From: a virus
Reading direction: 5' to 3' (one strand)
IMG/VR virus record: IMGVR_UViG_3300010334_002806
Coordinates: 1-50,308 of that record
DNA length: 50,308 nucleotides
This document shows positions 1-50,308 of this stretch, piece by piece; position 1 is the first letter of the stretch, and the number at the start of each line of letters is the position of its first letter. Position numbers and translations under genes: made by a program. Under the pieces are notes generated by a model that searched no databases, was not told the DNA's origin, and worked only from the letters and a program-made list of their open reading frames with translations.

Positions 1-78
1 CAATTAATTTCAGCACAAAAAAGAATGGAAAGAGAAGTGTTTTTAATTTCTAATTGGAATTTTAACCAGAACAAATAA
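1..78 (+). CDS. 3' end of a small hypothetical protein (partial, duplicated gene)
   Basis: The window opens inside a reading frame of 25 codons that ends in TAA. Its residues are identical to the C-terminal 25 residues of the 70-aa protein encoded at 92-304. The identity continues through the following leader and into the next start codon, so this is the end of a tandem copy of that gene and not chance similarity. The 5' part lies outside the window. Function is unknown. Confidence 0.75.
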   Translation, partial: QLISAQKRMEREVFLISNWNFNQNK

Positions 79-103
79 AAACAAATAACCTATGAACAAA
101 CAA
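1..103 (+). repeat. Direct repeat, left copy (103 bp visible)
   Basis: This stretch is identical to 227-329, an offset of 226 bp. It holds the end of a small gene, the A-rich leader and the next start codon. The repeat is cut by the window edge, so its full length is unknown. The right copy joins to a different gene after the start codon, which suggests a duplication of about 226 bp. Confidence 0.9.
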
Positions 104-304
104 CAAACTGTTGAAGTAAATGGTGTAAAGTTACCTATAACCGAAAAATGCAAAGGGCTTATGGGTAAATCATTAGAAAATATGACTAAAGAAGAATTAA
201 TTGCATCCGTTCATTTTACCTACTCGCAATTAATTTCAGCACAAAAAAGAATGGAAAGAGAAGTGTTTTTAATTTCTAATTGGAATTTTAACCAGAACAA
301 ATAA
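92..304 (+). CDS. Small hypothetical protein (70 aa), tandemly duplicated
   Basis: A 70-residue soluble protein with no signal peptide or membrane segment. It has a charged helical centre (residues about 30-60) and an Asn-rich tail. I do not recognise a family. The start is preceded by the A-rich leader ACAAATAAAAACAAATAACC and has no Shine-Dalgarno sequence, as usual in Bacteroidota. It is the second of at least two tandem copies and is followed within 13 bases by a YD-repeat protein gene. It probably belongs to an early, rightward block of small accessory genes. Confidence 0.6.
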   Translation: MNKQQTVEVNGVKLPITEKCKGLMGKSLENMTKEELIASVHFTYSQLISAQKRMEREVFLISNWNFNQNK

Positions 305-329
305 AAACAAATAACCTATGAACAAACAA
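227..329 (+). repeat. Direct repeat, right copy (103 bp)
   Basis: Exact match to bases 1-103. It includes the end of the 70-aa gene, the 20-base leader and the first codons of the following gene. The match stops a few codons into the next gene, so the leader plus start codon was copied as a unit in front of two unrelated genes. Confidence 0.9.
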
Positions 330-632
330 TTAACACCAAAAGAAAATGCTAATAAATTAACCTATAAAAGTTCAGATGGTTTTAGTTCTGAACGAACTTA
401 CGACGAAAATGGTAATCAATTAACCTATAAAGATTCAAATGGGTATAGTTTTGAATACAGTCGTGATGAAAATGGTAATGCATTAACTTATAAAAATTCA
501 AGGGGGCATTATGAAATTAAAGGAAAATCAGTAACCCAAAAAGAATACGAATCCTTCATCAATGGTACACCAGAATACACAATGGAAGAATTAGTAGAAA
601 AACTAGGACATAATTTTAAAATTAAAAAATAA
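318..632 (+). CDS. YD/RHS-like repeat protein, short paralogue (104 aa)
   Basis: The middle of the protein is a tandem array of 21-residue units starting at residue 14, of the type LTYK-S-G-S-E-Y-RDENGN-. Two units are complete (DNA 357-419 and 420-482) and a third is partial. The pattern of Tyr-Asp and Gly spaced by 21 resembles the YD or RHS repeat. The last 35 residues, ending GHNFKIKK, are nearly the same as in the next gene (636-1226), so the two are paralogues that differ in repeat number. There is no signal peptide, so unlike true RHS toxins it should be cytoplasmic. Function is unknown; a protein-binding beta surface is only a guess. Confidence 0.7.
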   Translation: MNKQLTPKENANKLTYKSSDGFSSERTYDENGNQLTYKDSNGYSFEYSRDENGNALTYKNSRGHYEIKGKSVTQKEYESFINGTPEYTMEELVEKLGHNFKIKK

Positions 633-635
633 CCA

Positions 636-1226
636 ATGAAAAACATTCAAGGAACAACAAAGGATTTAGAACTATTTAACAATGGTAAAAAGATGTATGA
701 GTTTAAAACAAAATCATATGGGTATAGTTCTGAACGAACTTACGATGAAAAAGGTAATGAATTAACCTATAAAAATTCAAATGGCTTTAGTTCTGAACGA
801 ACTTACGATAAAAAAGGTAATGAATTAACCTTTAAAAATTCAAATGGGGTTAGTTTTGAATACACTCGTGATGAAAATGGTAATGAATTAACCTATAAAA
901 ATTCAAATAGGTATAGTTCTGAATACACTTATGATGAAAAGGGTAATGTATTAACTTTTAAAGATTCAAATGGGTATAGTTATGAATGCACTTACGATGA
1001 AAATGGTAATGCATTAACCTATAAAAATTCAGATGGGGATAGTTTTGAATACACTCGTGATGAAAATGGTAATCAATTAACTTATAAAAATTCAAATGGT
1101 GATTATAGAATCAAAGACAAATCAGCAACGAAAGAAGAATACGAATCTTTTATCAATAGTACACCAGAATACACAATGGAAGAATTAGTAAAAAAAATAG
1201 GACACAATTTTAAAATTAAAAAATAA
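636..1226 (+). CDS. YD/RHS-like repeat protein, long paralogue (196 aa)
   Basis: Residues about 43-147 are five full 21-residue repeats (DNA 762-1076), followed by a partial one and preceded by a diverged one. Each has the frame LTYKNSNG-S-EYTYDENGN-. The C-terminal 35 residues match the shorter neighbour (318-632) almost exactly. The gene begins three bases after that neighbour ends, so the two are probably co-transcribed. No membrane or catalytic motif is visible. The N-terminal 40 residues are unrelated to the paralogue. Repeat expansion or contraction by recombination in the 63-bp DNA repeat is likely. Confidence 0.7.
   Translation: MKNIQGTTKDLELFNNGKKMYEFKTKSYGYSSERTYDEKGNELTYKNSNGFSSERTYDKKGNELTFKNSNGVSFEYTRDENGNELTYKNSNRYSSEYTYDEKGNVLTFKDSNGYSYECTYDENGNALTYKNSDGDSFEYTRDENGNQLTYKNSNGDYRIKDKSATKEEYESFINSTPEYTMEELVKKIGHNFKIKK
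762..1076 (+). repeat. Five tandem 63-bp repeats encoding YD-like units
   Basis: Units start at 762, 825, 888, 951 and 1014, with a partial unit from 1077. Each encodes 21 residues. Two related units lie at 357-482 in the paralogue. The DNA units are similar but not identical, which fits an old array under protein-level selection. Confidence 0.85.
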
Positions 1227-1233
1227 ATAACCT

Positions 1234-1524
1234 ATGAACAAAACACCAGTACAAGAATTAATTGATGAATTACAACAAGAAATAAAAAAGCAAAAACAAA
1301 GACCAGAATATACTCCAAGAGGAGATGTATATAATTTAGCCTTAAATAAAGCTATTGAATTAGCTACCAATAAACTTGAAAAAGAAAAAGAGCAGATAAT
1401 GAGAGATTTTAAAAACAGGTATAAATCTCATCCCGTTATGTGTGAAGAATACTACAACCAAACCTATAATTCTAATAAAGCAACATTTGGATATGTAAGC
1501 CCACAAACACAATTAAATAACTAA
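1234..1524 (+). CDS. Hypothetical protein (96 aa)
   Basis: A charged, mostly helical soluble protein. The N-terminus (residues 3-25) is a Gln/Lys/Glu-rich helix and residues 38-62 form a second likely helix or short coiled coil. It ends in a Tyr/Asn/Gln-rich tail. I do not recognise the family. It follows the YD-repeat gene by 7 bases, with an ATAACCT-ATG start context like its neighbours, and belongs to the same rightward block. Confidence 0.55.
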   Translation: MNKTPVQELIDELQQEIKKQKQRPEYTPRGDVYNLALNKAIELATNKLEKEKEQIMRDFKNRYKSHPVMCEEYYNQTYNSNKATFGYVSPQTQLNN

Positions 1525-1535
1525 AACAAATAAAA

Positions 1536-1814
1536 ATGAGAAAATACAGAATAAAAGCTTATCAAAAATCATATAAAGGCGAACAAAAAATAATTAATGA
1601 TAAATATTATGGCATTCTTAAATTACAAACAAGATATATAGCTCAATACAAATCTAACCATCCTATTATTTCATTTTTTACTAAATGGAAAAATTTAGAT
1701 AAATATGATAGCGGATATACTGATATTACGTTTGCTGAAAATGATATTAACAACGATAAAGTGTGTGAATCAGCAAAAGAAAAAAATAAAACTGTTTACA
1801 TAAAAATATATTAA
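1536..1814 (+). CDS. Hypothetical protein (92 aa)
   Basis: A small basic protein rich in Lys, Tyr and Ile with no signal peptide. No family is recognised. It starts 11 bases after the previous gene behind an ACAAATAAAA leader and is the last gene of the left rightward block; a terminator follows at 1894-1927. Confidence 0.5.
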   Translation: MRKYRIKAYQKSYKGEQKIINDKYYGILKLQTRYIAQYKSNHPIISFFTKWKNLDKYDSGYTDITFAENDINNDKVCESAKEKNKTVYIKIY

Positions 1815-1834
1815 ACAAATAAAAACAAATAACC
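1815..1834 (+). promoter_or_regulatory. Orphan copy of the A-rich gene leader
   Basis: The 20-mer ACAAATAAAAACAAATAACC that precedes the start codons at 92 and 318 is present here exactly, right after a stop codon. It is followed by no ATG, only by the terminators. It looks like the remnant of a lost gene or a truncated duplication. Confidence 0.5.
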
Positions 1835-1841
1835 TAATTAT

Positions 1842-1872
1842 AAAAAACCCCCTCATTTTTTAAGCGAGGGGG
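1842..1872 (-). terminator. Rho-independent terminator of the leftward operon
   Basis: Seven-base perfect stem CCCCCTC (1848-1854) with GAGGGGG (1866-1872). On the minus strand it is followed by a run of six T. It lies 77 bases downstream of the NinG-like gene and closes the leftward operon. Confidence 0.8.
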
Positions 1873-1893
1873 AAACAAAACAACAACACAACT

Positions 1894-1927
1894 GGTGTAA
1901 AAGTATAAATCTTTTGCACCTTTTTTA
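1894..1927 (+). terminator. Rho-independent terminator of the left rightward block
   Basis: Stem GGTGTAAAAG (1894-1903) with CTTTTGCACC (1911-1920), one G-U pair, loop of 7, then TTTTTT on the plus strand. It ends transcription of the 92-1814 gene block just before it would run into the convergent operon. Confidence 0.8.
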
Positions 1928-1948
1928 TTAAATTTAATGTGTGTTTTA

Positions 1949-2494
1949 TTAATTAAATTTTTTCTTGACAAAATCTAATTTGCTTCTATATTCAACAACT
2001 AATGATTTAAGTTCTTCTCTTGTTGGTTTTGTTATTTGTCTTGATTGTTCTAAAAGGTAATCGGTAATACCTGGCTTATCTTTTTCTAAGTTTTTTGCAA
2101 ATACTTCAATATTACCACTTAACATACAATTATCGTATTCTGATTGTGGTCGGCAATTGTCCTCTAACCACCTTGTTGCTAAACTTGATCGTGAAATATA
2201 ATGACCATTTTGAATTTTGGTCCAATGATGTTTTGTACCACTTGTGTAACATTCTACTATGCCATTTTTATCTGCGTATTTGCATCTTATGTATTGGCTA
2301 AAAACAATATCTAAATCTTCAATAAGATACTTTAAACTTAAATCTTCTTCATCTTGCTCGTATTTAGCTACTCTCTTTTGTGTAGAGTATATAGTAGAGC
2401 ATTGCTTACAATTTCCCTTAGAAAAAATATAATCTTTTCTGCCACAAGTAACACAATTTTTTTTCTTTGTAATTATTGTACTATTATATGACAT
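1949..2494 (-). CDS. ninG: NinG/Rap-like recombination protein
   Basis: 181 residues. NinG (Rap) of lambdoid phages is a structure-specific nuclease that promotes recombination and branched-DNA processing. Visible here are an N-terminal zinc ribbon (C14, C17, C29, C32) and an HNH-like C-terminal half: C82 in ECYTSG, the NGH of residues 96-98, then R108, C114 and the NC at 122-123, in the usual NinG order. The length is normal for the family. It is the last gene of a leftward operon of four or five genes and overlaps the upstream gene by 11 bases. A role in phage recombination or genome maturation is inferred from family; I am fairly sure of the family. Confidence 0.8.
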   Translation of the reverse strand: MSYNSTIITKKKNCVTCGRKDYIFSKGNCKQCSTIYSTQKRVAKYEQDEEDLSLKYLIEDLDIVFSQYIRCKYADKNGIVECYTSGTKHHWTKIQNGHYISRSSLATRWLEDNCRPQSEYDNCMLSGNIEVFAKNLEKDKPGITDYLLEQSRQITKPTREELKSLVVEYRSKLDFVKKKFN

Positions 2495-2825
2495 TTATTT
2501 CTAGTTCTTTATTGGTTAAGCATTTGTAGATATTTTGAAACTCGTGTAGGTATTGAATTTTCTTATATATTTTACTTATATTTTTATTATCAATAATTAT
2601 TTCTATTTCAAACCAATTGTCTTTTTGTATTGCCATAAATCCATCAAAATTGATAATATTATTTAACACTTCAATTGTTAATGGTATTGGCTTAAAAATT
2701 TCATCTTCATTGCCAATAATTTCATTTACACTCATTACCGACAAATCGCCTATTGATATTTTTCTTATTTCATTTTTGGAATTATACACATAATTGCCAA
2801 TCATTAATTCATTTATTTTTATCAT
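2484..2825 (-). CDS. Hypothetical protein of Bacteroidota phages (113 aa)
   Basis: The N-terminus has the pattern MIKINELMIGNYVY and the C-terminus ends in YLHEFQNIYKCLTNKELEI. I recognise this pair (LRIGN near the start and YVHQLQNLYFALTGEEL near the end) from a widespread hypothetical family in Bacteroidetes phages and mobile elements; its function is not known. The middle part (IFKPIPLTIEVLNNIINFDGF) also fits. It overlaps both neighbours, so translation is probably coupled within the leftward operon. Confidence 0.65.
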   Translation of the reverse strand: MIKINELMIGNYVYNSKNEIRKISIGDLSVMSVNEIIGNEDEIFKPIPLTIEVLNNIINFDGFMAIQKDNWFEIEIIIDNKNISKIYKKIQYLHEFQNIYKCLTNKELEINVI

Positions 2826-3073
2826 AAATTTTCATTTATATTTTCTAATTGTCTTGCACTTAATAAACCTTTTATTTCAGTACCAATGCCATTAATAACT
2901 AATTCTACTGAATCTATTATTATTTCTACTTCATCTTGATTTATTTCATGTATTCCATGGCCCTCTATTATTGTTGGTGGATTATATGTTTCCACTTCTT
3001 GATAAGATACCAATAATTCACCTTTGATACTTTCTATATCAAATGACTTTGTTTTAAATTTTGTTGTTTTCAT
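2822..3073 (-). CDS. Hypothetical protein (83 aa)
   Basis: An acidic small protein, probably beta-rich. The segment around residues 35-65 contains alternating hydrophobic residues with EVEIIIDSVELVI. No motif is recognised. The start and stop overlap the neighbouring genes by 4 and 20 bases, which supports a real member of the leftward operon. Confidence 0.55.
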   Translation of the reverse strand: MKTTKFKTKSFDIESIKGELLVSYQEVETYNPPTIIEGHGIHEINQDEVEIIIDSVELVINGIGTEIKGLLSARQLENINENL

Positions 3074-3278
3074 AATTTATTTTAATTTTTAATACTTCAT
3101 TTTTTAAACTATTCCAGTATAAAATATCTTCTTCACAACCACCACAATACAGCAACTTATTTTCTATATATTTTAATGTTCTTTTTTTATTTTTTACAAT
3201 TCTTTCCGAAAAAGATAACTTAGTATCTCTCATAAAAATTCTAGCAAAAATACAAACAGCCTCTTCCTCGTAATACAT
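3054..3278 (-). CDS. Hypothetical protein (74 aa)
   Basis: A small basic protein with a CGGCEED segment. No family recognised. It overlaps the downstream gene by 20 bases. It is either the first or second gene of the leftward operon, depending on whether the 40-codon frame at 3306-3428 is expressed. Confidence 0.5.
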   Translation of the reverse strand: MYYEEEAVCIFARIFMRDTKLSFSERIVKNKKRTLKYIENKLLYCGGCEEDILYWNSLKNEVLKIKINYENNKI

Positions 3279-3305
3279 ATATTAAAACACTTTATTTATA
3301 CCTTA

Positions 3306-3428
3306 TTATATTTTTATTAACCTATCCCCAATAAATTTATACATACCAATAAATAAACCTTTTTTCCAAACTTCAATTGCTAAATCTAATCTCTTAGCCA
3401 TATCGTATATTAGTTCCTTATTTGTCAT
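3306..3428 (-). CDS. Possible 40-aa leaderless small protein
   Basis: A 40-codon frame starting MTNKELIYDMAKRL and ending in TAA. The predicted product is an amphipathic helical peptide with a Trp/Lys/Gly-rich centre. Its ATG lies only four bases after a promoter -7 element on the minus strand, so its message would be leaderless or nearly so. It could instead be untranslated leader of the gene at 3278, or start at the internal ATG at 3401. Confidence 0.35.
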   Translation of the reverse strand: MTNKELIYDMAKRLDLAIEVWKKGLFIGMYKFIGDRLIKI

Positions 3429-3432
3429 AAAT

Positions 3433-3463
3433 CAAAATTAACTTAATTTTTTAAATAAACAAA
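3433..3463 (-). promoter_or_regulatory. Bacteroidota-type promoter of the leftward operon
   Basis: On the minus strand, TTTG (complement of 3460-3463) is followed after 19 bases by TAATTTTG (complement of 3433-3440). This matches the Bacteroidota primary sigma consensus of TTTG at -33 and TAnnTTTG at -7 in both sequence and spacing. Confidence 0.65.
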
Positions 3464-3480
3464 AAAATATGAATTATTAT

Positions 3481-3511
3481 TTTATAATATCATAATTTAT
3501 ATTTTACTTTG
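3481..3511 (+). promoter_or_regulatory. Probable rightward promoter of the replication block
   Basis: TTTA at 3481-3484 and TTACTTTG at 3504-3511 with 19 bases between them approach the Bacteroidota consensus, with one mismatch in each box. It sits 21 bases before the start of the HTH gene and faces away from the leftward promoter, so the 3429-3531 gap is a divergent control region. Confidence 0.45.
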
Positions 3512-3531
3512 CTATACACAAATAAAATATT

Positions 3532-3747
3532 ATGGATAACAAACAAAAAAATGATTTAAGAGATGCTATTTTACTGCATCTCGAGCAAATTGAAAGGCCA
3601 ATGTCTTGGCTTTCTAATAAAGCCGATATTCCGTATCCGACAATTTATGCTTTATTAAAACAACGGACTTTTGCTATATCTGATAAAAATTTAGCAAAAA
3701 TAAACAAAGCATTAGACACTCATTTTATTAACAATCAAAACTTTTAA
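3532..3747 (+). CDS. Small HTH DNA-binding protein (Cro/regulator-like)
   Basis: 71 residues. Residues about 18-60 look like a helix-turn-helix: MSWLSNKADIPYPTIYALLKQ reads as a helix, a turn around DIP and a recognition helix, and is followed by LAKINKALDTH as in Xre/Cro proteins. It is the first gene to the right of the divergent promoter region, so it may control one or both promoters. It is followed after one base by the initiator-like gene. The family is inferred from the HTH pattern only. Confidence 0.6.
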   Translation: MDNKQKNDLRDAILLHLEQIERPMSWLSNKADIPYPTIYALLKQRTFAISDKNLAKINKALDTHFINNQNF

Positions 3748-3748
3748 A

Positions 3749-4453
3749 ATGGCTAAAAGATTTACCGATACAGAGAAGTGGAAGAAGCCTTTTATAAGGG
3801 GCTTACAAGGTGCTTATAAGCTCCTTTGGTTATATATTTGTGATGATTGCGACCATGCAGGTATATGGCAAGTGGATTTAGATGTTGCACAAATAAGAAT
3901 AGGTGAAAAAATAGATATTGATGAAGCAATTAAAAGTTTTGAAAATAAAATTATAATTTTTGATAAAGGAAATAAGTGGTTTATTCCTTCTTTTGTTGAA
4001 TTTCAGTACCCTTCTGGTTTAAATCGAGATAATAGAGCACACAATAGCATTTTTTTATTGCTTGAAAAAAATAATTTACTAGATAAACAAAATAAGCCCC
4101 TTACAAGGCCCTTACAAGGGCGTAAGGATATGGATATGGATATGGATATGGATAAGGATAAGGATAAGGCGGACAAAAAAATAAAATATAAAGAAAATAT
4201 TTTATTGACAAATAAAGAACACTTACAGCTTGTTGCAGATTTTGGCGAAAAGCATGTAATTGATTTTTATGATTATTTGTCAGCGTATAAAATAGAAAAG
4301 TCGTATAAAACAAAATCAGATTACTTAACTATCAAGCGATGGGTCGTAGATGCCGTTTTAAAGCAAAATAAGACACTTTCTTCTAAAAATGATATGATTC
4401 TACCAAAAGGATTGCAAGAGGCTAGAATCGCCTTTAAACCCACAATACAATGA
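3749..4453 (+). CDS. Phage replication initiator-like protein
   Basis: 234 residues. The N-terminal 110 residues (KRFTDTEKWKKPFIRGLQGAYKLLWLYICDDCDHAGIW) are of a type common in phages of AT-rich hosts, where the protein sits next to the helicase as a replisome organiser. A low-complexity linker of alternating Met-Asp then Lys-Asp (residues about 126-140) separates it from a C-terminal helical domain. The stop overlaps the start of the primase-helicase gene (ATGA), so translation is coupled. The linker DNA and nearby repeats could hold the origin. Confidence is moderate: the context is strong, the family match is from memory of the N-terminal pattern. Confidence 0.55.
   Translation: MAKRFTDTEKWKKPFIRGLQGAYKLLWLYICDDCDHAGIWQVDLDVAQIRIGEKIDIDEAIKSFENKIIIFDKGNKWFIPSFVEFQYPSGLNRDNRAHNSIFLLLEKNNLLDKQNKPLTRPLQGRKDMDMDMDMDKDKDKADKKIKYKENILLTNKEHLQLVADFGEKHVIDFYDYLSAYKIEKSYKTKSDYLTIKRWVVDAVLKQNKTLSSKNDMILPKGLQEARIAFKPTIQ
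4098..4120 (+). repeat. Two direct repeats CCCTTACAAGG (iteron-like)
   Basis: CCCTTACAAGG occurs at 4098-4108 and again at 4109-4119, head to tail, inside the initiator-like gene. A related GGCTTACAAGG lies near its start (about 3800). Initiator-binding iterons inside the initiator gene are known for lambdoid phages. Confidence 0.5.
4127..4168 (+). repeat. Hexanucleotide tandem repeat (4 x GATATG, 3 x GATAAG)
   Basis: Seven perfect in-frame hexamers encode the Met-Asp/Lys-Asp linker of the initiator-like protein. Such arrays change length by slippage without breaking the frame. An AT-rich strand-opening role next to the iteron-like repeats is also possible. Confidence 0.85.
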
Positions 4454-6306
4454 TAACGATATTTAAGAATATTTATTCCAAAGAACCAAATTATGTTTCG
4501 GTTGAGGCTTGTTTGGAAAGAATTAGGGTTGGTAAAAGTAAAGTTTTGGTAAATGAAATTAGAAATACCATTGACAAAGAAAAAGCCAACAATTTAAAGA
4601 AAAATTTACCCTCGGTTTGTTTTAGTGGCAAATTTGGGGGGAATAGGCAAGATTCGGATTTGCTAAAACATAGTGGTTTTATAGTTTTGGATTTTGATAA
4701 TATTTATGAACTTAGGGATAAGCAAACAGAAATTATATCCAATCCATTTGTTTATGCTTGTTGGGTTAGCCCTTCGGGTAATGGGTTAAAGGCATTGGTA
4801 AAAATAGCCGATGGCAAAAAACATAGAGAACATTTTCAAGCATTACAAGAAGTTTTTAAGGATATTGATAGAAGTGGTATAAACCCAAGCAGGGTATGTT
4901 ATGAAAGTTACGATGAAGATATTTATATAAACGAAAAAGCAGAAGTATTTAAAAAAGTTAAGAAAATTGAAAAGGTAGTAACCTTTGAAAAAACCGAAGA
5001 TGATAATAAAATTTTTAAAAACATTCTTACTTGGCTTTCTAATAAAAACGAAGCATTTGTAACAGGAGAAAGAAATAATTTTATTTTTAAGTTAGCTTCG
5101 GCTTGTTGTCGTTTTGGGATTAATGAATTTACCGCCAATGGTTTGATAAACAGCGAATTTATTAATAATTCAGAATTTACTAAAAGCGAATCGGATAGAG
5201 CAATAAAGTCAGCTTATAGAATTAATTCAACAAGATTCGGCAGTGCAAGTTTTGATAAAGAGCAATTAGTAGATAAGGTTACAAGAAAAGAGGTAGAAGT
5301 AGAAAAGGCAGTATTTGATGAAGGTATTAAGTTGAAAGATGTTATTTATGGAATTGATGTAAAAGAACAAGCATTAAGTATCTATGATAATGGATATGCA
5401 AAAGTAGATGGTATTGGAGTACAACAATTAGATGAAAGATTTAAACCTAAAAGGGGCGAAATAACTGTACTTACGGGTATTGGTAACTATGGAAAATCTT
5501 CGTTTAAAAAATGGTACCAAGCTATGAGAATATTACTTTATGGTGAAAAGTTTGCAACATTTTCACCAGAGGATAACCCACCCGAAGAATATTATCACGA
5601 CTTTGTAGAAATTATTTTGGGTTGCGATTGCAGTCCAAGTAACCTCAATAGACCAACAAAACAAGTTTATGAATCAGTTTATGATATGGTTTGCAAACAT
5701 ATTTTTTACGTTTACCCAAAAGATGTTTCACCAACACCACAATACATTATGGAAGTATTTTTGGAATTAATAGTGAAGGAAAATGTAGATGGAGTTGACA
5801 TAGATCCATTTAATCAGCTTACTAATGAATATCAAAAATTTCAAAGAAGTGATAAGTATTTAGAATGGGTATTGTCTGTATTTTCAAGATTTTCGCAAAT
5901 AAACAATGTTTTCTTTTGGATTGTGGCCCACCCAACAAAAATGGCAAAGGCATCAGACGGAAACTACCCTTGTCCCGATGTATATGATTTAACAGATGGA
6001 GCCATGTGGAACAATAAACTTGATAATATTTTAGTTTACCATAGACCATACGCACAAACAAATCCACAAGACCCAACTTGTGAATTTCATAGCAAAAAAA
6101 TAAGAAGGCAAAAAATAGTAGGTAAAAAAGGCTTTATAATTTTTGAAATGGTATTTAAAACTAGAAGGTTTTTCTTTGATGGGCTTGATTCATTGCAATT
6201 TTTATTAAACCAAAAAAACATTGATTTTTACCAAAATAAACTACCACAACAACAAACTTTAGACAATAACACCTGGGTGCCATTTTCAGAAGAAACACCA
6301 TTTTAA
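4450..6306 (+). CDS. Primase-helicase: BT4734-like N-domain plus RecA-like helicase
   Basis: 618 residues. Residues about 1-170 are a BT4734-like/VirE N-terminal domain, related to archaeo-eukaryotic primases: FIVLDFDN (about 76-83), SPSGNGLKALVKI (about 106-118) and SGINPSRVCYESYDEDIYIN. Residues about 185-270 are a helical linker, similar to primase C-terminal domains. Residues about 320-600 are a RecA-fold ATPase with Walker A GIGNYGKSS (near 344-352) and Walker B DGVDIDPFNQL (near 447-457). Together this suggests that it makes primers and unwinds DNA at the phage fork. It begins inside the stop of the initiator-like gene. It ends in SEETPF, which resembles the SSB C-terminal tip. Confidence 0.8.
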   Translation: MITIFKNIYSKEPNYVSVEACLERIRVGKSKVLVNEIRNTIDKEKANNLKKNLPSVCFSGKFGGNRQDSDLLKHSGFIVLDFDNIYELRDKQTEIISNPFVYACWVSPSGNGLKALVKIADGKKHREHFQALQEVFKDIDRSGINPSRVCYESYDEDIYINEKAEVFKKVKKIEKVVTFEKTEDDNKIFKNILTWLSNKNEAFVTGERNNFIFKLASACCRFGINEFTANGLINSEFINNSEFTKSESDRAIKSAYRINSTRFGSASFDKEQLVDKVTRKEVEVEKAVFDEGIKLKDVIYGIDVKEQALSIYDNGYAKVDGIGVQQLDERFKPKRGEITVLTGIGNYGKSSFKKWYQAMRILLYGEKFATFSPEDNPPEEYYHDFVEIILGCDCSPSNLNRPTKQVYESVYDMVCKHIFYVYPKDVSPTPQYIMEVFLELIVKENVDGVDIDPFNQLTNEYQKFQRSDKYLEWVLSVFSRFSQINNVFFWIVAHPTKMAKASDGNYPCPDVYDLTDGAMWNNKLDNILVYHRPYAQTNPQDPTCEFHSKKIRRQKIVGKKGFIIFEMVFKTRRFFFDGLDSLQFLLNQKNIDFYQNKLPQQQTLDNNTWVPFSEETPF

Positions 6307-6329
6307 AAAATATATTTTGATAATTAAAT

Positions 6330-6337
6330 TAATTTTG
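6330..6337 (+). promoter_or_regulatory. Promoter -7 element before SSB
   Basis: TAATTTTG fits the Bacteroidota -7 consensus TAnnTTTG exactly. No TTTG is present at the right distance upstream. The A-rich leader and the SSB start follow immediately. Confidence 0.4.
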
Positions 6338-6358
6338 TACAAATAAAAACAAATAACA

Positions 6359-6754
6359 ATGATAAAAACAGAAGTAATTGGATTTTTGGGAAAAGACTCT
6401 CAAATAAACAATGTAAGTGGTAAAAGTGTAATTAACTTTAATGTGGCCCATACAGAAAAGTATAAAGATGCAAATGGTGGTCAAAAAGAAAAAACGATAT
6501 GGGTTGATTGTTCTTTATGGGTAGAAAAAACCACAATTGCCCAATACCTTAAAAAAGGAACATTGGTATATGTAGATGGACAACCAAGCGTTAGGGCTTA
6601 TACTAATCAAAATGGTCAACAAGGGGCTTCGTTATCATTAAGAGTTGGTACTATTCAGTTGTTGGGTGGTGGTAAAAAACAAGAGGAAACACAACCACAA
6701 GAGTTTTTAGCACAACCTAATGGTATTGAATCTAATGAAGAAGCTCCATTTTAA
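6359..6754 (+). CDS. ssb: Single-stranded DNA-binding protein
   Basis: 131 residues, a normal length for a phage SSB. Residues 1-105 form the OB fold (IKTEVIGFLGKDSQIN, INFNVAHTEKYKDA, KTIWVDCSLW, GTLVYVDGQPSVRAYTNQNG, LSLRVGTIQLLGG). A Gln/Glu-rich disordered linker ends in EEAPF, the acidic tip with a terminal Phe by which SSBs recruit replication and repair partners. It binds single-stranded DNA at the fork. It follows the primase-helicase and has its own -7 promoter element and the ACAAATAAAAACAAATAAC leader. Confidence 0.92.
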   Translation: MIKTEVIGFLGKDSQINNVSGKSVINFNVAHTEKYKDANGGQKEKTIWVDCSLWVEKTTIAQYLKKGTLVYVDGQPSVRAYTNQNGQQGASLSLRVGTIQLLGGGKKQEETQPQEFLAQPNGIESNEEAPF

Positions 6755-6766
6755 AAAACCAAAAAT

Positions 6767-7042
6767 ATGAATAAAAAAACAGCATTAATTAAGTCTTTAT
6801 TAAAAGGCGATATTATAAACGTAAGCAATTCTATTAAATGCACTGGTTATAGCAATCCCGCAAGAGAAATACCAAGACAAATAGAGCAACCATTTCAATG
6901 CGTTGTTAGTAGGTGCAAAATGGAAAGTAAAGATCAATGGGGTAATTATGTCACTTGGTATGATTATCGTTTAAATCCATTAATTAGGGGAAACGCAACC
7001 GCAATTAAAAAAATGAAAAATTATGTCGCAGAAAATAACTAA
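6767..7042 (+). CDS. Hypothetical protein (91 aa)
   Basis: A small basic protein. Residues 35-75 contain two Cys and a WGNYVTWYDYRLNP segment that looks like a beta-hairpin. It begins 12 bases after ssb and its 3' end overlaps the next gene by 20 bases. Its place in the replication block suggests a DNA-metabolism accessory role, but no family is recognised. Confidence 0.5.
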   Translation: MNKKTALIKSLLKGDIINVSNSIKCTGYSNPAREIPRQIEQPFQCVVSRCKMESKDQWGNYVTWYDYRLNPLIRGNATAIKKMKNYVAENN

Positions 7043-7304
7043 TGACAATAATTCTTATAAATATGCTGGCAGAGGCCAATTTTATGGAATATTAGAAGAT
7101 AGCTTAAAGCACATAGTTTATGATTTATCTATTGAAAATTTAGAGGAAAGAAAAGAAAAAGCCATAGTATGCGATTCGGTAAAAGATGTGGTAATGCTAC
7201 TAAAAGTAAGAAATGATGTAGTATTTAGAAATAGGTCAATAGGTAAGAAAATAAAGGGCATTAATGGAAAATATTACGCAGTAAGAATATTAAAACAACA
7301 ATAA
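7023..7304 (+). CDS. Hypothetical protein (93 aa)
   Basis: A soluble alpha/beta protein. The middle third is highly charged (ENLEERKEKAIV) and the end is basic. It overlaps the preceding gene and stops 12 bases before groES. No family is recognised; it is kept because of its position, its overlap and the compact operon. Confidence 0.5.
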   Translation: MSQKITNDNNSYKYAGRGQFYGILEDSLKHIVYDLSIENLEERKEKAIVCDSVKDVVMLLKVRNDVVFRNRSIGKKIKGINGKYYAVRILKQQ

Positions 7305-7316
7305 AAACAACAAAAA

Positions 7317-7580
7317 ATGAATTTTAAACCATTAGGAAAAAGAGTATTAGTAAAGTTAAATGAAATTAAAAACCAAACAAGTGGAGGTATTTTTATTCCC
7401 GAATCAGCACAATCAAGCGAATTTGCAACGGGTGTGGTGGCATCAGTAGGTAACGAAGTGGTAAACGTAAAAGATGGCGATAGCATTATGTTTGCTTCAT
7501 CGGTTGGGGTAGATATTGAGGTGGATGGTCAAAAATTAAGATTATTGCCTGATGAGGGTTATATCGATGCAATTATTTAA
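7317..7580 (+). CDS. groES: GroES-type co-chaperonin
   Basis: 87 residues with the full GroES pattern: LGKRVLVKLNE at the N-terminus, the mobile loop with GGIFIPESA (residues about 22-30) that docks onto GroEL, ATGVVASVGN, VKDGDSIMFASSVGVDIEVDGQKLRLLPDEGYIDAII. GroES caps GroEL. Phage versions such as T4 gp31 enlarge the chamber or suit it to the major capsid protein. No GroEL gene is in the window, so it must work with the host GroEL. It is followed by a strong terminator and ends the replication block. Confidence 0.9.
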   Translation: MNFKPLGKRVLVKLNEIKNQTSGGIFIPESAQSSEFATGVVASVGNEVVNVKDGDSIMFASSVGVDIEVDGQKLRLLPDEGYIDAII

Positions 7581-7614
7581 TTTAATATAAATTATGTAAT
7601 TTTTATTTAATTTT

Positions 7615-7643
7615 ATCCCATTATAACAATAATGGGATTTTTT
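7615..7643 (+). terminator. Rho-independent terminator after groES
   Basis: Nine-base perfect stem ATCCCATTA (7615-7623) with TAATGGGAT (7630-7638), a 6-base loop and a T run of six. It separates the replication block from the lysis and virion genes. Confidence 0.88.
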
Positions 7644-7662
7644 AATAATTAAATAGTATAAA

Positions 7663-7857
7663 ATGGAAGTAACAGTCTTTTTAATAGTAGTAGCAATAAG
7701 TATTGTATTCTACTTTTTTTTAAAACAAAAACAAAAAACAAGTGAAACAACTGATTCAAAAGTTGGTGGATCAATGCCAACAAATAATGAAGAAGGTAAA
7801 GTTAAAGCAACATCAATCCCCAATCCTGATGGAAAACCAACTAAAAGACCTCAATAA
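7663..7857 (+). CDS. Small single-pass membrane protein (64 aa)
   Basis: Residues 3-20 (VTVFLIVVAISIVFYFFL) are a membrane helix followed by a hydrophilic, probably cytoplasmic tail rich in Lys, Thr and Pro. The 3' end overlaps the next membrane-protein gene by 29 bases. With the two following genes it makes a run of three small membrane proteins, as expected for holin, antiholin or spanin functions, but no family is recognised. Confidence 0.5.
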   Translation: MEVTVFLIVVAISIVFYFFLKQKQKTSETTDSKVGGSMPTNNEEGKVKATSIPNPDGKPTKRPQ

Positions 7858-8185
7858 AGTATTATTTTTAACATCTTTGATATTATTTTTTATTAGTTCT
7901 TATTTAGCTAATTATATTTCAATTGATGCAGATAGTGCTTGGAATAATTTTGCTTTGATATTAAGATTTGACTTTTTGTTAATTTTTATATCATTAAAAG
8001 ATGGCGTTAAAAAATTTATAGGTAAATTGTTTTATAGAATAATTGTTTATTTATTAATTAATAATTTTATTGATAAATATTTTGGTTATACTACTTGGTC
8101 TTGGAATGATTGTTTAACTGTATTTATAACTATAATAGAATATTATATTGAATATATAAAACCTAAAAAATTACAACACAGCTAA
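7829..8185 (+). CDS. Polytopic membrane protein, holin candidate (118 aa)
   Basis: The product has three or four hydrophobic segments: about residues 10-26 (LFLTSLILFFISSYLAN), 42-56, 66-82 and 90-106. The frame is open from an ATG at 7742, but the 29 upstream residues are polar and would come from a long overlap with the previous gene. I prefer the ATG at 7829, which gives a short overlap. The size and topology fit a holin. No lysozyme or amidase is visible nearby, so the lysis role is an inference from position. Confidence 0.5.
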   Translation: MENQLKDLNKVLFLTSLILFFISSYLANYISIDADSAWNNFALILRFDFLLIFISLKDGVKKFIGKLFYRIIVYLLINNFIDKYFGYTTWSWNDCLTVFITIIEYYIEYIKPKKLQHS

Positions 8186-8196
8186 ATATGTATTAA

Positions 8197-8481
8197 ATGG
8201 AAAATACCGACTACCAAATGATAATAGATAGAATGGATAAACATTATGATGCTTTATTAAATAAGACAGAAGATGTATTAAAACAAGCTACAAAGACAAA
8301 TGGTAGGGTAAATTCTTTAGAAGATAGAATGGCGCATACCGAAGAAGATTTAAAAATTCTTACGGAAACGCATCATAAACAAAACGGAGCATTAAGGGTT
8401 ATATATGTAGTAGCAGGAGCAATTGGTAGTTTTCTAATACTTTTAATTAGTATGTTTGCGAAATTTATTAAATTTGCTTAA
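8197..8481 (+). CDS. Coiled-coil protein with C-terminal membrane anchor (XhlA/holin-accessory-like)
   Basis: 94 residues. Residues about 8-60 are a charged helix with heptad-like spacing. Residues about 68-90 (IYVVAGAIGSFLILLISMFAKF) are a membrane helix next to the C-terminus. This layout is shared with XhlA-type haemolysin/holin accessory proteins. It follows the holin candidate by 11 bases and is followed 9 bases later by the first virion-block gene. Confidence 0.5.
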   Translation: MENTDYQMIIDRMDKHYDALLNKTEDVLKQATKTNGRVNSLEDRMAHTEEDLKILTETHHKQNGALRVIYVVAGAIGSFLILLISMFAKFIKFA

Positions 8482-8490
8482 AAAAAACAA

Positions 8491-9342
8491 ATGAAAGCAC
8501 AACCAATTAACAATGTATTTTTAAGTTTAACAAAGCCAATTCAAGACACAATAAAAATGGGAGATATTGAATTATACTTAGATGGTTCTTATAGACCCGA
8601 ATGGAACGCAACAGTAGTAGGTGAAGTGTATAGTTTACCTCAATATCCAAAGGGAGATAATGCAGATGTGGTTTCAAAATTAAAAGAAGGTGATAAGGTA
8701 TTATTTGATTATTCAGTAGTTGCAGAAAGGAAATTTGAATCAGATGGAGATGCGTTCACAGAAACCACAAAAGATAGCCCATACAATCAAAGATTTACAA
8801 ATGGCAAAGGCGAAAAGTTAGTAATAATTGCCTTTCAAGGAAAAATAGCAAAACAATGGGTCGGCACCTATGTTGACAAAAGAGGTAATTTTATAGACGG
8901 AGTGCAAGGCTCTGAACACGATTTAGAAAGATGGAAGTCGCAATTTAATTTTAATTCAACACAATCATTTGTATTTAAAAATTTATTAGATACGGGTAGC
9001 AAAGATGTTTGGAAAGCAGATTATAGAGATATTTTTGCAAAGATTAAAAATGACGAAGTAGTAACAGTTAGCAATAGAATTATATTAGAACCAATAGATA
9101 TGGAAATACCCAAAGATGTAATTAAGCAAATGGGTATAGTAGATACAATAAATGCCAAGGTTAGATTAGGAGATAGGGCCAAGGTTTTATCGGCACCCGA
9201 AGATTCAAATTTAAAAAAAGGAGATGTAGTTGGGTTTGAACCACAATACCTTGAAAAATACGAATATAACAACAAGAATTATTATTTAATAAAATCCTAT
9301 CGAGCATTAGGAGTATGGGAGGGTACAAATTATGGCATATAA
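8491..9342 (+). CDS. GroES-fold-like protein, possibly a double barrel (283 aa)
   Basis: No exact family match, but two segments read like GroES. Residues about 20-85 have DIELYLDGSYRPEW, VVGEVYSLP and LKEGDKVLFDY. Residues about 190-283 have SNRIILEP, DRAKVLSAPEDSNLKKGDVVGFEP and a final YLIKSYRALGVW, like the ending of co-chaperonins. Between them lies a different segment. It could be a phage co-chaperonin that works beside the canonical GroES at 7317, or a virion protein with a similar beta-barrel. It overlaps the next structural gene by 11 bases, so it belongs to the virion block. Confidence 0.45.
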   Translation: MKAQPINNVFLSLTKPIQDTIKMGDIELYLDGSYRPEWNATVVGEVYSLPQYPKGDNADVVSKLKEGDKVLFDYSVVAERKFESDGDAFTETTKDSPYNQRFTNGKGEKLVIIAFQGKIAKQWVGTYVDKRGNFIDGVQGSEHDLERWKSQFNFNSTQSFVFKNLLDTGSKDVWKADYRDIFAKIKNDEVVTVSNRIILEPIDMEIPKDVIKQMGIVDTINAKVRLGDRAKVLSAPEDSNLKKGDVVGFEPQYLEKYEYNNKNYYLIKSYRALGVWEGTNYGI

Positions 9343-9979
9343 TATTAATGATGTTTATAATTTAATGGACTTTATTACTAATAAAGAAAGAGGGGTATTT
9401 GTTTCTATACCAGAGGCTATGCAAACTTTAGATGCGGCACAATTAGAAGCAGTAGGGGATTGGTTTAGATTATATGGAGTTGACCAAACAATACACGATG
9501 CTATTAGAAAATTAAGAATACAAGTACAATTTACTTCGGATAGTGGTGGCAATGTAACATTTGCAGATGATTATTTGCACATGTTAGGTGGTGCATATAC
9601 TGTTACGGGTAGTTCTGTAAATATTGTAAGATTTTTAAATGAAGATGAAATACCATTTGCATTAACTAGCCAATTAAGGCCCGTAACCTCAACAAAGCCA
9701 ATAGCTAAAGATACTGCAACGGGATTTCAATTATTTCCACAATCGGCACAAACGGGTTTTTATAATTACATTCGCAGACCTAAAACACCAATATTGGCTA
9801 CAACTGGAAGCGGAAGGGTTAAAACATACGATTCTGCAAATAGCCAACAACTAGAATTTACAGACCAATATATAAACAATATTATAGCAAGAGCATTAAA
9901 ATTTTGGGGTATATTTATGTCTGACAAAGAGATATCTCAATTCGCACAATCGCAAAATGAAGAAACTAAATCAATATGA
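9332..9979 (+). CDS. Putative head-tail connector/ring protein (215 aa)
   Basis: Soluble protein with an N-terminal helical part (residues 1-65) and a beta-rich middle part. The C-terminal half has the series GFQLFPQSAQTGFYNYIRRP, then QQLEFTDQYINNIIARALKFWGIFMSD, a layout I associate with adaptor or ring proteins of crAss-like podoviruses. It overlaps both neighbours by a few bases and precedes two more adaptor candidates and the tail nozzle gene. The specific ring position cannot be told from sequence. Confidence 0.45.
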   Translation: MAYNINDVYNLMDFITNKERGVFVSIPEAMQTLDAAQLEAVGDWFRLYGVDQTIHDAIRKLRIQVQFTSDSGGNVTFADDYLHMLGGAYTVTGSSVNIVRFLNEDEIPFALTSQLRPVTSTKPIAKDTATGFQLFPQSAQTGFYNYIRRPKTPILATTGSGRVKTYDSANSQQLEFTDQYINNIIARALKFWGIFMSDKEISQFAQSQNEETKSI

Positions 9980-10617
9980 GTTCAACTAAAAAAATATTAG
10001 CAGAGCAGGTATTGTCAAGACTTGCAGGTGGGTATAGAGATTCTAATGACCCCGTACAAATAGAAGATGTTATTAAATCGATAGAGCAAGTAATAAATTC
10101 TATGTTTAAGATGGAATATTACAATGCCACATTACCATCGGGAGAAACAATACCCGATAATTTAATGACTGCATTTTATGAAAATATTTCAGTTGCTTCA
10201 TATAAGGATAAATCAAAAGCAACATTACCGGTTATGCCAATATCACTTCCTAGAAATATGGGAGTATTGAGAATAACAGATAGCAATGACAATGATTTTA
10301 TACCCGTTCAATTAGGCCAGGGGGCATTACTAAAACCTGATAAATTATTAAATGAATTATTAGGAAATATATGGTACGAAGTGAGAGGAAATACTATTAT
10401 ATTTTCAAAAGATATTACATTGCTTGACATTAGTTTAATAAATATGTATTTAGTAGTATTGGATATATCTTTATATTCAGATACCGATATTTTACCAATA
10501 CCACCAAATATGGAAGAAGAAATAATAGAAAAAGCATTTGCTAAATTTGCACCAGTAACACCCGAAACAGGTATAGTGGATAATTTTAACGCATTAAGAA
10601 ATAAAACAAATCAATAA
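9976..10617 (+). CDS. Putative head-tail connector/ring protein (213 aa)
   Basis: An N-terminal helix (TKKILAEQVLSRLAGGY) is followed by a mixed alpha/beta body and a C-terminal YSDTDILPIPPNMEEEIIEKAFAKF. The phrase ending in ILPIPPNMEEEI is typical of phage head-completion or adaptor proteins. The start overlaps the upstream gene (ATGA) and the stop touches the next gene, so the three genes form a coupled group. Function is inferred from context. Confidence 0.45.
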   Translation: MSSTKKILAEQVLSRLAGGYRDSNDPVQIEDVIKSIEQVINSMFKMEYYNATLPSGETIPDNLMTAFYENISVASYKDKSKATLPVMPISLPRNMGVLRITDSNDNDFIPVQLGQGALLKPDKLLNELLGNIWYEVRGNTIIFSKDITLLDISLINMYLVVLDISLYSDTDILPIPPNMEEEIIEKAFAKFAPVTPETGIVDNFNALRNKTNQ

Positions 10618-11405
10618 TGGTAACAGCAAGTTTAGATTATATTGTTAAAAACGCACTAGGCAAAAAAGGTTATCCATTACATTATTATTTACAATGTATG
10701 TTATATGCTTCTGATTGCTTGCGTGAACTTACTTTTGATGATTTAAGAGTAATAAACACAAAAATTATACCCGTTAATCAAACAATAAATACAGCACAAT
10801 TGCCTGATGATTATCAAGATTATGTTACCGTTGGTGTAATGGTTGGACAAAGATTAAGACCTTTAACACCAACAAGCACATTGAATCCAATTACAAACCT
10901 TAATTCGGATAGTAATTTTGAAGAAATAGAATGGAATGATAATACTACATCATCGGATTCGGGGCAATCTGCATTATATTACGGGGCCTTGCCTTATGCA
11001 CAATGGTTTACTACGCATTATAATGATTTTGGGGAAAACATAGGTCGTTTCTTTGGCTTAGGGGCAGGGTATCAAGAAGATACATTTCAAGTATTTAAAG
11101 AAAAAGGAATTATACAATTAGACCAAAAATTATTAGTTGATAATCTAGTATTGCAATATATTTCAGATGGTCAAAGCGCAGATGCGGCAACACAAATAAA
11201 TCCATACGCTATAAAAACAATTCAAAACTTTATATTTTGGCAGTTAAAAGAACATAATAGAAATTATGGAGTAGGCGAAAGACAAGTTGCACAAAGCGAA
11301 TATATTCGTGAAAGAAAAATATTAAGAGCAAGGATGTCAGATTGGAGCATTGAAAAATTAAAGAGAATAGTACAACAAAATTATAAGGGTTCTATCAAAA
11401 GCTAA
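10617..11405 (+). CDS. Putative tail-tube/ring adaptor protein (262 aa)
   Basis: N-terminal helices (LDYIVKNALGKKGYPLHYYLQCMLYASDCLREL) are followed by AQLPDDYQDYVTVGVMVGQRLRPLT. A Gly-rich insertion follows, then IIQLDQKLLVDNLVLQYISDG and PYAIKTIQNFIFWQLKEHNR. This order (helical start, LPDDY loop, beta part with a LQYISDG strand, IFWQ-KEHNR helix) recurs in adaptor proteins of Bacteroidota podoviruses. It lies next to the tail nozzle gene, as in T7- and P22-type phages where gatekeeper and nozzle genes are adjacent. The exact assignment is uncertain. Confidence 0.5.
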   Translation: MVTASLDYIVKNALGKKGYPLHYYLQCMLYASDCLRELTFDDLRVINTKIIPVNQTINTAQLPDDYQDYVTVGVMVGQRLRPLTPTSTLNPITNLNSDSNFEEIEWNDNTTSSDSGQSALYYGALPYAQWFTTHYNDFGENIGRFFGLGAGYQEDTFQVFKEKGIIQLDQKLLVDNLVLQYISDGQSADAATQINPYAIKTIQNFIFWQLKEHNRNYGVGERQVAQSEYIRERKILRARMSDWSIEKLKRIVQQNYKGSIKS

Positions 11406-11408
11406 TAA

Positions 11409-14400
11409 ATGATTAGAAATAAGAAAATATTTAATGGTGGAATTGATTCGGATAATAGCTTAGAATTATTAGATGATGCCAAGTATTTAAGAATAATGAA
11501 TGGCAGAGTAGGTAATACACAATATGGTAGAAATAATAGAGTTGAAAATTCATTAGGCACAACTGCAATAGCAAATACAACATACCCATCAGGAGGTACA
11601 AATATGAACATTGGCAGTTGTATAGATACAGAGGGTCAAAGATTATTGTGGGCTAATTACAATAGTGCAGGAAACCATGGAATATATTGTTATGACCTTA
11701 GAGCAAGTATAGTATATGCAGTATTGTATAATAGTCAAGTTACGGGTGGATTAAACTTTAGTAAAGATTATAGAATAGATAGAAATTGTAAAGTAATAAA
11801 TGGTTTATTTTATTTTAGTGATAACTTAAATGAACCAAAAAAAGTAAATATTGATAGTGGTATAAAATTAAACCAACCATCATATACAACAACAGCAGTA
11901 GCTTATACTTCTCCATTAGATTCATCTGATATTGCATTAATTAAAAGACCTCCAACATATAGCCCTACAATAGAAAAATTATATAATGGCTCTTATGTAA
12001 ATAATTTTATAGCAACAAATTCATGGCAATTTGCTTGGCAGTATATTTACTTTGATGGGGAAACATCTGTATTAGGCGAATTTAGTGTGTCTTCTAAAAT
12101 GAATTTAGTCGAATTAGGGGTAGCAGAAGTATATAATTATATAAATTGCAAATTAAGTTTAAGCGAAATAATACCACAAACGGTAAGAATATTAAGATTA
12201 GTTTCAAAAAACCAATTAACAAATGGATATAATGTAATTAAAACTTACGATAAATTAATAGATTCAACACCCTTTACTAATCATAATAGTGGTACAACAC
12301 AAATATCGTTTGATTATTATGGAGATATTATCGGAGAAACAATAAGCGATTCAGATACAGTAAAACCTTATGATTCTGTACCATTATTAAGTAAAACATT
12401 AGAATTAGCAACAAGTAGATTATTTTTAGGAAACAATTTAGAAGGATATACCGCACCAACAAGTACATCATTATCTTATAGTCAAACATCTGGAACTGTT
12501 ATAAGCAGTCCATTAACTATAACAAGACAAGATGGCCAAACGGGAAGTCCACCTAGTATTACGGGTTCTTATAAATTATTAATGACAGGTACACCACAAA
12601 TAGGAGATATTATATCTCTTTTAATTACGGTATCTGATACAACACAAAGTCCAACAGTAAAGGCGGTTACTATAAATTACACAGTAGCAAGTACAAATAT
12701 TTTAACAGTAGAAGCAGCATTAAGAGCAGCAATAGTAGCAGAAGGAACAACATCTGCATATCATATTACGGTTACCGACCAATCAAGCCCTAACCCATTA
12801 GCAGTAAAATTTACAACAAATACGGGTAATAGTAAGGTATTGTTTATTAATCCAACTATAACTTATATTAGTCCAACAACTGCAAATAAAAAATTTTTTA
12901 AAAATGAATCTTCATATCAATTAGGAATAACCTTTTATGATAAGGCAAGAAGAAAAAGTGGAATAGTAACAAATAGTGGTTTAATATTTCAAACACCACA
13001 AAAAACATATACAAATAATACCGCAACATTAACGGTAAATTGGTCTTTGAGTAATACAAGTGCATTAACTGAAATACCTACTTGGGCTTATTATTATTCA
13101 ATATGTAGAACTTTAAATTTAAAAACTAGATATTTTATAGATTCATTAACAAGTGATGATTTTTATGCAAATAAGAATAGCAGCGGTGTGTATGAATATA
13201 CTAAGAAAGTATTTGATACAACGGTTGTGGCAGTTGCTATTGATACTACCACATTATTACAATCTAAATTGGGATATACTTATACAGACGGAGATGTATG
13301 TTTATTAATAAATTCATCCACCGGAGCAAGAAATGAATTAAGAATTATTGGCACAGATGGGAAATATATTTTGTTAAGCCCTAAAGATATTGACGATTTA
13401 ACAACAGCAAGTTTTTCGATTGAAATTTATACCCCATATATTAAATTAGCAGATGAGCCATTTTATGAAGTAGGTAATATTTACCCCATAACAAATGCGG
13501 GTTTATCAGGAAGGGTATATTCTACATTATCGGGAACATTAGATGGAGATACATTTATATTTCAAAGATTATACAATAGTAATGGATATTATGTTGAAGC
13601 TATGTCCCCAAATGATGATTATTATAAAAATTGGTTAACCGATGATGGATTTATTAATTATGTGACATTATTAGGTCAAAAAAGAAACGAACACGAAATT
13701 AGGTATTCTAATGTATATGCAACGGGTACTCAAAACAATGGTTTAAGCACATTTGAGGCCCTTAATTACAAAACTACTCCATTAGGTCTAGGAGCAATAC
13801 AAAAACTACAATTGGCCTCTAAAACATCAGAACAAGGGGTTATTATGTTGGCTATATGTACTTTACAAACCGCATCTTGTTATTTGGGAGAAGTGCAATT
13901 AGTTGGTTCTTCTGCAAATTCTTCTTTAATTCAAGATACCGCAGTTATAGGAACAATTAATGTTTTAAAGGGTATGTTTGGCACCACCTCGCCCGAATCA
14001 GTAGTAGAATATCTTGGTAATGTATTTTGGTATGACTTAAACAATGGGGCCATAGTTCAATACGCTTCTAATGGTTTATCTTCAATTGGATCGTTTGGTA
14101 ATGATAGATTATTTAAAAATTACGCAAAAGGTTATTTGGCAACAAGTTCAGCAACCTTAGACACACTTAATGGATTTCATCATTTACCAACATTTATAGA
14201 CCCATTTCATAGAGAATTTAATGCAACATTAATAGGTTTAATAGCCGAAAGTAGTGCTCCCGTATTACCTAGTTACGATACAATACCATCTTATGCAAGT
14301 TCAATAATTAATAGATTTGATATTAATGACAATTTAGCTAAAACATTGGCTTTCAATATTATAGAAAACAAATGGGTATCTGATTTTCAATTTATAGCAG

Positions 14401-14882
14401 AACAATATGATTATTTTGAAAATAGATTATTTGCTTTTAAGAATGGCACTTTATATGAAATGAATACAAATAGTTCCTCATGGAACACTTGGTTTGGCAC
14501 CCAATACCCATTAAGAATGTGTTGGGTAGTAAACAAACCCGTAAGTAGCGTAAAAGATTTGTATGAGATGTCTTTAGAGGGGTCAAATGCTCCTAATTTT
14601 ACGGTAATTTACAATACTAACCCAAATATTCAAATAACTGATTTAACAATAGATGATTTTTATAATAGAGAAGGTGTATTTTATGCTAGTTTATTTAGGG
14701 ATAGGTTATCTCCAAATACTACGGGAGATGTAAATGATAAGCTATTAAAAGGGGATATTATGGTTTCACAAGTTCCATTAGTAATGACCGAATTTCAACA
14801 ATATTCTTCATTAATTTATATTAATTTTGTTAATACGGGATTTAATGTTTCAAGAGGACAAAATTCTATATTAATATCATAA
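11409..14882 (+). CDS. Tail nozzle / P22 gp10-like stabilisation protein (1157 aa)
   Basis: A long beta-rich virion protein. The first 60 residues (NGGIDSDNSLELLDDAKYLRIMNGRVGN) and the C-terminal region near residues 985-1030 (AFNIIENKWVSDF, ENRLFAFKNGTLYEMN) match the pattern of the large P22 gp10-like stabilisation proteins of crAss-like phages. These extend the tail tube below the adaptor ring and plug the portal after packaging. Residues about 350-500 look like an inserted Ser/Thr-rich beta domain. It directly follows the adaptor genes. The role is assigned by family resemblance and location. Confidence 0.65.
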   Translation: MIRNKKIFNGGIDSDNSLELLDDAKYLRIMNGRVGNTQYGRNNRVENSLGTTAIANTTYPSGGTNMNIGSCIDTEGQRLLWANYNSAGNHGIYCYDLRASIVYAVLYNSQVTGGLNFSKDYRIDRNCKVINGLFYFSDNLNEPKKVNIDSGIKLNQPSYTTTAVAYTSPLDSSDIALIKRPPTYSPTIEKLYNGSYVNNFIATNSWQFAWQYIYFDGETSVLGEFSVSSKMNLVELGVAEVYNYINCKLSLSEIIPQTVRILRLVSKNQLTNGYNVIKTYDKLIDSTPFTNHNSGTTQISFDYYGDIIGETISDSDTVKPYDSVPLLSKTLELATSRLFLGNNLEGYTAPTSTSLSYSQTSGTVISSPLTITRQDGQTGSPPSITGSYKLLMTGTPQIGDIISLLITVSDTTQSPTVKAVTINYTVASTNILTVEAALRAAIVAEGTTSAYHITVTDQSSPNPLAVKFTTNTGNSKVLFINPTITYISPTTANKKFFKNESSYQLGITFYDKARRKSGIVTNSGLIFQTPQKTYTNNTATLTVNWSLSNTSALTEIPTWAYYYSICRTLNLKTRYFIDSLTSDDFYANKNSSGVYEYTKKVFDTTVVAVAIDTTTLLQSKLGYTYTDGDVCLLINSSTGARNELRIIGTDGKYILLSPKDIDDLTTASFSIEIYTPYIKLADEPFYEVGNIYPITNAGLSGRVYSTLSGTLDGDTFIFQRLYNSNGYYVEAMSPNDDYYKNWLTDDGFINYVTLLGQKRNEHEIRYSNVYATGTQNNGLSTFEALNYKTTPLGLGAIQKLQLASKTSEQGVIMLAICTLQTASCYLGEVQLVGSSANSSLIQDTAVIGTINVLKGMFGTTSPESVVEYLGNVFWYDLNNGAIVQYASNGLSSIGSFGNDRLFKNYAKGYLATSSATLDTLNGFHHLPTFIDPFHREFNATLIGLIAESSAPVLPSYDTIPSYASSIINRFDINDNLAKTLAFNIIENKWVSDFQFIAEQYDYFENRLFAFKNGTLYEMNTNSSSWNTWFGTQYPLRMCWVVNKPVSSVKDLYEMSLEGSNAPNFTVIYNTNPNIQITDLTIDDFYNREGVFYASLFRDRLSPNTTGDVNDKLLKGDIMVSQVPLVMTEFQQYSSLIYINFVNTGFNVSRGQNSILIS

Positions 14883-14901
14883 AAAAATAGTAATTTTAGT
14901 T

Positions 14902-15339
14902 ATGAGCAATTATATAAGTTATGCTTTAATAAAATATGCTTTTAAAAATGATGATGAAATAGGAAAATATTGTGACCCTGATTATAAAGACAAAAGCATA
15001 AAAGAATTATGTTTTAGCTTTTTTATAAAATTGTTAGAATATGAAAAAAAATTTGGTAATTGTGATTTTGATGATATAGTAATAGATGGAAAGATAGTAG
15101 GTTTTGTTTTTTGTTGTAATGATATGTTGGTTAGTTTTGGGGTAAACAAAAAATATAGAACAAAAGAGAATTTAGAAAAAGTTTTTGAATTTATAAAAAG
15201 TAAATTTAAAACTGATTTTATATCATATATGTGGGATAGAAATAGTAGAGCAATAAATTGGTTAAAAAAATGTGGTATGAAAGAAGAAGAAAGTAAAATA
15301 AATAATGTAACAAAATTAAAATATAGTTTATGCCAGTAA
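14902..15339 (+). CDS. GNAT-like N-acetyltransferase (145 aa)
   Basis: The middle and end follow the GNAT layout: IDGKIVGFVF (strands 2-3), MLVSFGVNKKYRTKENLEKVFEFIKSKF (strand 4, the acetyl-CoA pyrophosphate loop and helix 3) and YMWDRNSRAINWLKKCGMKE (the RA--W--KCGF-like signature of helix 4). It would transfer an acyl group from CoA to an amine; the substrate is unknown. Similar small GNAT proteins occur among podovirus structural genes. Its end overlaps the next internal-protein gene by 10 bases. Confidence 0.7.
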   Translation: MSNYISYALIKYAFKNDDEIGKYCDPDYKDKSIKELCFSFFIKLLEYEKKFGNCDFDDIVIDGKIVGFVFCCNDMLVSFGVNKKYRTKENLEKVFEFIKSKFKTDFISYMWDRNSRAINWLKKCGMKEEESKINNVTKLKYSLCQ

Positions 15340-15941
15340 CAACAGGAGCAATAATAGGTGGTATAGGTGCATTGGGAAAAGTATTTATGGGGGTTAAGCA
15401 AAATAATTTGGCTAACCAAATAAACCCACAATATGTACCATATCAAAAAAATCAATTTGCAACACAATATCTAGGAGCAGCACAAAATTTATATAATTCA
15501 AGGATGCCAGGAGCGGCTAATTTTACAGCTAATATACAAAAATCACAAGCAGACCAAATAGCTAAGATACAAAGAAATGCAACTGATTCTAGTACATTAT
15601 TGGCATTAGGTTCAGCAACGCAAGGACAATCTAATCAAGCATATTCGGATTTATTGGGAAAAGAAGGTCAATTCAAGTCGGGGATGTTGGGCCAATTAGG
15701 TAATGCAACACAAATGGAAATATCAGAAGGGGATAAGGTATATAAAGATATGCTAACAAAATACCAATTAGATAGCCAAGCGCAGGCCGCATTAAGACAA
15801 TCGGGTACAAATAATATATTTGGTGGAGTAAGTGACATAGCAGGTGGTTTAATGCAATATGGTAATTATCAAAATGCAGCAGGTGCAAATACTAATGCAG
15901 CGGATTATAATAAAATATTAAAAGCCAAATATGGCCTATAA
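15330..15941 (+). CDS. Putative internal virion protein (203 aa)
   Basis: Starts with a Gly-rich hydrophobic segment (TGAIIGGIGALGKVFMG), followed by Ala/Gln/Asn-rich helices (residues 30-150) and a final AGGLMQYGNYQNAAGAN part. This composition and size match T7 gp14-like and other small ejection proteins that form a channel in the outer membrane. It precedes two larger internal-protein candidates, in the same small-to-large order as T7 gp14, gp15 and gp16. No sequence motif proves it. Confidence 0.5.
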   Translation: MPVTTGAIIGGIGALGKVFMGVKQNNLANQINPQYVPYQKNQFATQYLGAAQNLYNSRMPGAANFTANIQKSQADQIAKIQRNATDSSTLLALGSATQGQSNQAYSDLLGKEGQFKSGMLGQLGNATQMEISEGDKVYKDMLTKYQLDSQAQAALRQSGTNNIFGGVSDIAGGLMQYGNYQNAAGANTNAADYNKILKAKYGL

Positions 15942-15962
15942 TTTATAAAAACAAAAAGCATT

Positions 15963-17486
15963 ATGCCAAGTCAAGGTAGTTTAGGAAGTTATGCAGTCAA
16001 TTTGCCGAGTATTTTTCAATCTCCTGCGGAAGCGTTGCAACAAGCAACAGTTCAAAAAGAAAGAAATACCCAACAACTTCAACAACAAGGAGAAAAGTTA
16101 CAAGAAATGGGTATGGCCCAAGCAAAATTAGCAAGGGAAGAAGCAGCTAAAAAACAAGCGTATTTACATGATAATTTAGACCCTTCAAAATATGTTACGG
16201 GCACTCAAATGATAGATGCCTCATCATCTCAGCAAATTAATGATTTGATAAAAAGATCCACAGAAGGCGATTTAAAAAATATGAGTGATTCTGATTTAAA
16301 ACAATATTTAGACAATCAAATGCAAAATATTAAATTGGCAACAACTAAGTTTAAAGCAGAAGAAAAGTTATTAAATGAAATTAAAACAAAAAAAAGATTA
16401 GAAAATCCTGGATTTGATGAAAATTTATTTAATATTGAATATAAAAATGAATTATCTAAAAGGTTATTAAATGAAGATGGAACATTAAATCCAAACCCAA
16501 ATGATTCAGAAATTTTAAAAAATATTGAAAATCCGGGATACATGGCTAAATTTATAACTAGCCATCCTTCATTTTATAAATTATTAATGGATAAATCTAC
16601 AAGTGAAGAAGCTAAATTTAAAATAGGTACACCCGAAAGTAATGTAACACAAGAGGGTCGTATTGGTTTTTGGGAAGATATTAATCTGCCAACACCTGCA
16701 AGTGGGTTTTATCCAAGAGGAAGTAAATTAGAATTAGTTAAAAAACTTAGTAATGGACTTATTTCAACACCGCAAGGTGATGTATCAGTTCCAGTTGTAA
16801 CTAATGATGTTTATGAAAAATTAATATCAACTCCTAAAGTAGAAAATGAAATTTATTCACTTGCTTTTCATAAATTTAATGGTCAACCCAATAGTGAAGG
16901 TTTGGGAAAAATAGCTTTTAATAAAATGTCAGAAGAAGATAAAAATGTAGCATTAAAAAACGTAGCAGCAGAATTTATACATAAAGTATCTCAAAATAAA
17001 TTAAGAACCGGAGAAGTATATAATAGACCCGTAACCAATGTAAATATGGGAGAGCAAAAAGGAATGGAAGGATTAAATTGGGTAAAAGGATTTAAAGGTG
17101 CAATAGAATCTGGCGATTACAATGCAGCAATACAAGAAGCAAGAAAATTATTTGCAGGTAATGGTTCTTATCAATTTGATAATATGAAAATTGCAGATGA
17201 TGGTGGTATTAGAGTTGAGTATAGTAAAGATGGAGAACCGGAAAATGATTTAATAATAAAACCAAATGACCGAAATTATTACTACAAAATAGCCAATTTA
17301 TATCAAAAAGTAACGGGTAGTGATGTTAAAATGGAAAAATATGTAATAAGCAATAAAGTGAATTTGACTAATAATTCAAAGGCAAATAGTAGTACATATA
17401 CAATTAATGGAGAAAAATATACACATAAAGAATTGATAGATAATGGATGGACAGAAGATGGTATAAAGAAACTGAAAAAAAATTAA
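15963..17486 (+). CDS. Putative internal virion protein (507 aa)
   Basis: The N-terminal 80 residues are Gln-rich and helical (SPAEALQQATVQKERNTQQLQQQG), followed by about 120 residues of charged helix and a mixed C-terminal half. It lacks signal peptide and membrane helices. The place between the 203-aa and the 1787-aa internal proteins and the coiled composition suggest an ejection-channel component. The C-terminal 40 residues (TYTINGEKYTHKELIDNGWTEDGIKKLKK) resemble a small peptide-binding or capping module found at the ends of virion proteins. Confidence is limited. Confidence 0.45.
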   Translation: MPSQGSLGSYAVNLPSIFQSPAEALQQATVQKERNTQQLQQQGEKLQEMGMAQAKLAREEAAKKQAYLHDNLDPSKYVTGTQMIDASSSQQINDLIKRSTEGDLKNMSDSDLKQYLDNQMQNIKLATTKFKAEEKLLNEIKTKKRLENPGFDENLFNIEYKNELSKRLLNEDGTLNPNPNDSEILKNIENPGYMAKFITSHPSFYKLLMDKSTSEEAKFKIGTPESNVTQEGRIGFWEDINLPTPASGFYPRGSKLELVKKLSNGLISTPQGDVSVPVVTNDVYEKLISTPKVENEIYSLAFHKFNGQPNSEGLGKIAFNKMSEEDKNVALKNVAAEFIHKVSQNKLRTGEVYNRPVTNVNMGEQKGMEGLNWVKGFKGAIESGDYNAAIQEARKLFAGNGSYQFDNMKIADDGGIRVEYSKDGEPENDLIIKPNDRNYYYKIANLYQKVTGSDVKMEKYVISNKVNLTNNSKANSSTYTINGEKYTHKELIDNGWTEDGIKKLKKN

Positions 17487-17510
17487 TAAATTAAGTTAAA
17501 TATAACATAA

Positions 17511-20500
17511 ATGGCAGAAGAAGTACAAGATATTGCTATTCAAGAAGGAACTACACCACAAACTAGAAAGGTGCCAAGTATGGATGAGGTATTAGGCACA
17601 AAGACTAAAAAAGTGCCAAGTATGGAAGAAGTTCTTGGTAATGAAAAAAAAAATTCTTTAAGTTCTCAATACGTATCTTCTCCTACACAATCTCCATTAG
17701 CATCACCTAATTTTAGTCAAGGAGAAAAGATGGCTAAAGTGGGTTTTACCATTCCGTCTGCTGCTAATATTCAACATACACCGGAACAGCAAAATTGGTT
17801 ATTAAATACTATATCATCATTAGATAAGGGGTTTTATAAAAATCTAATAGGAAATCCAACAAAAGGATTAGGTACCGCATTGCAAGGAGCAACTAAAAAA
17901 GCTATGGGTGGTAAGGGGGAGGGGTTAATAAGCAATGCATTAATTAAGTTTGGTGATTATTTTAATAAAACTATTGATGAATTAACACCGCAAGATGAAG
18001 AATTTAAAAATAGTTTATCAGACCAAGTTGCACAAGCATTGGGTACTGTTGGTTCTATGGTTTTAACGGGAGCGGCTAGTGGAATGGGAAAAGGAAGTGC
18101 ATCATTAATGAATGCATCACAAGTACCAAAAGCTAATGTAGCAATAAATGCTGCTAAAGAATTTGGTAAAGATTTAATAAATCCCGTATCAGTTAGCGCA
18201 GGTTTGTCTATGGGGCAATCTGAATTTGATAAAGCAAAACAATTAGGGGCTACTGATGACCAAGCATTTGAGGCATTTTATAAAAACGCAGCAGTAGGTT
18301 CTATTTTAGAACAAATACCAACAATGCAATTTCTTAAAAGATTTAATCAATCTACGGGTGGCGGTATTGCTAATTACATTAAAACTAAGGGAATTGCTGG
18401 TATAACGGGTGGATTGGAAGAATTATCCACAGAGGTTTTACAACAATTATATGCAAATAAAACTGCAAAAGATATTTACAATATAAACCAAGATTTATTT
18501 GAAGGAGTAGCAGAATCGGGTGGTATTGGTTTTGGGGTTGGATTTTTATTAAATGCCCTAGGTGCCAATGCAAAAATATTAAGAAAGCAAGGCAATAAAG
18601 TTGAAGCAGAAGTTATAAAAGACCAAGTAGATTCATTCAAATCTAAAATGGAAAATGCATCAAAAGAAGAAGATAAAATAGAACAAGTTAAACAACAAGA
18701 GCAACAAAAAAACGGAATTGATAAAAGACAAGAACAATTTGATGTATTTTCTCAATTAGCATCATCAAATCCTAATTTTAAGTTTACTGATTCATTTGAT
18801 GAATTTAATAATAAAATAAATAGTGAGGGTGGAGAACAATATTTAAAAGATTTATACAATCAATCTAAGCCATTTGTACAAACAGGGGATTTAGGAGAAG
18901 TAGAAACAAATACCGAAGATAACTTTGTTAATTATTTAAAGCCTAAAGAAGAAGTTGAACCAATTGAAGAAATATCAGTATATCATGGAGGTAGTATAGA
19001 TGATTTATCTAAAGCAGAAGGTGGGTTATTTGTATCTGAAGACAAAAATCAAGCAGCAGCTTATGCTAAAGGTAATAATGGCAATGTACAAGAATTTAAA
19101 ATAAATAAGAATGACATATCAGATGAAGCTGAGGTAAGAAAAATTATAGTTGAATTAGGGTTAAAATCTAAACAAGAAGGTTGGGATTTGTCAAAAGAAT
19201 TAATGCTTCATGAGATATTAGACCCTAGGTTTGAAACATCTTTAAGTGATGCAGATTTAAGTAAATTATATACTGAATTAGAAAAAAGAGGCTATAAAGC
19301 TATTAAAATGTCAGCTACTGATGTGACAGGCAAAGAGTTTAGTGTAGATGATATATTAGTTTTGAATCCAAAAGAAACATTAAAAATAGAAGTTAAACCA
19401 ATTGAAGAACAATTAAAACCAAAAGAAAATGCCGTACAAAAGTCAAGCACAGAGGGGGTACTTCCACTCACACCAAATGGAAATGGAGAAGAAGGGGGTA
19501 AGCGTGAAGGAATGGGACAAGGAGTCCAAGGGAAAGGAATTACCCAAGAAGGTGAAACCACACAACCCGAAAGTACTACGAAAGAAAATGTAATACCACC
19601 ACCACCACCAATACAAGAAGATGGTGAGAAAAAAGAGCCATTAAGAACAAATGAAAAGGCTATACTTAAAAGATTATTTGAAAGTAAAAATATATCAGAA
19701 GATGTAAAAAACAAGTTTAAAGATAATTTAAAGTATAAAACAGCTAGTAAAGAAGAAGCTAGAAATGTAGCCAAAGAATTTGTAAAAGAATATGGTTCAG
19801 AAGATGCAGTTACTTTAGCAGAAGCGGGTAAATTTGATGGTGATGTAAATTCATTCATATTTGCAGAAGCTATTGATAATGCAGCTAGAAAAGAAATGGA
19901 AGCCAAAACAGAAGAAGAAAAAATAAAGTACGCTTCTGAATGGGCAGATTATGCTATGAGGTATGACGAAGCAGCTAGAAAAGGGGGTAGATTTATTTCA
20001 GCAATTTCTGACTTTTATAAGAAGTCGCCATTGGGGGTGTTAATGGTAGAAAAAGCAAATAGAGAAAATTCTTTTAAAGAGTGGTTTAAAAACAAGGAAA
20101 AATCTTACAAAGAGGTATTTGATGAATTAATCAAAGAACCAGAATTTAAAGATTTAATGGATGAAAAAGTACAATCAGAATTAAAAGAAGAAAGAAAAAA
20201 AACAAGAGCAGATAAAAGACAAAAGATTGATGACTTTTTTGAAAAAGCTAAATTAAAAGGCAATAATTTATACGCAGTACCAATACCACCGCAAGTAATT
20301 AATAGTGCATTAGAGGTAATGAAACAAGCAGTATTAGCAGGTGAATCAATAGTTAATGCAGTTGGTATGGCAGTTGAACATATTTCTAAAGAAGTTAAAG
20401 ATTGGGATAAAGAAAAGTTTAAAAAAGAATATGAGGAAAAATTAAGTCAATTTGAAACAAGTAAAACAACTAAAACAGAATCGGAATTAACTAAGGATAA

Positions 20501-22874
20501 GCAAGATAAAATGCTTGATAGTTTTAGAAAGAAGCTAAAGGGATTAAATGAAGAACAAAAAGCAGATGTTATTAGGAGGTCATTTAAAAAATTAGTAGAG
20601 AATGGTGCATTGGAATATGATGACTTTAAAAAAATTATACAAGATGTAATGGGTAATGGTGAATTAACCCAAGAAGAACAAGATAAAATTAAAGATTTAG
20701 TTACCAAAATAAATTCAGTAGAAGATGTTGCAAAATCAATAAGAGAAGATGATAACAGGTCGGAAGAAAATCTAAAAAAATATAAAGAAGCTAAAAAAGA
20801 AGCAGAACAAGCATCTACTGAATTAGGAAAAATGGTTTATAATAAAATAAATTTGACTAATAGGGTATTATCAATAATGCAATTAAATACATTAGGTATT
20901 CCTTCATTGATAAATAACCCAATATTTAACATTTGGAATCAATCAACTGTTAGATTTCCAATAGGGGTGCAATTAAGTGTTATAGACCAAATTTTATATG
21001 GTGGAAGTAAAGTATCTAATAAGCTATTTGGTACAAGTATTTTATATCCCGAAAATAATATATTTATATCGCAAAAGTCATTTTTTAGCAAATTGGGAGA
21101 AGGTGCAAAGCAATCTACTGAACAATTATTTACGGGTTTAACCAATGCGGATTATTTTCAAAAAGAAGTTAGAAGTTCACAAATACATCCATTTACATCT
21201 ATAAAAGAATTATGGGATTGGAAGTTTAATGGCAAACCATTAACAAAAGAACAAGTAGCAGATAAATTATTACAAGCAGGACCAGGTTTTACAGCAGAAA
21301 TCGTAGCAAGATTATTAAATATAGGTGATAAGCCACAAAGATATGCAGCAGAAGGAGCACAAGCCGCAGTATTTGCTAAAAAATTAGGTTTAAAGGGAGT
21401 TGATTTAAAATATTTTATGGAGTTTCCAAAAGAGGAAGCATATAGAGCATTTAAAAAACAAGGATTATCAGATGAAGTAGCAATGCAAAAAGCAGAAGAA
21501 ATGCTACAAAGAATAATTAAACAAGGTGAAGAATCCACATTTCAACAAAATAGTTTATTAAATGATGCCATACAAGGTGCTTTTAAACCTTTTGGCAAAT
21601 TTGGTGACGTTATTAAGACATTAAATATGCCTTATGTTAAGATACCTTTAAATGCTTTTTGGTCGGTATATAATTTAATTAACCCAGAAGTCGCATTTTT
21701 GCAATCAGCAGTTTATGGTTTAAAAGCTATAAAATCAAAATCATCAGCAGATATTCAAGAATCTAAAAAATGGTTTGCTCATGCAGTTACGGGAATGGCA
21801 TTAACGGCAATAGTTGGTGCATTGGCTAAGGCAAAAATAATTAATTCTGACAATGATGATGAAACTACCAAAAAAGAAAGAATGGGTGAAAAATCATTTG
21901 AACAACAAAATAGCATTAATGTATCAAAATTAAATGCATATTTAAGAGGCGAAAATCCTGATGACGTAAAGGATGGTTTAAATGTAGATTTAAAATGGTT
22001 TGGTAATGTTGGAAATGTAATGAATGTTACATCTCAAAAATTAGAAAATATGACACCTGAACAAAAGAAAAATGGTATGTCATATATGGAAGATATGATG
22101 GAAAGACAATCAGAATCAGCTAAAGAATTTGTTAATAATGGAGTATTTGCAAACACATCAGGTTTATTAACGGCTGCAACTAAAGGAGGACAATTTTGGG
22201 ATGCTTATGGATTAAATTTAATTAATATGGGAGCCAATGTTATTCAACCTGCAATGTTTGCTCAAATGTCAAGAGCACAATTACCATATTATTCTCAACA
22301 AAAAGCAGATAGTTTTATGAAAGAACTTGAAAATAGTATGCTTACTCGTTCAGGAACATTAAGAACCATAATGAAAAAATACCCACCATCACAAAACAAT
22401 ATATGGGGCGAAAGAATGGATAGAAAAGACAATGTAATAATGAAGCTATTTGGTATGAGCAAAACAGATCCCGATAACTTTGCACAACCAATATATAAAG
22501 ATTATAAAAGAACAGATAATACCAAGTTTTTTCCACCTTCAATAAAACCAGAAGTTAATAATAAACCAATTACAAACGACCAATTAAATAAACTAGAAGT
22601 ATTGGTAGGTCAAAAAAGAAAAATGTTAGTCGCACCATTTATAAATGATGGAGCAACTTTAAAAGGATTTAAAAATGTTTATAGTAAACTATCAGATGAT
22701 GATAAAGTAGATGCATTAAATATAATTTATAAAATGGCTTACAATGAAGGAGAAAAGGATTTTGTATCTTTATATCCCGATTTCTATGCATCAAAAAAGA
22801 AAACAAAAGAACAAAAAAAAGAAACAAAAGAAAATAGAATATTTAAAAAATCATTAACAAAATTTTTAAAATAA
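17511..22874 (+). CDS. Giant internal (ejection) virion protein with ADP-ribosyltransferase-like domain (1787 aa)
   Basis: The N-terminus carries a short repeat, KVPSMDEVLG and KKVPSMEEVLG (residues about 20-43). Residues about 165-355 have Gly/Ala-rich hydrophobic stretches and a GGLEELSTEVLQQL segment, as in large phage ejection proteins. Residues about 486-628 look like an ADP-ribosyltransferase: SVYHGGS, then GLFVSEDKNQAAAYAKG, and a final GYKAI plus DILVLNPK. A Pro-rich linker (about 695-705) and long charged helices follow. A hydrophobic stretch lies near 1428. The gene sits just before the terminase genes. As in T4 Alt or N4 virion RNA polymerase, an enzyme inside an ejected protein could act on the host at once; this is inference. 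Confidence 0.6.
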   Translation: MAEEVQDIAIQEGTTPQTRKVPSMDEVLGTKTKKVPSMEEVLGNEKKNSLSSQYVSSPTQSPLASPNFSQGEKMAKVGFTIPSAANIQHTPEQQNWLLNTISSLDKGFYKNLIGNPTKGLGTALQGATKKAMGGKGEGLISNALIKFGDYFNKTIDELTPQDEEFKNSLSDQVAQALGTVGSMVLTGAASGMGKGSASLMNASQVPKANVAINAAKEFGKDLINPVSVSAGLSMGQSEFDKAKQLGATDDQAFEAFYKNAAVGSILEQIPTMQFLKRFNQSTGGGIANYIKTKGIAGITGGLEELSTEVLQQLYANKTAKDIYNINQDLFEGVAESGGIGFGVGFLLNALGANAKILRKQGNKVEAEVIKDQVDSFKSKMENASKEEDKIEQVKQQEQQKNGIDKRQEQFDVFSQLASSNPNFKFTDSFDEFNNKINSEGGEQYLKDLYNQSKPFVQTGDLGEVETNTEDNFVNYLKPKEEVEPIEEISVYHGGSIDDLSKAEGGLFVSEDKNQAAAYAKGNNGNVQEFKINKNDISDEAEVRKIIVELGLKSKQEGWDLSKELMLHEILDPRFETSLSDADLSKLYTELEKRGYKAIKMSATDVTGKEFSVDDILVLNPKETLKIEVKPIEEQLKPKENAVQKSSTEGVLPLTPNGNGEEGGKREGMGQGVQGKGITQEGETTQPESTTKENVIPPPPPIQEDGEKKEPLRTNEKAILKRLFESKNISEDVKNKFKDNLKYKTASKEEARNVAKEFVKEYGSEDAVTLAEAGKFDGDVNSFIFAEAIDNAARKEMEAKTEEEKIKYASEWADYAMRYDEAARKGGRFISAISDFYKKSPLGVLMVEKANRENSFKEWFKNKEKSYKEVFDELIKEPEFKDLMDEKVQSELKEERKKTRADKRQKIDDFFEKAKLKGNNLYAVPIPPQVINSALEVMKQAVLAGESIVNAVGMAVEHISKEVKDWDKEKFKKEYEEKLSQFETSKTTKTESELTKDKQDKMLDSFRKKLKGLNEEQKADVIRRSFKKLVENGALEYDDFKKIIQDVMGNGELTQEEQDKIKDLVTKINSVEDVAKSIREDDNRSEENLKKYKEAKKEAEQASTELGKMVYNKINLTNRVLSIMQLNTLGIPSLINNPIFNIWNQSTVRFPIGVQLSVIDQILYGGSKVSNKLFGTSILYPENNIFISQKSFFSKLGEGAKQSTEQLFTGLTNADYFQKEVRSSQIHPFTSIKELWDWKFNGKPLTKEQVADKLLQAGPGFTAEIVARLLNIGDKPQRYAAEGAQAAVFAKKLGLKGVDLKYFMEFPKEEAYRAFKKQGLSDEVAMQKAEEMLQRIIKQGEESTFQQNSLLNDAIQGAFKPFGKFGDVIKTLNMPYVKIPLNAFWSVYNLINPEVAFLQSAVYGLKAIKSKSSADIQESKKWFAHAVTGMALTAIVGALAKAKIINSDNDDETTKKERMGEKSFEQQNSINVSKLNAYLRGENPDDVKDGLNVDLKWFGNVGNVMNVTSQKLENMTPEQKKNGMSYMEDMMERQSESAKEFVNNGVFANTSGLLTAATKGGQFWDAYGLNLINMGANVIQPAMFAQMSRAQLPYYSQQKADSFMKELENSMLTRSGTLRTIMKKYPPSQNNIWGERMDRKDNVIMKLFGMSKTDPDNFAQPIYKDYKRTDNTKFFPPSIKPEVNNKPITNDQLNKLEVLVGQKRKMLVAPFINDGATLKGFKNVYSKLSDDDKVDALNIIYKMAYNEGEKDFVSLYPDFYASKKKTKEQKKETKENRIFKKSLTKFLK

Positions 22875-22875
22875 A

Positions 22876-23226
22876 ATGGAAGAAACACAACTACAACAAA
22901 GAATACAAGATTTAGAAAAACAATTAGAATTTTCAGAAAGTAAAAGAAAGATTTACGAACAAAATGGAGCAGCTAAATTATTTTATGCCTTAAATAGAAA
23001 AGCCAATGAAATGGCAGATTTATTAAACGCTTTCAATTTATCTACATTAAATTTAGATGACCCAAAAGACAAAACTTTTGAAAGATTAAAAATTATTTGG
23101 AACGATAGTTCAGCATTATCAACCGCTATTAAAGACTTAGGAATTTCAGCAGGAGTTACGGGAGATGAAAAGAAAGATATTGAAAAGAAACCATTTGTGG
23201 AAACTATTGCAGAAGCAAGAAAATAA
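22876..23226 (+). CDS. Possible small terminase subunit (116 aa)
   Basis: A charged helical protein: residues 1-35 are a likely coiled coil (QLQQRIQDLEKQLEFSESKRKIYEQ), residues 36-100 are helical. It lies 3 bases before the large terminase gene and right after the internal-protein gene. Small terminases are typically short, helical, oligomeric and directly upstream of terL, which this gene fits. No HTH is obvious, so the call rests mainly on position. Confidence 0.4.
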   Translation: MEETQLQQRIQDLEKQLEFSESKRKIYEQNGAAKLFYALNRKANEMADLLNAFNLSTLNLDDPKDKTFERLKIIWNDSSALSTAIKDLGISAGVTGDEKKDIEKKPFVETIAEARK

Positions 23227-23229
23227 TAT

Positions 23230-25275
23230 ATGGGTAAAAAAATAAAAATATACGGAACGGAAATAGAATTGCCCGAACAACCTCCTATTGAAGAAATAGA
23301 AAATTGGGGAGAAAATGATACTAAAAATCAATTTTGGAAAAGATTAGATTTGCCTAATTTTTTTGAATATGTTGAATATGATAAAGAAGAAAATGTATTA
23401 CTTACAAAAGAACAAGAAATATATGCACGAGAGGAAGTAAGAAGGTGTAAGCAAGGGTTTTGGTTTATGAATAATGGTATTCCAACTTATATAACGGGTA
23501 AAAATTATTTTTATTTACAATGGTGGAAATTAGAAGATGATATATATGCAGATTATAGAGATACAGATAGAAGATATTATTTGTATTTAAACCATTGGGA
23601 AAACATGGCGTGGTGTTTGGGTATAATCAGAGGTAAAAAACGTAGAGAAGGAGCAACATCACAAGCAACTTCTAATTTAGTATATGAAGCAATATTTTTT
23701 AAAAATAGTAATTGTGGATTAACAAGCAAAACAGCAGTGGATGCTGGAACTGCATTTACAAATATGGTTTCTTTTGGTTATAGGCAGTTACCCGTTTTTT
23801 TAAAACCAAAACAAATAAATAATAAAGATAGTGTTACCAAATTGGTATTTGCACATAAATCTATAGATATAAAAGATGGAAAAGGAAATGCAATAGATAA
23901 TAATACAGGGCATCGTTCAAGTATTGATTTTCGTGCCCCTAGTCCAAACGTATACGATTCAGGTCGTTTAAGTAGAGGTCTTTTTGATGAAGGTGGTAAA
24001 TGGGAAATAGATTTTTCAAACTTTATATCAAAAGTAAGTAAGACATTAGTAAAAGGTGCTAAAAAAGTAGGTTTTATGGAACTTCCATCAACTTGTAATA
24101 GTATGTCGCAAGGAGGACAAGCGTATTTTGATGAATGGATTAAAACAAAAAAGTTACAAAAAAATAGAACTGCAAATAGATTAGTTTCTTATTTTAGTTC
24201 ATCGTATGATGGGTACGAAGGTTTTATTGATAAATATGGAATGAGTGTTATTAATGAACCAACGGAAGAACAATTTGAATATTTGGTAGAAAAATATGTA
24301 GGAGCAACTGAATTAGATGAAGAAGATATTAAAATGGGGTCAAAACAATATCTTTTAAACAAAAGAAAGGATTTAGAAGGGAAATCATTGGAGGAGGAAA
24401 TTCGTATGAATCCATTTGATGAAAAAGAAATGTTTATGCTTCGAAATTCTAATTGTCATTTTGATGCAGTATTATTAAATGATTTGTATGAGATTGCAAA
24501 AATGAATGAAAAAGAAGTAATAGAATATGGCAATTGGACTTGGAAAGATGGAATACCTTTTACGGAAGCAATATGGGAAACAACTTCAAAAGAATACGCA
24601 AGATGGCATAGAGCAAAGAATTTTAAGATACCTCAAGGAGATACTTATACTAAAAGAGGAAATTTATTTATACCAAAAAATCCCGTTCAGTTTATTATGG
24701 GATGCGATCCGTTTCAAAATTCAATAGTAGAATCAGGAGAAGGGTCAAAAGCAAGTAGTGGAGTATTAAATAGGTATGATATTGGTAATAATGACCCCGT
24801 ATATGATATGATGTTTGTATGTAAATATCACGCAAGGCCAAAAATGGTAGAATTATTTCATAATGATATGGCTTTACAATGTTTTGCTTATGGAGGCCAA
24901 ATGTTAATAGAGGCAAAAATGGATGGTGGATTAAGAAAGTATTTTGAAGATAATTACCTAGCCGCATTTATGATAATGATGCCTGGGAAATCTACTTATG
25001 GTATAGACCCAAATTCAGATAATAAGGCCCTAATGGTAAACCTATGGGAACAATATATTTTAACACATGGAAAAGAAGGTAAAATAATATATCCCGAAGT
25101 AATTGATAGCAAATACGATGGATTGCTTAAATTTGATGTAACCGATACGGAAAAGTCAGATGAAGTTATGGGCTTGGGGTGGACTTTGGTAGCCGATTAT
25201 TACAAAAAAGCCAATTTTAAAAAAATAAATAAAACAAATATTGAAGATTTCTTTAAAATGAAAAAAGTATCATAA
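23230..25275 (+). CDS. terL: Terminase large subunit
   Basis: 681 residues. ATPase: an atypical Walker A GKKRREGATS (residues 135-144) and Walker B GLFDEGGKW (D253, E254). Nuclease (RNase H fold): FIMGCDPF (Asp near 492), MLIEAKMDGG (Glu near 560) and GIDPNSDNKALM (Asp near 592-597). The motor pumps DNA into the prohead through the portal and cuts the concatemer. The KRREG-T form of Walker A recalls terminases of crAss-like phages. The stop shares a base with the next gene start. Oddly, the portal gene is 6 kb away, with a sugar-gene cassette between. Confidence 0.85.
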   Translation: MGKKIKIYGTEIELPEQPPIEEIENWGENDTKNQFWKRLDLPNFFEYVEYDKEENVLLTKEQEIYAREEVRRCKQGFWFMNNGIPTYITGKNYFYLQWWKLEDDIYADYRDTDRRYYLYLNHWENMAWCLGIIRGKKRREGATSQATSNLVYEAIFFKNSNCGLTSKTAVDAGTAFTNMVSFGYRQLPVFLKPKQINNKDSVTKLVFAHKSIDIKDGKGNAIDNNTGHRSSIDFRAPSPNVYDSGRLSRGLFDEGGKWEIDFSNFISKVSKTLVKGAKKVGFMELPSTCNSMSQGGQAYFDEWIKTKKLQKNRTANRLVSYFSSSYDGYEGFIDKYGMSVINEPTEEQFEYLVEKYVGATELDEEDIKMGSKQYLLNKRKDLEGKSLEEEIRMNPFDEKEMFMLRNSNCHFDAVLLNDLYEIAKMNEKEVIEYGNWTWKDGIPFTEAIWETTSKEYARWHRAKNFKIPQGDTYTKRGNLFIPKNPVQFIMGCDPFQNSIVESGEGSKASSGVLNRYDIGNNDPVYDMMFVCKYHARPKMVELFHNDMALQCFAYGGQMLIEAKMDGGLRKYFEDNYLAAFMIMMPGKSTYGIDPNSDNKALMVNLWEQYILTHGKEGKIIYPEVIDSKYDGLLKFDVTDTEKSDEVMGLGWTLVADYYKKANFKKINKTNIEDFFKMKKVS

Positions 25276-25898
25276 TGGAAAATTGGATTAATTTTTTTGA
25301 TAAGATATATGTTATAAACCTAGCCAAAAGAACTGATAGGTTATTGCAAATTGCAGAAGAATTAGAGAGGTATAATATACCATTTGAGTTAGTTACCGCC
25401 ATAGAGCAAGAAGATGGAGCAGAAGGGCTTAAAATGACAATGCAAGGCATATTTAAGAAATCCATTGAAAAAAGGTATGAATCCATATTAGTTTTTGAAG
25501 ATGATGCTTATTTTGTAGAAGGGGTAGAATATACTAACGAAGTGTTAAATAATGCCATGGATCAATTACCCAAATATTGGGATATGCTATTATTAGGGGG
25601 CCAACCGGTAATGGGTTTTACCGGCCAAATATCCCCTAATTTATTATCGTTGGAAGATTGTTATGCCACACATTCAGTAGCTTATAGCATTAATTGCATG
25701 AAAAGAATAATGGCCTTGGGTATGGAATCACCAATAGACAATTGGCTAGTAAAACACATTCAAACACAAAAAAGAACATATATAACATACCCATTATTAG
25801 CAAGCCAAAGGGCAGGAATTAGCGACATAGGTAAGGCATATATAGATTGGAACCCATTTATAATAAACAAATACAACCAAAAATTAAACGAATTATGA
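25275..25898 (+). CDS. GT25-family glycosyltransferase
   Basis: 207 residues. The start IYVINLAKRTDRLLQIAEEL (VINL then R19, D21, R22) and the acidic ILVFEDDAYF (E75, D76, D77) are the signature of the LPS-type GT25 family, which adds galactose or glucose from a nucleotide sugar to a cell-surface or protein glycan. The next segment, WDMLLLGG, also fits. It is the first gene of an eight-gene cassette and starts on the last base of the terminase stop codon. No membrane helix. Donor and acceptor are unknown. Confidence 0.85.
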   Translation: MENWINFFDKIYVINLAKRTDRLLQIAEELERYNIPFELVTAIEQEDGAEGLKMTMQGIFKKSIEKRYESILVFEDDAYFVEGVEYTNEVLNNAMDQLPKYWDMLLLGGQPVMGFTGQISPNLLSLEDCYATHSVAYSINCMKRIMALGMESPIDNWLVKHIQTQKRTYITYPLLASQRAGISDIGKAYIDWNPFIINKYNQKLNEL

Positions 25899-26593
25899 GG
25901 CAATTATCAATTGTAATCCCATCTTGGGAAAGAGTGGATATGACCATAAATAGCTTTAAAAAAGTACACAACGACAAAAGAGTACATTCTATTGTTATAG
26001 TGGATGATGCAAGTTCAATGGCGACTTACAAAGAATTAGAGGCAAAATGTAGCCAATTTTCAAAAGTAAGTTTATATCGAAACCAAAATAACAAAGATTG
26101 CTATGCAAATAAATTATTAGCAGTAAGCTATTCACCAACTGATTTTTGCATATTACTAGATTCTGATAATCAAATAGATAAGTATTATATTGATGCTATT
26201 TTTAATCAAGAAGATTGGGATTGGGAAACCATATTTCAACCTACATTTGCAAGACCAATGTTTGATTTTAGGGCATTTAATGGATTGACAATTAAGAAAT
26301 CCAATGTGGCAAAATATATAGCAAAACCATTGTTTGATACAGCTTTAAATGCCATGAACTACTTTGTTAACAAAAACAAATACATAGAAGTTTGGGATGG
26401 TAATGTTGACCCACATAGTTCAGATTCAATATTTCAAAATTATAATTGGCTAAACGCAGGGTATAAAATAAAATTTTTAGAAGGAATGGAATATGAACAT
26501 TTGGTACATGATGGAAGTCATTATAAAGCAAATTCGCATAAATCACCTGAATTTTATCAAGAAATATTACAAAAATTAGGAGAATTAAGGTAA
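25895..26593 (+). CDS. GT2-like (GT-A fold) glycosyltransferase
   Basis: 232 residues from the ATG at 25895, which overlaps the previous stop (ATGA). The open frame extends upstream to 25847, but that part overlaps the previous gene. Motifs: LSIVIPSWERVDMTINSF, IVIVDDAS (D37, D38) and CILLDSDNQID, the DxD metal-binding loop (D89, D91). It would transfer a sugar from a nucleotide donor. The length is short, so it is probably a soluble, single-domain enzyme. It belongs to the sugar cassette. Confidence 0.75.
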   Translation: MRQLSIVIPSWERVDMTINSFKKVHNDKRVHSIVIVDDASSMATYKELEAKCSQFSKVSLYRNQNNKDCYANKLLAVSYSPTDFCILLDSDNQIDKYYIDAIFNQEDWDWETIFQPTFARPMFDFRAFNGLTIKKSNVAKYIAKPLFDTALNAMNYFVNKNKYIEVWDGNVDPHSSDSIFQNYNWLNAGYKIKFLEGMEYEHLVHDGSHYKANSHKSPEFYQEILQKLGELR

Positions 26594-26630
26594 TTAATTT
26601 AATATTGCATTGGTTATAACACAACTAATT

Positions 26631-27380
26631 ATGCCACATTGTACTTTTATACCTGCGGGGAGGCTTGGGAATTGGTGTTTTGAATGTGCTACTGCGATAG
26701 CATATAGTTTAAAGCATAATTTAGATTTTACTGTTCCAATCGATACGGATAATATAAAATGGAATCCTATATATTGTTTGCATTTGGCAGATTTAAGCTA
26801 TAACCCATATTTAGATAAGGTGGATTTATGGGAAAATAGTCATAGTTATGAAGAATTGCCATTTGATGAATCATGGAGGCATAAAAATATAGTTATACAG
26901 GGTTATAGGCAATCAGAAAAGTATTTCAAAGAGTATAGACAAGAAATATTATACCTATTTAACTTACCTTATAAGTTAACCCCAATATGTAGTATTCACG
27001 CTAGATATGGAGATTATTTAACCATAGAAGGTAAGCATATAGTAATAAACGAAGAATACTTGACCAAGGCAATGGATATGATAAAAATAAAAACAGGACT
27101 TACTAGATTTAAGGTTTTTTCAGATGATATACCATATTTTAAAAAACAATTAGGACACTTATACGATTTTGAATATAGTGGAAATACTGATGAATTAAGC
27201 GACCTAATAGAAATAAGTTGTTGCCATAGTCAGATTAATTCTAGTAGCACTTTTTCTTGGTGGGGAGGATGGTTAAACCAAAATAAAGAAAAGGTTGTAA
27301 TTACCCCCAAAAAATGGTTTCAAGATGGGCATGGTTTAGACACAAAAGATATAGTACCAAACGAATGGATAAAAATATAA
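26631..27380 (+). CDS. GT11-family (alpha-1,2-fucosyltransferase-like) glycosyltransferase
   Basis: 249 residues from the ATG at 26631; the frame is open further from a TTG at 26610, but the protein starts with the family pattern only after the ATG. Visible GT11 motifs: GRLGNWCFECATAIAYSL (residues 10-27, usually GxLGNQMFQYA), HARYGDY (123-129, the donor phosphate-binding HxRRGDY), KVFSDDIPYFK and NSSSTFSWWGGWLN (203-216). GT11 enzymes normally use GDP-L-fucose. Here no GDP-fucose synthase is nearby, but a GDP-mannose 3,5-epimerase is. The Gln to Trp change in GNQMF and the first Arg of RRGD replaced by Ala might affect specificity. Confidence 0.8.
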   Translation: MPHCTFIPAGRLGNWCFECATAIAYSLKHNLDFTVPIDTDNIKWNPIYCLHLADLSYNPYLDKVDLWENSHSYEELPFDESWRHKNIVIQGYRQSEKYFKEYRQEILYLFNLPYKLTPICSIHARYGDYLTIEGKHIVINEEYLTKAMDMIKIKTGLTRFKVFSDDIPYFKKQLGHLYDFEYSGNTDELSDLIEISCCHSQINSSSTFSWWGGWLNQNKEKVVITPKKWFQDGHGLDTKDIVPNEWIKI

Positions 27381-27382
27381 TT

Positions 27383-27988
27383 ATGAGTTACGCATTAGAA
27401 AACATAGATATAGGCGGCAAAATGTTTGATTTTAAAGAATATTATGACATGGTTGCAGAAAGACTGCCTAATAATTGTAAAATAGGCGAAGTGGGTATAG
27501 CTAATGGCAAGTCGGCAATTTATTTGGCAGAAAAAATATTATCATTAGGGAAAAAAATAGATAGATTTGTTTTAATTGATTCAATGCAATATGGCGGTAA
27601 TTATCAAATACAAACAATTATTAATCATTTAATAAAAAGCGGAGTAGGACAACATTGCGAATTGATTATAAAAAATAGCCTTGATGCAAGTTGCGAATTT
27701 CCAAATGATTATTTTGATTATGTTTTTATAGATGCTTCACACGAATACGAATTGACAAAAGCTGATATTAGACTTTGGTATAGAAAAGTAAAAGGAGATG
27801 GCTTTTTAGCAGGTCACGATTATAACGCAGATGAGGTAAATAGAGCAGTTGATGAAGTATTATCAAAAGAAATTGTTTATGTTAATCAAAATTTTTCAAC
27901 TGAAATATTAAAATTAATAGATACTGAAAATGATTTTGGAGTTTGGGAATATACAATAAATTGGCAAACTAAAAAAATAATAAAATAA
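27383..27988 (+). CDS. Class I SAM-dependent methyltransferase (Methyltransf_24-like)
   Basis: 201 residues from the ATG at 27383, two bases after the GT11 stop. The SAM-binding loop is IGEVGIANGKSAIYLAEKI, followed by RFVLIDSMQ (acidic residue at the end of strand 2) and FDYVFIDASHEYELTKADI, then GFLAGHDY. This is the pattern of methyltransferases that methylate sugars or small molecules next to glycosyltransferase genes. The acceptor is unknown; a sugar hydroxyl is likely from context. The last base of its stop overlaps the next start. Confidence 0.75.
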   Translation: MSYALENIDIGGKMFDFKEYYDMVAERLPNNCKIGEVGIANGKSAIYLAEKILSLGKKIDRFVLIDSMQYGGNYQIQTIINHLIKSGVGQHCELIIKNSLDASCEFPNDYFDYVFIDASHEYELTKADIRLWYRKVKGDGFLAGHDYNADEVNRAVDEVLSKEIVYVNQNFSTEILKLIDTENDFGVWEYTINWQTKKIIK

Positions 27989-28950
27989 TGAAAACAGCAT
28001 TAATAACTGGTTCTAGTGGGTTTATAGGTGGTCATTTAACAAAATATTTAAAAAATAAAGGATATTTTGTAATTGGTGCAGATATAGAACAACCTAAATA
28101 TGAAAAACCTACAATATTTTATAATTATGATTTAAGGAATCAATTATTATGTAAATATATATTTCAAAATCACAAAAACATTGATGAAGTATATAATCTT
28201 TCATGCATTATGGGCGGCATGGGGTTTATAGGGAATAAATCCCATAGTTATGATATAATGGTTGGTAGCACTCAAATAGTATCAAATATAATAGAATGTA
28301 GCATAGAGTTTGGAGTTAAAAAATCTTTTTATAGCAGTTCTGCTTGTGTTTATAATATGCGCCTACAAGAAGGTACCGATAATGTATCATTAAGGGAATC
28401 AGACGCCTATCCTGCTATGCCTGATTTAATGTATGGATGGCAGAAATTGCAATCAGAATTGATGTATCAATCAGCTTATGAACAACACAATTTAAACGTA
28501 AGAATTGCTAGATTTCATAATATTTTTGGCGAAGAAGGAATATGGTTTGGCGGGAAAGAAAAATATCCTGCCTCAATTTCAAGAAAAGTGGCAGAAGCAA
28601 AAGATGGAGATGAAATAGAGGTATGGGGTGATGGGAAACAAACAAGAAGTTTTTTACATATTAATACTTGCATTGAGGGTATAATGAAATTAATGGAAAG
28701 TGATTATAATCAACCATTGAATATTGGAAGTGATGAATTAGTAAGTATTGATGAAGTCGCAAATATGGTAATTAAATTATCCGGAAAAAATATTTTAATA
28801 AAACATGATTTAACTAAGCCACAAGGAGTAAGAGGTAGAAATAGTAATAATGAGTTAATTGAAAAAGTTTTAAAATGGAGGCCAAATACAAAATTGATAG
28901 ATGGCTTAACTACTACATATAATTGGATAAACAAACAAGTAAATAAGTAA
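27988..28950 (+). CDS. GDP-mannose 3,5-epimerase
   Basis: 320 residues, an extended short-chain dehydrogenase. The NAD loop is GSSGFIGGH (residues 8-16). The match to plant-type GDP-mannose 3,5-epimerase is detailed: MGGMGFI, SSACVY with C120, YGWQK (Y149, K153), RFHNIFGEEGIWFGGKEKYPAS with K192, WGDGKQTRSFLHI and GVRGRNS with R282. These positions line up with C145, Y174, K178, K217 and R306 of the Arabidopsis enzyme, with almost no gaps. It should convert GDP-D-mannose to GDP-L-galactose (and GDP-L-gulose) with catalytic NAD. A functional sugar donor for the GT11 neighbour is inferred. Confidence 0.9.
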   Translation: MKTALITGSSGFIGGHLTKYLKNKGYFVIGADIEQPKYEKPTIFYNYDLRNQLLCKYIFQNHKNIDEVYNLSCIMGGMGFIGNKSHSYDIMVGSTQIVSNIIECSIEFGVKKSFYSSSACVYNMRLQEGTDNVSLRESDAYPAMPDLMYGWQKLQSELMYQSAYEQHNLNVRIARFHNIFGEEGIWFGGKEKYPASISRKVAEAKDGDEIEVWGDGKQTRSFLHINTCIEGIMKLMESDYNQPLNIGSDELVSIDEVANMVIKLSGKNILIKHDLTKPQGVRGRNSNNELIEKVLKWRPNTKLIDGLTTTYNWINKQVNK

Positions 28951-28954
28951 TAAT

Positions 28955-29590
28955 ATGATGATACCATTTGACTACTTGGTCGATAAATATAAAATAGATA
29001 TAAAAGGAGTCGCACACTTTGGCGCAAGCTATGCGCAAGAAAGATTTGAATATGATAAATATTGTAAAGGTAAAGTTATATGGGTTGAGGCTATTCCTAA
29101 TGTGTATAATGAACTTGTAGAAAACTTAAAATCATTCACAAATCAAAAAGGCATTAACGCTTGTTTAAGCAATGTAGATGGTCAAGAAATAATTTTTAAT
29201 GTTTCAAATAATGAAAGTCAAAGTTCATCAATGTTAGAATTAGGTACACATTCTATAATTCATCCCGAAGTGCATTATGTTGAAAAATTATCAATGATAA
29301 CAAATAGAGCAGATACATTATTTACTAAAGAAGATTTTAAAGATATAAATTTTCTTAATGTAGATTTACAAGGAGCAGAACACTTAGCCATAGAAGGAAT
29401 GGGTGATTTGATTAAAAATATTGAATGGGCTTTATTAGAAGTAAACAAAAAAGAAGTTTACAAAGGTTGTATGACAATAGATAATATGGATTATTTTATG
29501 TTACAAAGGGGATTTGAAAGAGTAGAAACAGGAGTTTTGGTAGCTGATTCATGGACTGATGCACTTTATAAAAGAACTTTTAAAGTATGA
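28955..29590 (+). CDS. FkbM-family methyltransferase
   Basis: 211 residues. Typical FkbM signs: VAHFGASYAQERFEYDKYCKGKVIWVEAIP (SAM loop and strand-2 acidic residue), VSNNESQSSSML, then FLNVDLQGAEHLAIEGMG and WALLEVN. FkbM enzymes O-methylate sugars and other natural products. It starts at either of two consecutive ATG codons (28955 or 28958). The stop overlaps the next gene (ATGA). It is the second methyltransferase of the cassette, so two different positions of the glycan may be methylated. Confidence 0.85.
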   Translation: MMIPFDYLVDKYKIDIKGVAHFGASYAQERFEYDKYCKGKVIWVEAIPNVYNELVENLKSFTNQKGINACLSNVDGQEIIFNVSNNESQSSSMLELGTHSIIHPEVHYVEKLSMITNRADTLFTKEDFKDINFLNVDLQGAEHLAIEGMGDLIKNIEWALLEVNKKEVYKGCMTIDNMDYFMLQRGFERVETGVLVADSWTDALYKRTFKV

Positions 29591-30408
29591 TAAAAGTACC
29601 CCATGAATTTACCCCTACAATAAATACCATATACCCACATGGTAATTTAATTATTTTTGAAGATTGGTTTTCTTATAACGATATACCCAATACAAATAGA
29701 CAATACCTACCAATCCAATGGACTGCATATCATGTAAATAATAATTACGGGAATGATATAGTAGCAATTAAAAGATTACAAGATTATGTAGATTTATTAC
29801 CAAGAAATTTTAAATATTTTACCATTGTTCAATATGATGATGGTTGTTTAATAGACTTTAAGGATTTAGATATACTTATTTTTAGCATGAGTAAAAAAAT
29901 AGGAGTGGAAATACCACTTCTTTGTATGCCACATAAATTTGAATTTAATGGCGAAAAAGAAATTTACGCATCATTTATAGGTACACATACTCACCCAATA
30001 AGAGAACATATATTTAATATAAAAGACAATAACTATTATATTTCAGACAATCCTCATAATGAAAAAGATTTTTGTAATATATTGGCTTCTTCGTTATTTG
30101 GTTTATGTCCCAGGGGATATGGTTTAAATAGCTTTAGAATAGCTGAATGTATGCAATATGGCACTATACCCGTTTATATATCAGATGAATTTATAGGAGT
30201 TTTTGATGCAAATTTTGAGAAATATGGGGTACTTGTAAAAGAAAAAGATGCACATAGAATTACTGAAATTTTATATTCAATCCCATTAGAAATTGTATAT
30301 GAAAAACAAAAAAAAATAAAAGAATACTACGATAAATATTATACTTATGCAGGGGCCTTTAATCAAATAATAACACACTTACAAAATGAATATAGTAGTA
30401 ATACATGA
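29587..30408 (+). CDS. Exostosin-like (GT47-type) glycosyltransferase
   Basis: 273 residues. Residues about 165-195 carry the exostosin signature: SSLFGLCPRGYGLNSFRIAE followed by CMQYGTIPVYISDEF, the GT-B donor site of GT47-type enzymes. The N-terminal half is a divergent acceptor domain. No membrane anchor, unlike eukaryotic exostosins. It overlaps its upstream neighbour by 4 bases and its downstream neighbour by 23 bases. Confidence 0.8.
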   Translation: MIKVPHEFTPTINTIYPHGNLIIFEDWFSYNDIPNTNRQYLPIQWTAYHVNNNYGNDIVAIKRLQDYVDLLPRNFKYFTIVQYDDGCLIDFKDLDILIFSMSKKIGVEIPLLCMPHKFEFNGEKEIYASFIGTHTHPIREHIFNIKDNNYYISDNPHNEKDFCNILASSLFGLCPRGYGLNSFRIAECMQYGTIPVYISDEFIGVFDANFEKYGVLVKEKDAHRITEILYSIPLEIVYEKQKKIKEYYDKYYTYAGAFNQIITHLQNEYSSNT

Positions 30409-30931
30409 TTTTAGTGCCAACGATAGATTTGATAGGTTAATGAAGGAATTTACTGAACAAGGTATAAGATACTACACAATATTACCCGCAATACATAGTC
30501 AAGAATCAGCTTTAAAAGGAATTAATTTAGCTCACAAACAATGCGTTCAATATGCCATAAATAATGGCTTAAAAGAAATATGCATAATGGAAGATGATGT
30601 TAAATTTACAAGCCCAAATAGTTTTAAACATTTTTTGGAAACAAAACCAAGCGATTTTGATTTATATTTAGGTGGAGTTTATTTAGGTGAAATACTACCA
30701 AATAATTTAATTAAATCTTTTGCAGGGTTACATTGCTATATTATTAAAGAGCAATTTTACAATACATTTTTAAACGTACCGGATAATGAACATATAGATA
30801 GAGCATTATCAAATCTAGGTACATTCTATGTTTCATACCCATTTACTTCAATTCAATATAATGGGTATTCTTACAACACTAAACAAGTAATGAATTACGA
30901 TAGTTTACTTGATAATAAATTGCTTTATTAA
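30386..30931 (+). CDS. GT25-like glycosyltransferase (second, shorter)
   Basis: 181 residues. It keeps the acidic strand IMEDDVKF (E69, D70, D71) with the following FDLYLGGVYLGEI, as in the GT25 enzyme at 25275. The N-terminus (NIVVIHDFSANDRFDRLMKEF) is a diverged version of the VINL--R-DR segment. It is the last gene of the cassette, and a 13-bp inverted repeat follows. The first and last genes of the cassette therefore belong to the same broad family. Confidence 0.65.
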   Translation: MNIVVIHDFSANDRFDRLMKEFTEQGIRYYTILPAIHSQESALKGINLAHKQCVQYAINNGLKEICIMEDDVKFTSPNSFKHFLETKPSDFDLYLGGVYLGEILPNNLIKSFAGLHCYIIKEQFYNTFLNVPDNEHIDRALSNLGTFYVSYPFTSIQYNGYSYNTKQVMNYDSLLDNKLLY

Positions 30932-30957
30932 TTTAATTAACTTAATAATATTAATCA

Positions 30958-30992
30958 TTCTTTTTAATTATTTTTGGTTTAATTAAAAAGAA
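30958..30992 (+). terminator. 13-bp AT-rich inverted repeat after the sugar cassette
   Basis: Left arm 30958-30970 (TTCTTTTTAATTA) and right arm 30980-30992 are perfectly complementary, with a 9-base loop TTTTTGGTT. It lies between the last cassette gene and the HNH gene, where a terminator is expected. The stem is AT-only except one pair and no T run follows, so it may instead be a processing or protein-binding site. Confidence 0.45.
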
Positions 30993-31001
30993 AGCAATTT
31001 T

Positions 31002-31544
31002 ATGTCCGAAATTTGGAAAGATATAGAAGGGTATGAGGGATGTTATCAAATTAGTAATTATGGTAATTTTAAATCTTTAAAAAGAGAATATTTTACCAAT
31101 GGCGCAAGAAGATTTACTGAAGAAAAAATATTAAAAGATAGACTTAGTACAGATGGGTATTTAAGAGCAAGTTTATCATTAAATGGTAAAATAAAAAATA
31201 CAACAATTCATAGATTGGTAGCTAAGACATTTATTCCAAATTTAGAAAATAAGCCAGAAGTTAATCATATTGATGGTAATAAAAAAAACAATAATTTTAA
31301 TAATTTAGAATGGGTTAATCGAAGCGAGCAGATGATACATGCAATGAAAAATAATTTAAACAACATTAGGAAAAATGTAGAAGGATTGCCAAACCCAAGC
31401 AATAAACTTGTTATTGATTACAATACAGGTATTTTTTATGAATCAGCAAAACAAGCATCAATTGCAAAAGGAATAAAATATTCCACATTAAAAGGAATGT
31501 TGACTAATAGAAATTCAAATAGAAGTGGGGTATTCTATATATAA
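31002..31544 (+). CDS. HNH homing endonuclease with NUMOD4 domain
   Basis: 180 residues. Residues 3-45 are a NUMOD4 DNA-binding module (EIWKDIEGYEGCYQISNYGNFKSL). Residues about 68-108 are the HNH nuclease: HRLVAKTFIPN, VNHIDGNKKNNNFNNLEWV (H89, N96, N101). The C-terminus (residues about 144-170, SAKQASIAKGIKYSTLKGML) is a NUMOD1-like helix-turn-helix. Such enzymes spread by cutting cognate DNA lacking them. It is free-standing: neither neighbour gene is split and no intron or intein is visible. It sits between the sugar cassette and portal. Confidence 0.88.
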   Translation: MSEIWKDIEGYEGCYQISNYGNFKSLKREYFTNGARRFTEEKILKDRLSTDGYLRASLSLNGKIKNTTIHRLVAKTFIPNLENKPEVNHIDGNKKNNNFNNLEWVNRSEQMIHAMKNNLNNIRKNVEGLPNPSNKLVIDYNTGIFYESAKQASIAKGIKYSTLKGMLTNRNSNRSGVFYI

Positions 31545-31557
31545 ATTAATATTTTAA

Positions 31558-33888
31558 ATGCAACAAGCAACTAATACCTACCCATCTCATCAAATTGACC
31601 CTAAATCTAAGGGTTACGATTTTATCTTGCAATATGTGAAAGCCGCTTTTGCAGATTCAAGGGGTTTCGTACCAAATAATATGTTGAATTTTGGTCAATC
31701 CAAAATGAATGAGATTAGACAATACGCATTAGGCAGACAATCAACAACAAAATATAAAGAAAAATTAGGAGCAGATGAACAAACCAATAAAAGTTGGTTA
31801 AATGTTGATTGGACACCACCTTCATTCATTACAAAATTTAGAGAAATTGCTATTTCGAAATTAGTTCAAAGAAGATATGATATTAATGTTTATGCAGTTG
31901 ACCCATTAGCCAAAAGTGATGAAGATGAATACTTTAATAAAATGAAGGTTAAAATATTGATGAAAGAGGCGGCACAAAAAGCAGGAGCAGAAGATATAGC
32001 AAATAGTCCAATGTTACAACCTGCACCAAATGAAGCTGCCGATATGGAACAATTATCAATGGAGCAGCAATTTGGCTATAAACATATTATGGCAATGGAA
32101 GCTGAAATGGCAGTTGCATTGGCTTTTCAAAATAATAAATTTGATGAATTAAGAAAAAGAACAATAGAGCACTTATTTGATTTTGGAATTGGTGGATATA
32201 CTGAATATATTGATGAAAATGGACAAGTAAAAGTAAGAGAAGTAGATCCTGAAAATATGGTATTATCTTATTGCTCTAAAAATGATTTTTCAGACTTAGT
32301 GCATTGGGGAGAGGTAAGAGAAGTATATGTTGGAGATTTAGCACCATATTTTACACCCGAACAAATGGATAAGATTGTAACATCAGTTGCAGGTAGATTT
32401 GGCAATCCATCAAACTTTATGTATGGAACCGATTATTCTAAATATTGGAATAGATTTAAGGTATTAGTATTAGATTTTGAATTTTTATCTTGGAATGATT
32501 ATACTTATAAATCAGAGGTGGATAATAGAGGTAATGAAAGATTTGGCAAAACAAAATATAAGAATGAATTAAAGTCTAATGATAATGCCAAAATGGGTAC
32601 AATCCCCAATATGGTAGATGATGAAAATAGAGGAGAAGCACAACCCGTTTATATGCCAGTAACTAAAAAAGTAGTATATAAATGCAAATGGCTAATACAA
32701 ACCGATTATATGTATGATTGGGGTATTTCAGAAAACCAAATTAGAAAACAAGCAAGTTGGTGGGACACTAAATTAAATATTCAATTATACTCTTGGAATT
32801 TTTATAAAATGAGATTTGCGGGTATTACTGAAAGATTAATACCATTAGAAGACCAAGCGTGTTTACATTGGTTTAGGTTACAAGATATGTCTAATAAACT
32901 AATACCTTATCTTATTACCTTGGATTTGAATGCAATAGATGGTATTGATTTTGGTGGTGGTGGAGATAAGTTAAAACGAGAAAAAGTGCTAGATTTTATC
33001 TTTTCTAATTTTGTTGTACCATATAGAAGCGATGATAAATTAACGCAAAACCCAAATTACAAACCCGTTTCTATTGAGGCATCGGGCCAATTGGTAATTT
33101 TTGGACAACTATATGACCAATTAAATAGAACACTTGATTTAATGAGGCAAATATCGGGTTTAAATGAACTTACCGATGGTTCAACACCAAATGCAAAAAC
33201 ATTGGTACCCGTTGCAAATGCAGCTATGGAAAGCACTAATAATGCTTTGTATTTAATGTCTTTTGCAGATAAGCAATTAATACAAAATACCGCAGATGCT
33301 ATTGTATCAAAAACACAAATAGCAGTAAAATTAGGAAAAGTGGAAGGATATGCAAAATCATTGGGTATGGAAAGTATTAAATTTTTACAAATTAACCCTA
33401 ATATATCAATGCACGAATTTGGTATATTTATTGAAGATGCACCACAAGACTTTGAAAGACAACAATTATTACAAGAATTAAATTTAAGAGATAGCCAAGG
33501 TTTAATAGAACCAGAAGATAAAATATTAGTCATGAGTTGTAGAAATCTTAAAATGGCTTCTATGGTTTTAGCTTATAGAATTAAAAAAAGAAAAGAAAAG
33601 GCCCAAGAATTTGAAATGCAAAAGATTCAGCAAAATAATCAAGGCAATCAGCAAACAGTTCAAATTAGCGAAGATGAAAAAAGAAAAACATTACAAGTAC
33701 AATTAGAAGCAGATATTCAAAGAATAAATGCAGAAAAACAATGGGATTATATTATTGCAATGGGTAAAAAAGAAAAAGATGTAGAAGAAGCTAATATTCA
33801 AAGCCAAGCTAAAATTATAGCACAGCAAATATCAGCAGATTCTAAAATACAAATACATAATCAAAAAATGAGCAAAAATGAAAGTTAA
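31558..33888 (+). CDS. Portal protein
   Basis: 776 residues. The middle part (residues about 455-560) has the sequence order of portals of crAss-like phages: IDFGGGGDKLKREKVLDFIFSN, FGQLYDQLNRTLDLMRQISGLNELTDGSTPNAKTL (the stem and crown helices), then a long helical C-terminus rich in Gln, Lys and Glu (residues about 690-776, the barrel). It is followed by the scaffold and capsid genes. The dodecameric portal is the DNA entry ring and nucleates capsid assembly. The N-terminal 60 residues are a helical clip-like region. Its end overlaps the ferritin-like gene by 11 bases. Confidence 0.7.
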   Translation: MQQATNTYPSHQIDPKSKGYDFILQYVKAAFADSRGFVPNNMLNFGQSKMNEIRQYALGRQSTTKYKEKLGADEQTNKSWLNVDWTPPSFITKFREIAISKLVQRRYDINVYAVDPLAKSDEDEYFNKMKVKILMKEAAQKAGAEDIANSPMLQPAPNEAADMEQLSMEQQFGYKHIMAMEAEMAVALAFQNNKFDELRKRTIEHLFDFGIGGYTEYIDENGQVKVREVDPENMVLSYCSKNDFSDLVHWGEVREVYVGDLAPYFTPEQMDKIVTSVAGRFGNPSNFMYGTDYSKYWNRFKVLVLDFEFLSWNDYTYKSEVDNRGNERFGKTKYKNELKSNDNAKMGTIPNMVDDENRGEAQPVYMPVTKKVVYKCKWLIQTDYMYDWGISENQIRKQASWWDTKLNIQLYSWNFYKMRFAGITERLIPLEDQACLHWFRLQDMSNKLIPYLITLDLNAIDGIDFGGGGDKLKREKVLDFIFSNFVVPYRSDDKLTQNPNYKPVSIEASGQLVIFGQLYDQLNRTLDLMRQISGLNELTDGSTPNAKTLVPVANAAMESTNNALYLMSFADKQLIQNTADAIVSKTQIAVKLGKVEGYAKSLGMESIKFLQINPNISMHEFGIFIEDAPQDFERQQLLQELNLRDSQGLIEPEDKILVMSCRNLKMASMVLAYRIKKRKEKAQEFEMQKIQQNNQGNQQTVQISEDEKRKTLQVQLEADIQRINAEKQWDYIIAMGKKEKDVEEANIQSQAKIIAQQISADSKIQIHNQKMSKNES

Positions 33889-34375
33889 ATCATTACTTAG
33901 TAATAGTATGAAAAGTTGGTTTCAAAAGTCAATGTCAAGCGAATTGTACGCATCAAACTTATATAAACATATTGCTAATCAACTTCAAAAAATAGGATTT
34001 TTCGGAGGTCAAGAATATTATTTAAAAGAAAGTGCAGATGAATTAACCCATTATCAAATATTGGTTGACATAGTAAATGATTTTGGTGATGTAATTGATG
34101 TTCCAAGGGTAGATTCAATGAATGAAGATATAAATGGATTAGATGATGCTTTATATATTGCATACGAAACTGAAATGGATTTATTAAATCAATATAAAGA
34201 ATTTTATAAAATGGCAGAAGATGAAGATTGTGCATTATCTCAATCACTACTTCAATTTTTAGAAATACAAAGAAAGTCGGTAGGTGAATATGGAGATTTA
34301 ATTAGTAGATACAATTTATGTGGTTCAAACGAAGCAGCTATTTTAGACTTTGATAAATATATTGGAAAAAAATAA
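33878..34375 (+). CDS. Ferritin-like diiron protein
   Basis: 165 residues with four long helices. The diiron ligands line up with bacterial ferritin: E22 in SSELYASNLY, E55 and H58 in DELTHYQ, E97 in AYETEMDLL, and Q131 in the LEIQRKSVGEY segment, where ferritins have VEEQ. Ferritins oxidise Fe(II) and store iron in a 24-subunit shell. Here the gene overlaps portal and precedes the scaffold, so the product may be packaged, or may protect DNA from oxidation. It lacks a signal peptide. The extra C-terminal 20 residues (SNEAAILDFDKYIGKK) are not ferritin-like. Confidence 0.75.
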   Translation: MKVKSLLSNSMKSWFQKSMSSELYASNLYKHIANQLQKIGFFGGQEYYLKESADELTHYQILVDIVNDFGDVIDVPRVDSMNEDINGLDDALYIAYETEMDLLNQYKEFYKMAEDEDCALSQSLLQFLEIQRKSVGEYGDLISRYNLCGSNEAAILDFDKYIGKK

Positions 34376-34398
34376 AATAACAAATAAAAACAACAATT

Positions 34399-35544
34399 AT
34401 GGCAGAAGAACAACAACAAGAAGCAAAACCAGTTTATACATTAGGTTCGGGAATACCACAATTTAATGATAAGCAAGGACAAGCAGTAGAGCAACAACAA
34501 GAAGCAGCTTCAACACAAGAAGAAATTGTATCACAACAAGAAGTTTCAACGGAGCAAAAAGATGATACCAACGAAGCGCAAGTAGAAAAAGATGAAAATT
34601 CAAGTTCTTTTTCAATACCAACTTATAATGAAGATGGTACCTTGGATACAACAAAAACAGAAGAAAAGCCAATTGTTGCATCTAGTGATTGGAGAGAGGA
34701 ATTAAAAAAAGCAGATAGAAAAGAAGTATTAAAAGAATTGGGTTATGATGACTTTATTTTAGAATTTGCTGAATTTAGAAAAAATGGCGGTGATGCTTAT
34801 AAATATTTAGAAGCAAAAGCATTTGATTGGAATAAAGTTTCACCACAAGATTTAGTTATTGATGACCTAAAATCTCAATATCCAAATTTAACAGATGATA
34901 AAATAGAAAAACTTTATCAAGCTAAATATAAACAATCAGAATTTGCATCAGATGATGATAAAGAAATTGGAGCAATTCAATTAGAAGCAGATGCAGATTT
35001 GATTAGAAATAAAAGAATCAAAGAACAAGAGTCGTTTCAGATACCACAAATTGAAAAAAGACAAGAGGTCGATAATCAACAAGCAGTATTAGAGCAACAA
35101 AGGTTACAAGAAGAAAGCCAAAAACAAGTCTTAAACTTCTTTAAAGAACATGAAGCAACCAAATCATTAATTCAAAGCAAAAGAGTTGCTATTGAATTGG
35201 GTGATAATGGTAAATTTAACTTCAATGTAGATAAACCAGAAGTATTAATGGATGTGGTTTTAAATAGCGAAAAATGGCAAAGAGCAATAGCGACAAATCC
35301 GCAAGAGGCAGATGTGTCAAAATTAGTTCCAGATGTATCAAAATTACAACGAATTGCCTTAGCTGCTTTAAATCCTAATTACGAAAAAGACTTGGTAAAT
35401 TATGGCAAATCATTAGGCTTAAAAGCTATTGTAGAGGAAGGGCAAAACGCCAAAAGACCTACGGGAGCAAAACCATCCCAAGCCAATGAAACACTTTCCG
35501 AATCATTTAAAATGAGAGCAAGGTCGGGAACAATAGGGGGGTAA
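34399..35544 (+). CDS. Capsid scaffold protein
   Basis: 381 residues. The first 90 are Gln/Glu-rich and disordered (EEQQQEAKPVY, SQQEVSTEQKDD), residues about 100-240 are charged helices and the C-terminus is basic (AKRPTGAKPSQ). Scaffolds are acidic, helical proteins encoded just before the major capsid protein, as here. It starts behind the leader ACAAATAAAAACAA. No protease domain is visible. Confidence 0.6.
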   Translation: MAEEQQQEAKPVYTLGSGIPQFNDKQGQAVEQQQEAASTQEEIVSQQEVSTEQKDDTNEAQVEKDENSSSFSIPTYNEDGTLDTTKTEEKPIVASSDWREELKKADRKEVLKELGYDDFILEFAEFRKNGGDAYKYLEAKAFDWNKVSPQDLVIDDLKSQYPNLTDDKIEKLYQAKYKQSEFASDDDKEIGAIQLEADADLIRNKRIKEQESFQIPQIEKRQEVDNQQAVLEQQRLQEESQKQVLNFFKEHEATKSLIQSKRVAIELGDNGKFNFNVDKPEVLMDVVLNSEKWQRAIATNPQEADVSKLVPDVSKLQRIALAALNPNYEKDLVNYGKSLGLKAIVEEGQNAKRPTGAKPSQANETLSESFKMRARSGTIGG

Positions 35545-35571
35545 TATTTTTAAAAATTAAAATGCATTAAG

Positions 35572-36924
35572 ATGGCAAATAACATTGGAGCAGTCTCCAA
35601 ATCCTACGTCAGCTCAATCGATCCAGTTTTAGATACGAGAGAGATTAACAAATTAGTTACTGATATTCAAAACGAAGATTCATTAACAGATATCCTTTGG
35701 TTGGGGGATAGAAAAAAACCAATCGCAACAGGACAACCACTTTATTACACTTTTGTGAATGAATCATTGTACAAATTATTAGATACAACAGGCGGTACTG
35801 TCAATGGTACAGGTACAACAGTTGTAAACTTTACTTGTACTGCTGCTACTTCTGGTCAAGTAAGAAAAGATGATATTGTTTTAGTTCCAACAGGCACCGT
35901 AAGTGCTATTGTTACTAACGTAGTAACTACTTCTGGTGTTGATACAGTTTATATTAAATCAGTTTCAGGTGCAAACATGACCGTAACTGCTGGCGATAAA
36001 TTATCAATCATTAGCGTTGCAGTTGGTGAAAACTCTATTTCTCAATCAAACTTACGTTTTGGTTTAAATAAGTACAGTAACAAATATCAAATTTTTAGAG
36101 AGATTTCTAAAATTACTGATGTTCAAAACGCAGCTACTATTGAAGTAGAATTTAACGGACAAAATAAATTTATCGTTAAAGACCATTTAGAAAAAGCAAT
36201 TTTATTAAAAGGTAAAATTAACGCAGCATTTATTGCAGGCGATATGTCAACTACTACTTTCAGCGATACTAACCCTACATTAGTAGATGGCAATAGTGAT
36301 AGTGTTGATGGTGGTGGCCCAGTACAAACAACTCGTGGATTGAATAAATACATTGAAATGTATGGTTCAACTTTAACAAATGGTACATTAGGAACAGTAC
36401 AAAAAACAAACATTGATAATGCTTTGGATGTATTAATTGCTAATCGTGCTCCTAAAGACTATTTAGTATTTGGTTCTAGTGCAGTTAAAAGAGCACATGA
36501 TACATATTGGAAGGCATTAGGTTCTTCTGGTGTTCAATCAGTTCGTATTGTAGTAGATGGTAGAGAATTAGATACTATGGTAGATAAGGTTAGTTATGGT
36601 GGATTCCAATTAAATTACATGACTATGCCAATTAATGACCAACCAGTATTATTTGGTCAAACAGTTATTAACAAATCAGCTTTCTACATTCCTTACAACA
36701 ATAAGGTTAAAGTACAAGGTGGTGGTTATGATTCTGCTATCAGAGTAAGATATGTACCTTCACAAACTAAATTTGGTAATGACATGATTGGTGAAATCCA
36801 TACAGGTGCTTTATCTCCAGTTAATCCTAACGGAGATGCATCAAATTGGGTTACTTCTTTCATCACAAGCCAAGGCTTAGAATGTTTAGGTGTTCAACAT
36901 TTCTTGCGTCAACAAGTTATCTAA
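35572..36924 (+). CDS. Major capsid protein
   Basis: 450 residues, a fitting size for an HK97-fold shell subunit. Its N-terminus (KSYVSSIDPVLDTREINKLVTDIQNED) resembles the N-arm and E-loop start. It has an inserted Ser/Thr/Val-rich beta domain (residues about 80-150), an alpha/beta body (NKYSNKYQIFREISKITDVQ; GLNKYIEMYGSTL; KDYLVFGSSAVKRAHDTYW) and a beta-rich C-terminus. Codon use is shifted toward more C-ending codons, as expected for a highly expressed gene. It follows scaffold and is closed by a strong terminator. Assigned by order, size and codon usage; no diagnostic motif exists. Confidence 0.75.
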   Translation: MANNIGAVSKSYVSSIDPVLDTREINKLVTDIQNEDSLTDILWLGDRKKPIATGQPLYYTFVNESLYKLLDTTGGTVNGTGTTVVNFTCTAATSGQVRKDDIVLVPTGTVSAIVTNVVTTSGVDTVYIKSVSGANMTVTAGDKLSIISVAVGENSISQSNLRFGLNKYSNKYQIFREISKITDVQNAATIEVEFNGQNKFIVKDHLEKAILLKGKINAAFIAGDMSTTTFSDTNPTLVDGNSDSVDGGGPVQTTRGLNKYIEMYGSTLTNGTLGTVQKTNIDNALDVLIANRAPKDYLVFGSSAVKRAHDTYWKALGSSGVQSVRIVVDGRELDTMVDKVSYGGFQLNYMTMPINDQPVLFGQTVINKSAFYIPYNNKVKVQGGGYDSAIRVRYVPSQTKFGNDMIGEIHTGALSPVNPNGDASNWVTSFITSQGLECLGVQHFLRQQVI

Positions 36925-36943
36925 TTTTAGATAAAAATATGGG

Positions 36944-36970
36944 AAGGGGTGGTTTTTTGCCACCCTTTTC
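36944..36970 (+). terminator. Rho-independent terminator after the major capsid gene
   Basis: Stem AAGGGGTGG (36944-36952) with CCACCCTTT (36960-36968), loop TTTTTTG, then a T-rich tail. It ends the portal-to-capsid transcript. Confidence 0.85.
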
Positions 36971-36971
36971 T

Positions 36972-36979
36972 TATATTTG
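36972..36979 (+). promoter_or_regulatory. Promoter -7 element after the capsid terminator
   Basis: TATATTTG fits TAnnTTTG exactly and lies right after the terminator and 33 bases before the next gene. No TTTG is present 19 bases upstream. It suggests separate initiation for the downstream virion genes. Confidence 0.4.
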
Positions 36980-37012
36980 CATTAAATTAATTAATAATCA
37001 AAATACAACAAA

Positions 37013-37876
37013 ATGAAACAAGTAGGAAAGTACAACACAATTTCTAAGGAATTATTAGATAAAATTCCACCATTGGCAGTAGGCGAAACTGCTTTATTTG
37101 AAATGCTAACGGGGTTACCTAATAACGACCCTGATTCAGAAGAAAGGAAAAAAAGACCAGTATTATACCCTAAATCAAATATCCCATTAAGAGATAGAAT
37201 TAAAGATGGTAATAATTGGGTAGATATAGTAGTAGCTGAATCTTGGAATAAAGAAGAACCAATTGAAGATTTTTTTATGCCGGGGAAAGATGACGGACAT
37301 ATATTTAGTGGTAAATTCCAATTAGTTGGCGGAAATCAAAGAGATGAAGAAATTTACCAATTATTAATGCTTTCTAATTACAATAGAGATAGCGTTTTAG
37401 GGGAAAATAGAGATAAAGGTAAACCAATATTATTTGCAAGAATTGACACCAAAGCTAATAGCAAAAAGACATTAAATAGCTTTAATATTTTAAAAGAAGC
37501 AATTACATTAATTGAGAAAATAACTCCTAAACAAGCTAGAGAAATTGGAGCATCATTAAATTGGAACGAATATACAGATGACCAAGAAATTTTAGCAGAA
37601 GTTAGCAACTTTGCAAGAAATAAACCAGAGGAATTTTTAAAGGTATATAACGACCCTAGTAAGGACACAAAATCTACCATTAAGATGGCTTTAGATGCAT
37701 CTGTTTTGACATTTGATATGCAAAGCGGCATGGTATCATTGGGTACGGAAGAAATTACTAAAATATCAAAACAAGATAGAGGCAATGTACCTGATGCTTT
37801 AAGTAAATTCTTAACATCTGCTAAGAATGGTCAAAGTGTTTTAAATAATATTAAAAAACAATTAAAAGAAAAATAG
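37013..37876 (+). CDS. Hypothetical virion-block protein (287 aa)
   Basis: Soluble alpha/beta protein, no membrane segment. N-terminal part KYNTISKELLDKIPPLAVGETALFEMLTG; C-terminal half is helical (SKFLTSAKNGQSVLNNIKKQLKEK). I do not recognise a family. It is monocistronic between two strong terminators, downstream of the major capsid gene. A minor capsid or decoration role is possible. Confidence 0.55.
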   Translation: MKQVGKYNTISKELLDKIPPLAVGETALFEMLTGLPNNDPDSEERKKRPVLYPKSNIPLRDRIKDGNNWVDIVVAESWNKEEPIEDFFMPGKDDGHIFSGKFQLVGGNQRDEEIYQLLMLSNYNRDSVLGENRDKGKPILFARIDTKANSKKTLNSFNILKEAITLIEKITPKQAREIGASLNWNEYTDDQEILAEVSNFARNKPEEFLKVYNDPSKDTKSTIKMALDASVLTFDMQSGMVSLGTEEITKISKQDRGNVPDALSKFLTSAKNGQSVLNNIKKQLKEK

Positions 37877-37899
37877 TAATATTTTAATTTAATTAATTT

Positions 37900-37935
37900 A
37901 ATAGCCTTAATACAAAATATTAGGGCTATTTTATT
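37900..37935 (+). terminator. Terminator with 13-bp stem
   Basis: Left arm AATAGCCTTAATA (37900-37912) and right arm TATTAGGGCTATT (37918-37930) pair throughout, with one G-U pair. The loop has 5 bases and a T-rich tail follows. It isolates the 287-aa gene from the tail-fibre block. Confidence 0.85.
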
Positions 37936-37978
37936 TATGTTACTATTTTTTTTAGGTATTTTTGGTAAAATAATTATT

Positions 37979-38500
37979 ATGTCATTCGTAGCAAGTTTTA
38001 CAGCAAATCAATATATATCTGCGCCAAATTTAATTGTATTTGATGATACAAGCGATGGTAGTGATTCTGCAATAGCATCTAGGAGAGTTTATATGCAAAA
38101 ATCAGATGGAACTTATTTAGTTACAACAGAAACAGATACTAGCTATGAGTTATGGACATTAGCTGTTGGCAGTACCGTTAGCTTTGATGTATTAGATAAA
38201 GATTATGCTTTAAATATTACAGTAGAATGGTTAAATTCTAGTAATGTAGTTCTTTATAGTAAAATTGTTTCTTATGGGTTTTCTACTTATGCAAAAATAT
38301 ATAATGCAAAATTATCAAAAGCACAAGTATCAAGACCATCTTTAATTGATAATGATAATTGGTTAAATACAAAATTTGCTTTAAATACATATATAAACGC
38401 AGCAGATGATGCAATATCGCTAGGTGCGGGTATAACAATTGCACAATTATCACTTAGTAAAGCAAAATTTATTATAGATAATCCTAAATTAGTATTTTAA
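37979..38500 (+). CDS. Hypothetical virion protein (173 aa)
   Basis: Beta-rich Ser/Thr/Asn-containing protein, perhaps with a fibre-like fold. I chose the ATG at 37979 (MSFVASFTANQYISAPN) because the upstream ATG at 37937 lies in the terminator region and would add a short hydrophobic stretch; that longer form cannot be ruled out. Its stop overlaps the next start, so it is coupled to the next virion gene. Role unknown; minor tail protein is likely by location. Confidence 0.5.
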   Translation: MSFVASFTANQYISAPNLIVFDDTSDGSDSAIASRRVYMQKSDGTYLVTTETDTSYELWTLAVGSTVSFDVLDKDYALNITVEWLNSSNVVLYSKIVSYGFSTYAKIYNAKLSKAQVSRPSLIDNDNWLNTKFALNTYINAADDAISLGAGITIAQLSLSKAKFIIDNPKLVF

Positions 38501-39015
38501 TGCCAAGCACACAAGATGTTATAGATATAGCTAAAATATCAGTTTCTTTAGTTATTAAGGCAATTGACTTAGGTAGTGAAAACGATATTTTATTGCATAA
38601 AAAAATATCTATGGAATCTAGCATTTTAGAATGGGTTTACATAAATAATTATAGCGGGATTGATATAAATGGATTTTCTGATTATGTATATGGGATGTGC
38701 GGCGGGTATGCTTATGAAGCAGAAGGTTTAATTGGTACTGGTGGTATTGCCGTTGATCCTGCCAATGGCGGAGCAAGAATACCAATAGCATTAGGCAATT
38801 TCGCAGGTACTGGAAATACATTCATTACATTTAGCGAAGCTGCAAATAAGTCTTTACTATCAGCAACAAGAGGCGCGCAAGGAATCGGGGAAATTATATT
38901 TACCGGAACGCCAACAGGCAACCAAGTAAAGTGGGATATTTCAACAGGAACTTTAACTGTTGCATCTGCTATTCCATTTGGAACGGGAGAATTTGTAAGA
39001 ATTTTAGTTTATTAA
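38500..39015 (+). CDS. Hypothetical virion protein (171 aa)
   Basis: An N-terminal helical segment (residues 1-50) and a Gly/Ser/Thr-rich beta-sheet C-terminal half (IPIALGNFAGTGNTFITFSEAA, GEIIFTGTPTGN). It lies between a small virion gene and a giant tail fibre gene, so it could be a fibre connector. No family recognised. Confidence 0.5.
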   Translation: MPSTQDVIDIAKISVSLVIKAIDLGSENDILLHKKISMESSILEWVYINNYSGIDINGFSDYVYGMCGGYAYEAEGLIGTGGIAVDPANGGARIPIALGNFAGTGNTFITFSEAANKSLLSATRGAQGIGEIIFTGTPTGNQVKWDISTGTLTVASAIPFGTGEFVRILVY

Positions 39016-39030
39016 TAATATAAAATATTT

Positions 39031-42000
39031 TTGATGCCATTACCAATAGAATCTGTTATAAGGGGAAATATTCAAATAAGGAATTTGAATGGTACACTTA
39101 TAGCTAGTGATGGAATTGTAAGTTCGATAGATAAAACTAACCTAATGGATTTAATTGGGTTTTGGGATGCATCAACAAACTTGCCATATTTACATAATAG
39201 TATTGGTGAAATAGGTAATGTTTATAAATGTAATAATGTTGGTTCCGTAAATTTTGGAGCAGGGGTAATTACTTTTGAATCGGGTGATTTAGTTTATTAT
39301 GACGGTTTTGTGTGGGGTAAAATTTCAGCAAATGCTTACAGTAGTTTTTTTGCAATAAATACATATTCTTTTACAGCAACAGCGGGACAAACAATTTTTA
39401 GTCTTACATATTTGCCAAACCAAGTAAGTGTATATTATAATGGTTCTAAATTAACTAATACTCAATATGACGCAAGTAGTGGAAGTTATATTGAATTATT
39501 ATTTAGCCCATTAGCAGGAGATATTATAATAGTGGATTCTTATGTTAATACATTAGGAATAGGTGGTAGTGGTACTAGCGGTTCTTTAGCAAAATGGACT
39601 GGAACAAGCACTTTGGGGAACGCAGTTGCAGGCACTGACTATGTTTTGCCATCTACATTAAATTCTTATGTACCTATAACAAGAACATTAACTATTAATG
39701 GTAATAGTTTTGATTTAAGTGCAGATAGAAGTTGGTCTATAATAAGTGGGGTATCTTCATTTAATACAAGAACTGGTGATATTACATTGCTTAATACAGA
39801 TGTTACTGGGGCTTTATTATATACACCCGAAAATGTATCTAATAAATCAAATAATACATCATTAGGAACATCAAGCGTTTTGTACCCTACACAAAATGCG
39901 GTTAAGACTTATATAGATTCAGTTGCTTCTGGTATGGGGGTTATTTTACAAGGAGATTGGAACGCATCTACAAATATTCCCAATATTTCTTCTACTACAA
40001 TTACAGGATGGTCTTGGAGAGTAGCTGTTGCAGGTACAACTGATATAGGAGGGATAACCGATTGGCAAGTAGGAGATCTTGTTGTTAAAACTGCAACAGG
40101 TTGGCTAAAGATAGATAATACAGATTCTATTACAAGTGTATTTGGAAGATATGGTTCTATTGTTGCTCAATTGGGTGATTATACAACATCATTAGTTACA
40201 GAGGGAACTAATCTTTATTATACCGATGCGAGGGTAAGAGCTGCTATTACTGCTACATCTCCCATAAGTATATCAAGTGGTTTAATTAGTATAAGTCAAT
40301 CAAATGGTTCTACTAATGGTTATTTAAGTAGTACAGATTGGACTATGTTTAATAATAAACAAACTGCCTTAACAAATCCAGTAACAGGTACGGGTACTAC
40401 TAATTATTTGCCATTATTCACAGGATCAAGTACAATAGGTGATAGTTATTTACAACAAAGTATTTCATCTGAATCTATTTCAATTGGTTCTTCATTTCAA
40501 GGTGGGAAGGTTGCATATATTTTAGTATCAGGCGACACAGGGTATGATGCCAATTATATTAAAGGCATTATTGTTTCTAATGCTGATTTAGGAACAGCTA
40601 TTTGGGGGTGTAAAGGAACTAATATTTCAGGCGCAGAGGGTAGTTCAGTAGGGACTGGTCAGCAAAATACAACAGATATTTTAGCAGGATGCTCAACTGC
40701 GGGTATAGCAGCTAGATTATGTGATGAATATTCTAATGATGGTTATTCTGACTGGTACTTGCCAAGTACCGGGGAGATGGATAAATTATATTTAAACCGA
40801 GTAGCTATTGGTGGGTTCTCATCGGGATTTTATTGGAGTTCAACCGAATATAATAGTCTGTTGCCTGGGTACTATGCAAGTGTTGTAGAATTAAAAATTA
40901 CTGGAACAGGTGGGCCATATACAAAAGATTTAACAGTTAATGTTCGTGCTATTAGAAGTTTCAGTATATCTAAAAAAATAATAAAGGTTACAAATGATGC
41001 ATCTTTTCATACATTAGGAACTATTAGTTCGGCTACATGGAATGCCTCTGCTATTACTGATGCTTACATATCAAGTGCTGCAACTTGGAACGCTAAACAA
41101 GATGCAATTACATTAACTACAACGGGTACAAGCGGTGCAGCAACTTTAGTTGGTAGTACATTAAATATACCACAATATAGTGGTGGTTCGGTTACATCTG
41201 TATTTGGCAGAACGGGTGTAATAGTTGCAACAAGTGGTGATTATACAACATCGCAAGTAACAGAGGGAAGCAATTTATATTTTACAAATATAAGAGCGCA
41301 ATCTGCAATTACTTTAACTACAACTGGTACAAGTGGTGTTGCTACATATTCTAGTGGTGTTTTAAATATACCAAATTATAGTGGTTCGGTTACATCTGTA
41401 TTTGGCAGAACGGGTGTAGTAGTTGCAACAAGTGGTGATTATACAACATCGGAAGTAACAGAGGGAAGCAATTTATATTTTACAAATCTAAGAGCGCAAT
41501 CTGCAATTACTTTAACTACAACTGGTACAAGTGGCGTTGCTACATATTCTAGTGGTGTTTTAAATATACCAAATTATGGTAGCGCATTAAGTTCTTATGT
41601 TCCTTATAGTGGTGCTACAACAAATGTAAATTTAGGTTCTAATAATATTTATGCAAACGCATTTTTTAGTGGTTTTTCTAGCATAACGGCTAGTGGTTCA
41701 CAAGTAGTATTAACAGTTCTTTCAGCACCAGAATTTTTAGTAAGTGGTTCTGGAGGACAAACAATTAAATTACCAGATGCCACAACATTACCTAATGGAT
41801 TAACTTATTCTTTTAATAATAATCAAACAAGTGGTGCAATAACTGTAAATAATAATTCAAATACTTTAATAGCTTCTATACCTTCTGGTGGATTTGCTGA
41901 AGTAAATTTATTAGATAATACAACAGCTGCTGGAAGTTGGGATAGACATTTTCAATCTCCAGCAAATGTAAGTTGGTCCACAAATACTTTTGATTATGCT

Positions 42001-43326
42001 GGTTCAATTACAAGTGCTACTTGGAATGGTTCTACTATTGCAATCAATAGAGGTGGAACTGGAGCAACTACTGCAAGTACTGCTTTAAGTAATTTGGGAG
42101 GAATTGGATTAACTTCTTTAAGTTCTAGTGCAACTGGCTTAACATATACAAACACAACGGGGGTATTTAGTTTAACTACTGGTTATGTTATACCTACTAC
42201 TGCAAGTGCTACTACTTGGGATACTGCTTATACAAATATGATTACAAGTTTAACAACAACTGGTTCTAGTGGTTCTGCTACTTTAGTTTCCAATGTTTTA
42301 AACATTCCTACTTATACCTTAACGGGATTAGGTGGTGTTGGTGGAAGTGGTACAGCAAATACATTACCTAAGTTTACTGCATCTAGCACTTTAGGAAATT
42401 CAAACATTACCGATAGTGGCACTTTAATAACTCTAGGCTCTAATACAACAATATCAACTGGTGGATTAGGAATTGGTACAAGTTCATTATCAAATAGTTC
42501 ATTAAGAGTAGCAGCCAATATTACGGGTTCGACTACTGTTGCAGCTGTATTAGCTGGTGGGGTAATTCAAACAGATGTAACTACCAATGGTTACTATTTT
42601 CAAACTTCTGCTTCCGTTGCAGCTTCTGCAACAGTAGCTACTGTTTCTCATTACACTGCAATACAAGGAACATTTAATACTGGTTCAACTGTTACAACTC
42701 AATACGGATTTATTGTTAGTTCAAGTTTAACAGGAGCTACAAACAACTATGCGTTTTTCAGCAATATGGGTTTTGGAAGTAATAGATGGGGTTTTTATGC
42801 TTCAGGAACGGCAAGTAACTATTTTGCGGGAAGTTTTGGAATAGGAACTACGACATTGACTGGTTATACATTGAATATTGGTAAAACAATAACTGGTGGA
42901 GGTACAAGTTATGCAGTCAATCAAAGTGGTATTGTTCAATCAGATGTTACAACTGCAACTTATGGTTATAGAAACCAATTGCAAACTGCTGCTGCTGCAT
43001 TTACTTTATCATCATATTATCATTTTGCAGCCGTACAATCTACAATAGGTTCTACTTCTGCAGTTACAAGTCAATATGGTTATTTTGTTGATTCTACTAT
43101 GACTGGTGCAACTAACAACTACGGATTCTACTCCGCAATAGCAAGTGGAACTAATAGATGGAATTTATATATGGCGGGAACGGCTACTAACTTTTTACAA
43201 GGTGAACTTCAATTAGGCTCCGGTCAAGTAGTATCTGCTTCTGTAATAAATACTGTAACAAACAAGGTAAAATTAATAATTAATGGAACAACTTATTATT
43301 TATTAGCTTCTACAAGTGGTACTTAA
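39031..43326 (+). CDS. Giant tail fibre with DUF1566/Lcl-type lectin-like domain (1431 aa)
   Basis: Residues about 100-145 are a beta strand-rich attachment-like part (AGQTIFSLTYLPNQVSVYYNGSKL). The module SVFGR-G-VVA-SGDYTTS-VTEGSNLYFTN occurs three times (near 367, 721 and 787); the last two are in nearly identical 66-residue units (198 bp). Residues about 490-645 form a DUF1566/Lcl domain (GGKVAYI, YSDWYLPSTGEMDKLYLN, YWSSTEY, VRAIRSF), a fold related to C-type lectins. The C-terminal part has two similar 110-residue blocks ending in GATNNYAFFSN and GATNNYGFYSA. It should bind host surface glycans. Confidence 0.75.
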   Translation: MMPLPIESVIRGNIQIRNLNGTLIASDGIVSSIDKTNLMDLIGFWDASTNLPYLHNSIGEIGNVYKCNNVGSVNFGAGVITFESGDLVYYDGFVWGKISANAYSSFFAINTYSFTATAGQTIFSLTYLPNQVSVYYNGSKLTNTQYDASSGSYIELLFSPLAGDIIIVDSYVNTLGIGGSGTSGSLAKWTGTSTLGNAVAGTDYVLPSTLNSYVPITRTLTINGNSFDLSADRSWSIISGVSSFNTRTGDITLLNTDVTGALLYTPENVSNKSNNTSLGTSSVLYPTQNAVKTYIDSVASGMGVILQGDWNASTNIPNISSTTITGWSWRVAVAGTTDIGGITDWQVGDLVVKTATGWLKIDNTDSITSVFGRYGSIVAQLGDYTTSLVTEGTNLYYTDARVRAAITATSPISISSGLISISQSNGSTNGYLSSTDWTMFNNKQTALTNPVTGTGTTNYLPLFTGSSTIGDSYLQQSISSESISIGSSFQGGKVAYILVSGDTGYDANYIKGIIVSNADLGTAIWGCKGTNISGAEGSSVGTGQQNTTDILAGCSTAGIAARLCDEYSNDGYSDWYLPSTGEMDKLYLNRVAIGGFSSGFYWSSTEYNSLLPGYYASVVELKITGTGGPYTKDLTVNVRAIRSFSISKKIIKVTNDASFHTLGTISSATWNASAITDAYISSAATWNAKQDAITLTTTGTSGAATLVGSTLNIPQYSGGSVTSVFGRTGVIVATSGDYTTSQVTEGSNLYFTNIRAQSAITLTTTGTSGVATYSSGVLNIPNYSGSVTSVFGRTGVVVATSGDYTTSEVTEGSNLYFTNLRAQSAITLTTTGTSGVATYSSGVLNIPNYGSALSSYVPYSGATTNVNLGSNNIYANAFFSGFSSITASGSQVVLTVLSAPEFLVSGSGGQTIKLPDATTLPNGLTYSFNNNQTSGAITVNNNSNTLIASIPSGGFAEVNLLDNTTAAGSWDRHFQSPANVSWSTNTFDYAGSITSATWNGSTIAINRGGTGATTASTALSNLGGIGLTSLSSSATGLTYTNTTGVFSLTTGYVIPTTASATTWDTAYTNMITSLTTTGSSGSATLVSNVLNIPTYTLTGLGGVGGSGTANTLPKFTASSTLGNSNITDSGTLITLGSNTTISTGGLGIGTSSLSNSSLRVAANITGSTTVAAVLAGGVIQTDVTTNGYYFQTSASVAASATVATVSHYTAIQGTFNTGSTVTTQYGFIVSSSLTGATNNYAFFSNMGFGSNRWGFYASGTASNYFAGSFGIGTTTLTGYTLNIGKTITGGGTSYAVNQSGIVQSDVTTATYGYRNQLQTAAAAFTLSSYYHFAAVQSTIGSTSAVTSQYGYFVDSTMTGATNNYGFYSAIASGTNRWNLYMAGTATNFLQGELQLGSGQVVSASVINTVTNKVKLIINGTTYYLLASTSGT
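41182..41577 (+). repeat. Two near-identical 198-bp repeats in the tail fibre gene
   Basis: The segment starting with GTGGTTCGGTTACATCTG recurs at an offset of 198 bases (66 codons). Only a few substitutions separate the copies, so the duplication is recent or kept alike by recombination. Confidence 0.85.
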
Positions 43327-43338
43327 AATTTAATAAAA

Positions 43339-43923
43339 ATGGAATTTTATATAATAATATTATCGGCAACTATTGGAGCAATAGCTTTTGAAATTTCAAA
43401 AAAAATTTCAGAAAAGAATAATACAATACCATTAACACCTGTTAATGCAAAAAATAAAGAAACGGGCAATAATATGCTACTTGTTCCATTAAATAGTTTA
43501 AATGATGCGGAAGGCATAAAATTACCAATAGGCATAAGTGCTGATTTTGAAATTGAGGATATTGAATATACAAATAACATTAATGCTGAATTTTCTTTTA
43601 ATATTCTTTCTATAAAGGGAATTGATACAGAAAATCTTAATAATTATATTACTGAAATAAATTGGGAATATATTATTAATGTAGTTATTAATGGTATTCA
43701 ATATACTGATTATATAGATAAAACAACTAATTTCAATAAAAATGATATTAGTATTGATTTTATTGAATATCAAGAAATCACAGAGAATGATTTAATTAAT
43801 TGGATTACAAATAATACTAACTTAAACATTTTAAAACAAAAATTAGAGGCGAAAGTTATTTCAAAATCAAATAGTGCCTTGATAAAAGTATTAGATTTAC
43901 CATATATTAATAATTTACAATAA
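43339..43923 (+). CDS. Hypothetical membrane-anchored or virion protein (194 aa)
   Basis: Residues 3-18 (FYIIILSATIGAIAFE) form a single hydrophobic helix at the N-terminus. The rest is soluble, rich in Asn, Ile and Glu, with alternating beta strands. It lies between two adhesin genes, but its composition (Asn- and Ile-rich) is unlike theirs. Perhaps a virion assembly or superinfection factor; I cannot assign it. Confidence 0.45.
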   Translation: MEFYIIILSATIGAIAFEISKKISEKNNTIPLTPVNAKNKETGNNMLLVPLNSLNDAEGIKLPIGISADFEIEDIEYTNNINAEFSFNILSIKGIDTENLNNYITEINWEYIINVVINGIQYTDYIDKTTNFNKNDISIDFIEYQEITENDLINWITNNTNLNILKQKLEAKVISKSNSALIKVLDLPYINNLQ

Positions 43924-43940
43924 ATATAAAAAATAAAATA

Positions 43941-46103
43941 ATGTCCGATAAAACAGTTAATTTAGGATATTTGCCAGATTTAATTACCTATGATTCCAAT
44001 AATAATATTATCCTAGGTCAATCAGTAACAGGTGGTGGTAAACTTCAAGTGGGTGGTGATGTAAGTATCACAGGAAGCTATAAAGTTAATGGTGTTGCTT
44101 TTACTGGCATCCAAGGCACTCAAGGCATCCAAGGCACTCAAGGCATCCAAGGTATTACAGGTGGTTCGGGTATTCAAGGATTAGTTGGTACTCAAGGAAA
44201 CCAAGGCATTCAAGGTACTCAAGGCATCCAAGGCACTCAAGGCATTCAAGGCAACCAAGGTGCCACCGGAACGGGATTACAAGGTGCACAAGGATTACAA
44301 GGTGCACAAGGTATAAAAGCAGATAACTACTTAACAACATCTACCACTTCATTATTAATAGGTACAGGTTCTAAGTCATTAACCATTGGGACGGGGTTGG
44401 CTTATTCAATTGGTCAAAGCATAATAATAGCAAATAGTTCCTCTAATACTATGTCGGGCATTGTAGATACTTATAATTCATCTACGGGTGCTATGACTGC
44501 AACTATATCATCTATTACGGGTTCAGGTACTTTTGCATCTTGGTCGGTAAATTTGCAAGGGGCTGCGGCAGGTGCTCAAGGTAGCCAAGGTTCTCAAGGA
44601 ACTGCTGCTCAAAATGGTACTCAAGGAGCACAAGGTATTTCAGGCACAAATGCTCAATCAGTTCAAGGTGCTCAAGGAGCACAAGGATATAATGGATTAG
44701 GTTATGATGGGTTAACATCAACTTCATCAATGACATTGCAAACGGGAAGTATAACTTTTACCGTAAATAAAACTACTTTAACAGGTGCTTATGTAGTAGG
44801 CCAAAGAGTTAGAATAACTTATCCTACTAATACTTTATATTGGATGGAAGGCTCAATTACAGCCTATTCTGGAACTACCTCAATGACTGTTTTAATTGAT
44901 TTGGTAAATATATCAGGCAATACTTATAATACTTGGAATATAGGCATTACGGGTTCTATGGGACAACAAGGCTTACAAGGTACTCAAGGAGCACAAGGCC
45001 AAAGTATTACGGGTGGACAAGGATCACAAGGCCCTACTGGGAGTGTAGGTCAAGCTACACAAGGAGCACAAGGAAGTATAGGGGTGCAAGGTAGTTTGGG
45101 TGTTATTGGAACTGGATATAATGGATTGTCATCTACCACAAGTTTATTATTATCAACGGGTGCTATTAGTTTCACCACAAATTTATCTTCTTCAAATTCA
45201 GCGTTTAGCGTTGGTCAAAGAGTAAGATTATCATATACCACAAATCCCACTTTGTATTGGATGGAAGGTGTTATAACATCTTTTTCAAGTACTACAATGG
45301 GTGTTACTATTGATTTAGTTAATGTATCAGGTAATACTTATGCAAGTTGGAATATTAATACTGCGGGTCAAACAGGAGCAATAGGCTTACAAGGAACACA
45401 AGGAGCACAGGGCCCACAAGCATCAACAGGAGCACAAGGAGCACAAGGCCCTAGCGGTGGAGTAGGGCAGTCAATACAAGGCTCTCAAGGCTCAACAGGT
45501 TCAGTAGGCCCACAAGGTGCTTTAGGGACTAATGGATCAAATGGATCAAATGGTTCTCAAGGCTCTCAAGGCTTTGCAGGTGCGACAGGTGCTCAAGGTG
45601 CGACAGGTTCAACCGGAGGAAGTGGTCAAGGTGTTCAAGGTTATACAGGTTCAACCGGAGGGTCTGGAACACAAGGGGCACAAGGGTATATTGGTGTTCA
45701 AGGTTATACAGGTTCAACAGGAAGTGGCTTTACTTCTATATCACCTGCATATAATACCGCAATTGTAATAAGTAATGGTTCTGGAAGTTCAGCTTATACA
45801 AATTCATCTATTTATGTAAGTGGTAATACAATTTATGCAGATGCTTTTTACCAAAATTCATCAAGGAGTTTAAAAACCAATATTTCTGATTTTAATGAAA
45901 ATGCAGTTGATTTATTGAAAAAAGTAAAAATAGTTACATTCTATTATAATAATGATTTAGAAACACCGCATATTGGTTTTATTGCAGAAGATACACCACA
46001 AGAGTTTAGTGGTATAAAGCAAAATTCAATGGATGTACCATCAGTAGTTGGTACATTAGTAAAGGCAGTTCAAGAGTTATCGGATAAAATAAATAGCAAA
46101 TGA
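43941..46103 (+). CDS. Collagen-like tail fibre with S74 intramolecular chaperone (720 aa)
   Basis: Gly-X-Gln triplets (GIQGTQGIQG) form collagen-like stalks at residues about 57-125, 210-250, 340-386 and 475-595. Three similar beta domains of about 85 residues separate them; two of these share YWMEG, TIDLVN/LIDLVN and SGNTY. The C-terminal 80 residues are a peptidase S74 (endosialidase chaperone) domain: SRSLKTNISDFNENAVDLLKKV, then HIGFIAEDTP. S74 domains trimerise the fibre and cut themselves off before the conserved Ser. This should be a trimeric receptor-binding fibre. Confidence 0.8.
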   Translation: MSDKTVNLGYLPDLITYDSNNNIILGQSVTGGGKLQVGGDVSITGSYKVNGVAFTGIQGTQGIQGTQGIQGITGGSGIQGLVGTQGNQGIQGTQGIQGTQGIQGNQGATGTGLQGAQGLQGAQGIKADNYLTTSTTSLLIGTGSKSLTIGTGLAYSIGQSIIIANSSSNTMSGIVDTYNSSTGAMTATISSITGSGTFASWSVNLQGAAAGAQGSQGSQGTAAQNGTQGAQGISGTNAQSVQGAQGAQGYNGLGYDGLTSTSSMTLQTGSITFTVNKTTLTGAYVVGQRVRITYPTNTLYWMEGSITAYSGTTSMTVLIDLVNISGNTYNTWNIGITGSMGQQGLQGTQGAQGQSITGGQGSQGPTGSVGQATQGAQGSIGVQGSLGVIGTGYNGLSSTTSLLLSTGAISFTTNLSSSNSAFSVGQRVRLSYTTNPTLYWMEGVITSFSSTTMGVTIDLVNVSGNTYASWNINTAGQTGAIGLQGTQGAQGPQASTGAQGAQGPSGGVGQSIQGSQGSTGSVGPQGALGTNGSNGSNGSQGSQGFAGATGAQGATGSTGGSGQGVQGYTGSTGGSGTQGAQGYIGVQGYTGSTGSGFTSISPAYNTAIVISNGSGSSAYTNSSIYVSGNTIYADAFYQNSSRSLKTNISDFNENAVDLLKKVKIVTFYYNNDLETPHIGFIAEDTPQEFSGIKQNSMDVPSVVGTLVKAVQELSDKINSK
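44106..44150 (+). repeat. 18-bp tandem repeat coding for Gly-X-Gln triplets
   Basis: GGCATCCAAGGCACTCAA is present two and a half times head to tail. Related, less exact units continue to about 44255. They encode collagen-like triplets and are likely to vary in number. Confidence 0.8.
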
Positions 46104-46651
46104 GTTTAAGTAATAATTACTCAATCACATTTGCGGAAGCAAGCACATTTTTATATCCCAATGGTGCATACCCTAGTGGACAAGATAATAAATGTATTAC
46201 AAAAGCAGAAGCACTATCATATTTTTATGTGCAATCGTCTTATTTAAGTGGATATGGAAGCAATCAGCTAGTTGAATATCAAGACTTAGTAGCACAGACA
46301 ACTGTCACAATTCAATTATATGGTAGAGGTGCGACATCTCCAAACCAACCGGTAGGGTTTTGGTATAAAGTTGGTGATAATAGTCCGGTTAGAAAAATAC
46401 TTACAACAATATCAGGAACCTCAACATATTCTAACTTAGGAACATTTAATATTCCGTCAGGAGCACTATTGTATTTAGGTGCAACAAATGCAAGTAATAC
46501 ATCGGTGGCATTTGGTATGGGACAAAATAGTGGAGTGTATAGTGGTTATTGTGGTATTACAAGTGCACCATACGGACCAAATGCACCTACAAGCAACACT
46601 ACTTATTACATAAATGTCCAAACAAGCGGAAACTCATTAGTGACTTGCTAA
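46100..46651 (+). CDS. C-terminal tail-fibre-block protein (183 aa)
   Basis: Starts inside the stop of the collagen-like fibre gene (ATGA). N-terminal half mixed, with repeated short phrases (STFLYPNGAYPSG, KAEALSYFYVQS). C-terminal half is beta-rich (TTVTIQLYGRG, GFWYKVGDN, LLYLGATN). It looks like a receptor-binding or fibre cap protein. It is the last gene of the phage virion block; no family recognised. Confidence 0.5.
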   Translation: MSLSNNYSITFAEASTFLYPNGAYPSGQDNKCITKAEALSYFYVQSSYLSGYGSNQLVEYQDLVAQTTVTIQLYGRGATSPNQPVGFWYKVGDNSPVRKILTTISGTSTYSNLGTFNIPSGALLYLGATNASNTSVAFGMGQNSGVYSGYCGITSAPYGPNAPTSNTTYYINVQTSGNSLVTC

Positions 46652-47051
46652 TTATCAAGTCAACGGAAATATAGGGTTCCCTGTTTAATTTTTTTATATA
46701 ATTATTGTTAAAAGCGATTTTTAGCATTAAGCGTAGCGGCTTAAAAATCGCACTTAATATAGCAAAACCACCATATTAAAAACGATTATAACTCAACATT
46801 ATGTTACTTGGTTAGGGCTGTGTAGGTTGGTTTGTATTTTGCGGAGCACAAACCAACCGAATGGGCTGAAGGGCGGAAGATCCTGAGCCGAAGGCGAGGT
46901 CAAAATCAATATTTTGCTAATTTATTTAGTTTTAGATACGTTTTTTAAATTTTATAAAAAACACTTCAAATTAGTATAAAATCTTGTACTTAATTGTAAT
47001 TTTAAGGTGTACTTTTGTAATGATTATTAAACCGTATTGAATTAATTTATC
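46652..47051. other. Intergenic region with two hairpins at the end of the phage block
   Basis: About 400 bases without a gene. It holds a hairpin GCGATTTTTAGC (46714-46725) with GCTTAAAAATCGC (46739-46751), one bulge. A second is GGTTGGTTTGT (46825-46835) with ACAAACCAACC (46848-46858), perfect 11 bp. It also holds GAGCCGAAGGCGAG near 46880. Similar pieces (AACCAACCG, GAGCC-TAGGCGAG) recur in the 230-bp direct repeats at 48.2 and 50.1 kb. A -7 element (47010) ends the region. It may be the phage/host boundary. Confidence 0.6.
47010..47017 (+). promoter_or_regulatory. Promoter -7 element before the toxin-antitoxin candidate
   Basis: TACTTTTG matches TAnnTTTG, 34 bases before the start of the 170-aa gene. 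No good -33 box is seen. Confidence 0.4.
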
Positions 47052-47564
47052 ATGTTAGCAATCAACAATTATAATAGTGTTGAAGAATTTAAATACAAGC
47101 TTGATTTTAGGCTAGAATATTTAGTTGTAAAAAATTTTTCATTTTTTACCAAACTAAATATTTTCTTCAATATCTATTTAATTAATAGAAATATTAATTC
47201 AATTTTAGAAATTATAATTACACAACTTTATATTACTAAGGGGCTGAAATTAGAAATTGAATTACATAAATCTGATTTATTAAATTGCAATTTGAGTTCC
47301 CAAATACTGCACATTAATAATTTAATAAAAAAACAAATTACAATTAATAGTAAGATTGAAAAAATTGCAGAAAAGTCATCTAGATTTCCTATAAAAAAAA
47401 TAGATAATCTTGTAGAAGCAAGTGAAGAAACTTTGTCATTTCTATATGAAATACAAAGGCTATTGAAAAAAATGAACTTGAAACCTAATATGCAAGTACA
47501 ATCTGACTTAGCAAAGTCTTCAGTTTTACGATCTCAGAAAACATTACAAGTAGTTTATGGCTAA
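47052..47564 (+). CDS. Hypothetical helical protein, candidate antitoxin (170 aa)
   Basis: Mostly helical with many Ile, Asn and Lys; residues about 35-70 are hydrophobic but not clearly a membrane helix. No known DNA-binding motif is visible. Its last 8 bases overlap the start of a PemK/MazF-like toxin gene, the usual antitoxin-first layout, and it has its own -7 element. Antitoxin status is an inference from this layout; it is longer than most MazE-type antitoxins. Confidence 0.5.
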   Translation: MLAINNYNSVEEFKYKLDFRLEYLVVKNFSFFTKLNIFFNIYLINRNINSILEIIITQLYITKGLKLEIELHKSDLLNCNLSSQILHINNLIKKQITINSKIEKIAEKSSRFPIKKIDNLVEASEETLSFLYEIQRLLKKMNLKPNMQVQSDLAKSSVLRSQKTLQVVYG

Positions 47565-47931
47565 TTCAATCTTTGAACAGAGAGATGTTTATCTATTGCC
47601 ACACCCTATAAATAGTTCAGAAGGAGAGCATCCATTTATAGTGCTATCTATAAAATCAGCAAATGATCATGAAGATACATTTATTGCAGTAATGATTACA
47701 TCTTCTAAAAGGTACCATGATGATTACTCATTAGATTTATGGGATGATATGTTTGTAAATCCATTGAATAAAAAAAATAGCCACGTAAGAATGCATTTAT
47801 TTAATTTATGTTTACCTAAGGAAGTTGTGGGTAAGCGTCTTAATAAAATGAAATCTAAATATTTTAACCAATTAATGAAAAGTATTGGAGAACTTGTTTT
47901 TAATTTTGATTTTTCTCCTATTATTGATTAA
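47557..47931 (+). CDS. PemK/MazF-like toxin (endoribonuclease candidate)
   Basis: 124 residues. The PemK/MazF beta-barrel pattern is visible: FEQRDVYLLPHP (strand 1), EHPFIVLSIK (usually RPvvVls), FIAVMITSS (the iTS segment), HVRMHLFNLCLPKEVVGKRLNKM and a final helix LMKSIGELV. Such toxins cut mRNA or rRNA. The usual Arg of the RP motif is replaced by His (EHPF), so activity is not certain. It overlaps the candidate antitoxin gene by 8 bases. Confidence 0.65.
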   Translation: MANSIFEQRDVYLLPHPINSSEGEHPFIVLSIKSANDHEDTFIAVMITSSKRYHDDYSLDLWDDMFVNPLNKKNSHVRMHLFNLCLPKEVVGKRLNKMKSKYFNQLMKSIGELVFNFDFSPIID

Positions 47932-48153
47932 ATTCTTAAAGTCCCTTCCAAGCTTATAAGACTTACTGTAAATTTTCCATTAAAAATAACATTTACAAAT
48001 TGTTAATCATTGTAGTGAAGCTATCAAGAGATTAATTTTGTAATTAACAATCTCCCCATCTCGAGTTCTTCGAGTAATATTCCTCTAAAATCGTCAACAA
48101 TGGGGCACCAAAGGTTAATATCTTTTGTAAAACCATATTCCGTCCTGTGGGCC

Positions 48154-48384
48154 ATTTAACATAAAGATTAGTTATAAGTGTTTTTTAATTTTTATTTGTT
48201 TTGCTATATTATTCGAGGCGAGTGAAACGAGCCGAGTAACTAAGCGGTCCCAAATATATCACCACAAAATTAATAATATTAATTTAATTAAACAAATTTA
48301 TTAACAAAAACCAACCGCAGTTGGCAGAAATCAAATGGTAAAAAAAGAATAGCGTACCGAGCCATAGGCGAGGGGGAAGATTCG
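48154..48384 (+). repeat. 231-bp direct repeat, left copy
   Basis: Begins at ATTTAACATAAAGATTAG and ends in GGGGGAAGATTCG. It is over 90 percent identical to 50014-50243, differing by single-base indels and a divergent stretch around CCAACCG. It contains CGAGGCGAGTGAAACGAGCC and an AT-rich part. No open frame is conserved between the copies, so it is a non-coding repeat. Confidence 0.9.
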
Positions 48385-48478
48385 CTTAGTTGTAATTTAC
48401 TGATTATCAGTATATAAATAAAAAAGTATTTTTTATTTGAATAGTAACGAAAAAGTTACTATTTTGCGTTATCTATTA

Positions 48479-48547
48479 AATCCGCTACACCAGTAGGCTG
48501 GTAAAATATATGCCGGTAAGAGTCTGTGTAAAACGGATTGTTGCCGG
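48479..48547 (+). ncRNA. Candidate structured RNA before the NYN gene
   Basis: AATCCG (48479-48484) pairs with CGGATT (48534-48539), TACAC (48486-48490) with GTGTA (48526-48530), and CCAG with CTGG inside (48490-48493, 48498-48501) around a TAGG loop. GCCGG occurs twice (48512-48516 and 48543-48547). A T run follows at 48548-48554. This nested pairing could be a leader RNA, attenuator or small RNA; no known riboswitch class is recognised. Confidence 0.4.
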
Positions 48548-48576
48548 TTTTTTTATGTAAAAATTATTTATAAAAT

Positions 48577-49176
48577 ATGTCAAATACAAGGATAGCAATT
48601 TTAATTGATGGAGGTTTTTTCTTACAAAGGTATAAACAAAATAATAGTGGCAATAGTCCTCGTATTAGCGATATGAAACCTTTTATTGATGATATAGTAA
48701 ACAAAGTAGATTCGGTTGATCCAAAAACAACTACAAATATTTTATTAAGGACTTATTATTATGATTGTAGACCATTTGGGGATATAAAAAAAGACCCCAA
48801 TGGTAATGATATAGATTTTAGTAAAAAACCGCAATTTCATGCTGCAACAAAATTTCAAAATGACCTCAAAAGTTTTCCTCAATTAGCACTTAGACTAGGA
48901 GATTTGTCTTTTGATGGATGGAAAATTGATAAAAATGATTCTTCAAAATTTCATCCTGATTTGAAACAAAAAGCAGTTGATATGAAAATTGGATTAGATA
49001 TAGCATGGATGTCAAGCAAAAGAACTATTGATAAAATTGTATTAGTTGCTGGAGATAGCGACTTTATTGCACCAATGAAATTTGCAAGACGAGAGGGGAT
49101 ATTAGTTTATTTAGACACAATGAATCAAAAAAAAATAAAACAATCTCTTATTGAACATGCAGATTTTATAATATAA
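48577..49176 (+). CDS. NYN-domain (LabA/DUF88-like, PIN-fold) protein
   Basis: 199 residues. NYN proteins are metal-dependent RNase-like domains of the PIN superfamily. The signature acidic residues are visible: ILIDGGF (Asp 11), KAVDMKIGLDIAWMS (Asp 135 and 141 region) and LVAGDSDFIAPMKFARREG, the classic strand-4 motif with Asp. The family includes the LabA/DUF88 proteins. It is monocistronic, has a strong terminator and sits in a cassette framed by 230-bp direct repeats. Target and role are unknown; a defence or toxin role is possible. Confidence 0.88.
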   Translation: MSNTRIAILIDGGFFLQRYKQNNSGNSPRISDMKPFIDDIVNKVDSVDPKTTTNILLRTYYYDCRPFGDIKKDPNGNDIDFSKKPQFHAATKFQNDLKSFPQLALRLGDLSFDGWKIDKNDSSKFHPDLKQKAVDMKIGLDIAWMSSKRTIDKIVLVAGDSDFIAPMKFARREGILVYLDTMNQKKIKQSLIEHADFII

Positions 49177-49199
49177 AGCCTCTTAATTGAGGCTTTTTT
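49177..49199 (+). terminator. Rho-independent terminator after the NYN gene
   Basis: Stem AGCCTC (49177-49182) with GAGGCT (49189-49194), a 6-base loop and a run of T (49194-49199). It begins one base after the stop codon. Confidence 0.88.
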
Positions 49200-49304
49200 G
49201 TGTTTAAAAACGAAATAGGATATAATATTAGATTATATTCTATACCATTTATCAATTTGTTTGTTGTAATTATTCATAAATTTTTAAATTTAAAATAAAT
49301 TTTT

Positions 49305-49958
49305 ATGACTGATTTGCAATATAGAATATTAGAAATATTATATAAACCAAATAAAGAAGATATTGAATACAATAGGTTTATTTTAATTGAAAAATTAAAT
49401 CCATTAAAATTAAATCCATTAATAGGACAAGATACTAAGTTAAATGATTCAATTAATGCAAATATAAATTACTTAAATATAAAAAATGAATTAACCAAAG
49501 AATATATATTATTAAGAAAAACATTAGGAAAAGAAGGACTTGGCATAAGTGATGATAATATTTTATTAAATTTTGAAGAATTATCAAAAGCTACTTTTAT
49601 TGATGTAAGAAAAAAAAATATAACAAGCCCAAAAGTATTTCAATTTAGTGATGTTTTGTTAACTGAAATTGGTAGGCAAGTTTTTGAAAAAGAGAGTAAT
49701 ATTAAGAATAAAAAAGTAATTAGAGAAAATGATTTATATAAAGCTCAATTTTGGAGTTATTGGGCAGGATCTATAACCTTATTGTTTATAGTAATAAGTA
49801 CTGGATTTAATATTGCTGCTTATTTTACAACAACGAAAATATCCGTAGAACAAATAGACAAACTAACACTAGAAGTTCAATCCCTAAGATTACAAAGCCA
49901 ATCTTATAAATCCATATCAATAGATTCCACCAATCAATATTATCCCAAAAAACATTAA
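49305..49958 (+). CDS. Membrane-anchored protein with N-terminal helical domain and C-terminal coiled coil (217 aa)
   Basis: Residues 1-125 form a soluble alpha/beta region that could contain a winged-helix part (LQYRILEILYKPNKEDIEYNRFILIEKL, DVLLTEIGRQVFEKE). Residues about 150-170 (WAGSITLLFIVISTGFNIAAYF) are a membrane helix, followed by a short coiled coil (ISVEQIDKLTLEVQSLRLQ). I do not recognise a family. It is the second gene of the repeat-framed cassette and follows the NYN terminator, so it is not co-transcribed with it. Confidence 0.55.
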   Translation: MTDLQYRILEILYKPNKEDIEYNRFILIEKLNPLKLNPLIGQDTKLNDSINANINYLNIKNELTKEYILLRKTLGKEGLGISDDNILLNFEELSKATFIDVRKKNITSPKVFQFSDVLLTEIGRQVFEKESNIKNKKVIRENDLYKAQFWSYWAGSITLLFIVISTGFNIAAYFTTTKISVEQIDKLTLEVQSLRLQSQSYKSISIDSTNQYYPKKH

Positions 49959-50308
49959 TCTTCGCTAATATAGAAGAAGAAGCGTTGGCCATTTTACGAT
50001 TTGATTTCGAGCGATTTAACATAAAGATTAGTTATAAGTGTTTTTTAATTTTTTATTTGTTTTGCTATATTATCGAGGCGAGTGAAACGAGCCGAGTAAC
50101 TAAGCGGTCCCAAATATATCACCACAAAATTAATAATATTAATTTAATTAAACAAATTTATTGACAAAAACCAACCGAAGGGGGAAAATCAAATGGTAAA
50201 AAAAAGAATAGCAAACCGAGCCGTAGGCGAGGGGGAAGATTCGATAAAATTAGGTGTTAAAGCCTAGTCTTTTTTGTTTAATTTTAGTTCTTAAAACTAT
50301 ACTTATGA
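49959..50308. other. Intergenic region at the right end of the window
   Basis: About 350 bases without a gene. It holds the right copy of the direct repeat (50014-50243). Near 50251-50275 a weak hairpin TAGG/CCTA precedes a T run, a possible terminator. Nothing else is seen. Confidence 0.55.
50014..50243 (+). repeat. 230-bp direct repeat, right copy
   Basis: Same orientation as 48154-48384, offset about 1860 bases. The central 60 bases from TAAGCGGTCCCAAATATATC on are identical. The two copies enclose the NYN gene and the membrane-protein gene. Confidence 0.9.

What the first reader, a model, noticed from the sequence alone, without database searches (positions are those of the whole stretch)
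18968..19395. ADP-ribosyltransferase-like domain buried in a 1787-aa ejection protein
Residues about 486-628 show YHGGS, GLFVSEDKNQAAAYA and a final GYKAI...DILVLNPK, in the order of bacterial and phage ADP-ribosyltransferases. The protein lies in the position of T7 gp16-like ejection proteins, so the enzyme could enter the cell with the DNA, as T4 Alt does. It might reprogram host transcription or translation or block defence.
Basis: partly seen in the sequence, partly recalled or inferred. Interest (0 to 1): 0.72.

Follow-up and report, generated by a model that had tools for sequence, protein, structure and literature searches.

The report
Exchangeable ART-like cassette in phage protein
A giant virion-type protein of a virus that probably infects Bacteroidota bacteria carries a small domain related to ADP-ribosyltransferases, bounded by short DNA repeats as if it were a swappable cassette, but the acidic residue found in every reference relative is a lysine here, so it may bind rather than modify, or work in an unusual way.

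Summary
The motifs are real and in the stated order in the 1787-aa ORF 17511-22874. A profile of 16 polyvalent-protein-type ARTs (Pfam ART-PolyVal type) scores the module 16.3 bits against at most 9.5 for 2849 shuffles; profile-profile comparison agrees (P 2.7e-5, 106 columns). His492, Phe507 and Tyr518 fit. But the Asp of the GYDG motif, 16/16 in the references and the likely 'D' of the published H-Y-D site, is Lys596 here and in both relatives found; HG[TS] is HGG. Selection is purifying (dN/dS 0.14-0.27), so the module is used, but canonical transfer is doubtful. The T4 Alt comparison holds for delivery only: gene order matches Cellulophaga phage phi38:1 gp097-gp101, all annotated structural. 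New here: the module is a 438-bp in-frame unit between two near-identical 21-bp direct repeats that occur nowhere else in the window. It recurs (74-83% identity) in two phages with otherwise different backbones, and in a sister protein the same slot holds another ART-PolyVal, lacking its His, that is cleanly absent in closer relatives. Verdict: new variant of polyvalent-protein ARTs, possibly a pseudoenzyme.

The parts
17511..22874 (+). 1787-aa polyvalent/ejection-type protein; C-terminal 635-1787 is the conserved backbone, N-terminal part is variable
18951..18971 (+). left 21-bp direct repeat (linker EVEPIEE)
   Evidence: only two matches in the window with up to 3 mismatches, none in 100 shuffles; 21/24 bases identical to the right copy
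18972..19388 (+). ART-PolyVal-like module between the repeats
18984..18986 (+). His492 of YHGG (family strand-1 His)
19029..19031 (+). Phe507, strand-2 aromatic position (Tyr/Phe/Trp in references)
19062..19064 (+). Tyr518, conserved Tyr of the helix after strand 2
19296..19298 (+). Lys596 in GYKAI, where all 16 reference ARTs have Asp
19350..19352 (+). Asp614 before the last strand (DILVLNP), conserved in all three family members; position variable in references
19389..19409 (+). right 21-bp direct repeat (linker EVKPIEE)
11409..14882 (+). 1157-aa virion structural protein, first gene of the syntenic block
   Evidence: phrog_14478 E 5.7e-38; similar to phi38:1 gp097
14902..15339 (+). 145-aa protein, weak match to an internal virion protein family
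   Evidence: phrog_308 E 0.0018
15330..15941 (+). 203-aa gene, in the position of phi38:1 gp099
   Evidence: gene order only
15963..17486 (+). 507-aa gene, in the position of phi38:1 gp100
   Evidence: gene order only
23230..25275 (+). terminase large subunit
   Evidence: phrog_6681 E 2.6e-68

Best explanation
The module is a divergent member of the ART-PolyVal (H-Y-D, Tox-ART-HYD2-like) group, carried as an exchangeable cassette in a polyvalent protein that is packaged in the virion and enters the cell with the DNA. Its NAD-contacting half (His492, aromatic 507, Tyr518) is kept, while the acidic catalytic residue is replaced by Lys596. Most likely it binds NAD+, ADP-ribose or a host protein, or has weak or substrate-assisted transfer, rather than acting as a standard mono-ADP-ribosyltransferase. 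Cassette gain and loss probably runs by recombination between the near-identical linker-coding repeats on either side. Shown by computation: sequence relationship, residue states, repeats, present/absent slot. Inferred: fold, virion packaging, ejection, binding role, recombination route.
For: ART HMM 16.3 bits versus 9.5 for shuffles; profile-profile probability 74%, P 2.7e-5, 106 columns aligning GYKAI with GYDG, control against terminase 0.1%; Asp 16/16 in references, Lys 3/3 in this family; purifying selection; a Pfam-level ART-PolyVal in the same slot of L004 (33.2 bits, cut-off 31.2); flanking repeats and their uniqueness; syntenic structural block in phi38:1; H-Y-D definition in PMC5512222.
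Against: No fold could be computed. The C-terminal half, where the Lys lies, aligns by the GYxxI anchor and not by a strong score; one global alignment put GWDL (residue 557) there instead. Several PARPs lack the Glu and are still listed with mono-ART activity (table in PMC7955679), so loss of the acid does not prove inactivity. Virion presence rests on synteny, not on proteomics of this phage.
Confidence: 0.58

Rival explanations
1. An active mono-ADP-ribosyltransferase that modifies a host protein early in infection, using substrate-assisted catalysis or a displaced acid such as Asp614 or Asp604.
For: His and Tyr kept, module under purifying selection, Asp614 and the Asp of ATD invariant in the family; polyvalent ARTs are predicted to modify host proteins.
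Against: The family Asp is Lys in 3/3; HG[TS] changed to HGG; the Asp614 position is variable in the references.
Confidence: 0.27
2. The C-terminal part (about 588-632) is a remnant or degenerate Hjc/PD-(D/E)xK nuclease, not ART.
For: Pfam Hjc 17.2-17.6 bits, E 0.004-0.005, with a D...ExK pattern.
Against: Below the 21.1 cut-off; the match is lost when the EVK linker is cut off and is absent in L016, whose linker lacks ExK; EVKPxE is a linker repeated around other modules; the Hjc model also rings in 11 of 14 control genomes.
Confidence: 0.07
3. Ordinary structural spacer domain of a virion protein with no ligand; the ART resemblance is remote ancestry only.
For: Active-site loss here and in L004 (His replaced by Thr) in the same slot; the cassette is dispensable in sister proteins.
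Against: His492 and Tyr518 kept under purifying selection.
Confidence: 0.08

Closest known systems
ART-PolyVal (Pfam PF18760; polyvalent-protein ARTs, Tox-ART-HYD2 clade, Iyer et al. 2017 PMC5512222)
   Same: YHG strand, aromatic strand 2, helix Tyr, GYxxI and final strand in order; embedded in a giant phage protein
   Different: Sub-threshold to Pfam (14.7-16.4 bits against 31.2); Asp replaced by Lys; HGG instead of HG[TS]; long helical insert
T4 Alt
   Same: Proposed virion packaging and co-injection
   Different: R-S-E active site and other clade (PMC5512222); Alt is known to act on host RNA polymerase
Roseovarius Plymouth podovirus 1 vRNAP ART (CBX87992)
   Same: Prototype polyvalent ART in a giant ejected protein; SGLFFT...DYAK resembles GGLFVS...AYAK
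   Different: Has GYDG; fused to an N4-like RNA polymerase
Cellulophaga phage phi38:1 gp097-gp101 (Pervagoviridae)
   Same: Same order and similar sizes of five genes ending in a giant structural protein
   Different: gp101 has no detectable sequence similarity to the window protein and no ART match
Polymorphic-toxin cassettes
   Same: Exchange of effector domains by recombination
   Different: Here internal, in-frame and bounded by linker-coding repeats; no immunity gene seen

Membership tests
ART-PolyVal PF18760 | Score over Pfam cut-off 31.2 bits | tested here: not met
   15.3 bits window, 14.7 L002, 16.4 L016
ART-PolyVal PF18760 | Profile-level similarity beyond chance | tested here: met
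ART-PolyVal / Tox-ART-HYD2 | His in strand 1 | tested here: met
   His492 in all three
ART-PolyVal / Tox-ART-HYD2 | Tyr in strand 2 | tested here: inconclusive
   Phe507 there; references also show Phe/Trp; Tyr518 in the next helix kept
ART-PolyVal / Tox-ART-HYD2 | Asp (GYDG) at strand 5 | tested here: not met
   Lys596 in 3/3 against Asp 16/16; equating the published D with GYDG is my inference
ART superfamily | ART fold | not testable with these tools
R-S-E ARTs (T4 Alt) | Arg, Ser and Glu (Q/E-x-E) site | tested here: not met
   His not Arg at strand 1; no [QE]xE before the last strand in any of the three
Polyvalent protein | Several unrelated domains in one giant phage protein | tested here: inconclusive
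   only the ART-like module is recognised; modular exchange seen
Ejected virion protein | Found in particles and delivered to the cell | not testable with these tools
   synteny with annotated structural genes only
Hjc PF01870 | Score over cut-off 21.1 and conserved D...ExK | tested here: not met
   17.2 bits, lost without the linker; absent in L016

The most novel reading that the evidence does not exclude
These phages keep short, near-identical, in-frame DNA repeats that encode inter-domain linkers, so that effector cassettes in an injected giant protein can be swapped by homologous recombination; ART cassettes in this slot have repeatedly lost one active-site residue and serve as binding modules.
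Probability: 0.35. Interest if true: 0.68.

Novelty: new variant of a known kind. Interest (0 to 1): 0.46.

Why it matters
Giant virion proteins of phages of Bacteroidota are mostly uncharacterised. A cassette with clear edges gives a directly testable unit for asking what phages inject, how such proteins gain and lose domains, and whether ART-derived modules without the acidic residue act as NAD+/ADP-ribose binders, for instance against NAD-dependent defences.

Tried and rejected
Direct relatives: none in phages, none in genome contigs by A1; five viral-contig scans aimed at the module gave the same two relatives besides the near-identical contig. Profile A2 in 395 genomes of one phylum gave 20 matches at E<=0.1, no more than chance; those read were unrelated, such as a zinc-finger/primase-like protein. 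Hjc nuclease reading rejected. A second phylum search for PF18760 found nothing and proves nothing. Sequence homology of the giant proteins of isolates to the backbone: not detectable. PDB by sequence: no ART. In one search one scored variant of the module with a changed residue was included; it is not used as evidence.

Full report
Observation. The ORF 17511-22874 encodes 1787 aa. The motifs lie where stated: Y491-H492-G-G-S, G505-L-F507-V-S, Y518, G594-Y595-K596-A-I, D614-I-L-V-L-N-P.

Is it ART? Pfam reports only a sub-threshold ART-PolyVal hit in the window protein (14.5 bits for a sub-fragment; 15.3, cut-off 31.2). Two other phage contigs carry the module at 83% and 74% identity (L002, L016). 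I collected polyvalent-type ARTs from Roseovarius podovirus RPP1, Dinoroseobacter and Roseobacter phages, Pseudoalteromonas Y3, Pseudomonas F116, Dolichospermum Dfl-JY45 (two), the crAss-like phages cr10_1 and cr130_1, a Helicobacter prophage, a Salmonella phage, bacterial genomes and L004. An HMM of 16 of these, without the window family, scores the window module 16.3 bits and the two relatives 16.3 and 13.3; the best of 2849 scored shuffles is 9.5. Profile-profile comparison of three against twelve sequences gives probability 74%, P 2.7e-5 over 106 columns; the terminase control gives 0.1%. The N half carries the score (15.3 bits alone). Among 300 shuffled C halves attached to the true N half, 2 reach the true score for the window, 9 for L016 and 44 for L002, so the C half is placed mainly by its GYxxI anchor.

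Active site. Iyer et al. (PMC5512222) give the polyvalent ARTs a His in strand 1, Tyr in strand 2 and Asp in strand 5. In my alignments His is present in 14 of 15 references with that region, and Asp of G[YFNH]D-type motifs in 16 of 16 (one search lists His and Asp as nearly invariant). I infer that this Asp is the published one, since the position before the last strand is variable (E, T, H and others). The window family has Lys there in 3 of 3 (AAA or AAG codons) and HGG for HG[TS]. Pairwise dN/dS is 0.14-0.27, so this is not a decaying reading frame. L004's ART, in the corresponding slot, keeps Asp but has VFTGT for the His motif. Two different ARTs in one slot have thus each lost a different active-site residue. 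Several PARPs without the Glu appear with mono-ART activity in a published table (PMC7955679), so inactivity is a prediction only.

Hjc rival. The C-terminal part also matches Pfam Hjc at 17 bits (cut-off 21.1). The match disappears when the construct ends before the linker and is absent in L016. The apparent ExK is the EVKPxE linker, which also borders other modules.

Cassette. In the whole 50-kb window the 21-bp sequence GAAGTTRAACCAATTGAAGAA occurs twice, at 18951 and 19389, with no match in 100 shuffles at the same mismatch level. The copies are 438 bp (146 codons) apart and frame the module. In L002 the two edges agree in 22 of 24 bases, in L004 in 20 of 24, in L016 in 14 of 24. L006, L008 and L005 share the right flank of L004's module (87-96%) and lack the module, and L006 and L008 also share the left flank; in L006 and L008 the alignment blocks overlap by 14 residues at the junction, as expected if one repeat is left behind. 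Across 12 such proteins the linker motif occurs 29 times against 1.2 in shuffles, and 33 of 163 collapsed similarity ends lie at linkers against 4.6% at random (the ends are not independent). The backbone 635-1787 is 65-67% identical in L004, L005, L006 and L008, and about 51% over 706-1787 in L007, while L002 shares only the module with the window and L016 the module with short flanks. Exact matches to the repeat pattern exist in 11 viral stretches, not followed up. An alternative to exchange is that the repeats are just recently duplicated spacer sequence.

Delivery. The block 1157-145-203-507-1787 aa has the order and similar sizes of gp097-gp101 of Cellulophaga phage phi38:1 (about 1324-132-200-549-1691 aa), all annotated structural protein, and of a block in Flavobacterium phage elemoF ending in a 3694-aa structural protein. 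The 145-aa protein weakly matches an internal virion protein family. No sequence similarity of the giant proteins was found. Terminase relatives lie in Flavobacterium and Cellulophaga phages and in Bacteroidota MAGs, hence the host guess.

Mechanism. I commit to a virion-borne, probably injected, ART-derived module that keeps ligand contacts and probably lacks standard transfer; an active enzyme remains at 0.27. Novelty lies in the missing acid and the repeat-bounded cassette; polyvalent ARTs themselves are known.

Noticed in passing
L004 residues 1074-1188 (locus 5488-5832): Bona fide ART-PolyVal in the same slot, with Thr in place of the family His (VFTGT) but GYDG kept; absent in close relatives L006 and L008.
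   Followed up: yes
L005 residues about 29-135: A segment with DLRGKGLAGEAY looks by eye like a GNAT acetyltransferase in a neighbouring slot; Pfam gave no hit.
   Followed up: no
L066/L076 (PP438435.1): Two tandem ART-like domains in one giant protein of Dolichospermum phage Dfl-JY45.
   Followed up: partly
L067 (MT774382.1 96649-97005): ART-PolyVal-like coding stretch without annotation just after a 13-kb gene of crAss-like phage cr10_1.
   Followed up: partly
25275-30931: Run of glycosyltransferase, epimerase and related genes directly after the terminase, with similar genes after the terminase in relatives L004-L008.
   Followed up: no
L084-L092: Exact matches to the linker repeat pattern in other viral contigs; not examined for cassettes.
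   Followed up: no

Follow-up and report, generated by a model that had tools for sequence, protein, structure and literature searches.

A conserved eight-gene sugar cassette between the large terminase and portal genes of a Bacteroidota-type phage group and its possible role in virion glycosylation

Background

To our knowledge, phages that glycosylate their own virions have been described in only a small number of systems, most of them mycobacteriophages. Virion glycosylation is described for Che8 (gp110), Corndog (gp38) and Myrna (Freeman et al. 2023, as summarized in PMC12619734 and PMC12363180), and according to these summaries the tailed phages' own glycosyltransferases modify capsid and tail-tube subunits. 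The locus described here resembles that system in outline, but it belongs to an unrelated phage whose host is a Bacteroidota-type bacterium, it comprises eight genes including a predicted GDP-mannose 3,5-epimerase (GME), it holds a fixed position between the large terminase (TerL) and portal genes, and its virion glycan is putative.

Two eukaryotic virus systems offer further parallels. The chlorovirus PBCV-1 combines several soluble viral glycosyltransferases with a viral GDP-sugar pathway that acts in the cytoplasm on a capsid protein (PMC7019647), and the first enzyme of the present cassette (gene A) resembles the PBCV-1 capsid glycosyltransferase structures 2p73/2p6w. However, PBCV-1 is a eukaryotic virus with a large genome that makes GDP-fucose and GDP-rhamnose instead of the GDP-L-galactose predicted here (PMC7019647), and its acceptor and glycan are proven, whereas those of the cassette are putative. 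Mimivirus likewise encodes its own glycosyltransferases, of which R699 is a shown and R655 a putative collagen glycosyltransferase (PMC9546862). R655 is the nearest solved structure to the last cassette enzyme (gene H), but the mimivirus acceptor is collagen, whereas collagen genes and the cassette are not tied to each other here.

Among phages, the cyanophages S-SCSM1 (PMC9602691), S-CAM9 and Bellamy carry GME genes next to or near GT11-type fucosyltransferase genes with overlapping start and stop codons. In S-CAM9 and Bellamy, unlike here, the pair lies near ribonucleotide-reductase and tRNA genes and not between packaging and portal genes, and the S-SCSM1 cluster has been interpreted as a cell-wall modification system (PMC9602691). 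The initial annotation held that sugar genes of phages usually occur singly and near the edges; this is too strong, because multi-gene sugar clusters are known in cyanophages.

Serotype-conversion cassettes of the GtrABC type are also phage glycosyltransferase operons, and they require membrane GtrA/GtrC-type proteins and lysogeny. Neither membrane proteins of this type nor lysogeny genes were found here.

Results

Site and layout of the cassette

The window, which is the whole 50,308-nucleotide stretch of phage DNA that was analysed, contains eight consecutive plus-strand genes in the interval between TerL and the portal gene (25275-30931). These genes and their neighbours are as follows.

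23230-25275, plus strand: large terminase TerL, 5' neighbour (phrog_6681, 2.6e-68)
25275-25898, plus strand: gene A, glycosyltransferase family 25 (GT25), first of the cassette (PF01755, 6.5e-11)
25895-26593, plus strand: gene B, glycosyltransferase family 2 (GT2) (PF00535, 4.1e-12)
26631-27380, plus strand: gene C, GT11, alpha-1,2-L-fucosyltransferase-like, ATG start (PF01531, 1.9e-20; phrog_2644, 1.4e-31)
27383-27988, plus strand: gene D, methyltransferase, Methyltransf_24 (PF13578, 9.1e-15)
27988-28950, plus strand: gene E, predicted GDP-mannose 3,5-epimerase (PDB phmmer, plant GME 2c59, 6e-81)
28955-29590, plus strand: gene F, FkbM-type methyltransferase (PF05050, 1.3e-14; TIGR01444, 1.6e-11, above its cut-off)
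29587-30408, plus strand: gene G, exostosin-like glycosyltransferase GT47 (PF03016, 4.4e-12)
30386-30931, plus strand: gene H, short GT25-like glycosyltransferase, last of the cassette (PF01755, 2.3e-5)
31002-31544, plus strand: HNH homing endonuclease (NUMOD4), a rider (PF07463, 1.2e-16; PF13392, 2.4e-10)
31558-33888, plus strand: portal protein, 3' neighbour (phrog_6547, 5.9e-63)
36941-36971, plus strand: strong terminator-like hairpin with a 13-pair stem, after the major capsid protein (MCP) gene

The ORF calls and the Pfam, PHROGs and NCBIfam scans bear out the eight-gene sugar cassette between TerL and portal that was described in the initial annotation. Its count of four or five glycosyltransferases resolves to five, all of which score at or above their Pfam cut-offs, and the single sugar-nucleotide epimerase and two methyltransferases are as first described. 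The near-gapless packing with overlapping start and stop codons also holds. The TerL stop codon and the gene A start share 1 bp, and the junctions within the cassette range from overlaps of 23 bp (G/H), 4 bp (A/B and F/G) and 1 bp (D/E) to gaps of 2 bp (C/D), 4 bp (E/F) and 37 bp (B/C).

The HNH gene between the cassette and the portal gene is a feature that the heading of the initial annotation leaves out. Its presence at this spot varies among relatives, and 17 otherwise identical cassettes do not have it. Recent foreign acquisition, judged by base composition, was considered and rejected, as the G+C fraction of the cassette (0.26-0.32) is about that of the rest of the window.

The hairpin at 36941-36971 is likely to mark the end of a transcription unit, and no comparable plus-strand terminator was found between TerL and the MCP gene. 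A promoter scan returned 85 candidates where 94 would be expected by chance. We infer late, coordinated expression of the cassette from its position only.

Donor sugar and methylation

Gene E is predicted to encode a GME. Its match to the plant enzyme far exceeds that to the next class, GDP-L-fucose synthase (3e-21 by PDB phmmer), and its SSACVY, YGxxK and GGKEK motifs, which hold the predicted catalytic Cys/Lys and Tyr/Lys residues, align with SSACIY, YGxxK and GGREK of GME. A divergent gene E allele from the related contig L008 again matches GME best (1e-74). The predicted product is GDP-L-galactose/GDP-L-gulose, and GDP-L-galactose could plausibly serve as donor to the GT11 enzyme of gene C, which scores 73.7 bits against the Pfam cut-off of 23.9 for Glyco_transf_11. 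The GME and GT11 genes are adjacent and overlapping in S-CAM9 and Bellamy, and this pairing supports the donor logic that leads from E to C. For gene D, an alternative start is possible at 27422, and its closest known allele, in L026, is 80% identical.

Glycosyltransferases

The AF2 model of gene A (pLDDT 92.6) has the human collagen galactosyltransferase COLGALT1 as its best Foldseek match (6e-13) and also matches the PBCV-1 capsid glycosyltransferase (3-4e-5). The gene H model (pLDDT 93.5) lies nearest to mimivirus R655 (1.5e-9) and also matches a bacterial GT25 galactosyltransferase and COLGALT1. Their EDD motifs are invariant in 14 sequences of A and in 21 of H. These modelled resemblances, of A to a collagen hydroxylysine galactosyltransferase and a capsid glycosyltransferase and of H to R655, hint at a protein acceptor; both enzymes are also similar to bacterial GT25 beta-1,4-galactosyltransferases, which counts against that reading. 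Gene G matches exostosin-2 in the PDB (1.8e-5). Solved structures yielded no informative match to B, C, D or F, and a search of 50,697 phage records turned up hardly any relatives of G or H.

Conservation and allele exchange among relatives

We compared 37 related contigs, defined by portal proteins 46-80% identical, for which a portal tree was built. A multigene cassette lies between TerL and portal in 35 of these, some of which are near-copies. The synteny comparison with cassette-less relatives that the initial annotation had proposed shows an empty site of 19 bp in L057, gene H only in L034, and TerL abutting portal in 29 distant relatives. In the named portal relatives Panino, ctfjg026 and elemo, TerL likewise stands directly against portal without a cassette.

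The cassette genes are under purifying selection comparable to that on capsid genes. Median dN/dS values are 0.04 (A), 0.09 (B), 0.12 (C), 0.11 (D), 0.20 (E), 0.05 (F), 0.07 (G) and 0.06 (H), compared with 0.05 for portal, 0.08 for MCP and 0.20 for scaffold. Such low values, together with the shared position in 35 related contigs, indicate that the arrangement is not due to chance. The rank correlation with portal identity is high for G (0.92) and H (0.90) and lower for E (0.62) and F (0.37). Relatives exchange alleles of D, E and F, whereas G and H, the outer genes, travel with the head genes, and the structure of the glycan is consequently expected to differ between strains.

Enzymes of the H type are also found near packaging genes elsewhere. 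They close GT2/FkbM cassettes directly upstream of the small and large terminase genes in an unrelated phage group (L140-L149), and they adjoin connector or tail genes in L131-L133, L136 and L139. Proximity to head genes may also reflect a permissive insertion site.

Discussion

Alternative targets

Bacterial surface-glycan loci commonly hold GT25, GT11 and FkbM enzymes, and O-methylation is possible on Bacteroidota O-glycans. The cassette could extend or methylate a host lipid-linked surface glycan late in infection (LPS, capsule or the Bacteroidota general O-glycan), which the host would export and which would block re-adsorption of progeny. Soluble glycosyltransferases could equally well extend such a glycan for export by host flippases, and the cyanophage relatives of E and C were interpreted by their authors as modifying the cell wall or LPS (PMC9602691). 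We nevertheless consider remodelling of the host surface unlikely. No hydrophobic segment in the cassette ORFs of the relatives exceeds 1.47 (19-residue Kyte-Doolittle mean), and all cassette products are predicted to be soluble and cytoplasmic without export machinery. The cassette encodes neither a membrane protein nor an initiator, a flippase or GtrA, and Bac_transf (PF02397), Polysacc_synt (PF01943) and GtrA (PF04138) were absent from 15 related genomes in searches whose controls worked, although such absences are not absolute because the records may be fragments. No tyrosine (PF00589) or serine (PF00239) integrase was found in 15 genomes, so there would be no lysogen to profit, and the absence of GtrA and integrases led us to reject GtrABC serotype conversion. 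The genes also lie within the packaging and head block, and little time would be left for a surface change late in the lytic cycle.

An intracellular role, in which the enzymes would modify a host target or a small molecule for anti-defence or host takeover and the late location would be incidental, appears quite improbable. Chromosomal H homologues in Bacteroidota adjoin the PADLOC defence candidate pair PDC-M21A/B at 8 of 9 loci, which hints at a part for H-type enzymes in phage-host conflict, but five glycosyltransferases, two methyltransferases and a donor enzyme resemble glycan assembly and not modification of a single target, and co-location with head genes recurs across several phage groups. 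Somewhat less probable still is a collagen-like tail protein as the acceptor, in the style of BclA or mimivirus collagen and in place of head proteins. The window does encode a collagen-repeat protein with GTQ triplets (43941-46103; PF01391, 2e-25), and the modelled folds of A and H resemble those of collagen glycosyltransferases. However, PF01391 matches occur in 8 of 16 records and are missing from several cassette-bearers, some of which may be fragments, among them L026 (72 kb), L032 (62 kb), L052, L053 and L059. In scans aimed at other families, no prolyl/lysyl hydroxylase came to notice. A collagen-like protein was rejected as the general acceptor because these matches are not tied to the presence of the cassette. 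DNA hypermodification, in which the enzymes would glycosylate and methylate modified bases of the phage genome, is the least credible of these options, and we regard it as extremely improbable. DNA can be a substrate of phage glycosyltransferases (Pyle et al. 2024, as cited in PMC12619734), and H weakly matches a beta-glucosyl-HMC-alpha-glucosyltransferase PHROG (0.019), but the thymidylate-synthase/hydroxymethylase family (PF00303), which would supply the hydroxymethyl base, is absent from 16 related genomes, and TET/JBP (PF12851), an alternative source of that base, was found in none of 15 genomes in a search in which the control genome was also silent.

Proposed function

The solubility of the enzymes and the absence of a lipid-linked initiator, flippase, GtrA, thymidylate-synthase family member or integrase from 15-16 related genomes favour cytoplasmic glycosylation of a putative virion acceptor over surface or DNA modification. 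On balance, the cassette probably encodes an autonomous cytoplasmic route to a short, O-methylated heteroglycan that is assembled directly on a virion protein, the acceptor being putative. In such a pathway, E would convert host GDP-D-mannose to GDP-L-galactose, and C would transfer the resulting L-galactose. The GT25 enzymes A and H, which share the family and fold of protein-acceptor collagen galactosyltransferases, would together with B (GT2) and G (GT47) form the protein linkage and the remaining bonds. D and F would methylate hydroxyls and thereby cap or diversify the chain, which could be branched or linear. The acceptor may be a virion protein of the same late block, in the head or connector region, and the glycan might serve to shield or tune the particle, the candidate pressures being host-surface depolymerases, receptor mismatch, proteases, grazers or adsorption to debris.

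The initial annotation had proposed a complete short methylated glycan on the virion or the host surface. The gene set is coherent with such a glycan, but "complete" goes too far because no initiator or acceptor was identified. Between the two locations, the virion is favoured by the soluble enzymes, the lack of export machinery and integrase, and the similar cassettes beside packaging genes elsewhere.

Conclusions

A broader and more doubtful proposal, which we put forward tentatively, is that the locus represents a transferable virion-glycosylation island of Bacteroidota phages, closed by an H-type GT25 enzyme, that docks in several unrelated tailed-phage lineages next to their terminase/portal or connector genes. 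An L-galactose-containing methylated glycan would be placed directly on the head or portal during assembly, strains would swap sugar-nucleotide and methyltransferase alleles and so vary the particle surface, and the island would be the prokaryotic analogue of capsid glycosylation in chloroviruses. The compact soluble enzymes, including the predicted GDP-L-galactose route, are on offer for glycoengineering. With a conserved eight-gene pathway inside the packaging and head block and natural relatives that have an empty site or a single gene, the benefit of sugar-coating to a phage becomes directly testable.

Organization of the late region

The window is an IMG/VR virus record of 50,308 bases. 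Its late genes on the + strand run from connector and tail genes through large internal proteins, TerL, the cassette, portal, ferritin-like and scaffold-like genes to the major capsid protein (MCP), which was assigned from its position and conservation and had no match in a PHROG profile search. Gene calls and family profiles bear out the initial annotation of an eight-gene sugar cassette between large terminase and portal.

Features of the window
318-1226, two adjacent ORFs built of a repeated peptide on the pattern YDENGNxLTYKNSNG
7317-7580, GroES-like co-chaperonin gene
8491-9342, second protein, weak Cpn10 match, adjoining the connector genes
23230-25275, + strand, TerL
25275-30931, + strand, cassette genes A-H: GT25, GT2, GT11, Methyltransf_24, epimerase, FkbM methyltransferase, exostosin-like GT47, short GT25-like
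31002-31544, HNH homing-endonuclease gene (NUMOD4) between H and portal
31558-33888, + strand, portal
33878-34375, ferritin-like protein gene (PF00210, 8e-14) between portal and scaffold
47557-47931, right end, MazF-like growth inhibitor (phrog_1936)
48577-49176, right end, NYN-domain protein

Neighbouring cassette genes overlap by up to 23 bp or stand up to 37 bp apart, and gene A overlaps the TerL stop codon. A terminator scan found no strong + strand terminator between TerL and MCP, and a 13-pair hairpin lies 3' of MCP. The ferritin-like gene is kept in the near clade and was not found in related contigs L026, L032, L034 and L052-L059.

Conservation and exchange of cassette genes

Portal-guided scans of IMG/VR yielded a near set of 37 contigs with TerL and a portal 46-80% identical to that of the window. 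Clade contigs are all uncultured and possibly fragments, and absences hold for the families searched. A multigene cassette separates TerL from portal in 35 of the 37, a number that includes near-copies and does not equal independent events. The exact A-B-C-D-E-F-G-H order occurs in 17 contigs; other cassettes carry additional endonuclease genes (GIY-YIG-like, HNH or PD-(D/E)XK) or further FkbM methyltransferases, and in some relatives a fused FkbM and Methyltransf_24 protein replaces D. Median dN/dS values of cassette genes (0.04-0.20) are similar in range to those of portal, MCP and scaffold.

Synteny in relatives that lack the cassette, named initially as a check, revealed an empty site in L057 (19 bp from TerL to portal), H alone in L034, and TerL abutting portal in 29 farther relatives (portal 24-27%), including the named phages Panino, ctfjg026 and elemo. 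The portal tree requires two changes in the cassette group and is also compatible with one origin. This tree does not fix how L032, L034 and L057 branch and so fits both a gain of the cassette with later loss and a stepwise gain. The TerL proteins of L026, L032, L034, L057 and L059 are 24-32% identical to the window's, versus 46-61% for portal; two TerL lineages thus alternate on one shared backbone, and either type can be the neighbour of the cassette.

Among clade members, G and H identities track portal identity (rho 0.92 and 0.90), with much lower correlations for E (0.62) and F (0.37). These lower correlations, together with the nearest matches of the window's D and E in distant relatives (L026, 79-80%; L053, 74%), indicate that inner cassette genes have been exchanged among relatives. 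At least three endonuclease types (HNH/NUMOD4, GIY-YIG-like and PD-(D/E)XK) occupy differing junctions in or beside the cassette (31002-31544; L002, L026, L059). Endonuclease genes are a possible driver of this exchange.

H homologues of other phages likewise end glycosyltransferase/methyltransferase cassettes. The L140-L149 contigs have a GT2-GT2-FkbM-H cassette wherever the flank is long enough, with extra genes in L148; in L140 it lies directly upstream of small and large terminases of types (GP3_package, Terminase_3) unlike the window's. Cassettes precede window-type connector/tail genes in L132, L133, L136 and L139, and L131 has, beside such genes, an H gene and after it four GT2-like genes plus a methyltransferase. 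L135 keeps A-B-C and F-G-H in the same order at a different site.

Predicted enzymes and donor sugar

By its sequence, gene E is a predicted GDP-mannose 3,5-epimerase (GME). Its best match in a PDB sequence search is plant GME 2c59 (6e-81, versus 3e-21 for GDP-L-fucose synthase), and its Cys and Tyr/Lys motifs and a second Lys motif line up with those of GME; the divergent E allele of L008 also matches GME best. Gene C belongs to the alpha-1,2-L-fucosyltransferase family GT11. Because L-galactose is the 6-hydroxy form of L-fucose, C would be the natural user of an L-galactose donor. The E-C pairing is supported by cyanophages S-CAM9 and Bellamy, in which a GT11 gene directly follows the GME gene and overlaps it. 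The cassette of L054 contains a UDP-glucose/GDP-mannose dehydrogenase (L054:963-2093), which suggests that some members make a uronic acid.

The models of A and H (pLDDT 92.6 and 93.5) both have a predicted GT25 fold, and each of the two enzymes has an EDD motif that does not vary among its aligned sequences. The A model comes closest to human collagen galactosyltransferase (6e-13), and structures of PBCV-1 capsid glycosyltransferase rank lower in the list; the H model best matches mimivirus R655 (1.5e-9), followed by a bacterial GT25 galactosyltransferase and COLGALT1. G is exostosin-like by profile and PDB matches, and D and F, judged from their families, are putative O-methyltransferases.

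Probable destination of the predicted glycan

The most likely role is that the enzymes glycosylate a virion protein directly, in the cytoplasm. Hydropathy revealed no membrane-spanning segment in any cassette protein of any relative, and 15 related genomes contained no PF02397-type phosphoglycosyl transferase, PF01943 flippase or GtrA, with controls positive. These 15 also yielded no tyrosine or serine integrase, and none of 16 had a thymidylate-synthase/hydroxymethylase family member. Alternatively, the soluble enzymes could work on a lipid-linked glycan of the host, which the host would then export. With A and H in the GT25 fold, the collagen-like tail protein of the window looked attractive as an acceptor, but we set it aside because several cassette-bearing relatives lack collagen matches in their contigs.

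Virion glycosylation has precedents: mycobacteriophages are described in accounts of Freeman et al. 2023 (PMC12363180, PMC12619734) as glycosylating capsid and tail-tube proteins with transferases that they encode, and chloroviruses use self-encoded enzymes and a GDP-sugar pathway to add glycans to their capsid in the cytoplasm (PMC7019647). GME and fucosyltransferases of cyanophage S-SCSM1 were interpreted as cell-wall modification (PMC9602691). The cassette resembles these systems in predicted function, and the glycan itself would be the deciding feature; we group it with virion glycosylation by this resemblance, not as a proven member.

H homologues beside a defence candidate

The host is probably of Bacteroidota type, judging from distant named relatives (Flavobacterium, Cellulophaga, Maribacter, Tenacibaculum) and from bacterial H homologues in Bacteroidota MAGs. 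In eight of nine loci of Bacteroidota/Chitinophagales genomes, chromosomal H homologues lie ~10-100 bp from PDC-M21A/B, a PADLOC candidate anti-phage pair of an AbiEii-like nucleotidyltransferase and a partner (L157, L158, L160, L161, L166, L167, L168 and L171; only L159/L165 lacks it). Of 398 sampled genomes, 42 contain M21B and 7 a strong H, which adjoins M21 in 6 of these 7. That a defence candidate should have a glycosyltransferase as an optional partner is unexpected.

Follow-up and report, generated by a model that had tools for sequence, protein, structure and literature searches.

A predicted ferritin family with invariant two-iron-site residues recurs among virion genes of uncultured phages

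Iron in phages has mainly been discussed as tail iron and in connection with metabolic genes that act in infected cells. Ferritin has been reported in giant viruses (PMC7136201), and Dps-like proteins and Mn-catalases have been described in gut Bacteroidetes phages (Benler et al., 2021, PMC8008677). The latter are also iron/ROS proteins of the ferritin superfamily, from phages that partly share the probable host phylum of those studied here, but in the accessible parts of that paper they are not FtnA-type and are not placed beside a portal gene or polyvalent giants. For Salmonella phage Sajous1, gp217 was predicted to be a ferritin by Phyre2 threading, and the protein was detected by mass spectrometry in a phage preparation (PMC10892097). 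The protein described below has a similar ferritin-like assignment. That assignment came from threading, and we dropped Sajous1 and its relative Vi01 as a precedent because PF00210 found no match in Vi01, the relative that was searched in place of Sajous1; none of the Vi01 ORFs in the stretch tested matched our family either. Proteins with polyvalent domains have been predicted to be packaged and injected (Iyer et al., 2017, PMC5512222), and their domains occur in the most frequent neighbours of the phage ferritins; the ferritin studied here differs from them in being a separate ORF, and the word ferritin is absent from the main text of that paper as available. No paper on the present family was found in the open-access literature, and its placement among head genes is not described in the accessible parts of PMC8008677, PMC7136201 or PMC10892097.

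The window, that is the whole stretch of 50,308 nucleotides analysed here (IMG/VR record IMGVR_UViG_3300010334_002806), contains an ORF with an ATG start that matches the Pfam Ferritin family (Table 1) with E 7.9e-14 and 52.2 bits, compared with a curated cut-off of 24.5. Bacterial and archaeal ferritins of the PDB were matched by HMMER with E of about 5e-9 when a single sequence was used and 7e-16 with a 22-row profile. These matches are far beyond chance and by sequence identify the ORF as a ferritin. The window protein and its relatives also matched PHROG 16594 (E 7e-10 and 1.6e-11, and 9.5e-8 for the L286 protein), a group without a functional name in PHROGs v4, to which the family now gives a likely function. 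Viral-contig searches with three alignments (best 80 of 118, best 80 of 165 and best 80 of 150 relatives), combined with portal and major capsid protein (MCP) loci, yielded 289 ferritin ORFs encoding 104 distinct proteins; all counts over 104 below refer to distinct proteins and not to all relatives.

Table 1. Features of the window that bear on the ferritin gene
Feature	Length	Position	Strand	Basis
GroES-like protein		8491..9342	+	phrog_13932 E 3.4e-8; Cpn10 E 3.2e-4
Giant putative ejection protein	1787 aa	17511..22874	+	function from gene order
Glycan/methyltransferase-type block	8 genes	25275..30931	+	Pfam
Portal protein	776 aa	31558..33888	+	phrog_6547 E 5.9e-63
Phage ferritin	165 aa	33878..34375	+	PF00210, AF2 model, Foldseek/VIA-align, ferroxidase ligands E22, E55, H58, E99, Q131
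Putative scaffold	381 aa	34399..35544	+	position between portal and putative MCP
Putative MCP	450 aa	35572..36924	+	position; same-place Panino gene annotated virion structural protein
Terminator-like hairpin	13 pairs	36941..36971	+	consensus match only

An AlphaFold2 model of the window ferritin, with 14 relatives in the alignment, had a mean pLDDT of 91.5 and five predicted helices (residues 9-38, 42-68, 88-115, 120-148 and 152-164). FtnA-type ferritins topped its Foldseek ranking. VIA-align superposed the model on Thermotoga ferritin (1z4a_A) with a Z score of 24.4 and an rmsd of 1.3 over 162 residues and on E. coli FtnA (1eum_A) with a Z score of 23.8 and an rmsd of 1.1 over 159 residues; with Archaeoglobus ferritin included, the five-helix fold common to these bacterial and archaeal non-heme ferritins extends over 159-162 residues at 1.0-1.3 Å. 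The protein is thus predicted to have the four-helix bundle and C-terminal E helix of a non-heme ferritin. Dps proteins have no E helix, share their ligands across the subunit interface and frequently carry a basic N-terminal tail. The best structural matches shown were FtnA- or H-type ferritins with an E helix and none was a Dps, and with its predicted E helix, ligands of the FtnA type within one subunit and a predicted pI of 4.5 the window protein was ruled out as a Dps. The residues of the E helix and the acidic pI resemble those of FtnA. Across the family the predicted pI is 4.36-5.31 (median 4.60), the proteins are 161-171 residues long, and none has a strongly basic N-terminus, a terminal tail or a targeting peptide.

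Alignment with E. coli FtnA paired E22 with E17, E55 with E50 and H58 with H53, which would supply the A-site Glu, the bridging Glu and the His, and paired E99 with E94 and Q131 with Q127, the probable B-site Glu and nearby Gln. All five residues are invariant in 104/104 proteins, so that the A/B ferroxidase ligands of FtnA-type ferritins are common to the phage family. The first-pass annotation had named E22, E55, H58 and Q131 correctly but had chosen E97 as the fourth ligand, two positions off: the register of E99 with FtnA E94 was repeated in HMMER alignments with both the single sequence and the 22-row profile, and position 97, Glu in 70 of the 104, is elsewhere D, N, Q, S or K. E97 was therefore ruled out as a diiron ligand. 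Further residues are also invariant in 104/104 (N34, Q37, E51, S52, Y59, Q60, N67, D68, Y106, G136, G139 and D140). Pairwise identity among the distinct proteins is at least 37%, and the median dN/dS was 0.136 over 398 sequence pairs with dS of 0.1 to 1.2, indicating strong purifying selection on the family. Because the five ligands stay invariant down to 37% identity under this constraint, selection appears to act on the chemistry.

The phage proteins depart from bacterial FtnA at site C (E49, E126, E129 and E130), where Glu occupies the E126 and E130 positions in 0/104 and the E129 position in 2/104. Site C marks the FtnA subtype only. With its loss, turnover may differ from that of FtnA or be poor. 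H-chain ferritins also lack site C, and the human H chain carries Ala144 at the position of FtnA E130, which is Ser or Ala in the phage family. The two-iron centre without site C is thus as in the eukaryotic H chain, but the phage protein is shorter and by sequence nearer to bacterial and archaeal ferritins. Bacterioferritins have a haem-ligating Met after the bridging Glu, and a Glu and a His replace Gln127 and residue 130. The phage protein was ruled out as a bacterioferritin because L56 and Q131 are invariant and position 134 is Ser in 55/104 and Ala in 49/104. At the FtnA Tyr24 position, family position 29 (window codon 33962-33964), a conserved Tyr near the iron site is present in 58/104 proteins, including that of the window, and is swapped for Trp in 46/104.

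Compared with FtnA-type cellular ferritins, to which the window protein is 21-22% identical, the family is phage-borne and its gene sits among virion genes. The highest identity between a phage and a cellular ferritin was 32%, in a comparison with four cellular ferritins from outside the Bacteroidota hosts, and a starred branch of the tree separated the 104 phage proteins from these four rows. A recently host-derived auxiliary metabolic gene was rejected on the same grounds, as no close cellular relative was found among the four. A scan of genome contigs returned two loci, both on short contigs that carry a phage cassette with giant neighbours. With four members as tblastn queries, no member was found among 50,697 records of isolated phages; the sole hit, 24% identical and located in an unannotated 2.7 kb S. 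aureus phage record, is most likely a cellular ferritin. By these sequence searches the family has so far been seen only in uncultured phages. Each of 18 of the 20 virus records searched carries a single copy and the other two carry none. Phage ferritins, and several phage Dps models, are also listed in BFVD.

In the window the ferritin and portal ORFs share 11 bases, confirming the overlap that had been noted together with the ferritin-like nature of the product. The ferritin gene is separated by 23 bases from the next ORF, after which comes the putative MCP gene. The earlier placement between portal and scaffold is correct as a position; the scaffold label itself derives from gene order and from weak or structural-protein matches in relatives. 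Among the tblastn matches listed, the portal is 24-26% identical to portals of Flavobacterium, Cellulophaga and Maribacter phages. By phmmer the putative scaffold weakly matched (E 1.6e-4) the protein encoded in the same place of Maribacter phage Panino, and neither it nor the putative MCP matched a curated family in Pfam or PHROGs. Six terminator-like sites were found in the region compared with 2.2 expected from shuffles; there is none on the + strand at 31617-35892, and one weak site precedes the strong hairpin after the MCP gene. This hairpin is the likely end of a portal-ferritin-scaffold-MCP message.

The statement that nearly every gene in this region is structural was only partly borne out: the interval between TerL (23230-25275) and the portal holds a block of eight glycan- or methyltransferase-type genes (GT25, GT2, GT11, methyltransferase, epimerase, FkbM, GT47 and GT25) as well as an HNH endonuclease gene. 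Because non-structural genes lie in the late region, the position of the ferritin gene does not by itself make its product a virion protein. TerL and portal adjoin in L004, L005 and L006, three distant relatives, with no glycan block between them. HNH endonuclease ORFs occur at varied junctions in the window (31002-31544) and in L023, L026, L034, L088 and L139; these junctions lie before the portal, after the MCP and after tail genes, which suggests homing between essential late genes.

We classified the 104 ferritins by the genes immediately before and after them. A cassette placement, flanked by a giant protein on one or both sides, accounts for 75, in 63 of which both end motifs were recognised. 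The portal-scaffold slot of the window accounts for 22, including one whose contig ends after the ferritin; one (L080) directly follows a GroES-like gene, and six are placed otherwise. L287 is the one protein of the 104 without an assigned neighbour class. Five of the six others immediately follow an unrelated portal, or a portal and a MuF gene together: a phrog_21 portal in L286 and L269; a phrog_12082 portal in L284 (of which L283 is a copy), where the second gene further on is an acidic scaffold-like ORF; and, in L085 and L086, a phrog_113 portal with a MuF-like minor head protein, as annotated in L085. Including the window type, four non-homologous portal types precede the ferritin directly or with MuF in between. 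Finding four of six non-cassette placements after portal or MuF had a rough binomial probability of 6e-7 to 5e-4, a guide only, since independent placements and guessed gene counts are assumed. By this rough estimate, its position after the portal in four unrelated head modules exceeds what chance would give, and this recurrence is a stronger argument than location alone. In 100 of 103 cases the ferritin starts at -16 to +12 bases relative to where the upstream stop codon ends. Among 37 portal loci the ferritin follows the portal in 26; of the 11 without it, two (L024 and L029) are uninformative because the contig stops in the portal gene or at its end.

The place of the gene is not fixed, and it moves between unrelated virion modules. 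Portal and scaffold genes adjoin in L028, L037 and L039; the G002 and G003 contigs (L037 and L039) have no ferritin. In the relative G001 (L080), too, portal and scaffold adjoin, and the ferritin (9914-10408) is found about 27 kb upstream of the portal, between a GroES-like homologue (9039-9902) and a virion structural gene. The 22 ferritins of the portal slot do not group as one clade (AU p 3.9e-5), from which it follows that the gene has been exchanged between phages. The window ferritin is at most 62.2% identical to the other portal-slot ferritins, in phages whose portals are about 75-78% identical to that of the window where measured, but 64.8% identical to the ferritin of a cassette phage (L156) whose portal is 24% identical. 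In 18 of 26 cassette or other records the portal was recognisable from that of the window, at 20-24% identity. Exchange across portals this different, or undetectably related, argues against a specific contact with portal or scaffold. A fixed portal-scaffold role was rejected because the ferritin lies elsewhere in L080 and most relatives and because the portal-slot ferritins do not form a clade.

In several cassette-type relatives the ferritin is directly preceded by homologues of the giant protein of the window; the match to the L088 giant preceding a ferritin had a phmmer E of 5e-65. Pfam and PHROGs gave nothing useful for the window giant and no relative of it was found in isolates. In two annotated relatives of the upstream giant a long ORF comes next, annotated as tail fibre in one, and these records contain no ferritin. 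We infer from gene order that the upstream giants are ejection proteins. They share a conserved C-terminal end, and the downstream giants a conserved N-terminal motif. Pfam searches of 16 downstream giants found LPD38 in four, ART-PolyVal in three, Zeta toxin in two, and LPD39 and MuF_C in one each; individual proteins among the 14 upstream giants have InPase, methylase, helicase, Zeta toxin or weak ART-PolyVal domains. The motif M..CTYxF..DGx heads the L152 protein (8496-13619) and the 16 downstream giants, whose polyvalent domains vary and whose phages apparently have different hosts.

We favour, with about even confidence, the explanation that the protein is a functional ferroxidase whose production keeps pace with head assembly and which acts inside the infected cell. 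The ferritin would be read from the head-gene message in translational coupling with the portal, and so would be made when heads are assembled and filled. A cage, presumably of 24 subunits although modelled here as a monomer, would form and bind Fe2+ at the two-iron centre (E22, E55, H58 and E99, with Q131); the Fe2+ would be oxidised with O2 or H2O2 and the ferric product stored. Free iron and peroxide would in this way be taken from the dying cell while phage DNA is copied and packaged, and DNA and assembly would be protected. The mobility of the gene between unrelated virion modules is expected for a self-contained enzyme, which needs timing and not a partner. Counting against a ferroxidase in the cell are the close relatives that have no ferritin at this site, among them the G002 and G003 contigs without any; nor does a plain soluble enzyme predict the recurrence after four unrelated portal types or beside polyvalent giants. 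If this explanation is right, phages would be under selection to control iron or peroxide while DNA is packaged. A family so far seen only in phages, with an apparently intact two-iron site, strong purifying selection and repeated placement by portals and giants, is a concrete candidate for iron handling in particle making.

Less probable, though a serious competitor, is that the ferritin enters the procapsid with portal and scaffold or with ejection proteins and stays in the virion with an iron centre or core, where it would protect packaged or entering DNA or be delivered with polyvalent proteins. The 75/104 giant-ferritin-giant cassettes suggest this, as do the placements directly after portals of the phrog_6547 (window), phrog_21 and phrog_12082 types and after portal and MuF-type protein in L085/L086, with the binomial estimate given above. 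The giants also carry domains (ART-PolyVal, LPD38, LPD39, Zeta toxin, InPase, methylase-helicase) of proteins predicted to be packaged and injected (PMC5512222), and weak matches to the ferritin fold came from BFVD models that bear the name prohead protease. Yet none of the 289 ferritin ORFs is longer than 220 residues, so that fusion to a virion or other protein was seen in 0/289; polyvalent proteins occur here as neighbours of the ferritin and not as fusion partners. The absence of a tail or targeting peptide in proteins of 161-171 residues also weighs against cargo, exchange among phages with unrelated portals implies no co-evolution with a docking partner, and the non-structural glycan genes occupy the same late region. 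A 24-subunit ferritin cage is about 12 nm across, too wide for the portal channel. The first-pass suggestion of iron in virions or in their assembly is thus partly supported, as a link to the head-assembly stage seen with four portal types and the giant cassettes; a specific portal or scaffold contact is disfavoured. Slightly less probable again is the general form of the idea, that a dedicated head ferritin is found in tailed phages with several unrelated types of head, co-translated with portal, MuF or ejection proteins and trapped in the procapsid, which would protect packaged or entering DNA from iron and peroxide or be delivered with polyvalent proteins. The iron load of such virions would then be a defined one, produced by a protein of the phage itself.

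It is very improbable that the ferritin fold has been kept as an assembly or structural factor with no iron chemistry: the placement among head genes, the family-specific invariant residues outside the iron site and the loss of site C could be read in this way, but at least some of the five A/B-site residues should have disappeared from an inert scaffold, and all five are kept in 104/104. Least probable of all is a Dps-like protein coating DNA during packaging, a strict form of the first-pass idea that the protein protects DNA at that stage, because despite the Dps-type proteins reported in gut phages (PMC8008677) and the phage Dps models in BFVD, the best matches, the FtnA-like ligands within one subunit, the E helix, the acidic pI and the N-terminus do not fit it.

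Other features of the window lie away from the head genes. Two small ORFs with imperfect repeats are found at 318-1226, the second of which matches an RHS repeat family (E 1.6e-10). A collagen-repeat fibre at 43941-46103 has a Peptidase_S74 (endosialidase chaperone) domain at its C-terminus. A PemK/MazF-like toxin-type protein at 47557-47931 (Pfam E 1.1e-6) and an NYN-domain protein at 48577-49176 (E 7.6e-9) are encoded close to the right end of the contig.
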